NCBI GenBank assembly: GCA_017557625.1
Contig: JAFYYG010000047.1
Coordinates: 18,898 to 82,897 of the forward strand
From: Muribaculaceae bacterium
Lineage (GTDB): Bacteria > Bacteroidota > Bacteroidia > Bacteroidales > Muribaculaceae
DNA: 64,000 nt
Direction of reading: 5' to 3'
The notes below the pieces were generated by a model. The model ran no database searches. It saw only the letters and a list, made by a program, of their open reading frames with translations, and had not been told where the DNA came from. Positions 1 through 64,000 of this stretch are shown piece after piece. How positions within the stretch are numbered: the stretch's first letter is position 1; every line of letters begins with the position of its first letter. Made by a program: the position numbers and the translations under genes.

Positions 1-617
<617 letters not shown>

Positions 618-675
618 TTACACTTTTTTGTCAGAAAACACAATATAATGATTTAAAAACTTGCTTCTTTATGTC

Positions 676-3600
676 TTAATTGCCTGTCAAAGTGAAAATC
701 TCGTTGAGTTCTTTGTTGCTGAGTTTTCCTATCCAGTTCTCACCGGTGGATACTGTCATGTTCGCGAGTTCTTTTTTGTTTTGAATCATCTCGTCTATGC
801 GTTCCTCAAAAGTTCCTTTTGTGATAAAGCGGTGGACAATCACATTGCTATGCTGCCCTATGCGGTAGGCGCGGTCGGTGGCTTGTGCCTCGACTGCGGG
901 GTTCCACCAAAGGTCATAATGTATCACATGGGTGGCTGCGGTGAGGTTTAGGCCTGTACCGGCAGCTTTTAGTGAAAGGATTAGCACTCGGTCGGCTCGG
1001 TTGTTTTGGAATCGGTCCACAATTTCATTGCGTTGCTTGATGGAGCATCCTCCGTGGTAGAATAGTGGATTTGTGTCAAGTTGTTCTTCTATGAATTGTT
1101 TGAGCAACTGTCCCATCTCCTTGAATTGTGTGAAAATCAACACTTTCTCACCACTATCCACTATTGATTTCACCAAATCAAGAAGCATAATGGTTTTACC
1201 AGAGATGTTCGGGTCGAAGTTGCCATCTTTGACGAACTGTGTGGGGTGGTTGCAGATTTGCTTGAGGGCGAGAATCATCTGTAACACAAGTCCTTGACGC
1301 TTAAAAATCTGTGTATTGTCCGTGTCATCGATTTGCGTGATAGCATCCATAGCGTTTCTTAAAGTTTCCTCATAGAGGGTGGCTTGCTGTGGAGTGAGCT
1401 GCACCAAGTCGTTTTGCTCAATTTTGTCGGGTAGGTCGTTGATAATACTTTTGTCGGTCTTCAGGCGTCGCAGGGTGAATGGTGCTGTAACCTTGCGGAA
1501 CAGTTCTGCCACGCTTAAATCTCCGTTTTTCTGAATTGGGTTGGCAAATTGCTCCGCAAAACATTTCTCATTACCTAAATATCCTTTGTTGACGAAGTCC
1601 ATAATTGACCAGAACTCATTGAGGCGGTTTTCCACCGGTGTACCACTCATTGCGATGTGCACTCCCGCCTTAACAGCTTTCACCGCTTTGCTTTGGTGGG
1701 TGCTTGAGTTTTTGATATTTTGCGCCTCGTCGATGACCATCATCGCCCATTTGTGTTTCTTTATGTCATCAACATCGCTTCGCATTACTCCGTAGCTGGT
1801 AAGTAGCACGTCGTGATCAAAGTGTGCGAGGTCTCGTGTCGCACCATGATAAACGTGTGCTGAGAGAGAAGGCGCAAACTTCTCAAACTCCGCCATCCAG
1901 TTGGAGAGCAGTCCTGTTGGCACCACAATCAGCACGCGTTCTTTCTCGAGTTCCCCTTCGTTTTTAAGCTTCAGAATCAGTGTTATTACCTGTAACGTCT
2001 TGCCAAGACCCATATCATCGGCTATAATGGATCCAAAGCCGAGTGCCATATTGTGATACATCCACGAGAAACCGCGCTCCTGATAAGGCCTTAATGTGGC
2101 GTGCAGGTCTGTGGGCAGAGCAATCGCTGGCATATTGGTGAGTTGGTTTATCAACTGCCTCACTTCGTCGGTAATGGTGATGGGCACAGAATTGAGAGTG
2201 CCGCTTAGCGATGCCTGAAGCATCTGTGCCGGTGTAAGCTGTCTTTTTGCCTCAAAGGACTTGCGCAAACGCTCTATGTCTTCTTGGCTGACATATATAT
2301 ACTTACCTTTGAACTTAATGAGTCCTCTTGCGTTTTTCATCATGTAAAAGAATTCCTCGGGGCTTACCATATTGTCGCCAATCGCTACTTGCCAGCTGAA
2401 GTTGAGGAGTTTGTCAAGTCGCAAAAACGAATTTCCTCTATCAGTAGTCTTGGTGCTGAGTTTTATCGATGGCATCGGTCGAGCAAGTTCCATCAATGCT
2501 TTCGGCAGCACTACTCTCATCCCCAGCATCTGCAGAGTTGGTATGGCATCAATCAATATAGTAGTGAAGTTGTTGAGTCCGAAGTGCATTGGTATGCGTC
2601 CCAAGTTGTCGATATATTTCTCAAGTTCGGGAATCAAATTCACCAGCGCCGCCAATTTTTGGAAGATGTGATATTGCTTCTTGGCGAGTGCGGGAATGGT
2701 GTTGATTGTTTCGAGATCTACCAGCTGGGTGACGTTGTCTTCGTTGCTTGATATTTTAACTCTCATTTCAAACCCATTATTCACCTCGTCAACAACAAAA
2801 GTAGGCACCAGTTCATCGGCACTTATCAGGAAACGGTCGAGCCACGACTTTATAGCACCTGTAGTCTCATTTTGTCCCACTTTATTGAATGCTGGAAGAA
2901 TATGATCGAAAAACAGTTGGAACACTTCTTCATGTAGCAGGTCTTTGCGGTTTGCTTCTTGAACCATCTCGGTCATCATAATGGTTACGAGCCACTTTGC
3001 CGGGTCTTTGATGATAGAGCAGGATTTGGAGAACTGTGCGGTCAATAAGTTGTGTGGCATGATTTCCTCTAAAGATGAAATTACCTTTCTTACCTTAGCG
3101 TCAAGAAGGGCTGGAGCCCAAACTATATTGTAGTGGTCTTTATTCCCTTTATATAGCAGAGGAATAGTGGCTCCATTGGCAAGCAAATGTATGGCACACA
3201 TCATGGCTTGCTTGAGCGGGGCGATGCATGGTTGGTAGTCATCGATGAAATCCATTTTTATCACATCGAGAGGTTCAAAGAGCATTGATATCTTGAACAG
3301 ATTGGTCGTTTTTTGCTTGTTGTTGATATCGCTAATCACAATTGCTGGCATCAAGTTTTTGTCAATCATAATTTTGATGTCGGTATAGTGTCCAATCTTG
3401 ATGTCGCTGGCATGGATTATCATTTCTTTGTTTTTCCCTTTCAGAACGTTTCGGCAGGTCTTGCCAGTGTGTCTGATGGCCTTCTCATATATGGCTCTGA
3501 AATCTCCGTGTTGATAGAATGGAGGTTCTGGACTTAGCAGTCTAACCAGTGAGGTGCCAATGTCGGTGAGGTGTGAAAAATCGACAATTCTGTTGGCCGG

Positions 3601-4233
3601 TGCTTGGTTTTTAGTTATCTTATTCTCTTTCTTTGATTTAGTATTTGTTTCTTTTTCTTTGTTTATCTCAACAAGCTTAAAACAGTCGGGTACGTCCATC
3701 ATTTGTTTCTGTTCAATAGTGATGCCTCGCTTAGAGAGTTCAGTGAGCAAGTCCACACCATGCATCTCAAACACCATAAACGGGTTGTTGTCAATCTCGT
3801 GGCTAACCATATAGATTACCGACGCCAAATGCTTGCAAGGCACTGCCCAGTCAGGGCAAGAGCAGTGCATTCCCAAGTCACGCCACTTGCGCGGGAAAAT
3901 GTTTAGTCCTATTTTCTGAGCTATGCTCATGACGGTTGGCGACAACTCCCGATTGAGGAGCATCGACATCACAGTGGGGTGTTTCAGCAGTTCATCGACG
4001 AGTTGGTTTATCTCATTTTTTGTGAACTTTTGGATTTCAACAACTACTCTATAGGGTCTGATGAGTCGCCCCTGCACTTTTGCGCTGATTATGTTTCTAT
4101 CAACCTTTATGTCTTTCACCATGCCGTTTAGTGCATAGCTCTTACCTCGTGGCAATCGGTTGGAGTAGTCGATTTGGTCAAGTGCTCTTAACCATTCATT
4201 TCCCCACCATGTCTGTCCAAATTTGCGTGCCAT
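676..4233 (-). CDS. SWIM zinc-finger SNF2-family DNA helicase/translocase
   Basis: A 1185-residue Swi2/Snf2 ATPase that translocates on duplex DNA; the physiological substrate is unknown. An N-terminal SWIM zinc finger has ligands C124, C126, C133 and H135 (CSCPDWAVPCKH). A long middle region follows (about 200-700), then the bipartite helicase core: Walker A DDMGLGKTLQ near residue 740, DEAQ Walker B near 835, SGTPVENRLNE motif III, and the C-terminal motor with GTGLNLTAATHVIHYD and QATDRAYRIGQ. The length suits bacterial HepA-like SNF2 proteins with a SWIM module. It stands alone, with trpS beyond its 3' side and only a -7-like CAAAGATA (4278-4285) upstream. No defence partners are adjacent, so I read it as a housekeeping-type chromatin or transcription-recycling motor. 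The family is secure, the role open. Confidence 0.93.
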   Translation of the reverse strand: MARKFGQTWWGNEWLRALDQIDYSNRLPRGKSYALNGMVKDIKVDRNIISAKVQGRLIRPYRVVVEIQKFTKNEINQLVDELLKHPTVMSMLLNRELSPTVMSIAQKIGLNIFPRKWRDLGMHCSCPDWAVPCKHLASVIYMVSHEIDNNPFMVFEMHGVDLLTELSKRGITIEQKQMMDVPDCFKLVEINKEKETNTKSKKENKITKNQAPANRIVDFSHLTDIGTSLVRLLSPEPPFYQHGDFRAIYEKAIRHTGKTCRNVLKGKNKEMIIHASDIKIGHYTDIKIMIDKNLMPAIVISDINNKQKTTNLFKISMLFEPLDVIKMDFIDDYQPCIAPLKQAMMCAIHLLANGATIPLLYKGNKDHYNIVWAPALLDAKVRKVISSLEEIMPHNLLTAQFSKSCSIIKDPAKWLVTIMMTEMVQEANRKDLLHEEVFQLFFDHILPAFNKVGQNETTGAIKSWLDRFLISADELVPTFVVDEVNNGFEMRVKISSNEDNVTQLVDLETINTIPALAKKQYHIFQKLAALVNLIPELEKYIDNLGRIPMHFGLNNFTTILIDAIPTLQMLGMRVVLPKALMELARPMPSIKLSTKTTDRGNSFLRLDKLLNFSWQVAIGDNMVSPEEFFYMMKNARGLIKFKGKYIYVSQEDIERLRKSFEAKRQLTPAQMLQASLSGTLNSVPITITDEVRQLINQLTNMPAIALPTDLHATLRPYQERGFSWMYHNMALGFGSIIADDMGLGKTLQVITLILKLKNEGELEKERVLIVVPTGLLSNWMAEFEKFAPSLSAHVYHGATRDLAHFDHDVLLTSYGVMRSDVDDIKKHKWAMMVIDEAQNIKNSSTHQSKAVKAVKAGVHIAMSGTPVENRLNEFWSIMDFVNKGYLGNEKCFAEQFANPIQKNGDLSVAELFRKVTAPFTLRRLKTDKSIINDLPDKIEQNDLVQLTPQQATLYEETLRNAMDAITQIDDTDNTQIFKRQGLVLQMILALKQICNHPTQFVKDGNFDPNISGKTIMLLDLVKSIVDSGEKVLIFTQFKEMGQLLKQFIEEQLDTNPLFYHGGCSIKQRNEIVDRFQNNRADRVLILSLKAAGTGLNLTAATHVIHYDLWWNPAVEAQATDRAYRIGQHSNVIVHRFITKGTFEERIDEMIQNKKELANMTVSTGENWIGKLSNKELNEIFTLTGN

Positions 4234-4345
4234 GATTCAATAGTTGTATATGGATGACAATTTCGATAATTAGTTTTCAAAGATACATAAAATATCAAAA
4301 TGAAAAGGAGTTTCTAAGAAGAATTAGCGAAAAAATCGGATTTTA

Positions 4346-4377
4346 TTTGCTCATTTTGGGGATTATTGCTAAATTTG
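4346..4377 (+). promoter_or_regulatory. Bacteroidota-type promoter of the 4437 gene
   Basis: TTTG (4346-4349), a 20-nt spacer and TAAATTTG (4370-4377) match the Bacteroidota primary sigma consensus. They predict a start near 4384 and a leader of about 50 nt. Confidence 0.65.
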
Positions 4378-4436
4378 CTCGTTTTTCAAAAAAGGATAAA
4401 ACATATTTATTATAAACTTTTTAAAACAGAATTGAT

Positions 4437-5237
4437 ATGAAGAGATTAATTACACTTTTTGGAATGCTCTCACTGCTTTTGATAGGGGCCAACAAAGTAA
4501 TGGCGCAGCGCGCTTCGTTTAATACTGAGTTCCTCCAAGAGGACTACCGTGGTGGTGAGGTTGTAAGAACCAACACTGTCAATGTTGTTTGGAATGACGC
4601 AACTGGCGTGTTGACCATTAACAATTTCTATTCCAACGACTTGGTTAACGACCAAGTTGTGGACCTCGTATTACCCGCTTACGCGACCGAATCATCAAGT
4701 CCTACCACTCTTACTTGGGAGAGCGACACTAAGGCTAATTTCACCTGGCGCGCCAGTTATATGGGCCAGAGCGATATTCTTGCCAATCTGCCCTTCTCTT
4801 ATAGCTCTTTCCGCAACTATAAGAACGCGGTGGTAAGCCGCTTCCAGCATGTGGGAAATCCCGTGAGGATTTATGACCCCGACGCCAACACTATCGACCC
4901 CACCAGCTATTATGCATATTATGGCGGTCAAGACTGCCACGGCACCATCGACCTGGAGGCTGGAACTATCGACATCACCGACCCTTGGGGATGTGTAGTG
5001 GGCAATAACACCTGGAACACCATGAGTGCTACTGTTGTTGTGGAATATTTTGAGAGTTCTCACATGACTCGCACTAGCACAGGTATCACCTCTGTTGACA
5101 CCGATGCTCAGGTTGTTAACACCCGTTACTACAACACCTTGGGCGTTGAGAGCGCACAGCCTTTCAATGGCGTAAACATCATCGTTAAGGAGCTAAGCAA
5201 CGGACAGAAGACAACTACCAAACAAATATTTAAATAA
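4437..5237 (+). CDS. secreted protein with type IX-like C-terminal tail
   Basis: 266 residues, not assigned to a named family. A signal peptide (1-23, ending KVMAQ) precedes a beta-rich domain with FLQEDYRGGEVVRTN near the start and a CHGTIDLEAGTIDITDPWGC segment near 160-180. The C-terminus (about 229-266) has the pattern YYNTLGVESAQPFNGVNI followed by a Lys-rich KQIFK end. This resembles the short Bacteroidales tails thought to direct type IX secretion and surface attachment. The N-terminal domain is clearly paralogous to the first 200 residues of the next gene: both have DYRGGEVVRTN, LTWESDTKA, DCHGTIDLE and DPWGCVV. The ATG is well placed after its promoter. Function unknown; probably an exported surface protein. 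Confidence 0.85.
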   Translation: MKRLITLFGMLSLLLIGANKVMAQRASFNTEFLQEDYRGGEVVRTNTVNVVWNDATGVLTINNFYSNDLVNDQVVDLVLPAYATESSSPTTLTWESDTKANFTWRASYMGQSDILANLPFSYSSFRNYKNAVVSRFQHVGNPVRIYDPDANTIDPTSYYAYYGGQDCHGTIDLEAGTIDITDPWGCVVGNNTWNTMSATVVVEYFESSHMTRTSTGITSVDTDAQVVNTRYYNTLGVESAQPFNGVNIIVKELSNGQKTTTKQIFK

Positions 5238-5246
5238 TATTTAGTG

Positions 5247-5313
5247 ATGGCATGAAGAGGGTGTATCAAATTTCGCAATTCCGCATTTTGGCACACCCTC
5301 TTAATAATGCCAT
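5247..5313. terminator. long hairpin between the two paralogs
   Basis: ATGGCAT (5247-5253) and AAGAGGGTGT (5255-5264) pair with ACACCCTCTT (5293-5302) and ATGCCAT (5307-5313), giving a 17-bp two-part stem. No T-run follows directly. It probably ends or processes the 4437 transcript. A hairpin with the same GAGGGTGT/ACACCCTC core occurs at 59096-59127. Confidence 0.6.
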
Positions 5314-5334
5314 TTTGTAATTAGTAATTTGATA

Positions 5335-7221
5335 ATGAAAAAAATCATTTTTATTTTATTTGCTGCTATGTTATTGGCGGCAAGTAATAGCGTAAATGCT
5401 CAGCCCGAGTCGTTCACTCAGGTTTATCTTCAAAAAGACTACCGCGGCGGTGAGGTTGTGAGAACAAATAAAGTCACCGTTGTTTGGGATGCTGCCACAG
5501 AACAATTAACGTTCAATAATTTCTATTGGAATACCGATGTGGTAAACTCTGCCTCGGCTGTTGTCAATCTGCCGATTAACTATGGTGCAAGTGCCACCAG
5601 TCTTACATGGGAAAGTGACACCAAAGCTTCTTTCACTTGGCGTGTGGCTTATTTAGGAAAGACCACCAAATTTGGTTATACAGGTTATCAACATACATTG
5701 GTTGCTCACATGAAGTATTATCAACAAGGTGTTACTACTATTTATAATGAAAGAGTTTATTACACCTACGATGGCGGTGCCGATTGTCATGGCACTATTG
5801 ATTTGGAAAAAGGTGAAATAACTCTTGATGATCCTTGGGGGTGTGTTGTGGCTCAAGGAACATATTGGTATACTCCTTCAAGTTCGCGTGTTGTTGAGTA
5901 TTTCGAACATTCAGTGTTCACAGCTACTAACCTCGTTGACATCGTTAATGACGGAGAACCAGGTGAGAAATACACTGTTCACGACGACCTTGTGGGCATT
6001 GCCACTGTTGACGGTGTGTTAAGTGCTCCAATGGGGGTGAGCAAAAATCAAAACACATTTGAGATTGATAAGGGTAAATATAAACTTGACTTGGACTTGA
6101 GTGCTAACACCCTCACCGTGTCGCAGAGTGCCGATGCTGTTACAGGATATGTCAATAACGGCAATTATCCCACTTACTATGTTTTGGGAGAAGCGAACGG
6201 TAATAGCTGGAATCCTACCGTAGGTCAGCCCATGGAGACTACCGATGGCGTTCATTACAGTGCTGTGGTGAATTTCTTAGGTGGCAGCAACAATAAGAAC
6301 TATTTCAGCATAGTAAGTGCTTTGGCACAAAATAACGACCAAGGTGGATGGGATTATGTTAACTCTAACCGTTACGGACCTTCAAGCAATGATTATCCAG
6401 TTGCAATGGGCGATGTGCTCTTTGCTAAGGATATGGGCAAGTATAGGAACCCATCTGTGCTGCGTGATGGCCAGGACGACTTTATGGGACGTGTGGCTGC
6501 TGAATATGCTGGCGACATGAGTTTCCACCCCGCCAGCAGTTATGACCAGAGCAACTGGGTAATGCTCACTGGCGTGACCAATGCCAACAACTATGTGGGC
6601 AAGATTATCAAGGGGCGGAGCATTACCGGCACGCTCGTTGACAAAGTTAACCCAACTATCGCTGTGACTTCCAACCCCGCTGCTGGCGAGTCAAGCTCTT
6701 ACACTCCCAACCTCTACATCATGCCGAGCTTCAACGAGGCGTATTATGCTCCCGAGAGCAATTTCTTCTTTGTCGCTCCCAAGGTTCAGGAGTATGCCTA
6801 TATAACATGGGCTTGCTACAACGATGCCGACGGCAAGTTCTATGTGCCCAACGATGGCAACGACAACAATTTGAGTGGCGGCATCGCTGTGAATTGGGAT
6901 TACCTCCCCAACGGCACACCTCAAGATGGTTATGTCTATGAGTTTGATGCCATTCTGCGCAAAGTGCCTGCCGCCAGCAAGGAGGGTGCTCAAAGCACAC
7001 CAAATACTGATGTTTCTTCTGCCGACTATCTCGTTTATCCTTTGCGTCTCTATGATGTACCCACCGCCATAAAGACCGTTGAGACTACAGGCAAGGTAGT
7101 TGACATGAAGTACTACAACTTGATGGGCGTGGAGAGTGCAACACCATTCAACGGCATGAACATTGTTGTAAAGGTTCTCGACAATGGTTCCCGCATCACA
7201 ACTAAGAAACTATTCAAATAA
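5335..7221 (+). CDS. secreted multidomain protein, paralog of the 4437 product, with type IX-like tail
   Basis: 628 residues from ATG 5335; an in-frame TTG at 5329 is possible but less likely. The signal peptide is followed by an N-terminal domain (about 25-200) homologous to the 4437 product. A middle domain around 220-290 is followed by a segment beginning TYYVLGEANGNSW, which looks like the beta-sandwich modules of SusE/F-like outer-membrane proteins. The last 40 residues (YYNLMGVESATPFNGMNI to KKLFK) are nearly the same as the 4437 tail, so the two share both their first domain and their export tail but differ in the middle. It is followed 22 bp later by the 7244 gene, suggesting one transcript. 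Binding ligand and function are unknown. Confidence 0.85.
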   Translation: MKKIIFILFAAMLLAASNSVNAQPESFTQVYLQKDYRGGEVVRTNKVTVVWDAATEQLTFNNFYWNTDVVNSASAVVNLPINYGASATSLTWESDTKASFTWRVAYLGKTTKFGYTGYQHTLVAHMKYYQQGVTTIYNERVYYTYDGGADCHGTIDLEKGEITLDDPWGCVVAQGTYWYTPSSSRVVEYFEHSVFTATNLVDIVNDGEPGEKYTVHDDLVGIATVDGVLSAPMGVSKNQNTFEIDKGKYKLDLDLSANTLTVSQSADAVTGYVNNGNYPTYYVLGEANGNSWNPTVGQPMETTDGVHYSAVVNFLGGSNNKNYFSIVSALAQNNDQGGWDYVNSNRYGPSSNDYPVAMGDVLFAKDMGKYRNPSVLRDGQDDFMGRVAAEYAGDMSFHPASSYDQSNWVMLTGVTNANNYVGKIIKGRSITGTLVDKVNPTIAVTSNPAAGESSSYTPNLYIMPSFNEAYYAPESNFFFVAPKVQEYAYITWACYNDADGKFYVPNDGNDNNLSGGIAVNWDYLPNGTPQDGYVYEFDAILRKVPAASKEGAQSTPNTDVSSADYLVYPLRLYDVPTAIKTVETTGKVVDMKYYNLMGVESATPFNGMNIVVKVLDNGSRITTKKLFK

Positions 7222-7243
7222 CCAAATTAAATAAATCATAACA

Positions 7244-8962
7244 ATGAAGAAGCATCTTTTTCTAATCTTACTGCTTGCGCTGGCAACGACCAATGTATCG
7301 CGTGCCGCTTCGGCGTTCACAGCCGAGAAGCTGGCAAGCATCAACATCGAGATGGACCGCGACATCCAGACAGGTGGTAACATTGGTTGCAACCGAGTGT
7401 CAATGGCCTATACGGGCGGAACAAGCCGTGTGACGGTGTCTAACTATTTCGCTCAGGGTAGCGACCTCACTTTCAGTGTGAACTGGGGTGGCAACACCAT
7501 CACATTTCTGCCGCAGTGTGTTTACACCTATCAGTATCAAAGCTATACTTGCTACCTCTATGTGGTAGCACAGTCGGTTGTGAACAATAGCGATGTGAAC
7601 ACCGTTCTTAATACCAGTCTTTCGGGACGAGTTAACTCCAGCGGTTTCACTATCTCAACTACATGGAACTTGGCACTGATTTATTATGATCCCGATAGTG
7701 ACAGTTATGTGAACGCTGGTGCGATGTACGACAACGGCATGTTCACCCAGTTCATAGCAAGCAACGCCACTATGACCTACGACGAGGTTGATTTCGACAG
7801 CGATGACCACGTTTATAACACTGGCGAGGTGGCCTCGTTCCCCGTTTACCTCTATTATTATAATAATAAGGTGACGATTTACAACTTCCTCGACTACGGC
7901 TTTATTCCTGAATATACCCCTGGCGAAGGCAAGAACAGCTGGCTGAATCCGAACCAAGAGCTTGCTCAATATAAGGATAACCAGACAGGTGTTACTTATC
8001 ATTTCTGCCTTTACAATTGGGGACCTAACGCCGATGGCTTTGCCGATGTTTATACCAATCAGTATGCACAAGCCGAGGTTACCTCTGAGACTGTGTTTGA
8101 CATGGGTAATATCACCCTTGCCGACATGGTTCGCGACGGCATGGGATTCATTGGCGGCAATGCTAAGATTGTGCTCGAGAGCGGCACACTGCCATATGAG
8201 GAGCCTGTAATTCCCGGCGACGTGAATGCTGACAAGAAGGTGAACGTCACCGACGTGATGTGCGTGGCCAACTATATTGTGGGCATAACTCCCGAGGTTT
8301 TTGTTGAGGAGGCTGCCGATGTGAACGCCAGCGGCTCAATCAACATCACCGACCTTATCGCTATCGCCAATATCGCTGTGGGCAACACTTCAGCACCAGC
8401 CCTGAATGCACCTAAGGCGGCTACCAACGACGTGCTGAGCATTGGCGACTATGACGCGGCAACAGGCACTATTGCTATAACTCTTGACAACGCAACAGCC
8501 TACGCCGGCTTCCAGATGGATGTGACTTTGCCACAAGGTCTCACCTTAGAGAACGCGGAACTCACAGGCCGTGCCGCTTCACACACCTTGATGACTGGTG
8601 TCAACCCCGACGGCTCTATTCGTCTGCTCGGTTTCTCGCTCAACAACAACGAGATAGCTGCTGGCAGCGACGCAATTATCACTCTCAAGGTTAAGGCCAC
8701 ATCAGCACTCGACGCTAACGATGGCATAACTATCAGCGACATCTTCTTCACTCAGCAAAATGAGGTGGAGAGCGTGTTGCCAAATGTGACCACCAATGCA
8801 GTTGTCACAGCCATTTCTGAGATTGGAACTGACGGCGAGGGCGTTAACGTCTATGATATGTGCGGCGTGCTCGTACGTCAAGGCGTGAATCCAGTAGAGG
8901 CAACTCAAGGTCTGCCAACTGGTGTTTATGTAATCAACGGCAAGAAGGTGCTTGTAAAATAA
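7244..8962 (+). CDS. surface protein with dockerin pair, cohesin-like domain and type IX-like tail
   Basis: 572 residues. Signal peptide 1-21 (VSRAA); an unassigned beta-rich domain (about 25-320). A dockerin-like EF-hand pair (about 325-382) has DVNADKKVNVTDV and DVNASGSINITDL. A cohesin-like domain (about 405-520) has YAGFQMDVTLPQGL and GFSLNNNEIAAGSDAIITLK and closely resembles the repeats of the next gene. The C-terminal tail (about 535-572) has YDMCGVLVRQG, then LPTGVYVINGKKVLVK, the type IX-like ending typical of Bacteroidales. The order is unusual because the dockerin is internal. I infer a surface-anchored adaptor: the tail would place it on the outer membrane and the cohesin-like domain could hold dockerin proteins. 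The 8983 gene follows after 20 bp. Domain reading is good; the anchoring role is inference. Confidence 0.82.
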   Translation: MKKHLFLILLLALATTNVSRAASAFTAEKLASINIEMDRDIQTGGNIGCNRVSMAYTGGTSRVTVSNYFAQGSDLTFSVNWGGNTITFLPQCVYTYQYQSYTCYLYVVAQSVVNNSDVNTVLNTSLSGRVNSSGFTISTTWNLALIYYDPDSDSYVNAGAMYDNGMFTQFIASNATMTYDEVDFDSDDHVYNTGEVASFPVYLYYYNNKVTIYNFLDYGFIPEYTPGEGKNSWLNPNQELAQYKDNQTGVTYHFCLYNWGPNADGFADVYTNQYAQAEVTSETVFDMGNITLADMVRDGMGFIGGNAKIVLESGTLPYEEPVIPGDVNADKKVNVTDVMCVANYIVGITPEVFVEEAADVNASGSINITDLIAIANIAVGNTSAPALNAPKAATNDVLSIGDYDAATGTIAITLDNATAYAGFQMDVTLPQGLTLENAELTGRAASHTLMTGVNPDGSIRLLGFSLNNNEIAAGSDAIITLKVKATSALDANDGITISDIFFTQQNEVESVLPNVTTNAVVTAISEIGTDGEGVNVYDMCGVLVRQGVNPVEATQGLPTGVYVINGKKVLVK

Positions 8963-8982
8963 TCGAAACACCTTAGTTAGAT

Positions 8983-11727
8983 ATGAAAAAGTTATTTCAT
9001 ATTTTAATACTATTGTTGGTGGCTGGGGCATTCCAAGCTCATGCGGCTAATGAGTTGCGTATCGACGATTTTTCGGTACAGGCTGGCGACACAATCACTG
9101 TGCCCGTTCTGCTCGATAATCCCGATACCGACTTTGCCGCATTCCAGTTTGACCTCTACATGCCTTCGGGACTTAGCGTCGCCGAGGGAGGATTCAGGCT
9201 GGGTGAGCGTGCCTCGAGTTCGCACCAACTGATGACAAATGTCAACGGCGACCACATCACGGTAATGGCATTCAGCTTCCCAGCCACCAATTTCACTGGA
9301 CAGAGCGGAGCAGTGCTGACCATTGACATAGTGGCTGCCAGCGACTTTGAAGGTCAGGCGGTTATCAACGTGAATAATATCGCGCTCACCACTGCCGATG
9401 CTCATGAACACAGCCACCCCGACTTGGCAGTGACTGTCACGGCGCAGGGGTTCATAGTACTGGGCAACGAATTCTACATGAATGATTTTGAGATTGCCCC
9501 GGGCACCACCATGACAGTGCCTATTGTTCTCGATAACTATGCGAGTGCTATAGCAGGTTTCCAGTTCGACATGTATCTGCCTGAGGGTATCACCACAACC
9601 TCCAGCTCGTTCACCCTTAGCGACCGCAAGTGCGAAACTCACCAATTAGTTGCTAACAAGAACGGCGACCACTGGAGCGTGGTGGCATTTGGTTTCCCTA
9701 CCACCGATTTCAGTGGCGACAGTGGCGATATTATGTATATCGACTTCACGGCAAGCAAGTCGTTTGTAGATAGTGCGTTAATTGAGTTCCGCAACGTGAT
9801 GCTCTCAACGAGCGATGCTCACGAGAGTCCTGTTGAGGACTTTGATGTGACAGTTACTGCCAATGGCGTGTATGTCCCCAGCGACTATCTGACAATTGAA
9901 GACTTCGCCATCAAGCCTGGCAAGACTAAGATAATGCCAGTGCTGCTTGAGAATGAAGTGACACGGTTCTGCACAATTAGTTTTGAGATGACTGTTCCAC
10001 AGGGATTGAGTGTTGACGAGGATGCATTCTCTCTTACCGACCGTGCAGTAGATCATGAACTGAATATCATTGCTCTTGGTGAAAATAGCTATAAGGTAGT
10101 AGTCAGAGGCCGCTATGGTCACTACTTCACTGGCACTTCGGGTGCTGTCCTCAACATTGAGGTTGCTGCCGACCGCACCTTCGAGGGGCAGGCGGTCATC
10201 AATATGAGCAATGTGCGTCTCATTGAGCCAAACAGCGATTACACAACTATCGATGACTTTGACGTTACCGTGACTGCCGACGGTGTGTATGTACCTGAGA
10301 ATCTCTTCTATATCAACGATTTTGAGATTACTCCAGGTCAAACCGTGCAAATGCCGGTGATTATGGACAACGAGGCGACTCCTGTTGCCGCCTTCCAGCT
10401 CTCGTTGGAGATGCCCGAAGGTCTCACAGCCCATGGCGTTACTCTTAGCGACCGCAAGAGTGAGACTCACCAGGTGGTTACTAATGCGAATGGTAACACC
10501 ATTTCGATTGCCGCGTTCAGCTTCCCGCCAACCAATTTCACCGGCAACTCGGGCGAGGTGATGTATATCAGCGTTACTGCCAGTCGCGATTTCGAGGGTT
10601 CTGCCACAATCCACGTGAGTGATGTGGTGCTTACCAGTGCCGATGAGGTGGAGACACTTATTGAAGACTTCGATGTTAATGTCACCGCCAACGGCGTTTA
10701 TGTACCAAGCGACAATCTCACTATCAGCGACTTCGCCATCGCTCCAGGACGCTCTACTCAAGTGCCTGTGGTGCTCACCAACGAGACTGTTGTGGTCAAT
10801 GCCGTGGAGTTTGACCTTGAGGTTCCTCAGGAGCTAACTGTGGCTAACCAGGTAAGACTTGGCGAGCGCGCTAACGGCCATCAGGTGACCATTGCCCAGC
10901 AAGGTGATGTGCTGCACGTTGCTGAGTTCTGCACTCCCCCTACCGCCTTCGTTGGAGACGATGGCAATATCATGTATCTTAAAGTGAATGCCGCAAGGGA
11001 GTTTGCGGGCTCTACTGTCATTAACGTCAAGAACGTGGTGCTCAAGACCGATGGAGAAGACATCTATATTGACGACTTTGTTGTAGTTGTCACCGCGAGT
11101 GGTCCATACGTGCCAGTTGACACCCTCTATATTGATGACTTCAGCATTGAGCCAGGCAAGACGTTAAGCGTGCCAGTGGTGATGGACAATGAAATCACAA
11201 GCATCTCAGCTGTGCAGTTTGACCTAACTATGCCACAGGAACTCTCCATTCCGAGAGCCGACAATGGCGACTACAGTATGGCACTCACCGACCGCATGAG
11301 CGACAACCACTACCTCATTGCCAATCCCAAGAACAATGGCGATATTCGCGTTGTGGCAATCAGCTTCCCGCCAACAGATTTCACTGGTGACAGTGGCCCA
11401 ATCATGAACATCGATATGGAGGCTGATGAGAATTTCACTGGAACCACACAATTCACAGTGAAGAATGTAGTGATGACTACCGCCGACGCACAGACCGAGA
11501 TCAGCATTCCCGACTTTGTCGTGGTGGTGACTGCAATCAAAGGCAGCGACCACATATTTGGCGACGTGAACTGCGACGGCTATGTGACCACCACCGACAT
11601 TACCGCACTCTACAACTATATGCTCAACGGTGACGAGACCTATCTTGCCACCAGCGATGTTAACGGCGACGGTTCAATAACCAGCGCCGACGTGACAGCA
11701 GTTTACAATATCCTTTTGGGCAATTAG
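8983..11727 (+). CDS. putative scaffoldin: six tandem cohesin-like domains plus C-terminal dockerin
   Basis: 914 residues. The signal peptide (1-22, ends QAHAA) leads straight into six tandem modules of about 135-140 residues. Each opens with a variant of IDDFSIEPGKTLSVPVVMDN, continues with AFQFDLYMPSGLSV, SDRKSETHQ and FSFPPTNFTGNSGEVMYI, and ends with an ASxxFEGxxxINVxNVxL strand. This is the usual cohesin layout: GD/GKT opening, a V-P-V strand, then fQFDL followed by hydrophobic strands. The C-terminus (about 860-914) is a paired EF-hand dockerin with DVNCDGYVTTTDITALYN and DVNGDGSITSADVTAVYN. Unlike its operon neighbours it has no type IX-like tail. Multiple cohesins plus one dockerin is the architecture of a primary scaffoldin. 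Cohesin-like domains also occur outside cellulosomes, so actual dockerin binding is unproven. Confidence 0.85.
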   Translation: MKKLFHILILLLVAGAFQAHAANELRIDDFSVQAGDTITVPVLLDNPDTDFAAFQFDLYMPSGLSVAEGGFRLGERASSSHQLMTNVNGDHITVMAFSFPATNFTGQSGAVLTIDIVAASDFEGQAVINVNNIALTTADAHEHSHPDLAVTVTAQGFIVLGNEFYMNDFEIAPGTTMTVPIVLDNYASAIAGFQFDMYLPEGITTTSSSFTLSDRKCETHQLVANKNGDHWSVVAFGFPTTDFSGDSGDIMYIDFTASKSFVDSALIEFRNVMLSTSDAHESPVEDFDVTVTANGVYVPSDYLTIEDFAIKPGKTKIMPVLLENEVTRFCTISFEMTVPQGLSVDEDAFSLTDRAVDHELNIIALGENSYKVVVRGRYGHYFTGTSGAVLNIEVAADRTFEGQAVINMSNVRLIEPNSDYTTIDDFDVTVTADGVYVPENLFYINDFEITPGQTVQMPVIMDNEATPVAAFQLSLEMPEGLTAHGVTLSDRKSETHQVVTNANGNTISIAAFSFPPTNFTGNSGEVMYISVTASRDFEGSATIHVSDVVLTSADEVETLIEDFDVNVTANGVYVPSDNLTISDFAIAPGRSTQVPVVLTNETVVVNAVEFDLEVPQELTVANQVRLGERANGHQVTIAQQGDVLHVAEFCTPPTAFVGDDGNIMYLKVNAAREFAGSTVINVKNVVLKTDGEDIYIDDFVVVVTASGPYVPVDTLYIDDFSIEPGKTLSVPVVMDNEITSISAVQFDLTMPQELSIPRADNGDYSMALTDRMSDNHYLIANPKNNGDIRVVAISFPPTDFTGDSGPIMNIDMEADENFTGTTQFTVKNVVMTTADAQTEISIPDFVVVVTAIKGSDHIFGDVNCDGYVTTTDITALYNYMLNGDETYLATSDVNGDGSITSADVTAVYNILLGN
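9052..11541 (+). repeat. six tandem about 415-bp cohesin-like coding repeats
   Basis: Units begin near 9052, 9471, 9886, 10306, 10714 and 11125, each starting with codons for an I-x-D-F-x-I-x-P-G pattern. The third unit (9886-10305) is the most diverged: it lacks the AFQFDL and FSFPPT forms and has FCTISFEM and GRYGHYF instead. Repeats 1, 2, 4 and 6 are closest to each other, which suggests expansion by duplication. Confidence 0.85.
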
Positions 11728-11735
11728 TTTAACCA

Positions 11736-11822
11736 AAATCGGTCATTAAGATCTATGTCAGAACAGAATTTGTTTTGAGCGGCTTGTAAAGCAATTGGCG
11801 AAGACAGCCCAATGACCGATTT
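11736..11822. repeat. 12-bp perfect inverted repeat with 63-nt loop
   Basis: AAATCGGTCATT (11736-11747) is the exact reverse complement of AATGACCGATTT (11811-11822). It lies just after the 8983 stop codon and before the convergent terminator. It may be a 3'-UTR fold or the ends of a small non-coding element. Confidence 0.6.
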
Positions 11823-11857
11823 AGGTTTAATGCATAACGCATTAATTCATCATGTTA

Positions 11858-11893
11858 AAATCATCCCCAGCACCACAATGCCGGGGATGATTT
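11858..11893. terminator. bidirectional terminator between convergent genes
   Basis: AAATCATCCCC (11858-11868) pairs perfectly with GGGGATGATTT (11883-11893), with A- and T-rich flanks on both sides. It separates the rightward cohesin gene from the leftward nfnB. Confidence 0.8.
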
Positions 11894-11916
11894 AATTTAT
11901 AGTCAATCCATTATAT

Positions 11917-13374
11917 TTACTCGCCAAGCAGTTGCTTTGCCATGTTTTGGGCGGCGCGGCGGCCGTCGCCCATGGCGAGGATAACTGTGGCGCCGCCACG
12001 CACGATGTCGCCACCGGCATAGAGGTCACCGATATTGCTCTGCATGGTCTCTTCGTTGACCACGATGGTGTTGCGGCGGCTCACGTCAAGTCCCTCAATG
12101 GAGCGAGGCACGAGCTGGTTGGGCGACACACCCACAGCCACGATCACTATGTCAACAGGAATCTCCTCGATAGCGCCCTCAACAGGCACTGGAGAGCGGC
12201 GTCCGCTGGCGTCGGGCTTGCCGAGTTCCATGCGCTGGATGCGCATAGCTTTGATGTGTCCCTTCTCGTCGCCAATGTACTCGATGGGGTTGTGCAGAGT
12301 CATAAACTCCACACCCTCTTCCTTGGCATGACCAACCTCCTCACGGCGTGCCGGCATCTCCTCCTCACTGCGGCGATAAACAAGTATCACACGCTTAGCA
12401 CCCATACGCAGAGCGGTACGGGTAGAGTCCATAGCGGTGTTGCCGCCACCAATCACTGCGATTGTCTCTCCCTGCATCACAGGTGTGTCACCGCCACGGC
12501 CGGCGCTCATAAGGTTGATGCGAGTAAGATACTCGTTGCTCGACATCACGCCGATGAGGTTCTCGCCAGGGATATCCATAAAGCGTGGGAAGCCGGCGCC
12601 TGAACCTACAAATACACCCTTGAAACCCTGCTCATGGAGGTCGTCGTAGGTGATAGTCTTGCCCACGAGCACGTCTTTCTCAAACTTCACACCCATCTTG
12701 CGCAGGCCCTCAATCTCGTAATCGACAATTGAGTTGGGCAAACGGAACTCGGGGATACCATACTTAAGCACGCCACCAATCTCATGCAATGCCTCAAACA
12801 CGGTAACGTCAAAGCCTTGTTTTGCCATATCACCAGCAAACGACAATCCTGAAGGCCCACTGCCTATGACGGCAACCTTGATGCCATTGGCGGGCTTCAT
12901 GGGTGGAACTTCCTGCTCTGTGTTGTTGCGCTGCCAGTCGGCGGCAAAACGCTCCAAGTAACCTATGGCCACTGCAGGCTGTTTCATCTTCAAGCGGATG
13001 CACTTGCTCTCGCATTGCTTCTCCTGAGGACACACGCGTCCGCACACTGCGGGCAGCGAACTGGTCTCTTTGAGAGTAGCAGCAGCTTGGGCAAACTCGC
13101 CACGCTCGATGTTCTTAATGAATTTAGGAATGTTGATGCCAACAGGGCAACCGGTGACGCACTGTGGATTGGGGCAGTCGAGGCAACGGGTGGCCTCAAG
13201 CACCGCCTGCTCGGCATTGATGCCTTGATTCACCTCCTCGTTGCAAGTGATGCGGTAGGCAGGGTCAAGCTGCGGCATCTCAACGCGTGCTATATTGTTT
13301 CTCTCTTTTGCAGTCTTTGACTTGCGCAGTTCCTCGCGCCAAGCCTCGTTGCGAGATTCGTTATAGTTTTCCAT
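11917..13374 (-). CDS. nfnB: NfnB / NADPH-dependent glutamate-synthase-like FAD subunit
   Basis: 485 residues of the GltD/NfnB/SudA family, cytosolic flavin and iron-sulfur protein. The N-terminal domain has two cysteine sets for 4Fe-4S clusters: C64, C67, C72, C76 and C111, C115, C121, C125. A FAD-binding VIGSGPSGLSFAGDMA (169-184) and a second nucleotide-binding VIGGGNTAMDSTRTALRMG motif follow; the C-terminal flavin motif is GDIVRGGATVILAMGDG. Alone the family is often named homotetrameric glutamate synthase (gltA). Here the upstream codirectional gene is an NfnA-type subunit, so NADH-dependent reduced ferredoxin:NADP+ oxidoreductase (electron bifurcation) is the better call. A 222-bp gap containing a repeat element separates the two genes, which is unusual for this pair. 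Confidence 0.9.
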   Translation of the reverse strand: MENYNESRNEAWREELRKSKTAKERNNIARVEMPQLDPAYRITCNEEVNQGINAEQAVLEATRCLDCPNPQCVTGCPVGINIPKFIKNIERGEFAQAAATLKETSSLPAVCGRVCPQEKQCESKCIRLKMKQPAVAIGYLERFAADWQRNNTEQEVPPMKPANGIKVAVIGSGPSGLSFAGDMAKQGFDVTVFEALHEIGGVLKYGIPEFRLPNSIVDYEIEGLRKMGVKFEKDVLVGKTITYDDLHEQGFKGVFVGSGAGFPRFMDIPGENLIGVMSSNEYLTRINLMSAGRGGDTPVMQGETIAVIGGGNTAMDSTRTALRMGAKRVILVYRRSEEEMPARREEVGHAKEEGVEFMTLHNPIEYIGDEKGHIKAMRIQRMELGKPDASGRRSPVPVEGAIEEIPVDIVIVAVGVSPNQLVPRSIEGLDVSRRNTIVVNEETMQSNIGDLYAGGDIVRGGATVILAMGDGRRAAQNMAKQLLGE

Positions 13375-13445
13375 TTCTTTTTTTATTTTTCAACTTGTGT
13401 TCTTGTTTGTAACTGTTCCGCGATTTTGTTTTTATCCGCGTTATC

Positions 13446-13560
13446 ATCAAACAAGCTCAACAAAGAAGTACAAATACAACAAAAATTATTAAGCTAATTA
13501 TTTATTTTCTTGTTGTTTTTGTCAAGTTTTGTTGTTTTTGTTTGATAAAAGTAACATCGC
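13446..13560 (+). repeat. AT-rich dispersed element, copy A
   Basis: An intergenic element bounded by ATCAAACAA and TTGTTTGAT inverted ends, with a T/G-biased right half containing TTTTGTTGTTTTTGTTTGAT and a trailing AACATCG. Copy B is at 15762-15856 and a diverged, inverted copy C at 39586-39680. It occupies the gap between nfnA and nfnB. Confidence 0.65.
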
Positions 13561-13596
13561 TGAATAGATATTCTTGTCTTCTTGTTTTCTTGAAAA

Positions 13597-14373
13597 TCAC
13601 ATTTTCAAGCGCATTAACAACTCGTCGAAGTCAATCTCATGAGCATCGAACTCAGGACCCTCAACACACACAAAGCGGGTCTTACCACCAACGGTGACAC
13701 GGCAAGCGCCGCACATTCCTGTGCCGTCAACCATGATGGCGTTGAGCGATGCCTCGGTAGGCACTTCATATTTCTTGGTGAGCAGCGACACAAATTTCAT
13801 CATAATAGCTGGACCTATGGTTACCACTCTGTCAACCTTCTCACGCTTGATAACCTCCTCAACGCCAGCGGTAACAAGCCCCTTGTTGCCGTAGCTGCCG
13901 TCGTCGGTCATAATGATTACGTCGTCGCTCGATGCGCGAACCTCATCCTCAAGAATAATCAAGTCCTTGGTGCGGCCAGCCAGCACGCTCACTACGCGGT
14001 TGCCAGCTTCTTTCATTGCACGGATGATGGGTAGCAATGGTGCCACACCCACACCGCCACCACAGCACAGCACAGTGCCGTAGTTCTCGATGCGAGTAGC
14101 CTGTCCTAAAGGTCCTACCACATCGGTAAGGAACTCGCCTGGCTCAAGAGCGCAGATTTTGCGGGTTGAGTCGCCCACGGCTTGAATCACCAGTGTGATA
14201 GTACCCGCTGCTGGGTCGCTGTCGGCGATTGTCAATGGAATTCTCTCTCCCTTCTCACCACAGCGCACAATCACGAAGTGACCAGCACGTCGGACTTTAG
14301 CAATAAGGGGAGCTTCAACAACGAGCTTTGTAACATTCTCGCTGAAACGTTGTTTGCTTACAATCTTATTCAT
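13597..14373 (-). CDS. nfnA: NfnA / ferredoxin-NADP reductase-like FAD, 2Fe-2S subunit
   Basis: 258 residues of the PyrK/NfnA (SudB) family of FAD/NAD(H) reductases. An N-terminal ferredoxin-reductase barrel with RIPLTIAD (44-51) binds flavin. The NAD(H) domain begins at VLCCGGGVGVAPLLPI (101-116). The C-terminus carries a 2Fe-2S site with C221, C224 and C236 (MCGACRVTVGGKTRFVC). With NfnB it would couple NADH and reduced ferredoxin oxidation to NADP+ reduction, a NADPH source in anaerobes. A -7-like CAAAGGTA (reverse TACCTTTG) lies at 14414-14421, about 40 bp upstream of the ATG. An isolated PyrK-like role is less likely, since no dihydroorotate dehydrogenase is nearby. Confidence 0.88.
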   Translation of the reverse strand: MNKIVSKQRFSENVTKLVVEAPLIAKVRRAGHFVIVRCGEKGERIPLTIADSDPAAGTITLVIQAVGDSTRKICALEPGEFLTDVVGPLGQATRIENYGTVLCCGGGVGVAPLLPIIRAMKEAGNRVVSVLAGRTKDLIILEDEVRASSDDVIIMTDDGSYGNKGLVTAGVEEVIKREKVDRVVTIGPAIMMKFVSLLTKKYEVPTEASLNAIMVDGTGMCGACRVTVGGKTRFVCVEGPEFDAHEIDFDELLMRLKM

Positions 14374-14413
14374 TGTTTATAGTTAATGTGAATTAGTTTT
14401 TTATTTGAACGTG

Positions 14414-14421
14414 CAAAGGTA
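14414..14421 (-). promoter_or_regulatory. candidate -7 box for nfnA
   Basis: CAAAGGTA on the plus strand reads TACCTTTG toward nfnA, matching TAnnTTTG. No clear TTTG -33 box is seen, so this is a partial match. Confidence 0.45.
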
Positions 14422-14598
14422 TAGAGAATTTCTGAAATTGCACTCCTATAATTAATAAACTTTTCAACAAGAAGCGTTTCACGTTGAAATTTGGAGTACG
14501 GTTCATAAATATTAATGTAGAATTAGGTCAAGCTTCACTGATCGCGTGTTTTGACGGATTCAAATGATAGTAAGACAAAGTAGGACAGATGGAAACTA

Positions 14599-15672
14599 TC
14601 ATATGTCTGTGAGGTACCAGTTATAAAGCGCGTTGACTCCGTTTTCTATCTCCATGGTGTGGCGCCAGCCGAGGGTGTGAAGTTTTGATACATCGGTGAG
14701 TTTGCGCAAAGTGCCATCAGGCTTAGTGCTGTCCCATTCAATGGTGCCGTTGTAACAAACCGTAGCCTTCACCAGCTCGGCCAACTGCTTGATAGTGATT
14801 TCCTTGCCACTACCTATGTTGATGTGGCAGTTGCGAACCTCGGGATTGGTGCCGCGCACGTCGTCGAAGTCAATGTGCTCAAGGCAATATACGCTGGCAT
14901 CTGCCATATCCTCGCTCCACAGAAACTCGCGTATGGGTGCACCAGTGCCCCACAGCAGCAGTCGCTGGTTGCTGATGCCATAGCGGTTAAGCAACGCCAC
15001 GATTTCCTTTTGTGATGCCTTGCCGTCGATGCCTTCCACTGGGCGACGGTCAAGGTCGGCACGCAGTGCTTCCCAGTTGCCCTCGTTGAGCATCTTGGCG
15101 AGGTGCATCTTGCGAATCATCGCCGGCATCACATGGCTCGTCTCAAGGTTGAAATTGTCGTTGGGGCCATATAGGTTTGTGGGCATCACAGCGATATAGT
15201 TAGTGCCATATTGCAAGTTGAAGCTCTCGCACATCTTCAAGCCAGCAATCTTTGCGATGGCGTATGGCTCATTGGTATATTCCAGTGGAGCAGTGAGCAA
15301 AGCAGTCTCAGGAATGGGTTGAGGAGCCTCACGGGGATAAATGCAGGTACTGCCTAAGAAGAGCAGTTTCTTCACTCCATGCCGCCAGCTCTCCCCTATC
15401 ACATTCTGCTGAATCTGCAAGTTCTGAAAAATGAAGTCGGCACGGTATTTCAGGTTCGCCATAATACCTCCCACATGAGCGGCGGCTAGCACCACATACT
15501 CAGGCTGCTCCTCATCAAAGAACTGACGCACCGCCATAGCATCCATTAGGTCTAGTTCCTTGTGAGTACGACCAATTAAATTAGTATATCCTTTTTTCTC
15601 AAGGCTTTTCCAAATCGCCGACCCCACCAGTCCACGATGTCCGGCAACGTATATTTTAGAGTTTCTCTCCAT
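14599..15672 (-). CDS. fcl: GDP-L-fucose synthase
   Basis: 357 residues; short-chain dehydrogenase/reductase that epimerises and reduces GDP-4-keto-6-deoxymannose to GDP-L-fucose with NADPH. The Rossmann motif GHRGLVGS is at 11-18, with the catalytic triad S108 (GSTCIYP), Y137 and K141 (EPYAIAKIAG). The family marker NLYGPNDNF and C-terminal TKPDGTLRKLTDVSKL are present. It has an insertion of about 35 residues around 205-240 compared with the roughly 320-residue E. coli enzyme, a feature of the longer Bacteroidales forms. It follows gmd in the same direction after a 197-bp gap that holds repeat copy B. The product feeds fucosylated surface glycans or protein O-glycans. Confidence 0.95.
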   Translation of the reverse strand: MERNSKIYVAGHRGLVGSAIWKSLEKKGYTNLIGRTHKELDLMDAMAVRQFFDEEQPEYVVLAAAHVGGIMANLKYRADFIFQNLQIQQNVIGESWRHGVKKLLFLGSTCIYPREAPQPIPETALLTAPLEYTNEPYAIAKIAGLKMCESFNLQYGTNYIAVMPTNLYGPNDNFNLETSHVMPAMIRKMHLAKMLNEGNWEALRADLDRRPVEGIDGKASQKEIVALLNRYGISNQRLLLWGTGAPIREFLWSEDMADASVYCLEHIDFDDVRGTNPEVRNCHINIGSGKEITIKQLAELVKATVCYNGTIEWDSTKPDGTLRKLTDVSKLHTLGWRHTMEIENGVNALYNWYLTDI

Positions 15673-15761
15673 TATTCAGTTGACAAGTAAATAGTAGAGT
15701 AGTAAAGTAGTTGACAATTTAACGAGTTGACAAGCAAAAAGATTGTGCTCTATGAATTTTT

Positions 15762-15856
15762 ATCAAACAAAGTCAACAAAGATGTACAAATTAAACAAAT
15801 TATTTCTTGTTTTTCTTGTCTGGTTTTGTTGTTTTTGTTTGATATCGATAACATCG
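15762..15856 (+). repeat. AT-rich dispersed element, copy B
   Basis: Very similar to copy A: it begins ATCAAACAAAGTCAACAAAG, contains TTTTGTTGTTTTTGTTTGAT and ends in AACATCG. It sits between gmd and fcl, so like copy A it interrupts a pair of codirectional genes that act together. Confidence 0.65.
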
Positions 15857-15869
15857 AATTGTGCATTAA

Positions 15870-16949
15870 TCAAAGGTGATATACCTTGCGGATGTGTTGC
15901 AAGTCATGCTCCACCATCAACTTCACAAGTTCGTCGAAAGTGGTCTTGCGGGGATTCCAGCCAAGTTGTGTCTTTGCCTTAGTGGGGTCGCCAAGCAGCT
16001 GGTCAACCTCGGCGGGACGGAAGTATTTCTTATCTACTTCAACAATCACCTTGCCAGTAGCCTTGTCTACACCTTTCTCGTCAAGCCCCTCGCCCTGCCA
16101 CTCAAGCTCTACCCCGGCATAGTGGAATGCCAAAGTGCAGAACTCGCGCACCGAGTGGTACTCGCCTGTAGCAATCACAAAGTCATCGGGCTCGGGTTGC
16201 TGAAGGATGAGCCACATACACTCCACATAGTCGCGGGCATAGCCCCAGTCGCGCTTGGCGTTAAGGTTGCCCAGATATAGCTTATCCTGAAGACCATTAA
16301 CGATGCGCGCTGCGGCAAACGTAATTTTGCGAGTCACGAAATTCTCGCCTCGACGCTCGCTCTCATGGTTGAATAAGATGCCGTTGGCGGTGTACATGCC
16401 GTAGCTCTCGCGGTAGTTCTTCATTATCCAATAACTGTAGAGCTTCGCCACAGCGTAGGGACTGCGGGGGTAAAATGGAGTGGTCTCACTCTGAGGCACT
16501 TCCTGAACCTTGCCATAGAGTTCGCTCGTGCTCGCCTGGTAAATCTTTGTCACCTTCTCGCGATGAGTGATGCGCACCGCCTCAAGTAGCCGCAGAGTGC
16601 CTACGGCATCGGCTTCGGCAGTGTATTCAGGCACGTCAAACGACACCTTCACATGGCTCTGTGCAGCGAGATTGTAAATCTCGTCGGGCTTGATGGTCTC
16701 GATTAGGCGGATAAGCGAACTCGAGTCGGTCATATCGCCGTAATGCAGGTTTATTAGTCGCTGCTGACGCATATCACGCACCCACTCGTCAAGATACAGG
16801 TGCTCGATGCGCCCAGTGTTGAAAGAACTGCTGCGACGGATGATGCCATGAACCTCATATCCCTTCTCAAGCAACAACTCCGCCAAATAACTGCCATCCT
16901 GACCAGTTATGCCAGTTATTAACGCTACCTTTTGATTATTCTCGTTCAT
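15870..16949 (-). CDS. gmd: GDP-mannose 4,6-dehydratase
   Basis: 359 residues; converts GDP-D-mannose to GDP-4-keto-6-deoxy-D-mannose, the first step toward GDP-L-fucose. The NADP-binding [14 protein letters not shown] is at 11-24; catalytic T141/S142/E143 are in ASTSELYG and Y165/K169 in SPYAVAKLY. The markers [15 protein letters not shown] and [19 protein letters not shown] fix the family. It has its own -7 box (CAAAGATA, 16977-16984) although UpxY lies only 72 bp upstream. It forms a complete GDP-fucose pathway with the downstream fcl. No glycosyltransferases or flippase genes are in the window. Confidence 0.96.
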
Positions 16950-16976
16950 TTTATCCTTGTTTTTTGTTTTAATCTA

Positions 16977-16984
16977 CAAAGATA
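16977..16984 (-). promoter_or_regulatory. candidate -7 box for gmd
   Basis: CAAAGATA on the plus strand reads TATCTTTG toward gmd. It lies in the 72-bp gap after upxY, so gmd may be transcribed both from here and by read-through. Confidence 0.5.
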
Positions 16985-17021
16985 CACACATTTTTTGAAA
17001 TGTCAACAACTAATGTTTCTA

Positions 17022-17603
17022 TTATTTCTCCTTCGGGAGCTTCTTGAGCAGCGACGGATGGATTGACGTAGTGGCGACGGCTACTAGGCCTTTCACGCTC
17101 ACCACCACACGACTGTCGCCTTTCACGCGCTGCAGCACGCCCTCGGCACCCTCGAAGGGGCCGCCCAAGATACGCACCCTATCACCGCGGGTGAATTGCC
17201 CTGGCTTAGGGGTGATATACTCCAGTTGCTCCTCGTAGGTTCCCGCAACGGCTATAAAATTATTCATCTCCCGCTCAGGCACAACCACCGGCTTCTTGGT
17301 TGCTGGATTCATTATGTAACGTATGGGAAGTTTAGTAGTAGCCTTATACTCTTTCATCAGCGATGGCTCGATGTGGAAAAAGATAAGGTTATGGATAGAA
17401 GGCACCAATTTCTTCACCCTTCTGCCACGTCTAGTCCCCATCACATATTTCATAGGAACGAAATTCTCTATCCCGCGCAAATCGAGGTCGTTCTTGACTT
17501 TCATCTCACGGTTGAAAGTGACGCGTATGGCATACCAAACCTTCGACTCTTGCTCCTGGTCCACACTTGTTTTAGAATCTTTAATTATCTGTTGTCGCTC
17601 CAT
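17022..17603 (-). CDS. UpxY-family NusG-like transcription antiterminator
   Basis: 193 residues. An N-terminal NGN domain (about 20-115) starts VWYAIRVTFNREMKVKNDL and continues GIENFVPMKYV. A C-terminal KOW domain (about 138-185) has RGDRVRILGGPFEGAEGVLQ. This matches the UpxY/NusG-specialised paralogs that in Bacteroides bind RNA polymerase and allow reading through capsule (CPS) operons from their 5' leaders. It sits at the head of the leftward gmd-fcl set, as UpxY does in CPS loci. Only GDP-fucose genes follow, and no UpxZ partner is seen. It may act on this short operon or, in trans, on a distant glycan locus. Confidence 0.88.
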   Translation of the reverse strand: MERQQIIKDSKTSVDQEQESKVWYAIRVTFNREMKVKNDLDLRGIENFVPMKYVMGTRRGRRVKKLVPSIHNLIFFHIEPSLMKEYKATTKLPIRYIMNPATKKPVVVPEREMNNFIAVAGTYEEQLEYITPKPGQFTRGDRVRILGGPFEGAEGVLQRVKGDSRVVVSVKGLVAVATTSIHPSLLKKLPKEK

Positions 17604-17622
17604 GTGATAATCGATTATTCTG

Positions 17623-17653
17623 CAAAAATAAAATTAGATTTTCGATTTGCAAA
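17623..17653 (-). promoter_or_regulatory. promoter of the UpxY-like gene
   Basis: Reading leftward: TTTG (complement of 17650-17653), a 19-nt spacer and TATTTTTG (complement of 17623-17630). The predicted start lies about 15 nt before the ATG, so this copy lacks the long leader found at Bacteroides CPS operons. Confidence 0.6.
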
Positions 17654-17758
17654 ATTTTCACGCAAAAATAAAGACCGTTTTTATAAATTGACATGAAACC
17701 ATGTTTATTTTTCAAAATAAATCATTAATTTTGCACATATTTTAAAACGAATAATATT

Positions 17759-19093
17759 ATGGCAACAAGAATGAACTGGGAGCGACTTATTTGTGATACC
17801 AGGCTTGGGTTGGAGCATTATAAGGACAGTAAAGCAGGCGTGCGCAGTGACTTTGAGCGCGACTATGACCGCCTAATTTTCTCATCACCGTTTAGACGAC
17901 TGCAGAACAAGACACAGGTATTCCCTCTTCCAGGCAGCATATTCGTTCACAACCGATTGACACATAGTCTTGAGGTATCGTGCGTAGGGCGCTCGCTTGC
18001 CAACGAGATCGCCATCCGACTGCATGAGCGACACCTCCACGAGCCATGGCGCGACAAGCTATGGAACATGGGCGAAATTGTGGCTGCGGCATGCTTGGCT
18101 CACGACTTGGGCAACCCACCTTTCGGGCACTCGGGAGAGAAGACCATAGGCGAGTTTTTCAGCAACGGCAACGGTAAGGTGTTCCAAGAACGCCTCACTC
18201 CACAGCAGTGGAGCGACCTGACCAACTTTGAGGGTAACGCCAACTCGTTCCGCACCCTCGTCCACCAGTTCAAGGGCCGCCGACCTGGCGGTTTCGCCAT
18301 GACCTACTCCACTCTAGCCTCAATCGTTAAATATCCATATTCCTCAAGTCACGCGGGCAAGAAAGGCAAGTTCGGTTTCTTTACCACCGAGAAAGATATC
18401 TTCGAGAAAATCGCTAACGAGTTAGGGATTATCAAGCTCGCAGACGAGAAATATTGCCGCCATCCGCTTGTGTATATGGTGGAGGCCGCCGACGACATTT
18501 GCTATCAGGTTATGGACATCGAGGACGGCCACAAACTGAAACTCCTCACCACCGAGGAAACCATAGACCTGCTCACAGGGTTCTTCGGCGAGGAACGCAA
18601 GGCTCACATGCATGAGGTGATGCAAAATGTTGCCGACCCCAACGAGAAAATTGTGTACCTTCGTTCCTGTGTGGTGGGGCTTCTCGTACAGGAATGCGCA
18701 AAGACCTTTGTCGAACACGAGGACGAGATAATGGAGGGACGGTTCAACGGCTCTCTCATTGATAACATCTCACCATTGCCCAAGCGCGGTTACGAGCATT
18801 GCAGCGAAGTGGCTTTCAAGAAACTTTATCGTGCTGGCTACGTCGTTGACGTGGACTTGGCAGGTATAAGAATCATCAACCTGCTGCTCGACAAGCTCAC
18901 TCAAGCCGTGTTGCACCCTGAGAGCAACTACTCTCAGCTTCTGCTCAACAAGTTTCCGCAACAGTATGATGTTCGCGCAACTACTCTCTTCGAGAAGCTA
19001 CAAGGCGTGCTTGACCACATCAGCGCAATGACCGACGTTTATGCCCTGAACCTCTACCGCCAGCTCGACGGCATCAGCCTGCCGACGGTTTAA
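17759..19093 (+). CDS. dgt: deoxyguanosinetriphosphate triphosphohydrolase (dNTPase)
   Basis: 444 residues of the HD-domain dGTPase family, which hydrolyses dGTP (and sometimes other dNTPs) to nucleoside and tripolyphosphate. Visible features are FSSPFRRLQNKTQVFP (41-56), H69 in RLTHSLEV, the HD pair H115-D116 in CLAHDLGNPPFGHSGE, and H124. The substrate-site segment GFAMTYSTLASIVKYPY and a late YMVEAADDICYQVMDIED with the last metal Asp are present. Length fits the E. coli-like, about 450-residue class. A -7-like TAATTTTG is at 17726-17733; it is divergent from upxY. Confidence 0.94.
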   Translation: MATRMNWERLICDTRLGLEHYKDSKAGVRSDFERDYDRLIFSSPFRRLQNKTQVFPLPGSIFVHNRLTHSLEVSCVGRSLANEIAIRLHERHLHEPWRDKLWNMGEIVAAACLAHDLGNPPFGHSGEKTIGEFFSNGNGKVFQERLTPQQWSDLTNFEGNANSFRTLVHQFKGRRPGGFAMTYSTLASIVKYPYSSSHAGKKGKFGFFTTEKDIFEKIANELGIIKLADEKYCRHPLVYMVEAADDICYQVMDIEDGHKLKLLTTEETIDLLTGFFGEERKAHMHEVMQNVADPNEKIVYLRSCVVGLLVQECAKTFVEHEDEIMEGRFNGSLIDNISPLPKRGYEHCSEVAFKKLYRAGYVVDVDLAGIRIINLLLDKLTQAVLHPESNYSQLLLNKFPQQYDVRATTLFEKLQGVLDHISAMTDVYALNLYRQLDGISLPTV

Positions 19094-19199
19094 TGCAGAA
19101 TGAATAATGCAGAATGCACCCGCACTCTACACTCAACAAAATTATATCTTTTTTGCATTTTTTTAGACAAGAATATAAGTCTTTTTGGTGTATTTTCAT

Positions 19200-19251
19200 T
19201 AAATTTGTCAAATTATTTTCATCTAAAATCTATCAATCGTGATAGTTTTTT
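19200..19251 (+). promoter_or_regulatory. candidate -7 box and leader hairpin before the LRR gene
   Basis: TAAATTTG (19200-19207) is a candidate -7 box. About 20 nt downstream, CTATCA-ATCG-TGATAG (19230-19245) is followed at once by TTTTTT. The small stem plus U-run could act as an attenuator in a leader of about 105 nt; it is short, so this is tentative. Confidence 0.4.
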
Positions 19252-19320
19252 CACACGAATCCACTGATTAACAATCAATTAAAAATCATATTATTAACTT
19301 TTTCAAAAAATTAAAGAACT

Positions 19321-22300
19321 ATGAGCATGAACATTACTCGTTTATCATGGTTGCGTGGCCTAATGGCTGCTCTTGCGATTTTTCTCGCATATAACGCAGC
19401 ACACGCTCTCAAGTTTGAGGAGCTGGGCTACAACTGGAGCACTTCAGGCACCAATGCAACCTTAGTGAAGTACACTATCAGCTCTCATCAGGAGAATGGT
19501 GTTACTATCAAGGACTCGCTCTTCTACACTGGCGATGAGAACAACATCGTCAACATTCCAGAGACTTTTGACCACGATGGCATCACCTACACCGTTGTTG
19601 CTATTGATGCCAACGCATTCGTCAACTGCCGCGACATCAAGGAGATTCACCTCCCCGCCACTTGCGTGAGCTATGGCAACAACTGCTTCCGCGGCTGTAC
19701 AAGTCTTACTAACTACCCTGTTACCGAAACGGCAACAAAGATGGGTAGCGGTACAGTTTGGGAGTGCCCCAATGTAACTGAGGCATTCATCCCTGGCGGT
19801 GTGACAAGCACATTGATTTCCAACCAATTTGCCAATAGCGGTATTCGCAAACTCACTATCATGGCAAGCGGCACACCTCTCAAGTTCAACAGGAACGCAT
19901 TTGGTGCCACTACTGCCGACCTCCCACCACTTGACACCCTCATTATTCTCCGTCAAATGAACACTGGAGACTATGTGAGCAACCTACAACCATTCCACAA
20001 CTATCCTACTATCAAGCAACTTGTTTTGGGTGACAGTATAACTGATATCGCACAAAGCTGTTTTATGGGATGTTCCGGTATTGAAGAGATTATATTTAAA
20101 GACGGCAACGTAATTGCCACTATTGGTTCCGACGCTTTCCAGGGTTGCAACCACCTCAAGACCATTGAGCTGCCAGCAACCATCACTTCGGTGCCTATGA
20201 ACCTGTTCCTTGGCTGCTCACGACTTGAGTCGGTGAGCTTCCTCGGCGACATCACTTCTATTCAGCAGAGCGCATTCAACGGTTGTGCAGCGCTGCACAG
20301 CTTCACCTTCCCAACCACTCTTAAGACCATTGGAGCTTCGGCATTCTACAATAGCGGTCTAACTGGCGTGATTGAGATTCCAGAGGGTGTCACCTCTATT
20401 GGTGCTACAGCATTTGCTGGTTCTAACGCCATCACTGGCATCAAGCTGCCATCAACCATCGCAACAATCGGCAATGCCGCCTTCGGTCCTATCGAGAGCC
20501 TTGCCAGCATTGAACTTGGTGCTGGTAACAGTGCTTTCACTCTCAATAATGGTGTATTGACCAATGCCGCTGGAACTCGTCTGCTCGTGACTGCTCATGA
20601 GGGAAATATTGGCACTATCCTCAACAACCCCACTATCGAGACAATCGACAACTATGGTATGGCATTCTCGCCATATACCGACCTTGACCTCCCAGCTCTC
20701 AACGAGATTGGCAACTACGGCTTCTACCGCGCTGCCATCAAGGAGTTTACCTACAAGGCTGGCATGACAGTTAATCCTAACGCATTCCTCGAGAGCGACC
20801 TTGAGATTCTCAACACCGAGGAAGGTGCTCGCGAGATTCCTCAGAACCTGTGTGCCAACTGTACTAAGCTTCACACTGTGAACATCTCAAGCACCGTAAC
20901 CAATATCTTCCAAGATGCTTTTGCCGGATGTACAGCCCTTGAGCACATGGAGCTGGGCTCTCACATCAACTACATGGAGAAAGGTGCCGTGCCTTCTACT
21001 ATCCAGAGCCTGCGAGTGCTCAACGTCACTCCTCCAGTGCTTGGTGCTGGCGTCTTTGAACCCACCCAGAGCAATGTGCTGTGTGAAGTTGCCGCAACTG
21101 CTGTTGGCGACTACGAGGCTGCTCCACAATGGCAATACCTCAACATCCAGGGCGACCCATCAATCACAGGCGAGGGCACATCCCTTGGCTGTCCAAGTGG
21201 TCTCTACTTCGCAACCAAGGACTGCCGTCTCATGTATCGCGACAACGAAGGCAACATCATTGACACTGAGTTCAACACAGGTGAACATGCTTTCAACATC
21301 CAGAGCTACAAGAACCGCATCTACGTAGCAAGCGCTGGTCACTACTTCCAGTATCAAGGTGCCGACGCTCAAGCCAGCGGCGGTGACGGCGAGCTCTTCT
21401 ACGTGAACAACACCGACGGAATGTGGTATCGTGTTACTGTACTCAACAACGTAGGATACAAGGCATTTGAGGATCCATTCTCGATGTATATCTCGGCTAT
21501 CGACAACAAGATTTACATCGCCGACCGCAACGTTGGCATCCACGAGATGAGCGCCGATACCGTAGGCCTCTATGGTACTCAGCCCTTCTTCATGCAGAAC
21601 AACTGGCTGCCTTACTACAACGACAAGATTACTTATGGTGCCATTGGTGCAGGCATGACAATGCGCGCTACCGACGTGATTGCTGCCGACGGTACTACAC
21701 GCAACAACGTTTACTGGGTTGCCAAGAAGTTCAACGGACAAGGTATCTTCCGCTTCGACAAGAGCATGCTCTACAGCGACGGCACAGGTGCAGACCACCC
21801 CGACAAGCAGTTGCCAGTTTACCTGAACAACGTGCAAATGACATCATTCTACCTTGATGAGGAGAACGGCTACCTCTACTTCTTCGTGCAGAAAGACAAT
21901 GTTGGTGGATCTGTACCAGGTCTCTACCGCATTTCTCTCGCTACTCTCAATGCTAAACAAGAAATGGCTACAGTAGCTGAAGATGCAGTTCTTATCGACA
22001 ACTCTCCTATCCTGCTCGAAGGCTCTGGCGACGAGATTACCGGCATCACCCAAATCACTGGCGACGGAGAGAACATCTATTGGGCTTACATCTCATGTGG
22101 TGAAGGAACAGCGGTTCCTGACATGGTGGCTTATGACGCTGCTAACCCATTGCACCAGACTGGTATCAAGATGATCAGCGCTAAACCTGAGAACGCAACG
22201 GTAGTACCTCCTATCACTTACGCTGTTGAAGGCATCGCCGCCTATGGTGTTACCACTGCCAAGTTTGAGGCACCTGTAGTAGTTATTCGTGGCGACGTTA

Positions 22301-22461
22301 ACGGTGATGGCGAGGTTACTGCTGCCGACGTAACATTGCTCTACAACATTATGCTGAGCGATGATTGGGACGGCGCAGTTTATCCTGATCAGAATGGTGA
22401 TGGCGAGGTTACCTCTGCCGATGTAACTGCTGTTTACAATGTCCTTCTTGGAATTAATTAA
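19321..22461 (+). CDS. BspA-like leucine-rich repeat surface protein with C-terminal dockerin
   Basis: 1046 residues. Signal peptide 1-29 (LAYNAAHA). Residues about 55-570 form LRR_5/BspA-type repeats of about 23 residues with the pattern xxIGxxAFxxCxxLxxIxLPxxVTSI, for example TIGSDAFQGCNHLKTIELP and SIQQSAFNGCAALHSFTFP. A following domain (about 620-970), starting SGLYFATKDCRLMYRDNEG, resembles a propeller-like read-out domain. The C-terminus (about 991-1046) is a dockerin pair with DVNGDGEVTAADVTLLYN and DQNGDGEVTSADVTAVYN. BspA proteins bind host or bacterial surface partners. Here the LRR array would be cargo for a cohesin-like receptor. ATG 19321 and 19327 are equally possible. Confidence 0.87.
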   Translation: MSMNITRLSWLRGLMAALAIFLAYNAAHALKFEELGYNWSTSGTNATLVKYTISSHQENGVTIKDSLFYTGDENNIVNIPETFDHDGITYTVVAIDANAFVNCRDIKEIHLPATCVSYGNNCFRGCTSLTNYPVTETATKMGSGTVWECPNVTEAFIPGGVTSTLISNQFANSGIRKLTIMASGTPLKFNRNAFGATTADLPPLDTLIILRQMNTGDYVSNLQPFHNYPTIKQLVLGDSITDIAQSCFMGCSGIEEIIFKDGNVIATIGSDAFQGCNHLKTIELPATITSVPMNLFLGCSRLESVSFLGDITSIQQSAFNGCAALHSFTFPTTLKTIGASAFYNSGLTGVIEIPEGVTSIGATAFAGSNAITGIKLPSTIATIGNAAFGPIESLASIELGAGNSAFTLNNGVLTNAAGTRLLVTAHEGNIGTILNNPTIETIDNYGMAFSPYTDLDLPALNEIGNYGFYRAAIKEFTYKAGMTVNPNAFLESDLEILNTEEGAREIPQNLCANCTKLHTVNISSTVTNIFQDAFAGCTALEHMELGSHINYMEKGAVPSTIQSLRVLNVTPPVLGAGVFEPTQSNVLCEVAATAVGDYEAAPQWQYLNIQGDPSITGEGTSLGCPSGLYFATKDCRLMYRDNEGNIIDTEFNTGEHAFNIQSYKNRIYVASAGHYFQYQGADAQASGGDGELFYVNNTDGMWYRVTVLNNVGYKAFEDPFSMYISAIDNKIYIADRNVGIHEMSADTVGLYGTQPFFMQNNWLPYYNDKITYGAIGAGMTMRATDVIAADGTTRNNVYWVAKKFNGQGIFRFDKSMLYSDGTGADHPDKQLPVYLNNVQMTSFYLDEENGYLYFFVQKDNVGGSVPGLYRISLATLNAKQEMATVAEDAVLIDNSPILLEGSGDEITGITQITGDGENIYWAYISCGEGTAVPDMVAYDAANPLHQTGIKMISAKPENATVVPPITYAVEGIAAYGVTTAKFEAPVVVIRGDVNGDGEVTAADVTLLYNIMLSDDWDGAVYPDQNGDGEVTSADVTAVYNVLLGIN

Positions 22462-22474
22462 TCTCCTAATAATT

Positions 22475-22515
22475 AAAAAGTGTGCCAACCTGAAGTGGGG
22501 ATGGCACACTTTTTT
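22475..22515 (+). terminator. intrinsic terminator after the LRR gene
   Basis: AAAAAGTGTGCCA pairs with TGGCACACTTTTT across a short loop, and the right arm runs into a T8 tract ending near 22515. The rest of this 288-bp gap holds only the -7 candidate near 22715. Confidence 0.85.
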
Positions 22516-22714
22516 TTGCTGTATTACAGACTGATTTTTATCCATTCAGAAACGTTTTACTTATGAAAACCCGTGCGACAAAAGGATGCTTCGATGACCA
22601 ACACCGAGATCACTGTTGTATAATATATTTCTCAGTACCTAATCTAACTAAAGACTAAAGAGAGATTTTTTCAACAAGACCATTCTTTTTGTGTGAACTT
22701 TTCTTTTTTTTGCT

Positions 22715-22722
22715 TACCTTTG
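22715..22722 (+). promoter_or_regulatory. candidate -7 box for the M6 protease gene
   Basis: TACCTTTG matches TAnnTTTG. A TTTG at 22688-22691 is 23 nt upstream, slightly longer than the usual spacer. Confidence 0.5.
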
Positions 22723-22749
22723 TGCCCAAAACATTATTATCTATAAAAC

Positions 22750-24963
22750 ATGAAAAAATTATCTTTATTTCTGATGGCATTTCTTACCGCCATCTTGGCG
22801 AGCGCAGAGCCCGCCAACCCCACACCCATCAACGTGACGCAGCCCGATGGCTCCACGCTACAGCTCATTTTGGTGGGTGACGAGTTCTATCACTTCAACA
22901 CTACTATCGATGGATACACCATCGTCAACATTAATGGCACATGGGAATATGCCACCAAAGACGGCGAGAGATTGGTGTCGTCGGGAGTGATGGCGCATAA
23001 CCCCGCCTCGCGCGACACCAAGGAGATGCAACTGGTGGCCTCACTCGATAAGCGACTTGTTGACAAGGCTGCGACTACCCAAGCACGCGAGAATCGCGCT
23101 ACTCGCGACAAGAAGAACCAACAAAACCGCGATAATAGAGAGCCAGTAGTTGACTACAGCGCCTTCCGTGGTCTTATTGTCCTTATCAATTTCAACGATA
23201 GGCAGTTCTTGATGGACAACCCAAACGATTTCTACAACCAGCTGTGCAATACCGAGAACTACACAGGATTCTACCATAATGGACGTTTCCAGAGATGCAC
23301 TGGCAGTGTGCGAGACTATTACTACGACAACTCAATGGGACAATTCGACCCGAATTTTGATATCGCAGGTCCTGTAAACCTTAACTACTCCTGCTATGAA
23401 GGCAACGACAAAGCGAGAGAGATTTTCAAGGCAGCCCTGGATTCCATTGACGACCAAGTGGATTTCTCGCTCTATGATGCCGACAACGACGGCGAAATCG
23501 ACATGGTGTTCTTCTTAGTGGCGGGATATGCCTCAAGCTACAGCGGAAACAACAGCGGCTACCTGTGGCCACACATGAGTTACCTGATTGACTGGTGGTC
23601 GGGGTGGCCTCCACAACCATATATTTATGACGGCAAAAGAATGGGAACCTACGCCTCCTCGTGCGAGATTTATGGTTGGGAATCTCAACATTCCACTATG
23701 CCTAACGCTATCGGCACCATCTGTCATGAGTTCGGACACGTGCTGGGACTCCCTGACCTTTACGACACCGACTACAGTGACAGCGGTGGCGAGAGCAACC
23801 ATCCCGGCGATTGGGACGTGATGGCTGGAGGAAGTTACTCTAACTACGGACGCACACCAGTGGGCTACAGCCTGTGGGAACGTATGGAATTAGGTTTTAC
23901 TGACACACCTGAAGAACTCATATTAGGCGAAAAGACTCTCTCGGCATTGAACGAGAGCAACACGGGCTATATGATGCAGTCGCCCAGCGAATTTGAGTTT
24001 TTCCTCTTTGAGAATCGACAGCCCAACAAGTGGGATGCCGCTCTGCCAGGACATGGATTGGTGATTACACGTGTCGATTACAGTAACGAAGAAGTGTGGT
24101 GGAGCAACGAAGTGAACTGCAATCCCTCACACAACTATTACGAGCTCATTCGCTCTTCAGGTGCTGGCTCTGGAGAGGTTCCCTTCCCAGGCTCGAGAAA
24201 TGTGACACTTATCAACTCATCCACCTACCCAGCACTCGTAACTTGGGCTGAAGAGCCTTGTCAGTTCGGATTGAATAATATCAGCGAGGACAACAGCATA
24301 ATCACCTTTAATGTTGTCAATGATGTTCCGCCATTAAATATTGTCGAAGACTTTGAGCTAATGCAAACGGGACTTCCCGCTAATGCCACCAATGTGCAAG
24401 GCAACTTCGCCACCTGGAACTTCCCAAAAGCCGATGTGGTGGATTATAACGGTCAGCACGCCGCTTCGCTGCAAATGCCCGGAGGCATCGCAATGAACAG
24501 CGACATCGATGTGCAGGCCATCAAAATTTCTCTTAACGCCGTCAACACATCAACCACAGCATCAAAGATCCAGCTCTACTATTCTACCGATGAGGGAGCG
24601 ACATGGACCTCTATAGGCACCGAGTCGGTGAAAGCTAATTCTGATGAGGCCATATCCTGGCGCCTCAATCTTTCCAAACAACCCATGCGATTTAAAATAA
24701 ATCGCACTTCGGGTGCCAAGAATGTGAATCTCATAATCGACAACATAACCATACATTATATTGGCAAAGATAATATTCCTGGCGACGTGAACGGGGATGG
24801 CGTGGTGACAGCAGCCGACGTGACAGCACTCTACGACTTCCTCCTCAACGGAGACATCACGCACCTGATCAACGGCGACCAAAATGGTGACCAAAATATC
24901 ACCGCCAGCGACGTGACAGCAGTTTATGACGTTTTGCTAGGAATAAATGAAGGCATTCAATAA
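22750..24963 (+). CDS. secreted M6-family metalloprotease with C-terminal dockerin
   Basis: 737 residues. A signal peptide (1-18, LASAEP) and propeptide-like region precede an M6 peptidase domain. The zinc motif CHEFGHVLGLPDLYDTD (HExxHxxGxxD) is near residues 325-342, with DWDVMAGGSYSNYGRTPVG downstream as the Met-turn region. A jelly-roll-like domain about 545-670 starts with a VEDFE-type strand (IVEDFELMQTGLP). The C-terminus, about 678-735, is a dockerin pair with DVNGDGVVTAADVTALYD and DQNGDQNITASDVTAVYD. M6 (immune inhibitor A-like) enzymes degrade host or dietary proteins outside the cell. Zinc ligands are intact, so it is probably active. The dockerin suggests assembly onto a cohesin-like scaffold. 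Confidence 0.92.
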   Translation: MKKLSLFLMAFLTAILASAEPANPTPINVTQPDGSTLQLILVGDEFYHFNTTIDGYTIVNINGTWEYATKDGERLVSSGVMAHNPASRDTKEMQLVASLDKRLVDKAATTQARENRATRDKKNQQNRDNREPVVDYSAFRGLIVLINFNDRQFLMDNPNDFYNQLCNTENYTGFYHNGRFQRCTGSVRDYYYDNSMGQFDPNFDIAGPVNLNYSCYEGNDKAREIFKAALDSIDDQVDFSLYDADNDGEIDMVFFLVAGYASSYSGNNSGYLWPHMSYLIDWWSGWPPQPYIYDGKRMGTYASSCEIYGWESQHSTMPNAIGTICHEFGHVLGLPDLYDTDYSDSGGESNHPGDWDVMAGGSYSNYGRTPVGYSLWERMELGFTDTPEELILGEKTLSALNESNTGYMMQSPSEFEFFLFENRQPNKWDAALPGHGLVITRVDYSNEEVWWSNEVNCNPSHNYYELIRSSGAGSGEVPFPGSRNVTLINSSTYPALVTWAEEPCQFGLNNISEDNSIITFNVVNDVPPLNIVEDFELMQTGLPANATNVQGNFATWNFPKADVVDYNGQHAASLQMPGGIAMNSDIDVQAIKISLNAVNTSTTASKIQLYYSTDEGATWTSIGTESVKANSDEAISWRLNLSKQPMRFKINRTSGAKNVNLIIDNITIHYIGKDNIPGDVNGDGVVTAADVTALYDFLLNGDITHLINGDQNGDQNITASDVTAVYDVLLGINEGIQ

Positions 24964-24987
24964 TCATTGCATAATGATGTATATTAC

Positions 24988-25018
24988 AAAAACAAGCGCC
25001 GTTGAGCGCTTGTTTTTT
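24988..25018 (+). terminator. intrinsic terminator between convergent genes
   Basis: AAACAAGCGC pairs with GCGCTTGTTT across CGTTGA, followed by a T-rich run. It lies between the M6 protease gene and the leftward propeller gene. Confidence 0.85.
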
Positions 25019-25073
25019 GTATAATATTAAATTGTTCATCATACTTTATCCCAATAATAAATTGTGCATTGAA

Positions 25074-26654
25074 TTATTCCAGGTGGAAACGGTATATTCC
25101 GCCGTCACGGCCACCAACTACCAGAGTGTTGCCTATCACTACTGGTGAGGACTCAAAGTTGCTTGAGAGGACTTCATCAAAAAGCAGGTCGCCAGTCTTC
25201 CCGTTGAACAGATAGAGATGCCCGCTGGAGTTACCGATGACAACAAACAGTTCATTATTCTCGTTATAGAACCCCACAGGAGACGACCAGGCGTAGAAGT
25301 TGAGCGTCTTGCGGTAAAGGAGTTTGCCTGTATTCTTGTCGAAGGCGAGGAACTCAGAAGTGCTCTTACCATCGAGCTGGTTGAACGAGGCAAAAATCAT
25401 ATCTTTGCAGTTGCCGTCACCAATCAGGGGAGTGCAGTACAGACCGCCATCAAAGTGCTTGTCGCCCTGCATGCTGCGTCGGCTCGGACATGACCATTCC
25501 CACACTTTCGAGCCGTTCAATCCGTTGAGTTTCACAAAATGCGTCTGAGCATTAGCGCCTGACTGCTGATCAACTTCACAACCACAGTAGAGATAAGGCA
25601 CTCCGTTCTCCACTTCTAGCACTATTGAGCCGTCGATGTCATCGTGATTGTCGTAGTGCCACACAGGCTTCATGGTGTTGAGGTTGATGCACAAGATATC
25701 GCCATGGTTATCGCCCACAAAGCCATAGTTCTTATATACTGCCATGCTCGACTCTATGCCAGCACCGCCGTCACCCTTGACGACATATCGCAATGCACTG
25801 TGCATCTTGAGCTGACCATTACCCAAGCGTACATATTTATAGATTGTGCCATTCTCACCTGGCCAGAACAAGAACTGCCCCGCAACGATTGGCGACGAGT
25901 CGTAGGCGCCCCAACTGCGCTTGGCCTTGGGGTCACGTCCCCAGGTATAAGCAATCTGGTGAGTGTTCAGGTCAATTCCAAGATGTCCGAATGGCTGGTT
26001 GTCGGGGATGCCGTGCCCCACATAGAGGCTGCCGTTCAATGCTGGGTCGAGCGACACCGAGCCTTTTATGGGATTTCCAACATCCAATGGGCTACGGCTT
26101 TGCTTGCCAGTGGCATAGTCAAGGAAATAGACCTCGCCGCACAGCGAGCCAACTATTATCTCCTCGTTGCTTAAGTTGGCGGTTATCTCAGGCGAAGTTT
26201 TTTTGAAATTCTCCACTTGAGCGTCGCTCCATTTGATATAGACCGGTTCTCCGGTCCATCCCGAGCCACCGCCCCATTTGCCCTTGACAGCGGTGTGTGC
26301 CACCCAGTCACGCACAATCTTGCTTGGTGTGCCCTTCACCGTGCCGCTGTATCGGCGCGCGTCACGCTTTGGACCGCCACGGAAGGTGAGAATACCATCC
26401 ACACCCTCATAGGGGTCGGCCAGGCTGTTGAGAGTGCCGCTTGTGGCAGTGTCGAGCACTTCCACGTTATATGTGAGGTCTTCCACGCTCTGAAATGCTG
26501 TGTCGGGTAGCATCACATTATCGACTTCAGCTTGTTTTATGCTGTCAGAATCTTTTACTGCGCTACTTGTTGTTATGCCTTTACAGGCGGGGAATGTAGC
26601 GGTTATCAGCATCAATGCCACGACCGCCAGTCCAGACCTTTTTTTTCTTGTCAT
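25074..26654 (-). CDS. PQQ-type beta-propeller lipoprotein
   Basis: 526 residues from ATG 26654 (MTRKKRSGLAV); an upstream in-frame TTG is less likely. The N-terminus is a lipoprotein signal with a lipobox around TATFPACKG. The body is a beta-propeller of PQQ/BamB-like blades: recurrent VGSLCGEVYFLDYATGK, NGTIYKYVRLGNGQ, GDILCINLNTMKPVW, LAFDKNTGKLLY and GHLYLFNGKTGDLLF. The C-terminus closes the ring with GRDGGIYRFHLE. No quinoprotein catalytic residues are recognisable, so it is probably a binding or scaffold propeller on the periplasmic or outer membrane. A -7-like CAAAGATA is at 26682-26689. It lies alone between two dockerin genes; a link with them is not shown. Confidence 0.85.
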   Translation of the reverse strand: MTRKKRSGLAVVALMLITATFPACKGITTSSAVKDSDSIKQAEVDNVMLPDTAFQSVEDLTYNVEVLDTATSGTLNSLADPYEGVDGILTFRGGPKRDARRYSGTVKGTPSKIVRDWVAHTAVKGKWGGGSGWTGEPVYIKWSDAQVENFKKTSPEITANLSNEEIIVGSLCGEVYFLDYATGKQSRSPLDVGNPIKGSVSLDPALNGSLYVGHGIPDNQPFGHLGIDLNTHQIAYTWGRDPKAKRSWGAYDSSPIVAGQFLFWPGENGTIYKYVRLGNGQLKMHSALRYVVKGDGGAGIESSMAVYKNYGFVGDNHGDILCINLNTMKPVWHYDNHDDIDGSIVLEVENGVPYLYCGCEVDQQSGANAQTHFVKLNGLNGSKVWEWSCPSRRSMQGDKHFDGGLYCTPLIGDGNCKDMIFASFNQLDGKSTSEFLAFDKNTGKLLYRKTLNFYAWSSPVGFYNENNELFVVIGNSSGHLYLFNGKTGDLLFDEVLSSNFESSPVVIGNTLVVGGRDGGIYRFHLE

Positions 26655-26799
26655 TACAATTTGTTTTATTGATTTTAGCTGCAAAGATAGATGTAAAAAA
26701 CCTAATAACGACCATTTTTTTACTTTTTCTTTAAAAAACTGGTGATAAATTGATCTTTATCGCAAATTTATTACTACTTTTACAACTTTAATTATCTTG

Positions 26800-26817
26800 C
26801 AGACGAGACAGGTCTCG
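26800..26817. repeat. perfect-arm palindrome upstream of the 26853 gene
   Basis: ACGAGAC-AG-GTCTCGT in the leader before the 26853 start. It looks like a short dispersed palindrome or operator rather than a terminator, since no T-run follows. Confidence 0.4.
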
Positions 26818-26852
26818 TCCCTACAATGTCGAATCTTTCAATCATCATCACA

Positions 26853-29279
26853 ATGAAAAAGATATTACTTACCCTCGCATTGCTGACGTGCTGCACTTGC
26901 ACAATTACTGCCGGTATCAACATTGGTGGCACTGTCTATAGCGCCGACACTATCATGCACCGACAAGTGGGACCGGGAATATACAACACTATCATCCGCA
27001 TCCCCGACTATCCGCTAAATGTCTATCTGCTCGAGGCCGACATGACCAACCCCTACAACCGAGTGGAGACGACCATAGGCTACAACACTCTGGGACGCAC
27101 AGAATTGCTCACCAACGCCTACCACCGCAACCGCACCGCTACCCGTCGTCCCATCGCGGCGTGCAATGCCAACTTCTGGTGCGTGACAGGTAATGGTTCG
27201 CCCACGATGGACTTCGAACTTGGCGACCCCTTTGGCGCTGTAGTGCGCAACGATAGCGTGTATCTCAACACCGAGACCAACGTCGACGCCTGGAACGGCG
27301 GCCCCAGCCGTACTGGTGCTTGCGCCATAAGTCAAGACAAAACGCTCTACTTCGGGCACTTCAACTGCGGAGGAACACTCTCCTCGCCAAAACTCGCTAC
27401 CGCAGCACCATTGAACACGGTGAACCGCCGCAACCTGCCTCACACCGCAGTGCTATGGACTCCCGCTTTCAGCCGCACACGTGAATTTGAAACCAATTGG
27501 ATTGACTACAACGAGACTGGCGTTGCCGATGCCGACAACTTCTACCTCACCTTTAATGAAGGTAGCCGCTGGCTCGTGAACCAGGATATGCAATTCACCA
27601 TCGCCAAGATCGTGAGAAACGCCGACCGTCAGAAGCTTGGCGACTATGATGCCTGCATTACCGCCACGGGCTTGATGAAAGACTACCTCGCCGCTCTTGC
27701 CGAGGGCGACGTGATCACCATCAACCATGGATGGACCTACAACGAGGAGACACAATTCGCGCCATTTATCGAGAATATGGTTGAGGGCAATGCTCCCGTG
27801 ATGCATAACGGCGAACTCACTGGCCGCAACAACGACGAGAACTACAACTCGATGGTGTATAGCCGCACAGCCTACGGCTGCGACGCCACCGGCAAGAAAC
27901 TCTATATGATTGTCATCGACAAATCCACGAGCAAACTCTACGGCACAAGCGCTGGCTGCTCAACCACTGTGATGTGCCAAATTCTAAAAGACCTGTTCCC
28001 CGATGTTTGCGAGGTAGTGAACATGGATGCAGGCGGCTCGGCCGAGATGATGGTTGACGGACGCATCATCAACACCACCACCGAGAGCAACCCACGCGCC
28101 GTGGCGTGCGGATGGATGCTCGAAACCGAGGCTCCCGAGGACAACGAGATAGCGTCCATACAGTTCTACGACTTCCGCGCCGACCTGCCCATATACTCCT
28201 CTTATACCCCTCGCATTGTGGGATTTAACCAATATGGCGAAGTAGTGAACGACAATGTCACTGGCTTCACGCTCGAGTGCGATGAAATTCTCGGTTACAC
28301 CGAGGGTTCTACTTTGGTTCTCGGCGGCAATGTCACTATAGCCAACCTCACCGCAACCTACAACGGTATGACAGCCACCGCTCCCGTCAAAACCCTCGCC
28401 GCGCAGCCATCAATCACCATGAAGCCTATGATTCTTGTTGACAACCGCGAGTTCCCTATTGAGGTGAGCGCGACAATCCTCGACAAGACGTTCTACTACG
28501 ACGGCACAAAATTGGGGTGGGAAGTTGAGGACCCGAGCATCGCAACTATCGTTGACGGCAAGGTTAGAGGCCTCAAAAACGGCATTACCACATTCAACTG
28601 CATCATCGGCGACTTTGTTGACACCGACAGCATCACTGTGGAAATCAGCGACCGGGAATATATCGAGCAAACATGGGACGGATGGACCTTTAAAGGCGCT
28701 GGCGCCAAGGACTTCGAGCTTGACGAGAATGGAAACCTCTCGTTCTCCTACAGCAGCAACCGTGCCCCCTACATCCAAATGTCAAAAGACATCACCTTCT
28801 ACAGCCTCCCCGACAGCATATCGCTCACTTTCACCAGCACACTGCCTATGCAATACATCCAGATTGACGTGCGGAACACCGTTTTCAACAAACTCAACTA
28901 CTTGGAATTTGGCAGGGACACAGGCTTTGAGGCAAACACAGAATACACCCTCAATTTCGACCTTGACGAATTGGGTGGCATCGACAACCTGCTAACCTAT
29001 CCCCTGACTCTGCACACCATCAAGTTCACTCCCGTGAAGAGCAATTTTGGCGACCACGTCATCCATCTCAAGTCACTAAAAGCCCACTACCCCATCACCT
29101 CGGCTTTGCCGGGTGACGTGAACGGTGATGGAAACGTGACAGCAGCTGACGTGACAGCACTCTACGACTTCATGCTCAACAACGACACCACAAATCTTAT
29201 CAACGGCGACCAAAACGGAGATGGAGACATAACCGCCAGCGACATCACCGAGGTATATAACATTCTATTAGGAGATTAA
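26853..29279 (+). CDS. secreted phosphodiester glycosidase (NAGPA-like) with C-terminal dockerin
   Basis: 808 residues from ATG 26853, chosen because MKKILLTLALLTCC starts a proper signal peptide; ATG 26826 adds nine residues before it. The NAGPA/DUF2233 domain spans about 70-440, with ACNANFWCVTGNGSPTMDF, TGACAISQDKTLYFG, and the hallmark VNMDAGGSAEMMVDGRIIN followed by PRAVACGWML. Members hydrolyse or transfer sugar phosphodiesters such as uncapping of N-acetylglucosamine-1-phosphodiester. Ig-like (about 450-610) and jelly-roll-like (about 620-745) modules follow, then a dockerin pair (about 754-808) with DVNGDGNVTAADVTALYD and DQNGDGDITASDITEVYN. Likely acts on extracellular glycans; substrate unknown. 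Confidence 0.88.
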   Translation: MKKILLTLALLTCCTCTITAGINIGGTVYSADTIMHRQVGPGIYNTIIRIPDYPLNVYLLEADMTNPYNRVETTIGYNTLGRTELLTNAYHRNRTATRRPIAACNANFWCVTGNGSPTMDFELGDPFGAVVRNDSVYLNTETNVDAWNGGPSRTGACAISQDKTLYFGHFNCGGTLSSPKLATAAPLNTVNRRNLPHTAVLWTPAFSRTREFETNWIDYNETGVADADNFYLTFNEGSRWLVNQDMQFTIAKIVRNADRQKLGDYDACITATGLMKDYLAALAEGDVITINHGWTYNEETQFAPFIENMVEGNAPVMHNGELTGRNNDENYNSMVYSRTAYGCDATGKKLYMIVIDKSTSKLYGTSAGCSTTVMCQILKDLFPDVCEVVNMDAGGSAEMMVDGRIINTTTESNPRAVACGWMLETEAPEDNEIASIQFYDFRADLPIYSSYTPRIVGFNQYGEVVNDNVTGFTLECDEILGYTEGSTLVLGGNVTIANLTATYNGMTATAPVKTLAAQPSITMKPMILVDNREFPIEVSATILDKTFYYDGTKLGWEVEDPSIATIVDGKVRGLKNGITTFNCIIGDFVDTDSITVEISDREYIEQTWDGWTFKGAGAKDFELDENGNLSFSYSSNRAPYIQMSKDITFYSLPDSISLTFTSTLPMQYIQIDVRNTVFNKLNYLEFGRDTGFEANTEYTLNFDLDELGGIDNLLTYPLTLHTIKFTPVKSNFGDHVIHLKSLKAHYPITSALPGDVNGDGNVTAADVTALYDFMLNNDTTNLINGDQNGDGDITASDITEVYNILLGD

Positions 29280-29342
29280 AGTATTTTATGACGAAATAAC
29301 TTGCTATATTGGCAAAAAAATTGATAACAAATGAAATAGTAT

Positions 29343-29957
29343 ATGAACAACCGATTTAAAATATTGATATTAATAGTGTTGGCCGTTATAGCGGTTATCA
29401 CTTATATACATCCTGTTTTCCCTCGAGAACAGTTCCTGCAACAGGCAGGCACCATCTTATTGGCCGCACTTCTTCTCGCTGATTTGCATAAGCGATGGTT
29501 CAGTAATTTGGCCTTTCTTGGCATCGCACTATTCACAGTGCTTCACCTGATTGGCGCCCGATACATTTATTCCTATGTACCTTATCAGCAGTGGCTGCAA
29601 GGTATGGGCGATTGGGAATGGTTGAATTCAACCCGCAACCACTACGACCGTTTTGTGCATCTATGTTTCGGAATATTCTTGTTCCCTGCCATGGTGGAAT
29701 TCTCACGTCGCAGAGTCACGTCACGCCAGGTAATGGCGGTGCTGGTGGCATGGCTGATGATACAGACTGGCAGTTTGATTTATGAGCTGTTTGAATGGGG
29801 CCTTACATTAGTCTTGTCACCCGAAGATGCCGAAGGCTATAACGGTCAACAAGGAGATATGTTCGACGCTCAAAAAGACATGGCTCTTGCCATGTTGGGA
29901 TCAACCTTTGTAGCCTTCATCTATCTATTTGGCTCTTTTAAACAAAAGCCCCAATAA
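29343..29957 (+). CDS. DUF2238 / YjdF-like inner-membrane protein
   Basis: 204 residues with about six predicted membrane spans. Family marks are the YDRFVHLCFGI segment (helix with an Arg and His), YELFEWGL and the C-terminal GQQGDMFDAQKDMALAMLG, all typical of DUF2238. The biochemical role is unknown. It stands alone 63 bp after the phosphodiester glycosidase gene and may be co-transcribed with it. It is also the last gene before the AT-rich lipoprotein array. Confidence 0.88.
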   Translation: MNNRFKILILIVLAVIAVITYIHPVFPREQFLQQAGTILLAALLLADLHKRWFSNLAFLGIALFTVLHLIGARYIYSYVPYQQWLQGMGDWEWLNSTRNHYDRFVHLCFGIFLFPAMVEFSRRRVTSRQVMAVLVAWLMIQTGSLIYELFEWGLTLVLSPEDAEGYNGQQGDMFDAQKDMALAMLGSTFVAFIYLFGSFKQKPQ

Positions 29958-29974
29958 TCGCACTCTCACAGCAA

Positions 29975-30008
29975 CCCCATCGTTCCACAACTTAAAGAAG
30001 AAAAAATG
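29975..30008 (+). repeat. leader cassette copy 1
   Basis: CCCCATCGTTCCACAACTTA followed by AAGAAGAAAAAATG. The ATG is the start of the 30006 lipoprotein. The promoter half is missing here. Confidence 0.75.
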
Positions 30009-30443
30009 AAAAAGATTATACACATAAGCTTGTTAGTTGTTATTTTGGTATCACTTTGTGCTTGTGGCTCACAAAAGACGTTTTTGAACAACAGTAAACA
30101 AGGTGAAGAATTGTTTTTTCTATACAACGAAAGCTCTCTTGTAAAGGTTAAACTTAACACTAAAGATAATACATTTAAATATACATACGGAGCTTTGGAT
30201 GTACATTTCTATGCAGTAGGTCATTGGAAAATAAAAAAAAATATACTAGTCCTTGGTTGTGATATAAAGCCATCATTTGAAAGATGGGCAGAAGGCTGGC
30301 TTTATGAAGACAAACTGTTATTCGAAATTAAGGATAATACGCTTGTTTATAAGCAACATATTTATCCACATGGCATCTCAGATTTTCCTGAAGATATTAT
30401 ACTTAAACCTATCACTAAGGATGAATATGATAGCCTACCTTAA
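30006..30443 (+). CDS. small lipoprotein, unknown function
   Basis: 145 residues. The signal ends in a lipobox (VSLCACGSQ), so C19 or C21 is lipidated. The mature part has a Lys-rich strand region (VKVKLNTKDNTFKYTYGA) and a C-terminal segment with KPITKDEYDSLP; no family recognised. The start is fixed by the shared leader ending at this ATG. The gene is clearly AT-rich compared with its left neighbours, as are most genes up to 36.1 kb, which suggests separate acquisition. Possibly a calycin-like lipoprotein, but that cannot be shown by eye. Confidence 0.78.
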   Translation: MKKIIHISLLVVILVSLCACGSQKTFLNNSKQGEELFFLYNESSLVKVKLNTKDNTFKYTYGALDVHFYAVGHWKIKKNILVLGCDIKPSFERWAEGWLYEDKLLFEIKDNTLVYKQHIYPHGISDFPEDIILKPITKDEYDSLP

Positions 30444-30451
30444 TAACATAT

Positions 30452-30530
30452 ATCAATTATTTCCACTATATTTGCCACATTGAAAAGACACACACATCCT
30501 TCCACAACTTAAAGAAGAAAAAATGAAAAC
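30452..30530 (+). repeat. leader cassette copy 2, with promoter part
   Basis: Begins with TCAATTATTTCCACTATATT-TGCCACATTGAAAAG (TATATTTG at 30467-30474 as the -7 box) and continues into CATCCTTCCACAACTTAAAG-AAGAAAAAATGAAAA. It ends at the start codon of the 30523 gene and is the fullest functional copy of the module. Confidence 0.75.
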
Positions 30531-31011
30531 GACAGTTTATTGCATAATAATTTCTTTATTACTGGTTGGTGTATCTTCTTGTTCAACGATAAACATAAAT
30601 AATCTTGAGAATAAACTTATTAAAGAAGATTCCAATCGCATTGTATTTAGTATTACAACCACATATCTACCATCAAAGACCGTATGGTATTATACTAATG
30701 ATTCAATCATAATTTATAAAAAGAATAAGAAAAACACTATCAAATGCTCATACAGACTGGATGATTCACCATATCATGAACAGACATGTAAAAGTTTAGA
30801 TCTTGAGAAAGTTGAAAAAGATATCGATAATAATCATGGCTTTACACTTGATGGCGATATGTTAACTGTAACACAAGTGTCTGGAGCTGATGTTGTTCAA
30901 AAAACTTTTTATATAGATGTTTCTAAATTCGTTAAGGTTTCCTTTGAGACTGATTTTTTGAATATGATAAAAAAAGACATCACAAGATTTACTCTTTGGC
31001 CAGTTTTATAG
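30523..31011 (+). CDS. small lipoprotein, unknown function
   Basis: 162 residues with a lipobox LVGVSSCSTIN (C20). The mature region is Lys/Ser/Asn-rich and mostly beta. No conserved family motif recognised, and no clear similarity to the 30006 product beyond the signal peptide. The start follows leader copy 2 exactly. The stop overlaps the start of leader copy 3. It belongs to the run of AT-rich lipoprotein genes here. Confidence 0.76.
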   Translation: MKTTVYCIIISLLLVGVSSCSTININNLENKLIKEDSNRIVFSITTTYLPSKTVWYYTNDSIIIYKKNKKNTIKCSYRLDDSPYHEQTCKSLDLEKVEKDIDNNHGFTLDGDMLTVTQVSGADVVQKTFYIDVSKFVKVSFETDFLNMIKKDITRFTLWPVL

Positions 31012-31012
31012 T

Positions 31013-31043
31013 CATCCTTCCACAACTTAAAAAAGAAAAAATG
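31013..31043 (+). repeat. leader cassette copy 3
   Basis: CATCCTTCCACAACTTAAAA followed by AAGAAAAAATG, ending at the start codon of the 31041 gene. The promoter part is absent, so this gene may be read from the preceding one. Confidence 0.72.
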
Positions 31044-32306
31044 AGAAAGATAATTCCACATATTTTGGCTTTATTGCTGCTGATGATTTGGAGTAGCAGC
31101 TTCATTGTGATGGCTCAGTCGGCAAGTCTGGGTGCTTCATCGCCCAAGACGATTACAGGCGTGGTGGTATCGGCTTTTGATAAGGAACCACTTAAAGGCG
31201 TTTACGTTCGTCTTAAAGGTACCAATATAGGTGTAGCGACTGATATAGATGGGCATTTTAACATAGAGGCGCAACTGGGAGACACTTTATCTGTGAAAGT
31301 CTTAGACTGCGATGAAATAGAGGTGGCAGTTGATGCTCAGCAGTTAAGAATATCTTTATACAACTTCGTGTCTGGTTGCTGTTATGGCGAGAATCTGCCA
31401 CAAGGGGTGTTTGGCACTGTTTGTAATGAAGACGAGAAGGCCCTGCAAGGTGCAACAGTCACGGCACTGCCATCGGGCAATTGCGATATCACCAACTCCA
31501 TAGGTTATTTCAATATCACTAAGATTGAGGATGGCGACAAATCGCTTAGAATTGAGCATCCAGCTTACAAAACTATTCAAGGACGCATTAATGGCAACTG
31601 CTACGAGATTTGGCTTGAGAGAAACATTGTGACAGGCGTGGTGCTTAGTGCCGAAGATGGAGAGCCGGTTATCGGAGCGCATATTTGTGCTAAAGGCACA
31701 AAAAACGGCACTGCCTCTGATTTTGATGGCAAGTTCAGCATTTGCGTTACCGATGGCACTGTTCTCACTGTGTCATACCCTGGACTTAAGCCACAAGAAA
31801 TTGTTGCCGACAGCCGCCAACCAATGAAAGTAGTTCTTGAAAATGATGAGAATGATCCATTTACTGGATTAATCTGTTGTCCGCAACCAATCTCAGTGAT
31901 ACGAATGGATTCCCTTGATTTTGTGCTGCCTGAGAGTGAGTTCCTACTTGCACAGCAGCATATTGACATTTTAAAAGGTGACTATTATAAACTAAAAAAT
32001 ATAGAAATTTGCAGAGCAAAATATCTCCTTGCCAGCAAGATTGATAAGCGAAAGAATAATATCTCTATCTATGGGACTCCTGCTATGGCCCTTAGCGGTT
32101 ATGCTAGGCAATATATTGGGTTCAAACACAATGGGCATCGTTTGATATTTATTAATCTAACAGACAAAAACATCTGGTCAGACGGTTTTGACGATCTTGA
32201 TAAACATTTGAAGACTTTGATAATCCGTGACGCGCCGCAACTTAATGTACGTGCCATTATTGATTTAGACACCGAAGGTTTCGTCTTCTTCTCACTAGGA
32301 TATTAA
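31041..32306 (+). CDS. carboxypeptidase-D-regulatory-like domain repeat protein
   Basis: 421 residues from ATG 31041, the start given by the shared leader. The signal peptide (about 1-28, ends SFIVMAQS) is followed by three CarboxypepD_reg-like modules. The first starts TITGVVVSAFDKEPLKGVYV, the second GVFGTVCNEDEKALQGATV, the third VTGVVLSAEDGEPVIGAHI with FDGKFSICVTDG. The same module forms the N-terminal extension of many TonB-dependent receptors, but no plug or barrel follows. The last 130 residues, from DSLDFVLPESEFLL, are unassigned and contain KDYYKLKNIE-like charged segments. Probably an exported envelope protein. Confidence 0.82.
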   Translation: MRKIIPHILALLLLMIWSSSFIVMAQSASLGASSPKTITGVVVSAFDKEPLKGVYVRLKGTNIGVATDIDGHFNIEAQLGDTLSVKVLDCDEIEVAVDAQQLRISLYNFVSGCCYGENLPQGVFGTVCNEDEKALQGATVTALPSGNCDITNSIGYFNITKIEDGDKSLRIEHPAYKTIQGRINGNCYEIWLERNIVTGVVLSAEDGEPVIGAHICAKGTKNGTASDFDGKFSICVTDGTVLTVSYPGLKPQEIVADSRQPMKVVLENDENDPFTGLICCPQPISVIRMDSLDFVLPESEFLLAQQHIDILKGDYYKLKNIEICRAKYLLASKIDKRKNNISIYGTPAMALSGYARQYIGFKHNGHRLIFINLTDKNIWSDGFDDLDKHLKTLIIRDAPQLNVRAIIDLDTEGFVFFSLGY

Positions 32307-32324
32307 AAAAATGATTGCAATATA

Positions 32325-32349
32325 ACATCAACTTAAACAAGAAAAAATG
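32325..32349 (+). repeat. leader cassette copy 4 (short)
   Basis: ACATCAACTTAAACAAG-AAAAAATG: only the 3' part of the leader is kept. It ends at the start codon of the 32347 lipoprotein. Confidence 0.62.
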
Positions 32350-32949
32350 AAAAAGAAATCAACATATTGGATATTGACGCTTTGTCTGTGTTTTACGTTT
32401 TGCTCATGTGATGGAAAGATTCAGGTCAAATCAGAACAGTCCTCAACAAGTGAAATGAACACTCCAGATTCAACAAACAATATGGTCTCTTTAAAAGACT
32501 TAGATCTGGATAGCATAATTATTGACTGTGACGTGGTGATGTGGGCACATTATTATAAGTTTATAATAAATGACTCAAATGCAATTCTGCAAGGAGGTCG
32601 TGATTTTGGCAAGAATAACTGGGAACAGCCTGTGGAATTGTCAAACAAAGACAGAAATTCAATAATCAATTATCTTGATGAGTTCTATGTTAGTAAAACT
32701 CACAACATCATTGCAAAGAAATACAAAACTGGAGAATATGTTGAAGGAGACTTCACTCAAATAACTATTACTATATTCAGAAAGGACGGTTCAAAAGACA
32801 AGCATAAAATAGACACACACTCAACTCAGAATGGATATTCGATAGAGTTCTCTAAAGAGTGTGATGATTTTCTTGACCTTCTCCATGTTTTAGCAGGTAG
32901 ATATAGTTATCCAGAACGACCTCATTTATATCGCCGCTCTGCCGAGTAA
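32347..32949 (+). CDS. lipoprotein, unknown function
   Basis: 200 residues. A hydrophobic signal leads to a lipobox at FCSCDGKIQ (C18 or C20). A Ser/Thr linker (about 25-45) precedes a domain with DLDSIIIDCDVVMWAHYYKF, QITITIFRKDGSKDKHKID and an ending that includes DFLDLLHVLAGRY. No named family recognised. The start follows leader copy 4. The gene is AT-rich. The direct repeat at 32997 begins 48 bp beyond its stop. Confidence 0.76.
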   Translation: MKKKSTYWILTLCLCFTFCSCDGKIQVKSEQSSTSEMNTPDSTNNMVSLKDLDLDSIIIDCDVVMWAHYYKFIINDSNAILQGGRDFGKNNWEQPVELSNKDRNSIINYLDEFYVSKTHNIIAKKYKTGEYVEGDFTQITITIFRKDGSKDKHKIDTHSTQNGYSIEFSKECDDFLDLLHVLAGRYSYPERPHLYRRSAE

Positions 32950-32996
32950 GGAAAATATATGTTGGACCTTTTGATTGTGACAGTTATTTGAAACTA

Positions 32997-33061
32997 ATTC
33001 CGCGCAAGCCGGCTTTGCGACGAACTCAGTTCGCAACTTTTTGAAAAAAGAAACGTTTTTC
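32997..33061 (+). repeat. direct repeat D1 with two palindromes
   Basis: A 65-bp unit with GCGAACTGAGTTCGC-type and CCGGC/GCCGG stems, then CAACTTTTTGAAAAAAGAAA-CGTTT. A near-identical copy (D2) starts at 36273 in the same orientation, 3.28 kb away. The two bracket the AbiEii-type pair, the HigBA pair and two lipoprotein genes. Confidence 0.75.
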
Positions 33062-33072
33062 ACATTATCTTT

Positions 33073-33145
33073 TTTGTTTCTCAAAAATTACCACTAAATT
33101 TGTGGCATTAAAGAGCAACGCCATCATTTAACAATTTAAACAAGA
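33073..33145 (+). repeat. leader cassette copy 5, promoter plus dead leader
   Basis: TTTG (33073-33076), an 18-nt spacer and TAAATTTG (33095-33102) form a consensus promoter. Next comes GCAACGCCATCATTTAACAA and a leader end in CAAGAAAAATG. The ATG is followed by one codon and a TGA, so the module is empty: its gene has been lost or replaced by the downstream AbiEii-type pair. Confidence 0.65.
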
Positions 33146-33231
33146 AAAATGAATTGAACTATTGTTATTTGTGGAAAAATCTTTCTGTTTTAAAGATTTA
33201 TTTTGTATTTTTGCAAAATAAAAAATAGGAA

Positions 33232-33492
33232 ATGTCTCGAGAACAAATCATATATAAGCATAGTGCTCTATTCTGGTACACACCTGATGAGCAGAAGCAA
33301 GACATAAGTGATGCACTACTTGTGGAGCGTATTCTTAACGATGGCACGCTAGATGATTGCCGAGAGCTTGTGGAAACTCTTGGCGGAAAGCGTGTGGCAG
33401 AGGTGTTCTTTGCTGCAACTGGAAGGCAAAAAGCCAACTATTATCCTGAAATCTACCACTTCTTTTCATTGATTCTGCAAAAATATGCATAG
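33232..33492 (+). CDS. DUF6922-like partner (probable antitoxin) of the AbiEii-type toxin
   Basis: 86 residues, cytosolic, no signal. The N-terminus, with HSALFWYTPDEQK and VERILNDGTLDDCRELVETL, resembles the short DUF6922 proteins that commonly precede AbiEii-like nucleotidyltransferases in Bacteroidota. It overlaps the next gene by 8 bp (33485-33492), which points to translational coupling and a toxin-antitoxin pair. The -7 box TATTTTTG (33206-33213) lies upstream. Classical AbiEi is longer and has a winged-helix domain, so the antitoxin role rests on gene order. Confidence 0.72.
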   Translation: MSREQIIYKHSALFWYTPDEQKQDISDALLVERILNDGTLDDCRELVETLGGKRVAEVFFAATGRQKANYYPEIYHFFSLILQKYA

Positions 33493-34108
33493 CGAAATTT
33501 TCAACAATCGGCAGAGAGAGTTGTTACCGCTAATGTCGGAGTTTCAACGTGAGTACTATCTTGTTGGTGGCACGGCTATCGCTCTATATCTCGGGCATAG
33601 GCGCTCTATTGATTTTGATTTGTTCAAGTATTCCAACATTTACCATAAGCGAAATCTTGACAAAATCTCAAAATCTTCATTCGAATATGTCGTCACTCGT
33701 AGAGTTGCAGAACAGATGAACCTTATAGTGAATGACGTCAAAGTTACATTCTTTCAATATCCTTTTGAGATAGAACCTACAACCAAGTTTGAGAAAGTAT
33801 TTCGTATGCCTTCTTTAATACAACTTGCTGCAATGAAAGCTTATGCACTTGGGCGACGTTCCAAATGGAAAGATTATGTTGATCTTTTTTTCCTTCTTTC
33901 TGAACATTTCACTATATCTGATATTTCAGCGGAGGCTTCTTCAATATATGGTGACCTTTTCTCTGAAAAGTTGTTCCGCTCTCAGTTGTGCTATTTTGAC
34001 GACATCGACTATAGCGAGGCCGTCGACTATCTAATCCCTAATCCACCTACTCAGGAAGAAATAAAATCTGGCCTCACTGAAATGGCAATAAAAGGAGTGA
34101 ACATTTAA
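33485..34108 (+). CDS. AbiEii-family nucleotidyltransferase toxin
   Basis: 207 residues. The nucleotidyltransferase core motif YYLVGGTAIALYLGHRRSID-FDLF is near residues 21-44: GG, the conserved HRRSIDFDLF with two metal Asp residues, is intact. A second region, PSLIQLAAMKAYALGRRSKW-KDYVDLFFLL, fits the family's C-terminal helices. AbiEii-type (PF08843) toxins transfer nucleotides to tRNA or other targets and mediate abortive infection with their antitoxin. The catalytic motif looks intact, so the module may be active. The gene is part of the AT-rich array between D1 and D2. Confidence 0.87.
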   Translation: MHSEIFNNRQRELLPLMSEFQREYYLVGGTAIALYLGHRRSIDFDLFKYSNIYHKRNLDKISKSSFEYVVTRRVAEQMNLIVNDVKVTFFQYPFEIEPTTKFEKVFRMPSLIQLAAMKAYALGRRSKWKDYVDLFFLLSEHFTISDISAEASSIYGDLFSEKLFRSQLCYFDDIDYSEAVDYLIPNPPTQEEIKSGLTEMAIKGVNI

Positions 34109-34130
34109 AAATTCTGAAGCCCAACAAAGC

Positions 34131-34166
34131 CCCCATTGCTTAATAACTTCAACAAGAAAAAATGAA
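34131..34166 (+). repeat. leader cassette copy 6 (remnant)
   Basis: CCCATTGCTTAATAACTTCA-ACAAGAAAAAATGAAAA. The ATG opens only a 9-codon frame ending in TAA (MKNNLHIVY), and the promoter of the next gene pair starts inside it. It is another empty leader. Confidence 0.55.
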
Positions 34167-34172
34167 AAATAA

Positions 34173-34204
34173 TTTGCATATTGTTTACTAATTAGTTAAC
34201 TTTG
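34173..34204 (+). promoter_or_regulatory. promoter of the HigB/HigA pair
   Basis: TTTG (34173-34176), a 20-nt spacer and TAACTTTG (34197-34204) match the Bacteroidota consensus. The predicted start is about 10 nt before the toxin ATG. Confidence 0.7.
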
Positions 34205-34221
34205 CAGAAAATTTTAATCCA

Positions 34222-34578
34222 ATGGCTGAACGTAACTATAAGAGACATATAGTGGTTTACAAGAACTACTTCATTGACTTTAAGAAGACTCTAGCGCAGC
34301 AAACTCTAAAGAAAATATACCAGATTTTCTTGTATATAATGACTTTAGACACGATTCCTGCAACTTATTTAAAGTCAATAAAGAGTGTGGCTGGGCTATA
34401 TGAGATTCGTGTTGAGGAAAGCGGGAACATTTATCGCATCTTCTGTTGCTTCGACGAATGAAACCTTGTGGTTCTGTTTAATGCGTTTCAAAAGAAAACG
34501 CAAAAGACACCAGCCAACGAGATAGAAAAAGCGAAACGTATAATGAACGAATATTTTGAAAACAAAAGGAGGAAATAA
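34222..34578 (+). pseudogene. HigB/RelE-type toxin broken by an in-frame TGA
   Basis: The frame runs 118 codons but is split by TGA at 34459-34461. The first 79 residues (MAERNYKRHIVVYKNYFIDF to RIFCCFDE) and the part after the stop (NLVVLFNAFQKKTQKTPANE, then KAKRIMNEYFENKRRK) together form a normal HigB/RelE mRNA interferase of family length. In relatives the stop codon position is Gly, as in FDEGNLVVL, so one change from GGA to TGA explains it. The frame ends two bases before the antitoxin ATG, as in intact modules. Loss of the last third, with the conserved FQKKTQKTP strand, should remove RNase activity. The downstream HigA is intact. Confidence 0.82.
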
Positions 34579-34579
34579 T

Positions 34580-34888
34580 ATGATAAAAGAAGAATTGAAA
34601 AACAGCAACTTGACTGCAATTGAGGATTTGATTGAAGAAGATTTCGGAGCTATTGACACCCCTTCAAGAGTTGAGTTTGAGGCCGACTGCGATGCCTTTA
34701 TTCTTGGCGAGCGACTTAGGGAGGAAAGACGCAAAGCCGGACTTACCCAAGAACAGCTTGCCCAGAGAATAGGAACAAAGAAAAGCTATATCTCTCGAGT
34801 GGAAAATGGCCATGCCGACATCCAACTCTCAACCCTGTTCAAGATTTTCCAGGGATTGGGCCGCAGAGTGAGCCTTAGAGTACTATAA
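34580..34888 (+). CDS. HigA-type XRE antitoxin
   Basis: 102 residues from ATG 34580; a longer TTG-initiated form is rejected because a strong AGGAGG ribosome site at 34567-34572 fits this ATG. A helix-turn-helix of the Cro/C1 type covers about 48-100: LREERRKAGLTQEQLAQRIG, then KKSYISRVENGHADIQLSTL. HigA antitoxins bind and repress their own promoter and neutralise HigB. The gene is complete, while its toxin partner is interrupted, so it may survive as a repressor or anti-addiction remnant. Confidence 0.87.
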   Translation: MIKEELKNSNLTAIEDLIEEDFGAIDTPSRVEFEADCDAFILGERLREERRKAGLTQEQLAQRIGTKKSYISRVENGHADIQLSTLFKIFQGLGRRVSLRVL

Positions 34889-34900
34889 TAGCCCTCTTTG

Positions 34901-34944
34901 GCATCCCCATCGTTCCACAACTTAAACAAGAAAAAATGAAAAAG
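34901..34944 (+). repeat. leader cassette copy 7
   Basis: GCATCCCCATCGTTCCACAA, then CTTAAACAAGAAAAAATGAAAAAG. It matches copy 1 over more than 20 identical bases although nearly 5 kb away. Ends at the start codon of the 34936 gene. Confidence 0.75.
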
Positions 34945-35388
34945 AACCTCATATTAATTATTTGTAGTCTTGTCATTTCACATTTGATTCTGTTGTGTGG
35001 ATGTTCTTCATCTAAAATGATTGAAAAGGATGAGAATACCTTGACATATAAGGTGATGAAAATTACCCCTCATAAACAATTCTATGAGATAGATTTAAAA
35101 CAAGGTAACAATTTGTATAAATTGTTGAGTAAACGGACTGGTTTCGTTGGAAACAACTATATCAAGACTGGTCAGAAATATTCTTTAAGATTAAAATCTC
35201 TACCATTTTATTCTAAACGCCCATCATATATAATTATAGCTAACGACTCAGTTCCTATTATAGCTAATGCTGGCATATATAATGGAATTATTTATACTGA
35301 ATATTGCAATGAAACACTTGAAACATCATATCCAGTTACAGGGTTTTATGAAGCAGACAAGTTAGATGGATTATATCTTAAAGAATAA
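34936..35388 (+). CDS. small lipoprotein, unknown function
   Basis: 150 residues. The signal ends in a lipobox LLCGCSSSK (C23 or so). The mature part holds KVMKITPHKQFYEIDLKQG and repeated beta-type segments; no known family. The start is fixed by leader copy 7. The gene has low G+C. Nothing in its surroundings indicates function. Confidence 0.76.
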   Translation: MKKNLILIICSLVISHLILLCGCSSSKMIEKDENTLTYKVMKITPHKQFYEIDLKQGNNLYKLLSKRTGFVGNNYIKTGQKYSLRLKSLPFYSKRPSYIIIANDSVPIIANAGIYNGIIYTEYCNETLETSYPVTGFYEADKLDGLYLKE

Positions 35389-35419
35389 GGCTAATAAAAA
35401 CGAGGGACTCACATATTTT

Positions 35420-35443
35420 CAACATTTTAAACTAGAAAAAATG
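35420..35443 (+). repeat. leader cassette copy 8 (diverged)
   Basis: CAACATTTTAAACTAGAAAA-AATG: a diverged form of the leader end, ending at the start codon of the 35441 gene. Confidence 0.5.
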
Positions 35444-36154
35444 AAAAAGACAGTTTTATATATCCTTTTCCTATTCATTGCGCTCAATGGATTTAGCGAC
35501 TCAATCGCCGCAATTCACTCAATCGCATTCGACTCTATCGATAAAGGAAATATCGAGAATGATATTAATTCCAACTCAACTGATACCTTAAAAATCTCTA
35601 TGATACTAGATGGAGACATTGAGACTGGGGGAATAAAGGTCCCTTTTAAATATGAATACAATGGTCCCATTGCTGGGGTTATTGACAATGGTTCTCGATT
35701 TTTAGTTGTTGACGGATACCCTTTAATTAATGAACGTTTTGCGCCTGATGTTGATTTAAAATCTACTGAAAGTATTTACAATGAAATACAAAGGTTATCT
35801 CCGCTTATAAAATCTCAAGTGATTGACACAGTTCAAGTCCTTGATGAGCCACAAATTATTGTGTCCAAAGTTATAGAGGTTGTGACCAAGAAAGAATGTG
35901 GTGTCAACACCTTTCTTTTAAATGATAAGCTCACAACAAGAAAAGAAAAAATAGCACTGGGATATTTAGCTTATCTTTCCTCGGCATTTATCTCAGGTGG
36001 ATTCCATTCTCCCAGCAACATTGAGAAAATAGAGAAACAATGGAAGATAAGAGATATCAGGTCGATAAGAATTTATCCCGAGGGAAAAGAAGTGCTTGAT
36101 AAAAACCAAAACCGGCACACAATCTATGTAGAGATTAGAACTAGACAGAACTAA
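35441..36154 (+). CDS. exported protein, unknown function
   Basis: 237 residues from ATG 35441. A signal peptide (1-24, FSDSIAA) is visible and no lipobox. The mature part has LKISMILDGDIETGGIKVPF near 45-65, a YPLINERFAPDVD segment and a late IEKQWKIRDIRSIRIYPEGK, which suggests a soluble envelope domain. No family recognised. Its end is followed by the D2 repeat region. Confidence 0.7.
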   Translation: MKKTVLYILFLFIALNGFSDSIAAIHSIAFDSIDKGNIENDINSNSTDTLKISMILDGDIETGGIKVPFKYEYNGPIAGVIDNGSRFLVVDGYPLINERFAPDVDLKSTESIYNEIQRLSPLIKSQVIDTVQVLDEPQIIVSKVIEVVTKKECGVNTFLLNDKLTTRKEKIALGYLAYLSSAFISGGFHSPSNIEKIEKQWKIRDIRSIRIYPEGKEVLDKNQNRHTIYVEIRTRQN

Positions 36155-36190
36155 CTAATCTCTCTTCCCACTTCCTTTTCCCTTGATTTT

Positions 36191-36270
36191 TGATTCTCAA
36201 TTATTTCCAATATTTACCACATTGAAAAGAAACGCCATCGTTCCACAACTTAAAGAAGAAAAATTGAAAA
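36191..36270 (+). repeat. leader cassette copy 9 (empty, ATG lost)
   Basis: TGATTCTCAATTATTTCCAA, then a diverged -7 region, GAAACGCCATCGTTCCACAA and CTTAAAGAAGAAAAATTGAAAA. The start codon position is TTG and the frame ends after six codons (KIIPA, then stop), so it heads no gene. It directly adjoins direct repeat D2. Confidence 0.65.
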
Positions 36271-36272
36271 TC

Positions 36273-36337
36273 ATTCCGGCGTAAGCCGGCTTTTCGACGA
36301 ACCCAGTTCGCAACTTTTTGAAAAAAGAAACGTTTCT
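36273..36337 (+). repeat. direct repeat D2 with two palindromes
   Basis: A second copy of the D1 unit: CCGGCGTAAGCCGG, then GACGAACCCAGTTCGC and CAACTTTTTGAAAAAAGAAA-CGTTTC. It lies just before the sod promoter. Confidence 0.75.
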
Positions 36338-36341
36338 CCCT

Positions 36342-36371
36342 TTTGATTCTCAATTATTTCCACTAAATTTG
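36342..36371 (+). promoter_or_regulatory. promoter of the superoxide dismutase gene
   Basis: TTTG (36342-36345), 18-nt spacer, TAAATTTG (36364-36371). The same TCAATTATTTCCACTA-AATTTG block is the promoter part of leader copies 2, 5 and 9. Confidence 0.7.
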
Positions 36372-36413
36372 CGACATTGAAACGACTAAACTATTAACTA
36401 ATAACTATAAACT

Positions 36414-36998
36414 ATGAACTATCAACTAATTAATCTCCCGTTTGGCGCTAGCGAGCTGGAACCAGTGGTCAGCGCCGAGACCATTGCTTTGCATCACGGC
36501 AAGCACTTGGCGACCTACGTTAACAACCTCAACAACCTGCTGCCGGGCAGCGGAATGGAGGATAAACCCCTTGAAGAAATTGTGGTAAATGCCACAGGCG
36601 GCATTTTCAACAACGCCGGACAGATTCTCAACCACAACCTCTACTTTGAGCAACTGCAGGCACCAAGCGATGACAACCGCCCTGTGGGCGCGCTTGCAAA
36701 GGCAATCGACGAGCAGTTTGGCTCATTTGAGGCGTTCAAAGAGAATTTCACTGCAGCAGCAGTAACCCTCTTCGGCTCAGGCTGGGCATGGCTGGCGAGC
36801 GACGAGAACGGCACTCTGCACATCCTGCAAATGCCTAATGCCGACAACCCCGTCACCAAAGGCCTGAAGCCGCTTATGACCTTCGACGTGTGGGAACACG
36901 CTTACTACGTGGACTACCGCAACCGCCGCCCCGACCACATCTCTGCTATGTGGAAAATACTAAACTGGAAAGTCATCAACTCACGTTTTTCAAAATAA
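36414..36998 (+). CDS. sodB: iron (or cambialistic) superoxide dismutase
   Basis: 194 residues. Metal ligands are H27 (LHHGKHLATYV), H74 (ILNHNLYF), and Asp and His in DVWEHAYYVDYRNRR (about 157-161). Gln70 in NNAGQILNH marks the Fe-type second shell rather than the Mn-type, though Bacteroidales members can take either metal. The middle GSGWAWL is standard. It dismutates superoxide in the cytosol of this anaerobe. Its promoter block is shared with the leader cassettes of the adjacent array. It is separated from the next lipoprotein gene by only 11 bp, so they may be cotranscribed. Confidence 0.96.
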   Translation: MNYQLINLPFGASELEPVVSAETIALHHGKHLATYVNNLNNLLPGSGMEDKPLEEIVVNATGGIFNNAGQILNHNLYFEQLQAPSDDNRPVGALAKAIDEQFGSFEAFKENFTAAAVTLFGSGWAWLASDENGTLHILQMPNADNPVTKGLKPLMTFDVWEHAYYVDYRNRRPDHISAMWKILNWKVINSRFSK

Positions 36999-37009
36999 AA
37001 ACTTATAGC

Positions 37010-38275
37010 ATGATACAAATAAAAAGAAACATCCTGCTGACAACAAAGCTATTGCTAATCGCCATACTTGTGGCAAGTTGCGCTACATCAACCAAGACCA
37101 GCAAAGATAAAGACAAGGACAAGAAAAAGAATTATCCTTCATATCTGCACGAGATACAAGGCCTAGTGATAGAAGAGCATGAGGCCGACTGGTATCGTGA
37201 GCAATATGAGGGCTGGCTGGAGCAGGCAGAGAAGAACCCCAAAGACGAATATGCATGGAGGAACTGCTTCCGTGCAAAAGACTATGAAATTCGTTATTCT
37301 AACAACTATAACTATAATTATGCTAATTCAGTTAAAAGAGGACTTTTGGAAAAAATGGGAAAAAGTATCCCTGACACTTACACATATTACATTTGTGCAT
37401 CGCAAGTTTTTCAGAATGATCAGCAAGGTGGCATTACATACGCCCATAAAGCTTATGAATTAATACCGAAAAACAAATCTTTATTCGATTATGATCATTG
37501 GTTTTACTTTCTCAAAACATACGGAGACAAAAATGATTTTTCTAATTTTGCAAAAGATTATTACGACAGTGGCTTATACTCTGAGGAATTGCTGCAGTTC
37601 AACCTTAACGAATTAAACTGCATGGAAAATGATGGGATCTTTGTGGGTGAAGGAGATGCATCTGTAGGCCCCAAATGGCTTTTACAAGAAGGAAAGGGAA
37701 TACACCGCGACAAGTTAGTGATATGCTACAGCTACATGGCTATTCCCGAATACTGCCAGTCTATTTATAAAGAACTAGGTATAGGTGATGCTCCAGTTCT
37801 GCCAGAGCCCAAAGGTTACGAAGATTATGAGAGAAACAGACAATATCTTATCAACGATATAGTTGTAAAATCAGGAAGAAAGCTTTATTTTTCGAAATAT
37901 AACCCAGATTACTGCTACACATTTTGGAATAATAGAGGTTCGCTCTATGACATTGGCTTGATATACCAAGATTCTCCTGACGGACCAATTGACATATACA
38001 AAGAACAGGAACGATTCTTCAACAGTACCGACTTCAGCTACCTTGACAAGCCACTAAAAAAAGATGCGTGGGCAGCTGACTGCAGATCATCGTCATATAT
38101 GCCATCATGTTTCTGGCAGCTTATGCTTAAATATAAAGAAGATGGCGACACAGCCAATTACCAAAAGATTCATAAAATGATGGAAAAGGCTGTAAACAGA
38201 ATTCCTGACAAGAAAATAAGAGAAATGGGCCAAAAATATCTAGACTTTAATGATCATCCCTATGCCAGTCAATAA
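37010..38275 (+). CDS. lipoprotein, possible TPR-type repeats
   Basis: 421 residues from ATG 37010 (an upstream in-frame start would lie inside sod). The signal ends in a lipobox LVASCATSTK (C25), then a Lys/Asp-rich linker. The body is helical and Tyr-rich. A segment ADWYREQYEGWLEQAEKNPK near 60-80 resembles a TPR helix pair, and the final part contains KYKEDGDTANYQKIHKMMEK. It includes two Tyr/Asn-rich loops (NYNYNYAN). Domain family not established. Gene order after sod suggests only a shared transcript. Confidence 0.72.
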   Translation: MIQIKRNILLTTKLLLIAILVASCATSTKTSKDKDKDKKKNYPSYLHEIQGLVIEEHEADWYREQYEGWLEQAEKNPKDEYAWRNCFRAKDYEIRYSNNYNYNYANSVKRGLLEKMGKSIPDTYTYYICASQVFQNDQQGGITYAHKAYELIPKNKSLFDYDHWFYFLKTYGDKNDFSNFAKDYYDSGLYSEELLQFNLNELNCMENDGIFVGEGDASVGPKWLLQEGKGIHRDKLVICYSYMAIPEYCQSIYKELGIGDAPVLPEPKGYEDYERNRQYLINDIVVKSGRKLYFSKYNPDYCYTFWNNRGSLYDIGLIYQDSPDGPIDIYKEQERFFNSTDFSYLDKPLKKDAWAADCRSSSYMPSCFWQLMLKYKEDGDTANYQKIHKMMEKAVNRIPDKKIREMGQKYLDFNDHPYASQ

Positions 38276-38369
38276 AGAGACTATTCTGAAAAATGTCCGA
38301 ACAGATCATGGCTCAGTTGAAAATCCTCAACTGGGATGTGATTGGTTGTCGATTTAAGCAGTAAAAATA

Positions 38370-38405
38370 AGGCTCAGCCGTAAATGGTTGAGCCTCATTT
38401 TTTTA
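38370..38405. terminator. bidirectional terminator between convergent genes
   Basis: AGGCTCAGCC pairs with GGTTGAGCCT (one G:U-type mismatch) across GTAAAT, with A-rich and T7 flanks. It ends both the 37010 and 38702 transcripts. Confidence 0.8.
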
Positions 38406-38414
38406 AGACTAGGT

Positions 38415-38702
38415 TCACTTCACTTCCAGGTAGTCACGCAGGGCGGTGACATATTCCTCAAAAGCCTGCTTGCCCTCATCGGTGACGCTGCATAACGTGA
38501 GCGGCTTCTTGCCCTGGAATTTCTTCTCGACGGTGATATATCCTGCCGCCACCAGTTTGTCGAGCTGTACGCTGAGGTTACCGGCTGTTGCCTGTGTCTG
38601 CTCCTTGATATAGACGAAGCTCGCCTCCTCGCAGTTCATCAGAATTGACATGATCGCTAGCCGCAGTTGTGAGTGCAGCAGCGGGTTAAGTTCCTTTAGC
38701 AT
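38415..38702 (-). CDS. winged-helix (HTH_34-like) transcriptional regulator
   Basis: 95 residues, a minimal winged helix of the PF13601 type: LLHSQLRLAIMSILMN, then ATAGNLSVQLDKLVAAGYIT and a wing with VEKKFQGKKPLT. It probably regulates its own operon. It overlaps the end of the membrane-protein gene by 7 bp (ATG at 38702, stop at 38696), a tight two-gene operon. In related operons such a regulator is found with small membrane proteins, but the inducer is unknown. Confidence 0.86.
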   Translation of the reverse strand: MLKELNPLLHSQLRLAIMSILMNCEEASFVYIKEQTQATAGNLSVQLDKLVAAGYITVEKKFQGKKPLTLCSVTDEGKQAFEEYVTALRDYLEVK

Positions 38703-39331
38703 TGCTTCTTGGCTTTAGCGTTCAACACATGACCTGGGATAATCATCGTGAAGACGAAACACAGGATAAACAGCGGAATAATCCACCACACCTTCAGTGG
38801 AGTGTCACTCAACACACAGCCCAGCACAAAGGTTCCTGCCAATAAGCTGAAGGCTCCGCCCACTACCATCGACTTCTCTTGAAGGATAAAGCCCTGCATA
38901 CTTGAGCCAAAACCAGCCAGCAAAAAGGCGAAAATCAGCATCATAACCCAAATGTCCTTGCCGAAGAACTGGAAACCTATCGACATTAAAGTTCCCAACG
39001 CAAACATCCAACCGATAGTTCCCCACAGGTTGCTTGAAATGCGGTCCACGTAAGTGAACGGCTCCTTCTCGATGCGGTCCTTATCCTTGCGATTGATGAC
39101 AAACATGCCGATGCCGCCTACTATCCAAATTAGGAACCATAGCCAGTTGCAGGCAGGATTGCCATCCGTGAGCAGCAACGACACGCCTACCAACAGGCCA
39201 ACGATAGCACTTGTGTAGCCCCACCAAAGCAACAAGTTGCCCTGACCAACATGGAGCTGACGCTTGGTCTTGTTAATCATTCTTGCGATTAACTCCAAAC
39301 TCTCTTGACTGTTTAATCTCTTCTCTTCCAT
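38696..39331 (-). CDS. polytopic membrane protein, operon partner of the regulator
   Basis: 211 residues from ATG 39331 (MEEKRLNSQESLELIARMIN); upstream in-frame starts lie in the leader. A cytosolic N-terminal helix precedes about five to six membrane spans (LLLWWGYTSAIVGLLVGVSLL, then SNLWGTIGWMFALGTLMSIG and IWVMMLIFAFLLAG). No named family recognised. A -7-like CAAAGATA is at 39395-39402. Function unknown; likely controlled by the overlapping winged-helix gene. Confidence 0.82.
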   Translation of the reverse strand: MEEKRLNSQESLELIARMINKTKRQLHVGQGNLLLWWGYTSAIVGLLVGVSLLLTDGNPACNWLWFLIWIVGGIGMFVINRKDKDRIEKEPFTYVDRISSNLWGTIGWMFALGTLMSIGFQFFGKDIWVMMLIFAFLLAGFGSSMQGFILQEKSMVVGGAFSLLAGTFVLGCVLSDTPLKVWWIIPLFILCFVFTMIIPGHVLNAKAKKQC

Positions 39332-39585
39332 AATTTCCTTACATAACAATGAATGGTTAATAAAAAAAGTTTGTTTAGATTTATAAATCCATTGCAAAGA
39401 TAAAGTAGTTTATTTTATAAACCAAATATTTTTGCAACTTTTTTCAAAAAACTACTATTATTGGTAGTATTTTTTGAATTTTGATGGAAAAAGAGAGCTA
39501 TTCAAATGCATAACACCTATCAAACAAAAATGCGATTAAGCAAGTCAAAGCTGAGCTTGCTCAATGCCTTGCGAGCGTGAGCATT

Positions 39586-39680
39586 TTATCTAAAAACAAC
39601 AAAAACTAACAAAACCAACAATTATTTATGAATACAATTAAATTGTTGAACTTGTTCTTCTTTGTTGAGTTTGTTTGACT
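39586..39680 (-). repeat. AT-rich dispersed element, copy C (inverted, diverged)
   Basis: On the minus strand it begins TCAAACAAACTCAACAAAGA, and ends in a GTTTTTGTTG-rich part, matching copies A and B in layout. It lies between the 39331 start and the tfoX-like stop. This 398-bp gap otherwise holds the -7 box at 39395 and no gene. Confidence 0.5.
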
Positions 39681-39729
39681 TTACTACGAAAAACGTGATT
39701 GCTGAACTATTTCAGAGTAAGTTGGGAAA

Positions 39730-40053
39730 TCATCTCTTCCTTTTCTTTACTTTGGGCATGGGCAATTCTTTGCAAGTTGCTTTCACGAGTTGCGAGAGGT
39801 AGTCGTGGTCATCTACCTCGGCGATATAGAAATAGTCCTTCGCGCCGTCGTATGGCGGGCGCATGTCAACGGTGCGCAACAATGCCCGCCCTGCTTCTGT
39901 AGGCTTCAGATAAAAGCGGTCATCGCAAATCAGTCCGAAAATCTTGCCGTCACAATAGATGCCGTAGTCGCCAAACATCTTTTTGGTGGCAATCTCCCCA
40001 GCCCCACTGCACTGGTCGGCGATATACTGCACAAAATCGCTACTACTTGCCAT
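39730..40053 (-). CDS. TfoX/Sxy N-terminal domain protein
   Basis: 107 residues. The TfoX_N fold is marked by KKMFGDYGIYCDGKIFGLIC and DDRFYLKPTEAGR, followed by PYDGAKDYFYIAEV. A basic C-terminus (KVKKRKR) ends it. In Gammaproteobacteria the full TfoX controls competence; short stand-alone versions like this have unknown roles. It begins 2 bp after the FMN reductase gene, so they form one operon. Confidence 0.9.
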   Translation of the reverse strand: MASSSDFVQYIADQCSGAGEIATKKMFGDYGIYCDGKIFGLICDDRFYLKPTEAGRALLRTVDMRPPYDGAKDYFYIAEVDDHDYLSQLVKATCKELPMPKVKKRKR

Positions 40054-40055
40054 GA

Positions 40056-40592
40056 CTATCCAAGAAGCGCATCGGCCTGAGCCTTGAGTTGTGACTTCTG
40101 CTCATCGGTGAGTTCAAGCACATCGGTACCCCATGCCTCGGCAGGAACAGCGATGCCCGTTTGCTCAGCCACAACATCGGCTTTGATGAAAGTGAGCAGT
40201 TCGGTGAGTGTTGCGCGGCAATTAGCAGTCGCCATCTTACCCCCTGCCCCACTGACGGCCACGCGTTTGCTGTTAATGCAAGTTGGCGTGCCATAATCCA
40301 TAGGGATGACAGGGCGCGATAGCCAGTCCAGCAGATTCTTCACGTGACCGGGATAACTGAAGTTGTATTCCGGGGTGAAAATCCACAACGCGTCGGCATC
40401 AGCAACCGCCTTACGCACTCGCGCCACTGCTGTGGGCTCAGGCTGCTCTATATCCTGATTGATAAGCGGCAGGTCGCTATAGTCAAGTTCCACAACTTCG
40501 GCGCGGTCACCGATTATTCTCTTGGCCTCTTCAGCCAGTTGGCGGTTGAAAGACTTCGCTCTCAACGAACCGATAATAAATAATATCTTCAT
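40056..40592 (-). CDS. NADPH-dependent FMN reductase (flavodoxin-like)
   Basis: 178 residues from ATG 40592 (MKILFIIGSLRAKSFNRQLA). The FMN phosphate loop is GSLRAKSFNR (8-17); FTPEYNFSYPGHVKNLLDWL (about 72-91) is the classic isoalloxazine segment. It reduces FMN or quinone-like acceptors with NADPH in the cytosol. A -7-like CAAAGTTA (40619-40626) lies upstream. Cotranscribed with the TfoX-like gene. Confidence 0.93.
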   Translation of the reverse strand: MKILFIIGSLRAKSFNRQLAEEAKRIIGDRAEVVELDYSDLPLINQDIEQPEPTAVARVRKAVADADALWIFTPEYNFSYPGHVKNLLDWLSRPVIPMDYGTPTCINSKRVAVSGAGGKMATANCRATLTELLTFIKADVVAEQTGIAVPAEAWGTDVLELTDEQKSQLKAQADALLG

Positions 40593-40664
40593 AACTTTAA
40601 TGTAATTAGCTAATGCCACAAAGTTAGTGTTTTTCTTTGAAATGAACCTCTTTTGCGTGTGATT

Positions 40665-40696
40665 TTTGCATCATATTATTATTTTGAATAACTTTG
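40665..40696 (+). promoter_or_regulatory. promoter of the 40734 lipoprotein gene
   Basis: TTTG (40665-40668), 20-nt spacer, TAACTTTG (40689-40696). Consensus match. Confidence 0.7.
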
Positions 40697-40733
40697 CAAA
40701 AAATAATCATTCACACATTAATTTAATATTAGT

Positions 40734-41153
40734 ATGAAACATCTATCTGCAATTATTATGTTAGCGCTTTTAGTTATTATGGCGCTAAACTCGTGCGACA
40801 GCTCAGTTCTCGACACCGACAAGTATCACCGCAATGCAAAAGATGCTGTCGAAGCACTGTTCCAAGAACTGACTAATGGCGACATAAAGCTCCTGAAAGA
40901 GGCGGTTAAATTCAAAGAAAGCGACAAATTCACCGATCAGCAAAAAAATGAGTTTTTCAAACAGCTCAAGGCAAAAGACTTCAAAGTAAAAGCCAAGAAA
41001 GTCAAAGTTAAGGATGGATTTACCGAGGTGGTTTGCGACTTCACCTACAGCGACGGTACCACCAAAGAAAAGAAGTTCAAACTTTATAAGGAGGATGACA
41101 TCTGGAAGACGGAAATAGGCTTTAGTGAAATGAAAGAAGTCATAAACATGTAA
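40734..41153 (+). CDS. DUF4878-like lipoprotein
   Basis: 139 residues. Lipobox IMALNSCDSS (C21). The mature domain resembles the NTF2-like DUF4878 fold: AKDAVEALFQELTNGDIKLL, then VKVKDGFTEVVCDFTYSDGT and YKEDDIWKTEIG. Very Lys-rich. Envelope lipoprotein of unknown role. A clear terminator follows at 41176-41213. Confidence 0.82.
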   Translation: MKHLSAIIMLALLVIMALNSCDSSVLDTDKYHRNAKDAVEALFQELTNGDIKLLKEAVKFKESDKFTDQQKNEFFKQLKAKDFKVKAKKVKVKDGFTEVVCDFTYSDGTTKEKKFKLYKEDDIWKTEIGFSEMKEVINM

Positions 41154-41175
41154 CCATTATTATATCAACATTATG

Positions 41176-41213
41176 CAGTGCCGTTGCAATCGACCATGAT
41201 TGCAATGGCACTG
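41176..41213 (+). terminator. terminator after the 40734 gene
   Basis: CAGTGCCGTTGCAATC (41176-41191) pairs with GATTGCAATGGCACTG (41198-41213), followed by a T-rich stretch. Confidence 0.8.
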
Positions 41214-41323
41214 ACATTTTGTCACACAAACATAACTAAATTTCTGAAATTCTGTCAGTTATCTCAATACAAAACCATTGGCATCACCTTTGCATATTGA
41301 AGGGCAGAAAGGAGAAATACGAT

Positions 41324-43912
41324 ATGAATTTAAACAACTTTACTATCAAATCTCAAGAGACTCTGCAACGGGCTATCACACTCGCACGCAGCAACGGAAA
41401 CCAGGCTCTCGAGCCCGTGCATCTGCTAAAAGCGGTGATGACTGAGGGTGAGAGCGTGGTGAAGTTTATCTTGCAGAAGCTTGACATCGCACCATCGATG
41501 ATTGAGCGACCATTGGAAAACGAACTCGCCCGTCTGCCTAAGGTGAACGGCGGAGAACCCTACCTGAGCAACGATAGCGGGAAAGTTCTTGACAAAGCCA
41601 ACGACATAGCGCAAAAAAACGGCGACCAGTACATCACCATCGAGGCGCTTTTCATGGCTCTGCATGAGGTGCAGTCACCTGCATCCACCATCCTGAAAGA
41701 CGCAGGCATCACCAAAAAGGAACTGCAAGCCACCATCGATGAGCTGCGCAAAGGCAAGAAAGCCACCAGCCAAGAGTCGGAGGAGCAATACAACGCCCTA
41801 GGCAAGTATGCTGTAAACCTTAACGAGCGTGCTCGACAAGGCAAACTCGACCCCGTTATCGGCCGAGACGATGAGATACGCCGTGTGCTGCAAATTCTGA
41901 GCCGACGCACCAAAAACAACCCAATCCTCATTGGCGAGCCAGGAACCGGCAAGACCGCCATTGTCGAAGGACTCGCACAGCGCATCGTGCGCGGCGACGT
42001 GCCCGAGAACTTGAAGCAGAAGCAAGTGTTCTCGCTCGACATGGGCGCACTTATCGCTGGCGCTAAGTATCAAGGAGAGTTTGAGGAGCGACTGAAAGCG
42101 GTCATCAACGAAATCACCCAAGCGCAAGGCGAGATCATCCTCTTCATCGACGAGATTCACACCCTTGTAGGTGCCGGCAAAAGCAGTGGCGCTATGGATG
42201 CCGCCAACATCCTTAAACCAGCCCTTGCGCGTGGCGACCTGCGCAGCATTGGTGCCACAACCCTTGATGAGTATCAGAAGTACTTCGAGAAAGACAAGGC
42301 GCTTGAGCGTCGTTTCCAGATTGTAATGGTTGACGAGCCCGATGAGGAGAGCGCGATCGCCATCCTGCGCGGACTGAAGGAGCGCTATGAGAACCATCAC
42401 AAGGTGCGTATCAAGGACGACGCCATCATCGCCGCCGTGCAGCTGAGTCAGCGTTACATCAGCGACCGTTTCTTGCCCGACAAGGCCATTGACCTTGTGG
42501 ATGAGGCAGCAGCCAAACTGCGAATCGAGATGGACAGCGTGCCTGAGGAACTCGACGAGGTTACCCGCAAAATCTCGCAACTCGAGATTGAGCGCGCAGC
42601 TATCAAGCGCGACGGTGACGAGCAGCGCATCGCACAAGTTGACCAGCAGCTAGCCAACCTGCGTGACCGTGAACACGACTACAAAGCCAAATGGCAAAGT
42701 GAAAAGGAGCTTATCAACAAGATTCAGCAGAACAAAATCGACATTGAGCAGCTCAACTTCGATGCCGAGCGTGCCGAGCGCAACGGTGACTATGCCCGCG
42801 TGGCAGAAATCCGCTACTCGCTTATCAAGCAGAAGCAGGACGAGAATGTCGAGTTACAAGAAAAGTTGCGCTCCATGCAAGGCGACACTGCACTTATAAA
42901 AGAGGAGGTAGATAGCGACGACATCGCCGAGATAGTATCGCGATGGACAGGCATCCCCGTGACCAAGATGCTGCAGAGCGAGGGCGAGAAACTGCTGCAC
43001 CTCGAGGACGAACTGCACAAGCGAGTAATCGGCCAGGATGAGGCAATAACCGCCATCAGCGATGCCGTGCGCCGCAGCCGTGCCGGCCTTAACGACCCTC
43101 GCCGACCCATCGGTTCGTTCATCTTCCTCGGAACCACTGGTGTGGGCAAGACAGAGTTGGCAAAAGCACTCGCCGACTACCTCTTCAACGACGAGAATAT
43201 GATGACGCGCATCGACATGAGCGAGTATCAAGAGAAGTTCTCGGTAACCAGGCTCATTGGTTCGCCTCCAGGATATGTGGGCTATGACGAAGGCGGACAA
43301 CTCACCGAGGCAGTGCGACGCAAGCCCTACAGCGTAGTACTCTTCGACGAGATAGAGAAAGCTCACCCCGATGTGTTCAACGTGCTGCTACAAGTACTTG
43401 ATGACGGACGGCTCACCGATAACAAGGGACGCACCGTCAACTTCAAGAACACCATCATCATTATGACGAGCAACTTGGGCTCGAGCCTCATCCGTGAGCG
43501 TTTTGAAAGCCTCAACGCCGAGAACCGCGACAGAGTGGTGGAACAAACCCGCAACGACGTACTCACAATGCTCAAGCAGACCATCCGCCCTGAGTTCCTC
43601 AACCGTATCGACGAGACGATAATGTTCACGCCTCTCGATGAGCAGCAGATTGCGCAAATCGTTGAATTGCAACTCCGCAGCGTCAAGAAGATGCTGCACA
43701 CAAGCGGCATAGAGCTGGATTATACAAGCAACGCTGTAGCACTGCTCGCACAGGCGGGCTACGACCCGGAGTTTGGCGCACGCCCCGTGAAGCGAGCCAT
43801 CCAGAACCTCGTTCTCAACCAGCTCTCACGCGACATCATCGCCCACCACATTGACCGCGACAAGCCAATCATCATCGATGCTGCCGAAGGCAATATCACC
43901 TTCCGCAACTAA
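41324..43912 (+). CDS. clpB: ATP-dependent disaggregase ClpB
   Basis: 862 residues from ATG 41324, preceded by a good AGAAAGGAGAAA ribosome site. An N-terminal Clp-N domain (about 5-145) is followed by NBD1 with GEPGTGKT (Walker A, about 205) and FIDEIHTLVGAG. The coiled-coil middle domain (about 400-525) is long, as in ClpB rather than ClpC. NBD2 has GTTGVGKT (about 604) and LFDEIEKAHPDV. The ClpP-binding IGF/L loop of ClpA/X is absent, so it is a disaggregase that works with DnaK. A CACCTTTG near 41285-41292 is a near-match to the -7 box; a stress-type control is possible but not visible. Confidence 0.97.
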   Translation: MNLNNFTIKSQETLQRAITLARSNGNQALEPVHLLKAVMTEGESVVKFILQKLDIAPSMIERPLENELARLPKVNGGEPYLSNDSGKVLDKANDIAQKNGDQYITIEALFMALHEVQSPASTILKDAGITKKELQATIDELRKGKKATSQESEEQYNALGKYAVNLNERARQGKLDPVIGRDDEIRRVLQILSRRTKNNPILIGEPGTGKTAIVEGLAQRIVRGDVPENLKQKQVFSLDMGALIAGAKYQGEFEERLKAVINEITQAQGEIILFIDEIHTLVGAGKSSGAMDAANILKPALARGDLRSIGATTLDEYQKYFEKDKALERRFQIVMVDEPDEESAIAILRGLKERYENHHKVRIKDDAIIAAVQLSQRYISDRFLPDKAIDLVDEAAAKLRIEMDSVPEELDEVTRKISQLEIERAAIKRDGDEQRIAQVDQQLANLRDREHDYKAKWQSEKELINKIQQNKIDIEQLNFDAERAERNGDYARVAEIRYSLIKQKQDENVELQEKLRSMQGDTALIKEEVDSDDIAEIVSRWTGIPVTKMLQSEGEKLLHLEDELHKRVIGQDEAITAISDAVRRSRAGLNDPRRPIGSFIFLGTTGVGKTELAKALADYLFNDENMMTRIDMSEYQEKFSVTRLIGSPPGYVGYDEGGQLTEAVRRKPYSVVLFDEIEKAHPDVFNVLLQVLDDGRLTDNKGRTVNFKNTIIIMTSNLGSSLIRERFESLNAENRDRVVEQTRNDVLTMLKQTIRPEFLNRIDETIMFTPLDEQQIAQIVELQLRSVKKMLHTSGIELDYTSNAVALLAQAGYDPEFGARPVKRAIQNLVLNQLSRDIIAHHIDRDKPIIIDAAEGNITFRN

Positions 43913-43932
43913 AAGCTTTATCCATAACACAC

Positions 43933-43966
43933 AATGCGCCCGAGCAGCAAATTGCCCGGGCGCATT
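43933..43966. terminator. bidirectional terminator
   Basis: AATGCGCCCG (43933-43942) pairs perfectly with CGGGCGCATT (43957-43966) between clpB and the convergent 45208 gene. Confidence 0.82.
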
Positions 43967-43990
43967 CATTCTATGTGATAAGCTTACACC

Positions 43991-45208
43991 TTAGTCACTA
44001 CCCAACAAGATATTATAAACCATAGTCACGTCAGCGCTTGTAATGCTGCCATCGCCATTGACGTCGCAGGTTGAAAAATACATCATGTCACCATTCAAAA
44101 GGTAGTTATAGATTGCTGTCACATCGGCACTAGTAACATTGCCGTCGCCATTGACATCACCCGACACTTGTGGATTTACAGTTGATGGGAAGGTAACTGT
44201 AAGAACGCCATTTTCAATAGTGAGAGTGTACTCATTCTCCTCGGCGAGAACCAAGTTGCCGCCGTCAACCAGGGCAACTGAAGGATTCTCCTCGGTAAGT
44301 GTTACACCACCACCCAGCCAGTTGCCGTTCTCGTCTTTAATCTTGAACTCGCCACCAAAGGTCTGAGTCAAAGTGAAAACTTCGTTATTCTCCTCAAATG
44401 GAACCATTGTCAACTCATTCCACTCGTTGAACTCGCCAATCAGGTAGTAAGCCTTGTCGGGGATAATCTCCTCGGTCAAGGTAATGTTGAGAGTGCAGCT
44501 GGTCTCAGTAACGTTGCTGATGGTGAGAGTAACGTTGCCACTGACGGGGAAATGCATGTTGGCTGTGCCAAAAGAAGTAGAAATCTCATTGTCGCCTACG
44601 GCAAGATTGCTCGCACCCATCACACCGCTATCAAACAACCCCCAGTTGGCGGTGAAATCATCGTTAATACCAATGCTTGAGAGCTTGAAATCGCTAGCAG
44701 TAGCACCTTCAAACTCCAGAGTGTAGGTACCGTCTCCGTTGTTGGAGAAAATCTGATTGCCAGCTGGTGGCATATTCCATCCGCCAAAGGCTGCACCAGT
44801 TATAGCAAACCTGCGCTGAGCAGGATTAAAGACTGGCTCCTCGGTGAGGACAATCTTCGCCTGGTCAGTGTTGTAATTGTACTGGATAATGTAGGAACCT
44901 GAAGCAGTCAATGTCCAAGCACCCATTGCAACAGTCTCCTCCCAGTCACCTGTAGGAGCCGAGCCATCGCCATTAGCAGGGCCACGTTGTGAGCCCCAAT
45001 CCTCAGTGTCACGGAAGAATGCGAAAGATGAACCAGCGGTCAAATCTCCAGACCATGAGTAGATGCTATCGCCGTCAAAAGCCATCTCAACGTTGCCAGT
45101 GGTAGTCCAACCATTAAAGCCTTCACCCACAAGGTACATAGCTGCCTGGGCTTTCAGGCCAATCATTGCTAACAATGCAACAAAAATAATAGTAAAACTT
45201 TTCTTCAT
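43991..45208 (-). CDS. SusE/SusF-like carbohydrate-binding protein with C-terminal dockerin
   Basis: 405 residues. Signal peptide 1-22 (IGLKAQA). Three beta-sandwich modules with the SusE/SusF look: MYLVGEGFNGWTTTGNVEMA (about 23-120), FAITGAAFGGWNMPPAGNQI (about 130-240) and YYLIGEFNEWNELTMVPFEE (about 255-340). The aromatic W-x-NxxxM-type segments fit glycan binding. The C-terminus (about 350-404) is a dockerin pair with DVNGDGNVTSADVTAIYN and DVNGDGSITSADVTMVYN. SusE/F proteins are normally lipid-anchored; this one has no lipobox and a dockerin instead. Likely an exported binding protein to be held on a cohesin-like scaffold. Ligand unknown. Confidence 0.85.
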   Translation of the reverse strand: MKKSFTIIFVALLAMIGLKAQAAMYLVGEGFNGWTTTGNVEMAFDGDSIYSWSGDLTAGSSFAFFRDTEDWGSQRGPANGDGSAPTGDWEETVAMGAWTLTASGSYIIQYNYNTDQAKIVLTEEPVFNPAQRRFAITGAAFGGWNMPPAGNQIFSNNGDGTYTLEFEGATASDFKLSSIGINDDFTANWGLFDSGVMGASNLAVGDNEISTSFGTANMHFPVSGNVTLTISNVTETSCTLNITLTEEIIPDKAYYLIGEFNEWNELTMVPFEENNEVFTLTQTFGGEFKIKDENGNWLGGGVTLTEENPSVALVDGGNLVLAEENEYTLTIENGVLTVTFPSTVNPQVSGDVNGDGNVTSADVTAIYNYLLNGDMMYFSTCDVNGDGSITSADVTMVYNILLGSD

Positions 45209-45300
45209 AAGTCAATTGTGATTTTTTGTTTAAGAATATATTTCCAACGCAAAATTACACCTCAATTATTGGTAATTCAGTAATTTTCAAGTAAAAACAC

Positions 45301-45337
45301 AAAAAAGTGCCCTGCAATGGATTGCAATGCAGGTCAC
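45301..45337 (-). terminator. terminator of the first barrel gene
   Basis: Reading leftward, AGTGACCTGCATTGCA pairs with TGCAATCCATTGCAGGGCAC-type bases (GTGCCCTGCAATG/CATTGCAGGTCAC), then runs into a T6 tract. Related stems follow the two other barrel paralogs. Confidence 0.75.
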
Positions 45338-45362
45338 TGATATTCTTTTAAAGTATGCTTGA

Positions 45363-45962
45363 TTAGAAACGATAGCCAATGGCGATTTGAGCGTTGCCGT
45401 TCTTATAATTTCCACTCTTGAACGCATTGGTCACGCCCATGGTATAACGACCCTGAACAAACACGTCCTTGGCGATGTTGTAAGTAAGACCCAAGCCAAC
45501 ACCAACGTCAACTTTCTTGGTAATGTCCATCTGATCCCAGGTGTTCTTTATGCCATCCTCCTCTTCAGTGAACTTACTGTATATACAATAGCCAACTTGT
45601 GGTCCCAAGTCGATGCTCAGTGATGGAATAACATAATACTTCAACATCACTGGAACATTGATGTAATTGACATGTTCGGTATGTGTACCTTTATCTACGG
45701 TGTGTTCTGAAGTGCCTTTCCATTTACCACCCTGAGCGGCAAAAACCACCTCGGGAGCAATAGCAATTTTTTCGCCAACTACAATTTCAAAGAACACACC
45801 GCCTTGATAATTGAGCTGACCACCATGAGGTTCGTCCTTACCCCAAAAGTGGGTGTAGTCAACACCAATCTTGGGACCAAAAGTGAAAGATTTCTCCGGC
45901 TGTGCCATGGCAGCGCCAACAGCCATAATCATGCACAAAAGTGCGATAGTTATTTTCTTCAT
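45363..45962 (-). CDS. outer-membrane beta-barrel protein, paralog 1 of 3
   Basis: 199 residues from ATG 45962 to match its paralogs. Signal peptide (1-19, VGAAMAQ), then FTFGPKIGVDYTHFWGKD, AIAPEVVFAAQGGKW and a C-terminal barrel closing strand GNAQIAIGYRF, with final Phe as outer-membrane proteins require. This is the PorT/OMP_b-brl family of small barrels, integrated by BamA. It has its own -7 box (CAAAGATA, 46003-46010) and terminator. Porin-like or assembly role unknown. Confidence 0.87.
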   Translation of the reverse strand: MKKITIALLCMIMAVGAAMAQPEKSFTFGPKIGVDYTHFWGKDEPHGGQLNYQGGVFFEIVVGEKIAIAPEVVFAAQGGKWKGTSEHTVDKGTHTEHVNYINVPVMLKYYVIPSLSIDLGPQVGYCIYSKFTEEEDGIKNTWDQMDITKKVDVGVGLGLTYNIAKDVFVQGRYTMGVTNAFKSGNYKNGNAQIAIGYRF

Positions 45963-46002
45963 AATCATTTAAAATTAAAAGTTATACTTAGTTTACGTGC
46001 CG

Positions 46003-46010
46003 CAAAGATA
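46003..46010 (-). promoter_or_regulatory. candidate -7 box of barrel paralog 1
   Basis: CAAAGATA reads TATCTTTG toward the 45962 gene, so each paralog may be transcribed on its own. Confidence 0.5.
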
Positions 46011-46044
46011 AAACATTATCCTTTATCAGCAAAAAGAAAGCAGC

Positions 46045-46078
46045 AAAAAAGTGACCCACGCACTTGGCGCAGGTCACT
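46045..46078 (-). terminator. terminator of barrel paralog 2
   Basis: GTGACCCACGC and GCGCAGGTCAC stems (46051-46061 and 46068-46078) followed leftward by a T-run. Sequence resembles the stems at 45301 and 46761. Confidence 0.7.
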
Positions 46079-46109
46079 GAAGAGTTCTTTTAAATTCTGC
46101 TATGCTTGA

Positions 46110-46736
46110 TTAAAAACGATAGCCAATAGCTATTTGAGCATTGCCGTTCTTAGCTTCGCCACCCTTAAATACTTTGGTCAAACCCATGGTGTAACGGCCC
46201 TGAACAAACACGTCCTTGGCGATGTTGTAAGTAAGACCTAAACCAATACCTACGTCAACTTTTTTGGTATCGTCTTTCTGGTCATATGTATATTTTACTC
46301 CATCATCATCAACGGAGCATTTACTGTAGATACAATAGCCTACTTGTGGACCAAGGTCGATACTCAATGATGGAGCAACATAATACTTGAGCATAACTGG
46401 CACATTGATATAGTTGACATGTTCTGTTTGTGAGTATTTGGCTTCGCCTATCACATAACCAGTTTCCATATCATAAATATCATAATTGTCACTCCACTTG
46501 TTTCCCTGAGCTGCAAACACGATCTCGGGAGCAACAGCAAACCTATCGGCTATGCGATACTCAAAGAACACGCCACCCTGATAGTTGAACTGTCCACTAT
46601 GGTGACAGTCCTTGCCCCAGTAATGAGTGTAGTCAACACCAATCTTGGGACCAAAAGTGAAAGATTTCTCAGGCTGTGCCATGGCAGCACCAACGACCAT
46701 AATCATGCAGATGAGTGCAACTGCTATTTTCTTCAT
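46110..46736 (-). CDS. outer-membrane beta-barrel protein, paralog 2 of 3
   Basis: 208 residues. Same build as its neighbours: signal peptide to VGAAMAQ, FTFGPKIGVDYTHYWGKD, QTEHVNYINVPVMLKYYVAP, and C-terminal GNAQIAIGYRF. It differs mainly in loop 2 (DNYDIYDMETGYVIGEAKYS), an exposed-loop position. Identity to the other two is high across strands and low in the loops, as expected for surface barrels that vary their exposed parts. The separate stem-loop after each gene indicates independent ends. Confidence 0.87.
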   Translation of the reverse strand: MKKIAVALICMIMVVGAAMAQPEKSFTFGPKIGVDYTHYWGKDCHHSGQFNYQGGVFFEYRIADRFAVAPEIVFAAQGNKWSDNYDIYDMETGYVIGEAKYSQTEHVNYINVPVMLKYYVAPSLSIDLGPQVGYCIYSKCSVDDDGVKYTYDQKDDTKKVDVGIGLGLTYNIAKDVFVQGRYTMGLTKVFKGGEAKNGNAQIAIGYRF

Positions 46737-46760
46737 AATAGTTTTTTGTTTTAATTAATA

Positions 46761-46788
46761 AAAATGACCCACTCGAAGCAGGTCACTT
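46761..46788 (-). terminator. terminator-like stem of barrel paralog 3
   Basis: TGACCCACT and AGCAGGTCA arms around a short loop, with TTTT reading leftward. Shorter than the other two. Confidence 0.5.
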
Positions 46789-46809
46789 AATTGTTCTTTA
46801 AAATAATGC

Positions 46810-47418
46810 TTAGAAGCGATAGCCAATAGCGATTTGAGCATTGCCGTTCTTGCAGTCTGCATCACCCTTGAACATTTTTGTCACACCCAAAGTGTAACGA
46901 CCCTGAACAAATACATCCTTGGCGATGTTGTAAGTGAGTCCTAAACCAACACCAAAGTCAACTGTCTTGGTATAGTCTTTCTGGTCTACGGTCTCTTTAA
47001 ACTCTGCCTCACCCATAGAATATTTCCAAGTATATTTGCTGTAAACATTAATGCCAAGTTGTGGACCAAAATCAATGCTCAACGATGGAGCCACATAATA
47101 CTTTAACATCACAGGAACGTTGACATAGTTTACATGCTCTGTGACATCGGTTTTATAACCATCAAACTCACCATGATACTTTCCACCTTGAGCTGCAAAA
47201 ACAACTTCGGGAGCGATAGAGAACTTGTTGGCTACAACATACTCAAAGAACAAGCCAGCTTGGTAGTTGAGTTGACCACCATGCTTGCAATCCTTACCCC
47301 AGTAGTGAGTGTAGTCAACACCAATCTTAGGACCAAAAGTGAAAGTTTTCTCCGGCTGAGCCATGGCAACGCCAGCAGCCATAATCATGCATACAAATGC
47401 AATTGCAATTTTTTTCAT
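46810..47418 (-). CDS. outer-membrane beta-barrel protein, paralog 3 of 3
   Basis: 202 residues. Signal peptide to AGVAMAQ, FTFGPKIGVDYTHYWGKD, TEHVNYVNVPVMLKYYVAPS and final GNAQIAIGYRF. It is the promoter-proximal copy of the tandem set in leftward transcription. A candidate -7 box (CAAAAGTA, 47513-47520) with a CAAA at 47543-47546 gives a long leader of about 90 nt. A PorT-like or general small-barrel role is possible; no T9SS core gene is in the window. Confidence 0.87.
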   Translation of the reverse strand: MKKIAIAFVCMIMAAGVAMAQPEKTFTFGPKIGVDYTHYWGKDCKHGGQLNYQAGLFFEYVVANKFSIAPEVVFAAQGGKYHGEFDGYKTDVTEHVNYVNVPVMLKYYVAPSLSIDFGPQLGINVYSKYTWKYSMGEAEFKETVDQKDYTKTVDFGVGLGLTYNIAKDVFVQGRYTLGVTKMFKGDADCKNGNAQIAIGYRF

Positions 47419-47805
47419 AACATTAAAAATTTAGTTAATAAATTATTGTAAAACTCGTTTTTCATTTTGCGAGTAGTGATGCCCACAGAGGGCTAAACCG
47501 CAAATTTTGACGCAAAAGTAATAATAAAGTTTAAATTACCAACAAAAAACAGCACAAAAAACGTCATTTTTCAGGCTATTTAGAGCATTTCATGCGTAAA
47601 AAAATCATCACAATACCAGAAATCGTGCCGTTGAGATAATAGGCGATTTGTCGCCGAGAACAGTCGTTTTTCTAAAAAAATCTAAAATTATTTTGCCAAT
47701 TCAAAAATAAGACATACCTTAGCAAATGAAATAAAAACCAAGCGAAAAACATCTTTTTACTCTATAACTAACAAACAAATTAACCAATTAACACAAAAAA
47801 AGCCA
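47419..47805. other. 387-bp divergent intergenic region with two promoters
   Basis: No gene seen. It holds the leftward -7 box (47513-47520) with -33 CAAA (47543-47546) for the barrel set. For the rightward gene pair there is a TTTG (47692-47695), a 19-nt spacer and TACCTTAG (47715-47722, one mismatch). The rightward leader of about 80 nt is A-rich with no clear fold. Confidence 0.55.
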
Positions 47806-48648
47806 ATGAAAAGAAAATTATTCATTGCGACAGCAGTTTTGCTGTCATGCGGCAGCCTATTGGCGCAGCCCACCTCGTGGAGCGAGCCACAGCTGCTAAT
47901 CAAAGGGGAGCAGGGGCTGATGGCTCCCATCTGGTCGCCCGACGGCTCGCAAATCGCTGTCACTGGCGACAACTTCGTTGGAATCTGGGTGGCACAAGCC
48001 GACGGCACTGACTTGCATCAAGTGTCGAAAGCTCCAGGTGCCGGATACCAGATGCGCTGGGAGAGTAATCAGGAAATCCTGAGCACTCCCTATTCTATCG
48101 AAAACCAAAAGCGCATGACACGCATTGAGCGCGTGAATGCCGCCACAGGAAAGATTCAGGAAGTGGCACCTGCCACTCGCGACCTCAAGCGGTCAACTGT
48201 AATGGGAGCAACCAATGTTTTCCAGACCATGCTCGACGAGCCACAGAACGCCACTGCCAAAATTGCTGGATTGAGCGAGTATGCAGGCAATTGGGTAATC
48301 AACCCCGCACTCTCGCCCGATGGCACAAAAATCGCCTTCCAGATTGTCACAAAGGGTCTCTTTGTGTGCAATGCCGACGGCACTGAACTTGTGAGCCTGG
48401 GTAAAGGCTCCCACGCCACATGGCTCCCCGACAGCCATAACCTGATGATGACGCTCATAGCCGATGACGGCCACCGTTTCATTGGCAGCGACATTTACTG
48501 CGTGAACATTGACAGCGGCAACGCAATCAATATCACCCCTAATAGCGAGACTATACCTATCACCATCACTGTTTCGCCCGATGGCACTAAACTTGCCTTC
48601 GACAACGACACCGACGGTGCCATCTACATTATTAACCTCAATTATTGA
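47806..48648 (+). CDS. TolB-like / WD40-like beta-propeller, exported
   Basis: 280 residues. Signal peptide (1-20, SLLAQP). The repeated blade motif is WSPDGSQIAVTGD, LSPDGTKIAFQIV and VSPDGTKLAFDND (PD40 pattern), with IYCVNIDSGNAINITPNS between. About four to five blades fit; the family includes TolB and periplasmic prolyl-peptidase-like read-out domains. It is 8 bp upstream of the amidase gene, so the two are translationally close and cotranscribed. A sensing or substrate-binding role at the cell wall is plausible but not shown. Confidence 0.85.
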   Translation: MKRKLFIATAVLLSCGSLLAQPTSWSEPQLLIKGEQGLMAPIWSPDGSQIAVTGDNFVGIWVAQADGTDLHQVSKAPGAGYQMRWESNQEILSTPYSIENQKRMTRIERVNAATGKIQEVAPATRDLKRSTVMGATNVFQTMLDEPQNATAKIAGLSEYAGNWVINPALSPDGTKIAFQIVTKGLFVCNADGTELVSLGKGSHATWLPDSHNLMMTLIADDGHRFIGSDIYCVNIDSGNAINITPNSETIPITITVSPDGTKLAFDNDTDGAIYIINLNY

Positions 48649-48656
48649 TAGCAGCT

Positions 48657-51215
48657 ATGAAAGACTTAATGAAATTAGCGATTGTGGCTGCTATTGGCTG
48701 CTTCGCGACAGCACCACTTGTTAACGCACAAGAACAAGAGAAGGCCGACTGGGGAGACTTCAAGCTCTGGATTGACCCAGGACACAGTAAAAAAGAGAAC
48801 ATGGGCATGTATGGCTACACCGAGGCACAGAAGGTGCTCCGCGTGGGACTCGCAACTCGTGAATATCTCATGGAATATACCACAGCCACCCTCGACAACA
48901 TTCACATGACCCGTGAGGACGACAACACCGAGGTGAGCCTCGAGGAACGCTCCGACATGGCTAACGCCTGGGGTGCCGACTTCTTTTATTCCATCCACAG
49001 TGATGCCGGTGCCAATACCAACAGCACCCTGATGCTCTTCGGCGGATGGCGCAAAAACGGCGTGGAGATTGAGAAAACACCGCACGGCGGCAAGGCCTAC
49101 GGTGAAATCCTTACTCCCAACCTCACCAGTGTGATGTATGAGACCACCACACGCGGCAACTGGTACGACCGTTGCTGGTATGACCCTTCGCCACAAACCC
49201 ACACCAACCAGTATCCATATCTTTCGGTAAACCGCCGCACCAATATGGCGTCACTGCTCAGCGAGGGTGGTTTCCACACTCTGCCTATGCAGCAGGCCCT
49301 CAACATCAACGAGAGTTACAAGCGCCTGGAGGCCTTCGGAACCTTCCGCTCTATTATGGAGTATCGCGGTCTCGACCGTCCCGAGAAGGTGATGCTTGCC
49401 GGCGTGGTTAAAAACAGCGAGAATGGTCAGCCCATCGACAACGTGACCGTGACCTGCAACGGACAGACAATCGTTACCGACAGCTATGAGTCACTGTTTC
49501 ACAACTATGTAAACAGCAAGGATTTGGTTCACAATGGATTCTTCCTCTTTGAGGGACTTACTCCTGGAGAGACCTACGAGATCACCTATACCTGCCCTGG
49601 ATACACCAGCGCTACACGCACCGTGACTTTGAACTACGACACACAAGGTCTCGCTGGCGACAACGTGACTTGGGCAAACGTGGAACTTACCTCTAACGCT
49701 CCCGCCGTTGTTTCATCCAACAACATCAGCAACCCCGATGCCGTGAAGATTATCAACGACATGGTGCTCACCTTCTCACGCAAGATGAACCAGGAAAGCG
49801 TGGAGCAAGCGTTCTCAATAAATCACAATGGCAATATAACACTCTCGTGGGACAACGACTACACCCTGCGCATCGTCCTCAACCAGCTGCTCGATGACAT
49901 GAGCTACACTATAACCATCGACGGCAGCATAGCACGCAACACGCAGACCAACCAGCTGCTCGACGGTGACAGCGACGGCGAGGAAGGCGGCAATTACGTG
50001 TTCAACTTCATGACAGTGCCTGCCGATGTTGAGGCTCCTTACATTGCAAGCACTACTCCAATTGAGGGCGAGACCATGCTCTACACCCTGCGTCCCGCCA
50101 TCCGCGTGGAGTTCAACGAGGAACTCGCCTGGAATGACGATGACGCCACTGAGGTGATAACTCTCGAGTGCGCCGATGGAGAAATGGTAGAAGGTATAAC
50201 AAATCACATGGTAGTGCGCGACGCTTCGGTTGTTCACTTCTATCCAAATGTTGACCTGAAGCTCGACAAGACCTATCGCATCAAGATAAACGGCACCTTC
50301 ACCGACCTCTCGGGCAACACCAGCAACATCACACAATACATCCGCTTCATGACCGAGTATCGTCCAGTGCTCGACTACACCATGATTGAGGACGGCTCTG
50401 TATTGAACCACTGGTGGAGTCCAGACGGCTCGGGTTCTACAACCCACACAACCTCTAAGGACGGCGTGGCAGATCCTAACTCTAACTACATCACCCTTAC
50501 CAACACCGTGCCACGCACCGACCTCACCAAGTCCTACCTGCTCCACTATGAGTTCAACCAGGACTGCGACGGTCCATGGCAGATTCGTGAGTACCGCAGC
50601 TACGACCAGAACCATTACAACACCGACAGCTACGACGCTGTGCTTCAGTGCGAGTTCTTTGCCGACGGCTCTAACAACCAGGTTTGCCACATGGTTCGCC
50701 TCAAAGGCACAGGAGCATCTGGCCTCATCCAGAACGAGCATGTCGTAATGGATTTCCGCGGTTGGAAGACTATGGCGTTCGACATCTATAATGGTCCATT
50801 CGTTCATTTCACTGGTGAAGGCAATGAGATTGCTTCCAGCCAGCAATGGTGCTACGACTCGTTCTACCTGCGTCACTACAACACCGACGAGGAGTATGAC
50901 GAGAACGACGAGTTGCTGCCCGTTCAGGCTTGGGATGGCGACATCTTGTTCGGCAACATCAAGTATGTACATTATGACCGCACAGCAGTGCAGACCGCCT
51001 CTGTTGATGACATGCCTAATTCCACAGCGATTCCTGGAGATGTTAACGGCGACGGAAATGTTACTGCCACCGATGTTACGTTGCTTTATAACATAATACT
51101 CAGCAATGATTACACTGGAGTAGTCAACGATGACCAAGACGGCGACGGTAGCATCACCGTAGGAGATGTAACATTTATCTACAACATCCTCCTCGGGAAC
51201 TCGAAAAAACAGTAA
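48657..51215 (+). CDS. N-acetylmuramoyl-L-alanine amidase with Ig-like modules and C-terminal dockerin
   Basis: 852 residues from ATG 48657; a TTG at 48645 overlaps the previous stop and is not needed. Signal peptide (1-24, LVNAQ). An Amidase_3 domain covers about 35-235, with zinc ligands H43 (IDPGHSKK), E56 (YTEAQKV) and H114 (YSIHSDAG) intact. A carboxypeptidase-regulatory-like module (about 245-345) and two Big_5-type Ig modules (about 365-610) follow, with EELAWNDDDATEVI and FSRKMNQESVEQAF; then a jelly-roll-like region with SYLLHYEFNQDCDGPWQIRE. The dockerin pair (about 794-850) has DVNGDGNVTATDVTLLYN and DQDGDGSITVGDVTFIYN. It should cleave the amide between muramyl sugar and peptide of peptidoglycan. 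The dockerin suggests use outside the cell, on foreign walls, rather than in division. Confidence 0.9.
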   Translation: MKDLMKLAIVAAIGCFATAPLVNAQEQEKADWGDFKLWIDPGHSKKENMGMYGYTEAQKVLRVGLATREYLMEYTTATLDNIHMTREDDNTEVSLEERSDMANAWGADFFYSIHSDAGANTNSTLMLFGGWRKNGVEIEKTPHGGKAYGEILTPNLTSVMYETTTRGNWYDRCWYDPSPQTHTNQYPYLSVNRRTNMASLLSEGGFHTLPMQQALNINESYKRLEAFGTFRSIMEYRGLDRPEKVMLAGVVKNSENGQPIDNVTVTCNGQTIVTDSYESLFHNYVNSKDLVHNGFFLFEGLTPGETYEITYTCPGYTSATRTVTLNYDTQGLAGDNVTWANVELTSNAPAVVSSNNISNPDAVKIINDMVLTFSRKMNQESVEQAFSINHNGNITLSWDNDYTLRIVLNQLLDDMSYTITIDGSIARNTQTNQLLDGDSDGEEGGNYVFNFMTVPADVEAPYIASTTPIEGETMLYTLRPAIRVEFNEELAWNDDDATEVITLECADGEMVEGITNHMVVRDASVVHFYPNVDLKLDKTYRIKINGTFTDLSGNTSNITQYIRFMTEYRPVLDYTMIEDGSVLNHWWSPDGSGSTTHTTSKDGVADPNSNYITLTNTVPRTDLTKSYLLHYEFNQDCDGPWQIREYRSYDQNHYNTDSYDAVLQCEFFADGSNNQVCHMVRLKGTGASGLIQNEHVVMDFRGWKTMAFDIYNGPFVHFTGEGNEIASSQQWCYDSFYLRHYNTDEEYDENDELLPVQAWDGDILFGNIKYVHYDRTAVQTASVDDMPNSTAIPGDVNGDGNVTATDVTLLYNIILSNDYTGVVNDDQDGDGSITVGDVTFIYNILLGNSKKQ

Positions 51216-51246
51216 ATTATCGACACTCTTCCCTCTTCCCCACCAC

Positions 51247-51280
51247 ACCAGCCTTGCAGCATCCACGCCGCAAGGCTGGT
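51247..51280 (+). terminator. terminator after the amidase gene
   Basis: ACCAGCCTTG (51247-51256) pairs with CAAGGCTGGT (51271-51280), followed by ATTTATT. Strong stem. Confidence 0.82.
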
Positions 51281-51307
51281 ATTTATTAATTCTATTGCCT
51301 TGTCAAC

Positions 51308-51358
51308 TCGGATATTCGATTCTTCGAATACTCGATTATTCGACTGTTCGATTATTCA
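51308..51358 (+). repeat. short tandem TTCGAnTATTCGA-type repeats
   Basis: ATTCGATTCTTCGAATACTC, then GATTATTCGACTGTTCGATT-ATTC. Several overlapping 9-12-bp repeats in the leader region of the DUF3127 gene. The -7 box TACCTTTG is at 51427-51434. Confidence 0.5.
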
Positions 51359-51472
51359 TTAGCCACAAATTTCAAAATTGTTAATAAATTCCTCTCACTT
51401 TATTTTCATTAAACAAAATGATTCACTACCTTTGCACAACTTTTAAACATCACAATAATCAATAATATCAAA

Positions 51473-51859
51473 ATGGAAGTAAAAGGTAAGATTATACAAA
51501 AGTTTGACCTCCAAAGTGGCACTTCTAAGGCTGGCAACCCTTGGAAAAAGCAGAACTACCTGCTCGAGACTCTCGACAGTTTCCCAAAAAAGATTTATTT
51601 CGACTTCTTCGGTGACCGAGCCGATCAGTTCCCCCTCAACGTGGGCGACATGATAACACTCAGTTTCGACATCGAGTGCCGTGAGTATCAAGGACGCTAC
51701 TATACCGACATTCGCGGATGGAAAGCCGAGAAAATTGACGAGAACGCTCAAGCTGCAGTGACAGCGACAACAAACGACGCGCCCCCTGCTCCAGCACCTG
51801 CTCCTCCAGCTCCCGACATGAATTTTGAGCAAACCCAAGAAGATGACCTGCCTTTCTAA
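51473..51859 (+). CDS. DUF3127 single-strand-binding-like protein with SSB-type acidic tail
   Basis: 128 residues. An OB-type core (about 1-90) begins MEVKGKIIQKFDLQSGTSKA and includes WKKQNYLLETL, VGDMITLSFDIECREYQGRY, the DUF3127 pattern. A Pro/Ala linker (PAPAPAPPAP) precedes the end EDDLPF, like the SSB C-terminal peptide that recruits repair proteins. It may bind ssDNA or an OB-linked partner, but DNA binding is not established for the family. It stands alone with a -7 box at 51427-51434 and its own terminator at 51882-51916. Confidence 0.86.
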   Translation: MEVKGKIIQKFDLQSGTSKAGNPWKKQNYLLETLDSFPKKIYFDFFGDRADQFPLNVGDMITLSFDIECREYQGRYYTDIRGWKAEKIDENAQAAVTATTNDAPPAPAPAPPAPDMNFEQTQEDDLPF

Positions 51860-51881
51860 AGGCATATAAATATTGAAAAAT

Positions 51882-51916
51882 CGCCAGCAGCCACAATATG
51901 CCGCTGGCGTTTTTTC
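51882..51916 (+). terminator. terminator after the DUF3127 gene
   Basis: CGCCAGC pairs with GCTGGCG across a loop, followed by TTTTTTT (51910-51916). Confidence 0.85.
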
Positions 51917-52034
51917 AACCATCCTCTCGTTGATGCAAAGTCTTGGCGTTGTTGATGTATTGTGCCATAAACACGGCGTTCAATGTCAACTAGAAGAAGA
52001 AAAATATAAAAAAAACAAAACGTGCTTTATTTTT

Positions 52035-52065
52035 TTTGCTATGAATAATAAATGTTCTACCTTTG
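52035..52065 (+). promoter_or_regulatory. promoter of rsfS
   Basis: TTTG (52035-52038), 19-nt spacer, TACCTTTG (52058-52065): a full consensus match, start near 52072. Confidence 0.75.
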
Positions 52066-52093
52066 TGGTTTAAATAGTTATAAACATCTTAAA

Positions 52094-52453
52094 ATGACAG
52101 AAACATCTGAACTAATAGAACGAATTATTGAGGGAATACAAGAGAAGAAAGGTAAAGACATCACGCACATCGACCTCACCAAAATTGAATATGCCACGGC
52201 CACTGCGTTTGTCATTGGAACGGGCAACACCAAGATTCAGGTAGAAGCTATCGCCGACAGCGTGAGGGAATATGTGCAAGAGAAAACCGGTCAAAAACCT
52301 TATAATTACGACGGTTATCAGAACTCACAGTGGATAGTGATTGATTATGGCACGGTTTTTGCTCATATATTTCTTCCTGAGGAGCGACAACGCTACAACC
52401 TCGAGGAGTTATGGGCCGATGCCGACATAAGGCAAATCCCTAACCTCGATTAA
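52094..52453 (+). CDS. rsfS: ribosome silencing factor RsfS (Iojap)
   Basis: 119 residues from ATG 52094 (MTETSELIERIIEGIQEKKG). The RsfS/DUF143 pattern is clear: IDLTKIEYATATAFVIGTGN (about 25-44), VREYVQEKTGQKPYNYDGYQ and WIVIDYGTVFAHIFLPEERQ (about 84-103). It binds L14 on the 50S subunit and blocks joining with 30S during starvation. It sits 35 bp before ftsH in the same direction, an order common in Bacteroidales. Confidence 0.96.
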   Translation: MTETSELIERIIEGIQEKKGKDITHIDLTKIEYATATAFVIGTGNTKIQVEAIADSVREYVQEKTGQKPYNYDGYQNSQWIVIDYGTVFAHIFLPEERQRYNLEELWADADIRQIPNLD

Positions 52454-52488
52454 TTTTTCCAATAACATGATTTTCACTTTCACTATAA

Positions 52489-54552
52489 ATGGCTAACAAT
52501 ATTTTTGGCAACAATAGCGGTTCGGGCAATAAAAACTCATCTCAAAACAAAAAAGGCGGGTTTAACATAATGTGGCTTTATGTCATAATTATCGCCATCA
52601 TTCTGGGCATGTATTTTTTTAATGACTATTCGCCAAACCGAAACATCGACTGGACAAAATTTCAACAACTTGCCGAAAAAGGGCAAGTCGATAGCATCCT
52701 GGTATATAGCAATAAAAATGAGGCTAGAGCCTTTGTCAACGACTCCGTAGCTAAGGAATATAACTTACAAAGTGATTCTAAAACAACAGGAAAATCAAAA
52801 CCATACTTAGCATTTAATATTCCCAGCACGGAGAAGTTTGAGGATTACATCGGTGAACTAAGGAAGGCCAAACAATTTAATGGCACCTGCAAATATGATA
52901 CTGCCAGCGACTATTCCTACTGGATTTGGGGATTTGGACCCATACTGCTGCTGATTGCATTCTGGATTTTCATGTCACGACGCATGGGAGGAGGCGCTGG
53001 AGGGGGAATCTTCAACGTCGGTAAGTCAAAGGCAAAGCTCTTTGATAAAAACAATCAGTCAAAAGTCACTTTCAAAGATGTAGCAGGACTTGCCGAGGCA
53101 AAGACAGAGGTTGCCGAAATTGTAGACTTCCTCAAGAGCCCGAAGCGCTACACCAACTTAGGTGGCAAGATTCCTAAAGGCGCTCTGCTGGTGGGACCTC
53201 CTGGAACCGGCAAGACATTGCTGGCTAAGGCTGTGGCGGGAGAGGCCGACGTGCCGTTCTTCTCGCTTTCGGGCAGCGACTTCGTAGAGATGTTTGTTGG
53301 TGTAGGAGCATCACGTGTACGTGACCTCTTTAAGCAGGCAAAGGATAAAGCACCGTGCATCGTCTTCATCGACGAGATTGATGCAGTAGGACGCGCTCGA
53401 GGCAACAACCCCAAGATGGGTAGCAACGACGAGCGCGAGAGCACACTCAACCAATTGCTCACTGAGATGGACGGCTTTGGCACTAACAGCGGTATCATCA
53501 TCCTCGCCGCAACTAACCGTGTGGATATTCTCGATAAAGCCCTGCTCCGTGCCGGACGTTTCGACCGACAAATCTATGTCGATTTGCCCGAGCTCAACGA
53601 CCGCAAGGAGATTTTCCAGGTGCACCTGCGTGACGTGAAGACCGACGGCAGCGTTGACCTCAACCTTCTTGCACGACAGACACCAGGTTTCTCGGGGGCC
53701 GACATTGCTAACGTGTGCAACGAGGCGGCACTCATCGCCGCGCGCCATCACAAGGTGGCAGTCCAGAAGCAGGATTTCAACAACGCCATCGACCGCATCA
53801 TTGGAGGCCTTGAGAAAGCATCGAAGGTGATGACTGAGGAAGAACGTAAGTCTATTGCTGTGCACGAGGCTGGCCACGCTACAGTGAGCTGGCAACTGCA
53901 ATACGGCGACCCACTTATCAAAGTCACTATAGTTCCACGAGGCAAGGCTTTGGGCGCAGCATGGTATATGCCTGAGGAGCGTCAAATCACTCCACGCCAG
54001 GCATTGCTCGACAAGATCTGCTCGCTCCTAGCAGGACGAGTCGCCGAAGAGATGTTCTTAGGAATAATTGACACTGGCGCTCTCAACGACCTTGAAAGGG
54101 CGACTAAAATCGCCTACGCCATGGTGACCTACTATGGTATGGGAGAGAGTCTGCCTAATGTCTCCTACTACGACAGCACTGAAAACTATGGCTTCTCTAA
54201 ACCCTACAGCGAAGAACGCGCACAGGCCATCGACAAGGAAGTGCAAGAAATCATCAATATCGAATATGAGCGTGCGCGTGAAGTTCTCAACGAATATAGC
54301 GAAGGGCATCACGACCTGGCACTAATGCTGCTCGAGCGTGAGGTAATCTACACTGAGGACATGGAACACATCTTTGGCAAGCGCAAATGGACCTCACGCA
54401 CCGACATCCTTGAGGAACAAAACAACAAACCCAGCGATGCCAGCGACAACACCAGCATCGCCCTCCCAAGCGGCAAGCAAGGCAATGACGTGCAGTCACA
54501 ACATGACGATGACACGCCATCAGAGTTTAAACATTCAGAATCAAAAGAATAA
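52489..54552 (+). CDS. ftsH: membrane ATP-dependent zinc metalloprotease FtsH
   Basis: 687 residues. Two N-terminal membrane spans (about 27-45 and 143-160) flank a periplasmic domain; the AAA+ and M41 domains are cytosolic. Walker [17 protein letters not shown] is at about 236-251, Walker [15 protein letters not shown] region [20 protein letters not shown]. The zinc site is HEAGH (459-463) with a later Asp in ALNDLERAT. It degrades misfolded membrane proteins and short-lived regulators. The N-terminus before the first span ([20 protein letters not shown]) is Asn/Ser-rich, as in other Bacteroidales. The usual downstream cdsA is absent; a terminator follows instead. Confidence 0.97.
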
Positions 54553-54567
54553 CGCCTCACCCTATAT

Positions 54568-54593
54568 ATTGCCGCCAGCATGCTGGCGGCAAT
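54568..54593 (+). terminator. terminator after ftsH
   Basis: A perfect 13-bp palindrome, ATTGCCGCCAGCA-TGCTGGCGGCAAT, followed by AATTTTA. Confidence 0.8.
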
Positions 54594-54677
54594 AATTTTA
54601 TACTAAAAGGACATTCTAAAAGCATCAGTCTCTGCAATCGTTACACTAACATCTTGCCATGTTCTTAAAGATGGCCA

Positions 54678-54709
54678 TTTGGCAGTTTCAAAAAATCTTC
54701 GTAACTTTG
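54678..54709 (+). promoter_or_regulatory. promoter of the 54790 gene
   Basis: TTTG (54678-54681), 20-nt spacer, TAACTTTG (54702-54709). Predicted start near 54716 leaves a leader of about 75 nt with small stems. The rest of this 237-bp gap holds no gene. Confidence 0.7.
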
Positions 54710-54789
54710 CATCGCTTTTCGAGCGTTACAAAGCCGCTTAAATTTAAGTCGCCAGCTGGAAAGCGCATTTATTAACCAATACTTGTTTT

Positions 54790-55173
54790 ATGCGTAAAGC
54801 TTTATTTTTATTAGCGTTGTTAATCTGTTCAATCAATGCAAGTGGTCAAGTGACTGTGACAGCCACAAAGTATCACCCTGGCATGGGAGGCGCAGGTTGG
54901 GTAACCGCCAGCGGCTCAAGAATCGACAACAACAAGCTAAAGAACTATGAGATTAAATGGATCGCTCTCTCTCACGACTTGTTCAAAAAACTGGGAGTGA
55001 AAATGGGCGATGAGGTAATCATCGAGTGCTCTAACGAGAGGCTCAATGGAGTGTGGATCGTGAAAGACAAAATGGCACCACGACTGAGAAACCACATTGA
55101 CATTCTTCTGCCAAAAGGCGACAACATGAACTTTCACGCACCAATAAAGGTTCAAATCAGAAAGAAGACATAG
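54790..55173 (+). CDS. exported 3D/RlpA-like double-psi beta-barrel protein
   Basis: 127 residues. A signal peptide (1-20, INASGQ) and one domain: VTATKYHPGMGGAGWVTASG (about 22-41), KWIALSHDLFKKLGVKMGDE and WIVKDKMAPRLRNHIDILLP. The A-S-H-D-L-F, DEVIIE and KD-M pattern matches the 3D (Asp) domain of double-psi beta-barrel enzymes such as MltA/RlpA lytic transglycosylases. The third Asp position (HIDILLP) is present. Suggests peptidoglycan binding or cleavage in the periplasm. A terminator follows at 55195-55234. Confidence 0.75.
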   Translation: MRKALFLLALLICSINASGQVTVTATKYHPGMGGAGWVTASGSRIDNNKLKNYEIKWIALSHDLFKKLGVKMGDEVIIECSNERLNGVWIVKDKMAPRLRNHIDILLPKGDNMNFHAPIKVQIRKKT

Positions 55174-55194
55174 CTCTCTCTCACACACTTACTA

Positions 55195-55234
55195 AAAGAG
55201 GCTGCATTTCATTGGGGAATGCAGCCTCTTTTTT
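55195..55234. terminator. terminator between convergent genes
   Basis: AAAGAGGCTGCATT pairs with AATGCAGCCTCTTT, continuing into a T-run. It separates the 54790 gene from the PorT-like gene. Confidence 0.85.
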
Positions 55235-55248
55235 ATCCATAATTGGAG

Positions 55249-55944
55249 TTATTTGAGTCGTATGTTGTATCCCAACGTCACCATTATCGACATCGATGAT
55301 GAACCTTGGAAGGAATCGGTCTTGTGGTTTTTAAACACGTCGTTGAGACCATAATAGAATCGTCCCTCAAGGTTGATGGCATGTTTGGAGTTGATGTTGA
55401 CCTCCATTCCGAGTCCAGCCGAGATGCCATAGTCAAAACGGCGGTGAATTGGCTCGGTGAACTGCTCCAGCTGGCGGTAGGAGTTCTGTAGTTCCTCATT
55501 TGAGGCAACATTTTGATAATCAAAGTTGCTCGAGGTCTTGTCGCCTATCATAATGCCTATTTCTGGACCTGCGTTAAAAAAGAAGCGTGCCTTGTCGCTG
55601 CCGAAGTAGATGTGGGTAAGCAGAGGTATTTGGAGATATGTGAACTGGCGGCTGAAACTATAACCCTCAAGTGGTTTGAAGTCCTCTTTCCATCCACGCT
55701 GCTCAAGGTTGAGCTCGCCAATAAGTCCAAAGTGATTCTCCTCGATATACCTCACAGTTGCTCCAAGTACCATGCCAGCTATCAACTTCTGTGGTACCGA
55801 TGGCTGGAAGTTCACTTTCGACAAACTCATTCCTCCTTTAGCACCCACACTGATATTGTGGTCGCTGAAGTCAAGCGCATGGGAAGTGCCACTCACAAAG
55901 AGCAGCGCCATCAACAATGCGTATGTGAGGAAACGGTTAGTCAT
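55249..55944 (-). CDS. PorT-like outer-membrane beta-barrel protein
   Basis: 231 residues. Signal peptide (1-23, GTSHALD). The barrel pattern includes SVGAKGGMSLSKVNFQPS, VLGATVRYIEENHFGLIGEL, QFTYLQIPLLTHIYFGSDKA and a closing strand VTLGYNIRLK. This is the outer-membrane PorT/OMP_b-brl_2 family, of which P. gingivalis PorT acts in type IX secretion. It overlaps the 3' end of the LysM gene by 8 bp (55937-55944), so the two are translated together. PorT itself is usually near 240 residues, so a real PorT is possible, but no other por genes are visible. Confidence 0.82.
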   Translation of the reverse strand: MTNRFLTYALLMALLFVSGTSHALDFSDHNISVGAKGGMSLSKVNFQPSVPQKLIAGMVLGATVRYIEENHFGLIGELNLEQRGWKEDFKPLEGYSFSRQFTYLQIPLLTHIYFGSDKARFFFNAGPEIGIMIGDKTSSNFDYQNVASNEELQNSYRQLEQFTEPIHRRFDYGISAGLGMEVNINSKHAINLEGRFYYGLNDVFKNHKTDSFQGSSSMSIMVTLGYNIRLK

Positions 55945-57910
55945 TCAAATCGATAATCTTGATATCTTTGTTAGGTGTGAGATTGATGATACGTACCGAT
56001 TTGTTGATATAGCCAGTCCAATTGTTGGCGCGCTCAAAGAAGAAGTTGGTTTGAATACCTTCATAAGCCGACGCTTTGTCACCAGGTGTGATATCATTAG
56101 CGTAGGCATTTACCAAAAACATGCCTAAGTCAAACCCAAAGACACTCATATTTGGGGTGCTGTTCGAAGGTTTACCACCAAATTGTTTGATATATCTGTT
56201 GTTCAACGCTTTAGCCTGTGCATTATCGGGCAGGAAGAAACGTGAATAGATGTGAGTATCCATCGCCATGAACTCGTCTTTGTGCTTCTTTATGTACATA
56301 GTGTATTCTGGATGCCCCAGAAGTTCCAGACGACAGTCAACACGAGTGGCCTTCGCCTCAATAATACCAGGAGCAAACTTGTTGATGAAAGCCTCTTTTC
56401 CATTTGCGGGTATAAAGAGATATTTCGATGCAGGGTCTAAATACCTTGATAGAGTTTTACCCGTGAAGTCGTTGTTAATGGTCAAAGTCTTATGGAGATG
56501 CTTGCTCACATTGGCATATTTCTTTATCTCTTCGTAAATTTCCTTAGAAGTTCCAGATGGGTCATCGAGGAACACAAGCTCATAGTTTTGGTATTTTGTC
56601 CTTAGCATCTCAATAATCGAAGCATTAAGATAGGGGGTGGGGATGTGCACCTGCATGGAGCGCTGGTTGCTAATGTAGTCTTCACTCTGTGCCACAAAGC
56701 AGTTAAGGACATCAATGTTGTTTTTCTGACCAAAGGCAAGAATGTGCTGAAGCTCGTCACTCTCAGAAGGTGCAATGATAATATCGCTCTTCTTAAGCTC
56801 GGGGAGTGCCAGGAGACTATCGGTGATGCCTATACTAAGCCTCGTGTCATAGACAACTACATTCAAGGGTTTGGTGAGTTTTCCACCCACGCTGTCGAGA
56901 GCCATCTTAAAGCCATTAAAAAATTCATCATAGTCTTTGGCATTTTTAGATTTATTCTTCATGTCCGTCTGGAACGGCAAGAGAATGGTGATGCAGATGC
57001 TGTTGTCTTTATTGGGCAAGTGGACATCATTATACACCTCGTCAAACTTGTCCTTATAGCTGTTCTCAAGCTGTTCCTCTGTCATTGTAGAAGTATTGAC
57101 TACTTGCTTGTCAATGGCATCACGAGGAATATAGATTGTCTTGCCTTTCTTGAGCTTTGACACTTCGGGGTTAGCGTCTTTGAGAATCTTCACACTTATG
57201 CCATTGGCGGCTGCCACACTCTCATAGGTGTCGCCAGCAGTAACAACATAAGGGACAAACTGCTTGATATCCTTCTGAACTATTATATCTTTTGTGGTAT
57301 TGGGCTGAATCATAACCACATCGTCAATCTGGAGATTAGTGCTGGCAATACCTGGATTAAGCTCTATGAGCTTCTCGATGGTCGTGTTATAACTCTTGGC
57401 AATGCCATAAAGTGTCTCGCCGCTCTTGATGGTGTGATACACAATTTTGCTAGAACCAGTTAAGGGTTTCACTGGAATTATAAGTTGCTCGCCAGTTTTA
57501 AGCCCATAGGCAAGCGACGGATTGGCAGCAAGGAGGTCGCTCTCGGTGACACCATAAGTTCTTGAGATGCCATAAACGCTCTCACCACTCTTTACTGTGT
57601 GAGTCACAACATCGTCGGCAATCATATTTTTTTTGTCCGATGGTTGTTTGGCTATCTTGTCAAAGTCACTGACTGGCAGGAACAACAACTGCTTCTTTGC
57701 AACACCGTTTCGTGCCGAGGGGTTGTATTTCAGGATAATGTCACTATTGACACCAATCTTGTTAGCAATATCCTGAACAGTCTCGTTCTTCTTAACCTCA
57801 TAATAATAATAGGAATCATTGCCAATTCTCTTGATTGGTAAATTCAACTTAGCGCTCAAAGTGCAGGTTGCTGCAACAAGTAATATTGCTAAAGCTAAAA
57901 ATTTCTTCAT
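55937..57910 (-). CDS. LysM repeat protein with receptor-like substrate-binding domain
   Basis: 657 residues. Signal peptide (1-20). Four LysM-type modules: YYYYEVKKNETVQDIANKIG (about 37-80), THTVKSGESVYGISRTYGVT (about 103-147), YHTIKSGETLYGIAKSYNTT (about 157-201) and VPYVVTAGDTYESVAAANGI (about 217-262). From about 300 to 657 is a periplasmic binding protein-like fold (type I, ICITILLPFQTDMKNKSKNA, VVYDTRLSIG, IIAPSESDELQHIL). LysM anchors it to peptidoglycan; the receptor-like domain may bind a wall-derived ligand or lipoprotein partner. Promoter at 57984-58014. The overlap with the PorT-like gene suggests a common envelope job. Confidence 0.88.
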   Translation of the reverse strand: MKKFLALAILLVAATCTLSAKLNLPIKRIGNDSYYYYEVKKNETVQDIANKIGVNSDIILKYNPSARNGVAKKQLLFLPVSDFDKIAKQPSDKKNMIADDVVTHTVKSGESVYGISRTYGVTESDLLAANPSLAYGLKTGEQLIIPVKPLTGSSKIVYHTIKSGETLYGIAKSYNTTIEKLIELNPGIASTNLQIDDVVMIQPNTTKDIIVQKDIKQFVPYVVTAGDTYESVAAANGISVKILKDANPEVSKLKKGKTIYIPRDAIDKQVVNTSTMTEEQLENSYKDKFDEVYNDVHLPNKDNSICITILLPFQTDMKNKSKNAKDYDEFFNGFKMALDSVGGKLTKPLNVVVYDTRLSIGITDSLLALPELKKSDIIIAPSESDELQHILAFGQKNNIDVLNCFVAQSEDYISNQRSMQVHIPTPYLNASIIEMLRTKYQNYELVFLDDPSGTSKEIYEEIKKYANVSKHLHKTLTINNDFTGKTLSRYLDPASKYLFIPANGKEAFINKFAPGIIEAKATRVDCRLELLGHPEYTMYIKKHKDEFMAMDTHIYSRFFLPDNAQAKALNNRYIKQFGGKPSNSTPNMSVFGFDLGMFLVNAYANDITPGDKASAYEGIQTNFFFERANNWTGYINKSVRIINLTPNKDIKIIDLND

Positions 57911-57983
57911 AATTATCGTTGTTTCTTGTTGACAATCAAATTAATTACATTGCCCAATCTTTGGGAAAGAGCAAATTTATTTG

Positions 57984-58014
57984 CAAAGATAATGCAAGTT
58001 GAGTGAAATACAAA
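57984..58014 (-). promoter_or_regulatory. promoter of the LysM gene
   Basis: Reading leftward: TTTG (complement of 58011-58014), 19-nt spacer, TATCTTTG (complement of 57984-57991). Full consensus match. Confidence 0.7.
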
Positions 58015-58116
58015 ATCAAAGACAAAGATTTTGATTTTTATCTCAGAAGCGCAGCTAATAATACAAACTCATGTTAGAGCGTGTACAAACAACATTAACA
58101 ACTTGCATACAACCAA

Positions 58117-58145
58117 AACAACATATTATAAAAACATATGTTGTT
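58117..58145 (-). terminator. terminator-like hairpin after ung
   Basis: CAACATAT and ATATGTTG arms around a short A/T loop between ung and the LysM promoter. Moderate stem, T-rich exit. The remaining part of this 300-bp gap has no gene. Confidence 0.5.
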
Positions 58146-58210
58146 CAGGTTTTTGTCATGTTATTGGGGTTGTCTTTTATAACGGTATAACGCGAAACGC
58201 GTAGTAAAAG

Positions 58211-58873
58211 TCACCACGCAATCGGGGTCATGCCGTTGCGGCTCAGGTAGTCGTTGGCAAGCGAGAAGTGGTGGTTGCCGAAGAAGCCTCGATAGGCACT
58301 CAGGGGAGACGGATGAGGTGAGGTAAGTACGAGATGGCGGGTTCGATCAATCATGCTGCCCTTGCGAATGGCATAGCTGCCCCACAGGATGAAAACCAAA
58401 TGCTCACGATGAGCTGAGAGATGTGCTATCACCTCGTCGGTGAAGAGTTCCCATCCGCGATTCTGGTGCGAGCCTGCACGGTGAGCCTGGACGGTTAGGG
58501 TGGAATTGAGCAGCAGCACTCCCTGTCGTGCCCAGCGACTGAGGTCGCCACTTGCGGGAATGGGGGCGCCAGTGTCATCATGTATCTCCTTGAATATGTT
58601 CTGCAGCGACGGCGGAAAGGGCACACCGTCATTGACCGAGAAGCACAGCCCATTGGCCTGTCCGTCGTCATGATAGGGGTCCTGTCCAAGTATCACAACC
58701 TTCACCTCGTTAAATGGTGTGGCATCGAAAGCGGCAAATATCTGCCTGCCTGGTGGGAATACCCGAGTAGTCCGGTACTGCTCACGCACAAACTCGGTAA
58801 GCCTCACAAAGTAGTCCTTTTCCCACACGTCGGTAAGCTCAGTGCGCCAACTCTCCTCAATTCTCACTGTCAT
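58211..58873 (-). CDS. ung: uracil-DNA glycosylase, family 1
   Basis: 220 residues. The catalytic water-activating segment is GQDPYHDDGQANGLCFSV with D65; the DNA-intercalation loop is HPSPLSAYRGFFGNHHFS near 185-202. FPPSLQNIFKEIHDDTG and LLLNSTLTVQAHRAGSHQNRG fit family 1. It removes uracil from DNA at the start of base-excision repair. It is a single gene, divergent from the tRNA, whose promoter overlaps its upstream region. Confidence 0.97.
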   Translation of the reverse strand: MTVRIEESWRTELTDVWEKDYFVRLTEFVREQYRTTRVFPPGRQIFAAFDATPFNEVKVVILGQDPYHDDGQANGLCFSVNDGVPFPPSLQNIFKEIHDDTGAPIPASGDLSRWARQGVLLLNSTLTVQAHRAGSHQNRGWELFTDEVIAHLSAHREHLVFILWGSYAIRKGSMIDRTRHLVLTSPHPSPLSAYRGFFGNHHFSLANDYLSRNGMTPIAW

Positions 58874-58914
58874 AGGTCATTTTATTTTAAGATGATGAAA
58901 TACCTCATTTCATT

Positions 58915-58946
58915 TTTGCAAAGATACAAAATATTCACTACTTTTG
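58915..58946 (+). promoter_or_regulatory. promoter of tRNA-Arg
   Basis: TTTG (58915-58918), 20-nt spacer, TACTTTTG (58939-58946). Predicted start is about 20 nt before the mature tRNA. Confidence 0.7.
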
Positions 58947-58974
58947 CACCGCATTTTGCAAAAAAGTGTGTCAC

Positions 58975-59046
58975 GGGCCCATAGTTCAATGGATAGAATA
59001 AAGGATTCCGGTTCCTTCGATTGGGGTTCGACTCCCCATGGGCCTA
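58975..59046 (+). tRNA. tRNA-Arg(CCG)
   Basis: A 72-nt cloverleaf without encoded CCA. Acceptor GGGCCCA/TGGGCCT (one wobble), D arm GTTC/GAAT, anticodon arm AAGGA-TTCCGGT-TCCTT with anticodon CCG, variable CGAT, T arm TGGGG-TTCGACT-CCCCA. The discriminator A is 59046. It reads CGG codons for arginine. No att-type repeat is visible in the next 100 bp. Confidence 0.93.
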
Positions 59047-59095
59047 CTTTTTCAATGCACAATGCATAATTCACAGTACACAATAGCGTCAAAAA

Positions 59096-59127
59096 TGAGG
59101 GTGTGCCTGAATTTTGACACACCCTCA
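59096..59127. terminator. terminator between tRNA and the convergent lipoprotein gene
   Basis: TGAGGGTGTG (59096-59105) pairs with CACACCCTCA (59118-59127), AT-rich flanks on both sides. Same core as the 5247-5313 hairpin. Confidence 0.8.
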
Positions 59128-59161
59128 TATTTAATTTAATAAGAATACTATTCGTAAGCTA

Positions 59162-60679
59162 TTATTTCATGCTAAAAGTAAAGTAGTCGATCTTACTGAG
59201 GATTTCATCAAAGGCTTTTGCGGCCTTTTTATCGCTACCAGTGAAACCTCCGGAAAATTCTAATAATCCTCTGAAATTAAAGAATAGAACGAAATTTCGG
59301 TCATCAACCAGTGACATCAGTCCTGAAGACACTTGGTCATCAGCTTTCTCAAATGCTGTCGACATCATTGACTCTCTGTTAGTAAAGAATAACGCTCCAT
59401 TATTGTTTCCAAACCAAAATTCATTGTCAAAGCAATATCCTCCGTTAACCTCTCTTAAGGATGACGAGCTACCATAGCCTGACCCATAGCCGCTTCCATA
59501 TCCGTAGTCATCATCAAATTGTTCTGATTCATTATATTGAGTTGGAGCATAGGTGCTGTAAGCAGAGTCTTGATAGCCATAATAGTCATCGTCAACATAT
59601 GGATTAGAACGCCCATGACTTTGCTTTAACAATTCTGCTAATCTGTTTGCAGTATCATCCTTGCTTTCGACAGCGAACATAAAATTCTCAGGAGCGACAA
59701 AATAAGCAACGAGATCTCCATCTATATCTTCTGCAATTTCAAGAAGCGCCGAAACCATTTCTTTCTCATCAGATCCCAACATATCCATCAACTTTGCCTC
59801 CTTTAAGGTCTTGAATATATAGTTTGATGCCTTCTTGCCATCTAAGCTGGCAACACATCCTCCAAGCGCATCTTCAGGAACAGATTCTATACCCTTCTTT
59901 CCTGGCGACTTAAACATCTCCCTAGCGTTGTCTATCTGTTTTTGGACTTTACTGTCGCTAGATTCCGCCAAGAGCTCGAAATCGCAAACGCCATCGGAGA
60001 ATGAACCTTCAATGCCAAACGTCATAGTAGTAAGATCTTTAATCTTGTCTTTGTATTCAGGGTATTGTCTGCCAGCTAATTTGATAACGTCATCCGAAAT
60101 TATTGACATGTCGGCATAGAGGCAAGCAAACGACTTGGACTCACTGACTTTTTTAAATAATTCGTTATCATCAAGATCTCCTTTATATTCTTTATTCATG
60201 ATACTCTTTATCTCATCTTTGGCATCGTTTTCTGGTGTGACAATAAGTACCAAAGCATCTTTGTTGAGACCTATTGCCATCTCATTTTCAGCAAAATAAT
60301 CAAAGCCATCATCTTCTTTAAATTTGACTTTTCCTTTTTTCCTCAACCATTTTTTCACATCGTCTTTGTCATCAACCTTAGCCACAATGCCGAAAGTGTA
60401 CTTAAGGCCTTCACCACGCCCAAACATATAGATAGGTACCTTGACATCAAGTCCCATATCCTCTATTGACGCAGCATCTTTACCAAGGTATTTCTTGATG
60501 TCTTCCATCAACTTGTCTTTGTCGGCGCCAGTCTGCTCAAAGAAAGCTTTAACGTCGATTTTTCCCAGAATCTTACTGTCGACGGGGATGTACTGCTTGT
60601 GCTTCTCGCTACAGCATGAAGACATTACAAGGGCAACAACCATTGCCAATAAAAACACTAATCTTTTGATTTTTTCCAT
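59162..60679 (-). CDS. DUF4836-like lipoprotein
   Basis: 505 residues. Lipobox LVMSSCCSEK (C21 or C22). The mature part fits DUF4836: HKQYIPVDSKILGKIDVKAF near the start and a long alpha/beta body with FSDGVCDFELLAESSDSKV. Residues about 375-430 form a low-complexity Tyr/Gly/Ser stretch with GYGSGYGSGYGSSS, probably a flexible linker, before a C-terminal domain starting VNGGYCFDNEFWFGNNNGAL. Envelope protein of unknown job. A -7-like CAAAATTA is at 60717-60724. Confidence 0.83.
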   Translation of the reverse strand: MEKIKRLVFLLAMVVALVMSSCCSEKHKQYIPVDSKILGKIDVKAFFEQTGADKDKLMEDIKKYLGKDAASIEDMGLDVKVPIYMFGRGEGLKYTFGIVAKVDDKDDVKKWLRKKGKVKFKEDDGFDYFAENEMAIGLNKDALVLIVTPENDAKDEIKSIMNKEYKGDLDDNELFKKVSESKSFACLYADMSIISDDVIKLAGRQYPEYKDKIKDLTTMTFGIEGSFSDGVCDFELLAESSDSKVQKQIDNAREMFKSPGKKGIESVPEDALGGCVASLDGKKASNYIFKTLKEAKLMDMLGSDEKEMVSALLEIAEDIDGDLVAYFVAPENFMFAVESKDDTANRLAELLKQSHGRSNPYVDDDYYGYQDSAYSTYAPTQYNESEQFDDDYGYGSGYGSGYGSSSSLREVNGGYCFDNEFWFGNNNGALFFTNRESMMSTAFEKADDQVSSGLMSLVDDRNFVLFFNFRGLLEFSGGFTGSDKKAAKAFDEILSKIDYFTFSMK

Positions 60680-60776
60680 AGTAAAACGTTTTTAATTTGT
60701 AATTAATTTTTCGGCACAAAATTAATCACAACTACTAAAAAAAGCAAAAAATTTTAGACAAAAAAAAACAATTATT

Positions 60777-61487
60777 TCACAAATTTAGATAAAAATCACG
60801 TGTGAGAGTGATATATTGCTTAGAATAAGCCCCATTGGCGAGCTTTATGATAATTTGCTCTTCTATAGTTTTGACTGAAGATTTCACAAATTCCCACATC
60901 AGGCGTTTGGGAGCAGACTCTTCTACTGGCACCACCCTGGCGAGACGTTTTATCGACATGCCGGTTTTTACGAGACATCGCCTTATGCTCATCTCCTGTT
61001 CCACAGGAGAGATGAAAGCTAAAATGCCGTCATCGGCAAGTAAAAGTTTTGATTTGTCTATGAGCTGCTCCATCGTGAGTGTTACTGAATGCCGTGCCAT
61101 GTTCCTGCTATAGTCGGGAGCCATCACATTTTCAGTGAAGAATGGAGGATTGGAAACAATCAAGTCAAACGGCTCTTGAGCGAAGTAGCCGTTGAAGTCG
61201 GCAACCGAAGCCTCTACCCTATCGCCCCAAGGCGAATTAGTGATATTGACCATCGCCTCCTCAACGGCATCACAGTCGATGTCGATCGCCATGATGGTGG
61301 CATCAGGTTTGCGCTGAGCAACCATCAGCGCGATAAGTCCGCAACCCGTTCCCACGTCAAGAATCCGCTGGGCACCAGCCACATCGCACCAAGCGCCCAG
61401 CAGCACGCCATCAGTGCCCACCTTCATCGCCGTCTTGTCGTTGAGAAGGCAGAATTGCTTAAACTTGAATATCTTCTCACGTGCCAT
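60777..61487 (-). CDS. trmN6: tRNA1(Val) (adenine37-N6)-methyltransferase
   Basis: 236 residues. AdoMet-binding motif I ILDVGTGCGLIALMVAQ (about 42-58), acidic loop MAIDIDCDAVE, and NPPFF (NPPF) around 112-116, typical of N6-adenine methyltransferases of the TrmN6/YfiC group. The start MAREKIFKFKQF and the FKQFCLLNDKTAMKVGTDGV segment are family marks. Methylates A37 of tRNA-Val1. It is followed leftward by 97 bp without a gene, then the lipoprotein gene. Right of it lies the boundary of the probable mobile element. Confidence 0.93.
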   Translation of the reverse strand: MAREKIFKFKQFCLLNDKTAMKVGTDGVLLGAWCDVAGAQRILDVGTGCGLIALMVAQRKPDATIMAIDIDCDAVEEAMVNITNSPWGDRVEASVADFNGYFAQEPFDLIVSNPPFFTENVMAPDYSRNMARHSVTLTMEQLIDKSKLLLADDGILAFISPVEQEMSIRRCLVKTGMSIKRLARVVPVEESAPKRLMWEFVKSSVKTIEEQIIIKLANGAYSKQYITLTRDFYLNL

Positions 61488-61518
61488 ACACCAAAATCAA
61501 TAAAGTGCTTAACAAAAA

Positions 61519-61544
61519 ACTGGATGAGCCAGCCCATCCAGTTT
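61519..61544 (-). terminator. terminator-like stem right of trmN6
   Basis: AAACTGGATG pairs with CATCCAGTTT around AGCCAGCC-type loop bases; reading leftward it exits in TTTTTTG. It probably ends the leftward repressor transcript, or is part of the element boundary. Confidence 0.6.
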
Positions 61545-61720
61545 CGTTGTTTTGCGGAAAGACAGGGATTCTCCGCTAAAAAACCGTTTGAGCAACACCC
61601 ACTGATTATCAGATAGTTACATTTTTCAAAAAGCCCGATTTTTGCCATTTTTCACCTACTACCGTCCCTGTAGCGTCCCGGTACGCAGGTGCTATAAGCC
61701 TCTGATAGACTGTTAATAAA
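61545..61720. other. 176-bp region without a gene, possible element boundary
   Basis: I see no gene. It contains GGGATTCTCCGCTAAAAAAC, CACTGATTATCAGATAGTTA and CGTCCCTGTAGCGTCCCGGT, a mosaic of small inverted parts (CTGATTATCAG). It lies exactly between housekeeping trmN6 and the repressor/primase module, so it is the natural place for an attachment or end site. No target duplication can be identified from one end. Confidence 0.35.
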
Positions 61721-61723
61721 CCC

Positions 61724-62113
61724 TTAATTTTTTGTAGAAATTACATCATTTAATTTTTCCAAAAGCTGGATTCTCGCCTCTTTCTCACGTAGGCGTTCCT
61801 CTTTTTCTTTAAGCATTTCATCACGGAATTGGAGTTGCTCACGCATATGAGCAACCTGATTTCGAAGTTGGGAAATGCTTAGACTTTTCAGCTCTTCCTC
61901 AGTAGAAATCTCAACCCCCTCCCTTATAAATAAGGTGTCAATTGATACTCCAAGAAAGTCCGCTATCGCCTCTAGTCGTCTTGCTGAAGGATTACCAGTC
62001 ACAAGCGAATTAACTGATGTCTGCTTAGGATTCATACCTATGGCTCGCAGAAGATCCCCATAAGGTATATTCTTCCTGTCTAACAGTTCTTTAATGATTT
62101 TTCCGTTGTACAT
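61724..62113 (-). CDS. XRE-family repressor with C-terminal coiled coil
   Basis: 129 residues. A Cro/C1-like helix-turn-helix (about 5-65): GDLLRAIGMNPKQTSVNSLV, then NPSARRLEAIADFLGVSIDT. A coiled coil (about 80-125) with LRNQVAHMREQLQFRDEMLK and a run of KEKEERLREKEAR heptads gives oligomerisation. It faces away from the primase operon, like a phage or ICE immunity repressor. Promoter at 62194-62225, operator-like palindrome at 62145-62166. Probably controls both directions. Confidence 0.85.
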   Translation of the reverse strand: MYNGKIIKELLDRKNIPYGDLLRAIGMNPKQTSVNSLVTGNPSARRLEAIADFLGVSIDTLFIREGVEISTEEELKSLSISQLRNQVAHMREQLQFRDEMLKEKEERLREKEARIQLLEKLNDVISTKN

Positions 62114-62144
62114 TTTTAATTTGGACTTAATTTTTTTCTCAAAA

Positions 62145-62166
62145 AATCTTACTTTTATATAAGATT
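62145..62166. promoter_or_regulatory. operator-like inverted repeat
   Basis: AATCTTA (62145-62151) and TAAGATT (62160-62166) around 8 nt. A related TAAGTCTTA is at 62200-62208, across the -7 region of the leftward promoter. Likely binding sites of the XRE repressor. Confidence 0.5.
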
Positions 62167-62193
62167 GTTTTGGAAATTTATATTACTTTTGTG

Positions 62194-62225
62194 CAAAATT
62201 AAGTCTTATTGTTGAACTATACAAA
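62194..62225 (-). promoter_or_regulatory. promoter of the XRE repressor gene
   Basis: Reading leftward: TTTG (complement of 62222-62225), 20-nt spacer, TAATTTTG (complement of 62194-62201). The rightward -7 TACTTTTG (62184-62191) is next to it, so the two promoters face apart and overlap the operator sites. Confidence 0.6.
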
Positions 62226-62242
62226 TTTTGAACGGTTTTTTT

Positions 62243-62434
62243 ATGAACATTTTGAAAAAATATTACATTCAGTTGTCAAGGTACGACAAGAGTCGGTTCC
62301 GTGAAGCTCTCTTACATGCTTGCGGATGGTCCTACGGCACATTCTATTACAAGATGAAGCATGGGAACTTTTCTAAGTTAGAGTACAAAGAAGTTAATGA
62401 TTACATAAAAGCATTCTTTTTTAGAGATGAGTAG
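62243..62434 (+). CDS. small basic element protein, unknown function
   Basis: 63 residues from ATG 62243 (an in-frame TTG at 62228 is less likely). Lys/Tyr-rich helical peptide with RYDKSRFREALLHACGWSYG and YYKMKHGNFSKLEYKEVNDY. The layout of a helix, W-S-x-x-T-F-Y-Y-K and a late helix suggests a small DNA-binding (HTH-like) protein, but no family is recognised. It overlaps the next gene by 8 bp (62427-62434). Confidence 0.7.
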   Translation: MNILKKYYIQLSRYDKSRFREALLHACGWSYGTFYYKMKHGNFSKLEYKEVNDYIKAFFFRDE

Positions 62435-62678
62435 CCTATTTGACAGTTACCACACAGTAAAGGAGTGGGAAGATGCAGCCGAGAAAGACGGACGCATAAC
62501 ATTCAACGCCGTCTATTATGTCATGGGCAAGAGAGTTCTTGATCATGTGACTGGCATCGTGAGAATTGAACAGGCTGATGGTAAGACAGCACATCGGTGT
62601 GTAATGTGGCACAGCGACGGCCAATGTTTTGTTGGCAAGGAACGTCTGCCAGAGTATGACATCAACTTCAATGATTGA
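62427..62678 (+). CDS. small element protein, unknown function
   Basis: 83 residues. No signal. A compact alpha/beta pattern: SYHTVKEWEDAAEKDGRITF, AVYYVMGKRVLDHVTGIVRI and HRCVMWHSDGQCFVGKERLP. It overlaps both neighbours (62427-62434 and 62671-62678), so the three frames are translated as a coupled early operon. No family recognised. Position before a primase suggests a replication or regulatory accessory. Confidence 0.7.
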   Translation: MSSLFDSYHTVKEWEDAAEKDGRITFNAVYYVMGKRVLDHVTGIVRIEQADGKTAHRCVMWHSDGQCFVGKERLPEYDINFND

Positions 62679-64000
62679 TGAGAGAACCATAGAGAGCATT
62701 CTTGACCGCGTTGACATAGTTGATGTGGTTAGTCGCTATGTGCCTGACCTCAAACAGAAAGGGAGCAACTATCAATGTTGTTGCCCATTCCATAGCGAGC
62801 GCACACCTTCTTTTATAGTGAACAAGGCAAGAAATACCTGGCACTGCTTCGGCGCATGCGCTGAAGGAGGCAATGCCATAAAGTTCGTGATGAAGTACAA
62901 TCACTACACTTTTCCTGAAGCCGTGAAGGAATTGGCTGGAATGTGCGGAGTCACCATAGAAGAAAATAAGGAAAAGCCTTCTACAGAACAAATAGAGAAG
63001 AACAAGAAACGAGAGGCTATGCTTATCGCATACGAGGTTCTGCAAAGGTTCTTTGAAGGTCAACTGAGGGCTAGTGATGAAGAATCAGTAAAAGCGCATT
63101 CCTATGCCGTGAAGCGGTGGAATAGTGATTTTATTCAAGAATGTGGAATAGGCTATGCTCCCAAGAACAGCCAACTTCTGATCAGATATTCAGAGGCAAA
63201 CAACATTTCCACAAAACTGCTCATGGAAATGGACTTGCTGAGACAGTCAGAGAGGGATGGCCACCTGTACGCTTTCTTCCGTGAACGCATCATGATTCCT
63301 ATACGTGACCGTTTCAGCAGGATCATCGGTTACACGGCTCGATATATCGGGAACAACACAGATGCACCTAAATATCTTAACTCCTCTTCTTCCCTGCTAT
63401 ACAACAAGGAAAAGTCGGTATTCGGAATACACCTGGCAACAAGAGCTGCCGTGAAAGAGAATAAATGCTATCTCGTTGAAGGGGCTCCTGATGTGTTGAG
63501 ACTGCAAGCCATCGGAGCTAACAACGTTGCCGCCTCTCTCGGCTCTGCATGGACGGACAATCAGCTGAAGCTGCTGAAACGGTTGACGACAAAACTATGT
63601 TTCCTGCCAGATGCAGACCCACCAAAGAGTGATGAACCGTATGGCACTGGTATAGCTGCAGTAATAAAGAATGCTCTGCTTGCTATCGAAAATGGTTTTG
63701 AGGTCACAGTTAAGGAGATTCCTCTGGCAATCGGTGGACAGAAGAATGACCCCGACTCTTATTGTACTAGCAAGAAGATACTTGACAACATCAATGAGGA
63801 AGATTTCATCTTGTGGTATGCAAGTAAACTTTTCACTGATGGAGCGACACAAGATGAAAAGAGTAACGCTGTTGTCACTATCGCAAATCTTGTTGCATCG
63901 ATAAATGATGATGTCAAGCAGTCCATGTATATTGACACGCTCCACAAAATAATGCCGGGGAAGGCGATGTGGAGAAATGCCATCAAATCGGCTAAGAGAC
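62671..64000 (+). CDS. CHC2-TOPRIM DNA primase of a mobile element (runs off window)
   Basis: About 443 codons are visible, with no stop. The CHC2 zinc finger ligands are C38, H41, C59 and C63 (CPFHSERTPSF and HCFGACAEGGNAIKF). The RNA-polymerase core has RERIMIPIRDRFSRIIGYTA and DAPKYLNSS. The TOPRIM motif has Glu in VEGAPDVL (about 270) and DADP (about 313-316) in FLPDADPPK, with KNDPDSY following. A bacterial DnaG would be longer before TOPRIM and would sit beside other replication genes. The operon start, XRE divergent repressor and overlapping small genes point to a prophage or integrative element primase. A helicase may follow outside the window. Confidence 0.9.
   Translation, partial: MIDERTIESILDRVDIVDVVSRYVPDLKQKGSNYQCCCPFHSERTPSFIVNKARNTWHCFGACAEGGNAIKFVMKYNHYTFPEAVKELAGMCGVTIEENKEKPSTEQIEKNKKREAMLIAYEVLQRFFEGQLRASDEESVKAHSYAVKRWNSDFIQECGIGYAPKNSQLLIRYSEANNISTKLLMEMDLLRQSERDGHLYAFFRERIMIPIRDRFSRIIGYTARYIGNNTDAPKYLNSSSSLLYNKEKSVFGIHLATRAAVKENKCYLVEGAPDVLRLQAIGANNVAASLGSAWTDNQLKLLKRLTTKLCFLPDADPPKSDEPYGTGIAAVIKNALLAIENGFEVTVKEIPLAIGGQKNDPDSYCTSKKILDNINEEDFILWYASKLFTDGATQDEKSNAVVTIANLVASINDDVKQSMYIDTLHKIMPGKAMWRNAIKSAKR

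What the first reader, a model, noticed from the sequence alone, without database searches (positions are those of the whole stretch)
8983..11727. A six-cohesin-like, dockerin-ended scaffoldin-like protein in a gut Bacteroidales
Directly seen: a signal peptide, six tandem modules with the cohesin strand layout and one C-terminal paired EF-hand dockerin. Known: this is the architecture of primary scaffoldins in Clostridia and Ruminococcus cellulosomes. Inference: it could collect dockerin proteins outside the cell. Cellulosomes have not been established in this group as far as I know. The protein has no type IX-like tail, so it would need the dockerin for anchoring.
Basis: partly seen in the sequence, partly recalled or inferred. 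Interest (0 to 1): 0.85.

Follow-up and report, generated by a model that had tools for sequence, protein, structure and literature searches.

The report
Six-cohesin scaffold in a Bacteroidales
A gut-type Bacteroidales bacterium encodes a protein with six docking sites that probably gathers secreted proteins bearing the matching plug, of which its genome has over a hundred, and those that can be recognised include leucine-rich-repeat proteins, proteases and starch enzymes but no cellulose-digesting enzyme.

Summary
In detail: ORF 8983-11727 has a signal peptide, six tandem cohesin modules, one C-terminal type I dockerin and no type IX sorting hit. A profile of 92 related modules finds solved cohesins first in the PDB. 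The gene ends a four-gene cassette present in 6 of 6 named loci; the gene before it encodes a dockerin-cohesin protein with a T9SS-like tail below the cut-off, a candidate surface anchor.

The genome has at least 128 dockerin ORFs. Only 4 of 123 scanned ends show a T9SS sorting domain. Recognised partners are leucine-rich-repeat families, C10/S8/M6 proteases, CotH, amylase, sulfatase-factor domains. No cellulase family was listed and GH9 is absent, though two proteins match the Cthe_2159 carbohydrate-binding family.

Strongest sign of real binding: in 19 of 19 genomes the dockerin on the cohesin protein has the residue class most cargo dockerins have at a canonical recognition position, while synonymous sites among 117 dockerins of this genome are near saturation.

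So: cellulosome-like architecture in a diderm phylum with largely non-cellulolytic cargo.

The parts
4346..4377 (+). Bacteroidota-type promoter match (TTTG-N20-TAAATTTG; consensus recalled), 91 nt before the first cassette gene
   Evidence: 15 matches in the window, 1.28 expected, 0 of 100 shuffles reach 15; upstream match in 5 of 7 loci, none inside the cassette in 7 of 7
4437..5237 (+). cassette gene 1, 266 aa secreted protein of unknown fold; tail T9SS-like by eye only
   Evidence: no family; no PDB relative
5329..7221 (+). cassette gene 2 (start 5329 TTG or 5335 ATG), N-terminal domain related to gene 1; tail T9SS-like by eye only
7244..8962 (+). cassette gene 3, candidate surface anchor: unknown N-domain, divergent dockerin, cohesin, T9SS-like tail
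8213..8386 (+). divergent (N-type) dockerin of the anchor candidate
8450..8812 (+). cohesin module of the anchor candidate
   Evidence: E 3.2e-13, contig coordinates 27347-27709
8780..8938 (+). T9SS type A sorting-domain-like tail, 17.1 bits, below the 23-bit cut-off
8983..11727 (+). six-cohesin, dockerin-ended scaffoldin-like protein, 914 aa
8983..9045 (+). signal peptide (residues 1-21, by eye)
   Evidence: read from sequence
9052..9453 (+). cohesin 1
9460..9876 (+). cohesin 2
9880..10302 (+). cohesin 3 (among the least conserved between orthologues)
10306..10716 (+). cohesin 4
10720..11127 (+). cohesin 5
11131..11547 (+). cohesin 6
11560..11724 (+). type I dockerin, cargo type, Y at recognition position 17 of both repeats
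19321..22461 (+). candidate cargo: BspA-type LRR protein with C-terminal dockerin
22750..24963 (+). candidate cargo: M6 peptidase with C-terminal dockerin
26826..29279 (+). candidate cargo: phosphodiester glycosidase (NAGPA) with C-terminal dockerin
43991..45208 (-). candidate cargo: no other Pfam domain, C-terminal dockerin
48645..51215 (+). candidate cargo: Amidase_3 with C-terminal dockerin

Best explanation
The protein is a surface scaffoldin of a cohesin-dockerin system in a diderm Bacteroidales. Its six cohesins hold dockerin-tagged secreted proteins (leucine-rich-repeat proteins, proteases, starch- and other glycan-active enzymes), and its own dockerin docks on the cohesin of a partner with a T9SS-like tail encoded just upstream, which tethers the assembly to the outer surface. 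Shown by sequence: the modules, the conserved cassette, over 100 dockerin ORFs in the genome, co-varying recognition residues. Inferred: that binding occurs, which cohesin binds which dockerin, the surface location, and how proteins without a T9SS signal cross the outer membrane.
For: Cohesin and dockerin families. At least 128 dockerin ORFs; the dockerin lies within 12 aa of the C-terminus in 96 of 125 with their 3' end; a signal peptide by a simple rule in 109 of 129 records, 16 of the other 20 being cut at the 5' end. T9SS tail in 4 of 123, while the SprA translocon is present. Cassette in 6 of 6 named loci. Across the genus 32 of 42 complete cohesin(n)-dockerin ORFs directly follow, at 1-170 nt on the same strand, an ORF with a cohesin; 29 of the 32 end T9SS-like by eye, 3 do not (loci picked by best hits). 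Recognition residues match within genomes: mean identity to own cargo 0.640 against 0.516 permuted, p 5e-5 (the floor of 20,000 permutations), also within each dialect class. The four most discriminating columns are positions 17 and 10 of both repeats (positions counted by eye), canonical recognition positions (PMC3413522, passages). Synonymous sites among this genome's dockerins near saturation (0.40 against 0.33 expected), so the likeness is kept by selection more than by recent copying.
Against: The six-cohesin gene is in only 9 of 101 genus genomes (a four-cohesin form in one more), and these ten are not richer in dockerins (median 159.5 against 179 first-look candidates), so it cannot be the only receptor. 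Its dockerin equals the cargo type, so self-binding is possible. A mirror-tree test did not pair adaptor dockerin with adaptor cohesin (r 0.16, p 0.14). The tail of the anchor candidate is below the NCBIfam cut-off. By whole-dockerin identity the own genome ranked first in only 8 of 19. No structure model or binding data.
Confidence: 0.6

Rival explanations
1. The dockerin is a genus-wide retention tag read by some other cohesin, for instance on the T9SS-tailed proteins; the six-cohesin protein is one tagged client, and its cohesins bind something else, such as the divergent dockerin of the anchor.
For: Dockerins abound in genomes without the six-cohesin gene. The scaffoldin dockerin is cargo-type. 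The anchor-type dockerin co-varies with the adaptor cohesin (partial r 0.27) and with the first anchor cohesin (partial r 0.38) more than with the last anchor cohesin (0.03-0.04) (16 loci).
Against: This genome has four proteins with a dockerin ahead of a cohesin, and in one of them (C36, 676 aa) that dockerin looks cargo-like, so divergent dockerins are few, which gives little reason for six cohesins. The correlations may only reflect shared descent of one locus.
Confidence: 0.2
2. Head-to-tail fibre: the scaffoldin dockerin binds cohesins of other copies, giving chains or a coat.
For: Its dockerin has the same type as cargo and near-symmetric repeats.
Against: Does not explain the dockerin cargo nor the linked cohesin gene with a T9SS-like tail.
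Confidence: 0.1
3. Non-binding repeats: Ig-like stalk modules of an adhesin that only resemble cohesins.
For: Weak single-module Pfam scores and almost only noise with the six-module PDB profile.
Against: Wider profile finds cohesins first; 35 of 92 modules match PF00963 and no other family matches more than one; co-varying recognition residues.
Confidence: 0.08
4. A true cellulosome for cellulose degradation, as suggested for Sodaliphilus on dockerin counts (PMC10872696, passages).
For: Scaffoldin layout and many dockerins; two N-terminal-dockerin proteins match Cthe_2159 (E 4.4e-45), a family that one paper calls cellulose-binding (PMC7480376, passages).
Against: No GH9 (controls ring), no GH48 match (no control rang), no cellulase family in the cargo lists. 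GH5 was not searched genome-wide, and at E between 1e-8 or 1e-7 and 1e-4 up to ten one-member families of groups A3 and A4 were not shown.
Confidence: 0.02

Closest known systems
Cellulosomal primary and adaptor scaffoldins (CipA, ScaB and kin) of Clostridia and Ruminococcus
   Same: secreted tandem cohesins, dockerin, many dockerin proteins in the genome
   Different: diderm phylum; dockerin of cargo type; no CBM hit; anchor candidate has a T9SS-like tail instead of SLH or sortase anchor (those recalled); no cellulase seen in the cargo
Amylosome of Ruminococcus bromii and the predicted Limousia mucinolysome
   Same: cohesin-dockerin assemblies with non-cellulose cargo (PMC9112005: search listing only; PMC12997984: passages)
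   Different: both Gram-positive; here LRR families are the commonest recognised cargo
Ruminococcus side components
   Same: dockerin proteins with LRR and peptidase domains (PMC5301203 and PMC7480376, passages; LRR_5-dockerin proteins were detected by proteomics in the latter)
   Different: there beside many cellulases; here no cellulase family listed
T9SS type A cargo of Bacteroidota (BspA, C10 proteases such as interpain A; recalled)
   Same: same kinds of passenger domains
   Different: here 119 of 123 dockerin proteins scanned show no such sorting domain
Bacteroidetes bins with cohesins in camel rumen (PMC6071333, passages)
   Same: two to four tandem cohesins in six bins, among them #136, which the paper also names as a Bacteroidetes bin rich in dockerins
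   Different: no gene cassette, anchor, cargo or recognition analysis in the passages seen

Membership tests
Cohesin module (PF00963) | score over the family cut-off and relation to solved cohesins | tested here: met
   module 1 alone passes the Pfam cut-off singly
Type I dockerin (PF00404) | paired calcium-loop repeats over the cut-off | tested here: met
   nearest PDB chains are mostly cellulosomal enzymes or their dockerins
Scaffoldin | secreted, non-catalytic, several cohesins | tested here: met
   secretion from the signal peptide only
Scaffoldin | calcium-dependent binding of dockerin proteins | not testable with these tools
   indirect support only:
Cellulosome | dockerin-borne cellulases and hemicellulases | tested here: not met
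   lists complete at 1e-4 for A2 and A5, at 0.01 for ten others, at 1e-7 and 1e-8 for A3 and A4; genome 88% complete; GH53 (two members) and two Cthe_2159 proteins are present; one weak GH113 match, 3e-5
Cellulosome | cellulose-binding module on the scaffoldin | tested here: not met
   no such Pfam hit
Cellulosome | distinct dockerin types for enzymes and for anchoring | tested here: not met
   scaffoldin dockerin is of cargo type; known systems vary
T9SS type A cargo | C-terminal sorting domain TIGR04183 on the scaffoldin | tested here: not met
T9SS type A cargo | sorting domain on the upstream anchor candidate | tested here: inconclusive
   17.1 bits against a cut-off of 23; of two like proteins at C36 one has 26.9, one 20.8

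The most novel reading that the evidence does not exclude
In this genus a dockerin has replaced the T9SS sorting domain as the general display tag: over 100 secreted proteins per genome are shown on the surface by plugging into a few cohesin carriers with T9SS tails and into multi-cohesin scaffoldins, perhaps travelling through the T9SS pore as passengers of the carrier. Each species uses its own recognition dialect, so that tags and sockets of neighbours do not mix.
Probability: 0.25. Interest if true: 0.92.

Novelty: new variant of a known kind. Interest (0 to 1): 0.78.

Why it matters
One 2026 paper states that no cellulosome system is described outside Firmicutes, found 78 Bacteroidetes MAGs with both cohesins and dockerins and called for study (PMC12997984, passages). 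Here is a concrete gene cassette, an anchor candidate, a cargo inventory and a recognition code that can be tested with purified modules. It also argues against reading many dockerins as cellulose degradation, as one goat study did for Sodaliphilus (PMC10872696, passages), if this genus is that one.

Tried and rejected
Structure prediction: switched off, so no fold model and no co-fold. Profile of six modules against the PDB: noise (best a G-protein beta fusion at 1.1e-4), one cohesin at E 0.37. Correlation of cohesin and dockerin counts across 101 genomes: rho 0.59, 0.35 after genome size; the dockerin figure is the first-look candidate count because the scored set was capped at 57 per genome; six-cohesin genomes are not richer. 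Mirror-tree test of partner pairing on 16 loci: not decisive. Phage and plasmid collections: no match. PDB search for the N-domains of cassette genes 1-2 and 3: nothing. Per-module dN/dS: the script failed after the whole-gene values. A first extraction of orthologues took wrong reading frames and was replaced. Rejected: contamination (orthologous cassette in 6 of 6 named loci); plain cellulosome (no cellulases listed); homogenisation of dockerins mainly by recent copying.

Rows dropped or capped before counts: own-genome dockerin search scored 150 of 225 candidates, so 134 is a lower bound; one gene is counted twice in the 129 records where two fetched stretches overlap, and one dockerin protein (C10 protease at C72) was missed by my profile and found by Pfam; two short fragments were left out of the 125 before the tail count (123 scanned); the cargo group of 85 holds the scaffoldin's own dockerin once; short dockerins were left out; 92 of 145 cluster representatives made the wide cohesin profile.
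Full report
OBSERVATION. ORF 8983-11727 (+) encodes 914 aa with a signal peptide, six repeats of about 135 aa and a C-terminal dockerin. Pfam gives Cohesin at 57.3 bits (cut-off 24.1; four stretches) and Dockerin_1 at residues 860-912. The six repeats are 39-48% identical to the first. Singly, only module 1 passes the Pfam cut-off. A profile of the six alone hits the PDB with noise and one cohesin at E 0.37. A profile of 92 related modules (of 145 representatives) gives, in order, 5n5p 2.2e-6 (two partial stretches), 5m2o 3.2e-5, 5aoz 5e-5, 6kgc 6e-5, 6kg8 6.7e-5, 2xdh 4.3e-4, four NagJ chains 0.002-0.003 (their module being cohesin-like is recalled) and the scaffoldin 3l8q 0.044; the twelfth hit is unrelated. 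Of the 92 modules 35 match PF00963 at E 0.01 or better and no other Pfam family matches more than one. I take the repeats as cohesins.

CONSERVATION. In 101 genomes of the genus, the full six-module protein is in nine (this one and eight others, 72-83% identical) and a four-module form in one. Each module position is its own clade across the species put in the tree, so the array predates them. Whole-gene dN is 0.11-0.17 and dS 0.95-2.5 to five orthologues. Six named loci were found in genome contigs, titled uncultured Bacteroidales, Prevotellaceae or Muribaculaceae; two titles name water buffalo and red deer. Their proteins are identical to those of six of the ten genomes above, so they add names, not spread. 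The genus may be Sodaliphilus (Muribaculaceae): a goat study reports 63-107 dockerins in its MAGs (PMC10872696, passages). I did not test the name.

CASSETTE. In 6 of 6 named loci the gene is preceded by the same three co-directional genes as in the window: 4437-5237, 5329-7221 and 7244-8962. Window gaps are 97, 22 and 20 nt (with the 5335 start). A Bacteroidota-type promoter match lies 91 nt before the first gene; an upstream match is present in 5 of 7 loci and none lies inside the cassette in 7 of 7. ORF 7244-8962 has an unknown N-domain, a divergent dockerin, a cohesin (E 3.2e-13) and a T9SS-like tail at 17.1 bits, below the 23-bit cut-off. Of two LRR-dockerin-cohesin proteins at contig C36, one has the tail at 26.9 bits, over the cut-off, the other at 20.8. 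The genome encodes the SprA translocon (2716 bits). The other two cassette proteins have no Pfam or NCBIfam match and their profile no PDB relative.

A RECURRING GENE PAIR. Over the loci I held, picked by best hits and so not a random sample, 32 of 42 complete cohesin(n)-dockerin ORFs directly follow, at 1-170 nt and on the same strand, an ORF with a cohesin: 16 cohesin-dockerin-cohesin, 9 dockerin-cohesin, 7 with only cohesins called; 29 of the 32 end T9SS-like by eye. The window's own upstream neighbour was not counted there, because it was listed under another source. Seven of the ten without a partner are multi-cohesin proteins without a held neighbour of this kind. Cohesins of these positions form separate groups in a tree whose deep forks are weak. 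The window protein looks like a six-fold version of the common one-cohesin adaptor.

CARGO. The genome has 134 dockerin matches among 150 scored of 225 candidates, in 129 ORF records, that is 128 genes, plus a C10 protease found by Pfam. In 96 of 125 with their 3' end the dockerin is within 12 aa of the C-terminus; 22 have it near the N-terminus. Only 4 of 123 show a T9SS sorting domain at E 0.1. Pfam on 34, 32, 28, 22 and 10 proteins, one of them in two groups, shows BspA-type and other LRR families, DUF285, CotH (3 and 6 members), Peptidase_C10 (1 and 5), S8 (1 and 3), M6 (2 and 1), alpha-amylase (1, 2 and 1) and CBM26, GHL10, GH53 (1 and 1), GH18 (1), Amidase_3, FGE-sulfatase (6 and 1). Some members match little beyond the dockerin. 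Against my reading, two match the Cthe_2159 carbohydrate-binding family. No cellulase family appears in the lists shown; for the 32- and 28-member groups two and eight weak families at E 1e-4 were not shown, and the lists are complete only at 1e-7 and 1e-8. GH9 is absent from the genome with controls ringing; GH48 gave no match, but no control rang. GH5 was not searched genome-wide. The genome is 88% complete.

RECOGNITION DIALECTS. The scaffoldin dockerin has mean identity 0.64 to C-terminal cargo dockerins, like cargo to cargo (0.63); the anchor-type dockerin is apart (0.36-0.38). Comparing genomes, cargo dockerins fall in dialects: Y at position 17 of both repeats with A/T/S at position 10, or I (V) at 17 with I/V at 10; these four columns discriminate best. 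Positions 10, 11, 17, 18 and 22 are the putative recognition positions of cellulosomal dockerins (PMC3413522, passages). In 11 genomes (exploratory) and in 8 more fetched as a test after reading their adaptor dockerins (for one, G038, one search had already hinted at the answer), the dockerin on the cohesin protein has the dialect of most of its own genome's cargo: 19 of 19 at position 17, counting I and V together. Mean identity to own cargo is 0.640 against 0.516 permuted (p 5e-5, the floor), and 0.675 against 0.608 and 0.609 against 0.539 within the two classes. Limits: 1-5 cargo dockerins per genome except 84 in this one, chosen as top Pfam hits; the genomes are related, so events are fewer than 19; one of three cargo dockerins of G098 is of the other class; own genome ranked first in only 8 of 19 and eighth in one (G083). 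Among 117 dockerins of this genome, amino-acid identity is 0.61 but four-fold third positions agree in 0.40 against 0.33 by chance (6642 pairs; 0.59 in the 82 pairs over 90% identical). So the common surface is kept mainly by selection, as expected if all dockerins must fit shared cohesins; this was tested in one genome only.

MECHANISM. Most likely the six cohesins load dockerin cargo and the terminal dockerin plugs into a T9SS-tailed cohesin protein on the surface. The pairing is not settled: the scaffoldin dockerin could bind its own cohesins, and genomes without this gene have as many dockerins, so other cohesins (1-22 modules in 97 of 101 genomes) must serve them. How cargo without a sorting domain leaves the periplasm is open.

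PRIOR ART. Papers seen as passages: PMC12997984 says no cellulosome system is described outside Firmicutes and flags 78 Bacteroidetes MAGs. PMC11557425 finds 33 cellulosome species, all but two from four Gram-positive genera, and a two-cohesin protein in a PVC bacterium. PMC6071333 reports cohesins in Bacteroidetes, with two to four in tandem in six bins, one of which (#136) it also names as a dockerin-rich Bacteroidetes bin; tandem cohesins in this phylum were thus seen before in passing. PMC5830445 reports 15 rumen genomes with multi-cohesin proteins, up to six, 9 of them near R. flavefaciens. PMC5831590 states that no cohesins or dockerins were found in its Bacteroidetes genome. The listings of searches for Muribaculaceae or Sodaliphilus with dockerin, Sodaliphilus with type IX secretion, and dockerin with type IX secretion showed no description of this system. 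Outside the genus, cohesin modules occur at E 1e-8 in 19 further of 393 sampled Bacteroidales genomes and in none of the five same-family genomes listed.

VERDICT. A real scaffoldin-like protein in a genus-wide cohesin-dockerin set: a new variant of a known kind. Function is inferred from sequence only.

Noticed in passing
L156:7317-11465 (own genome, contig C72): A C10 protease with inhibitor, Ig-like, dockerin, cohesin and tail-like end is followed at 78 nt by a cohesin-Ig-half-dockerin gene: the same gene-pair plan as in the window.
   Followed up: partly
L142:2528-6638 (contig C36): Two tandem LRR-dockerin-cohesin proteins with T9SS-like tails, one over the cut-off: further surface anchor candidates.
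   Followed up: partly
L106, L105, L109, L138, L104 (C-terminal ends): Several proteins end in a single calcium repeat, a half dockerin with the cargo consensus.
   Followed up: no
L037, L038, L043, L046, L059: Another family of about 660-690 aa with two or three divergent cohesins and a dockerin, without a tailed cohesin gene beside it in the held stretches.
   Followed up: no
L220, L221, L222, L225 (other Bacteroidales families): Tandem or paired cohesin proteins occur outside the genus.
   Followed up: no
window 4437-7221: Two secreted proteins sharing an N-terminal domain with no relative found, encoded with the scaffoldin in 6 of 6 named loci.
   Followed up: partly
alignment A5 (22 N-terminal dockerin proteins): N-terminal dockerins sit on six FGE-sulfatase-factor proteins, two Cthe_2159 proteins, and one member each matching SusD and SusE/F families.
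   Followed up: no
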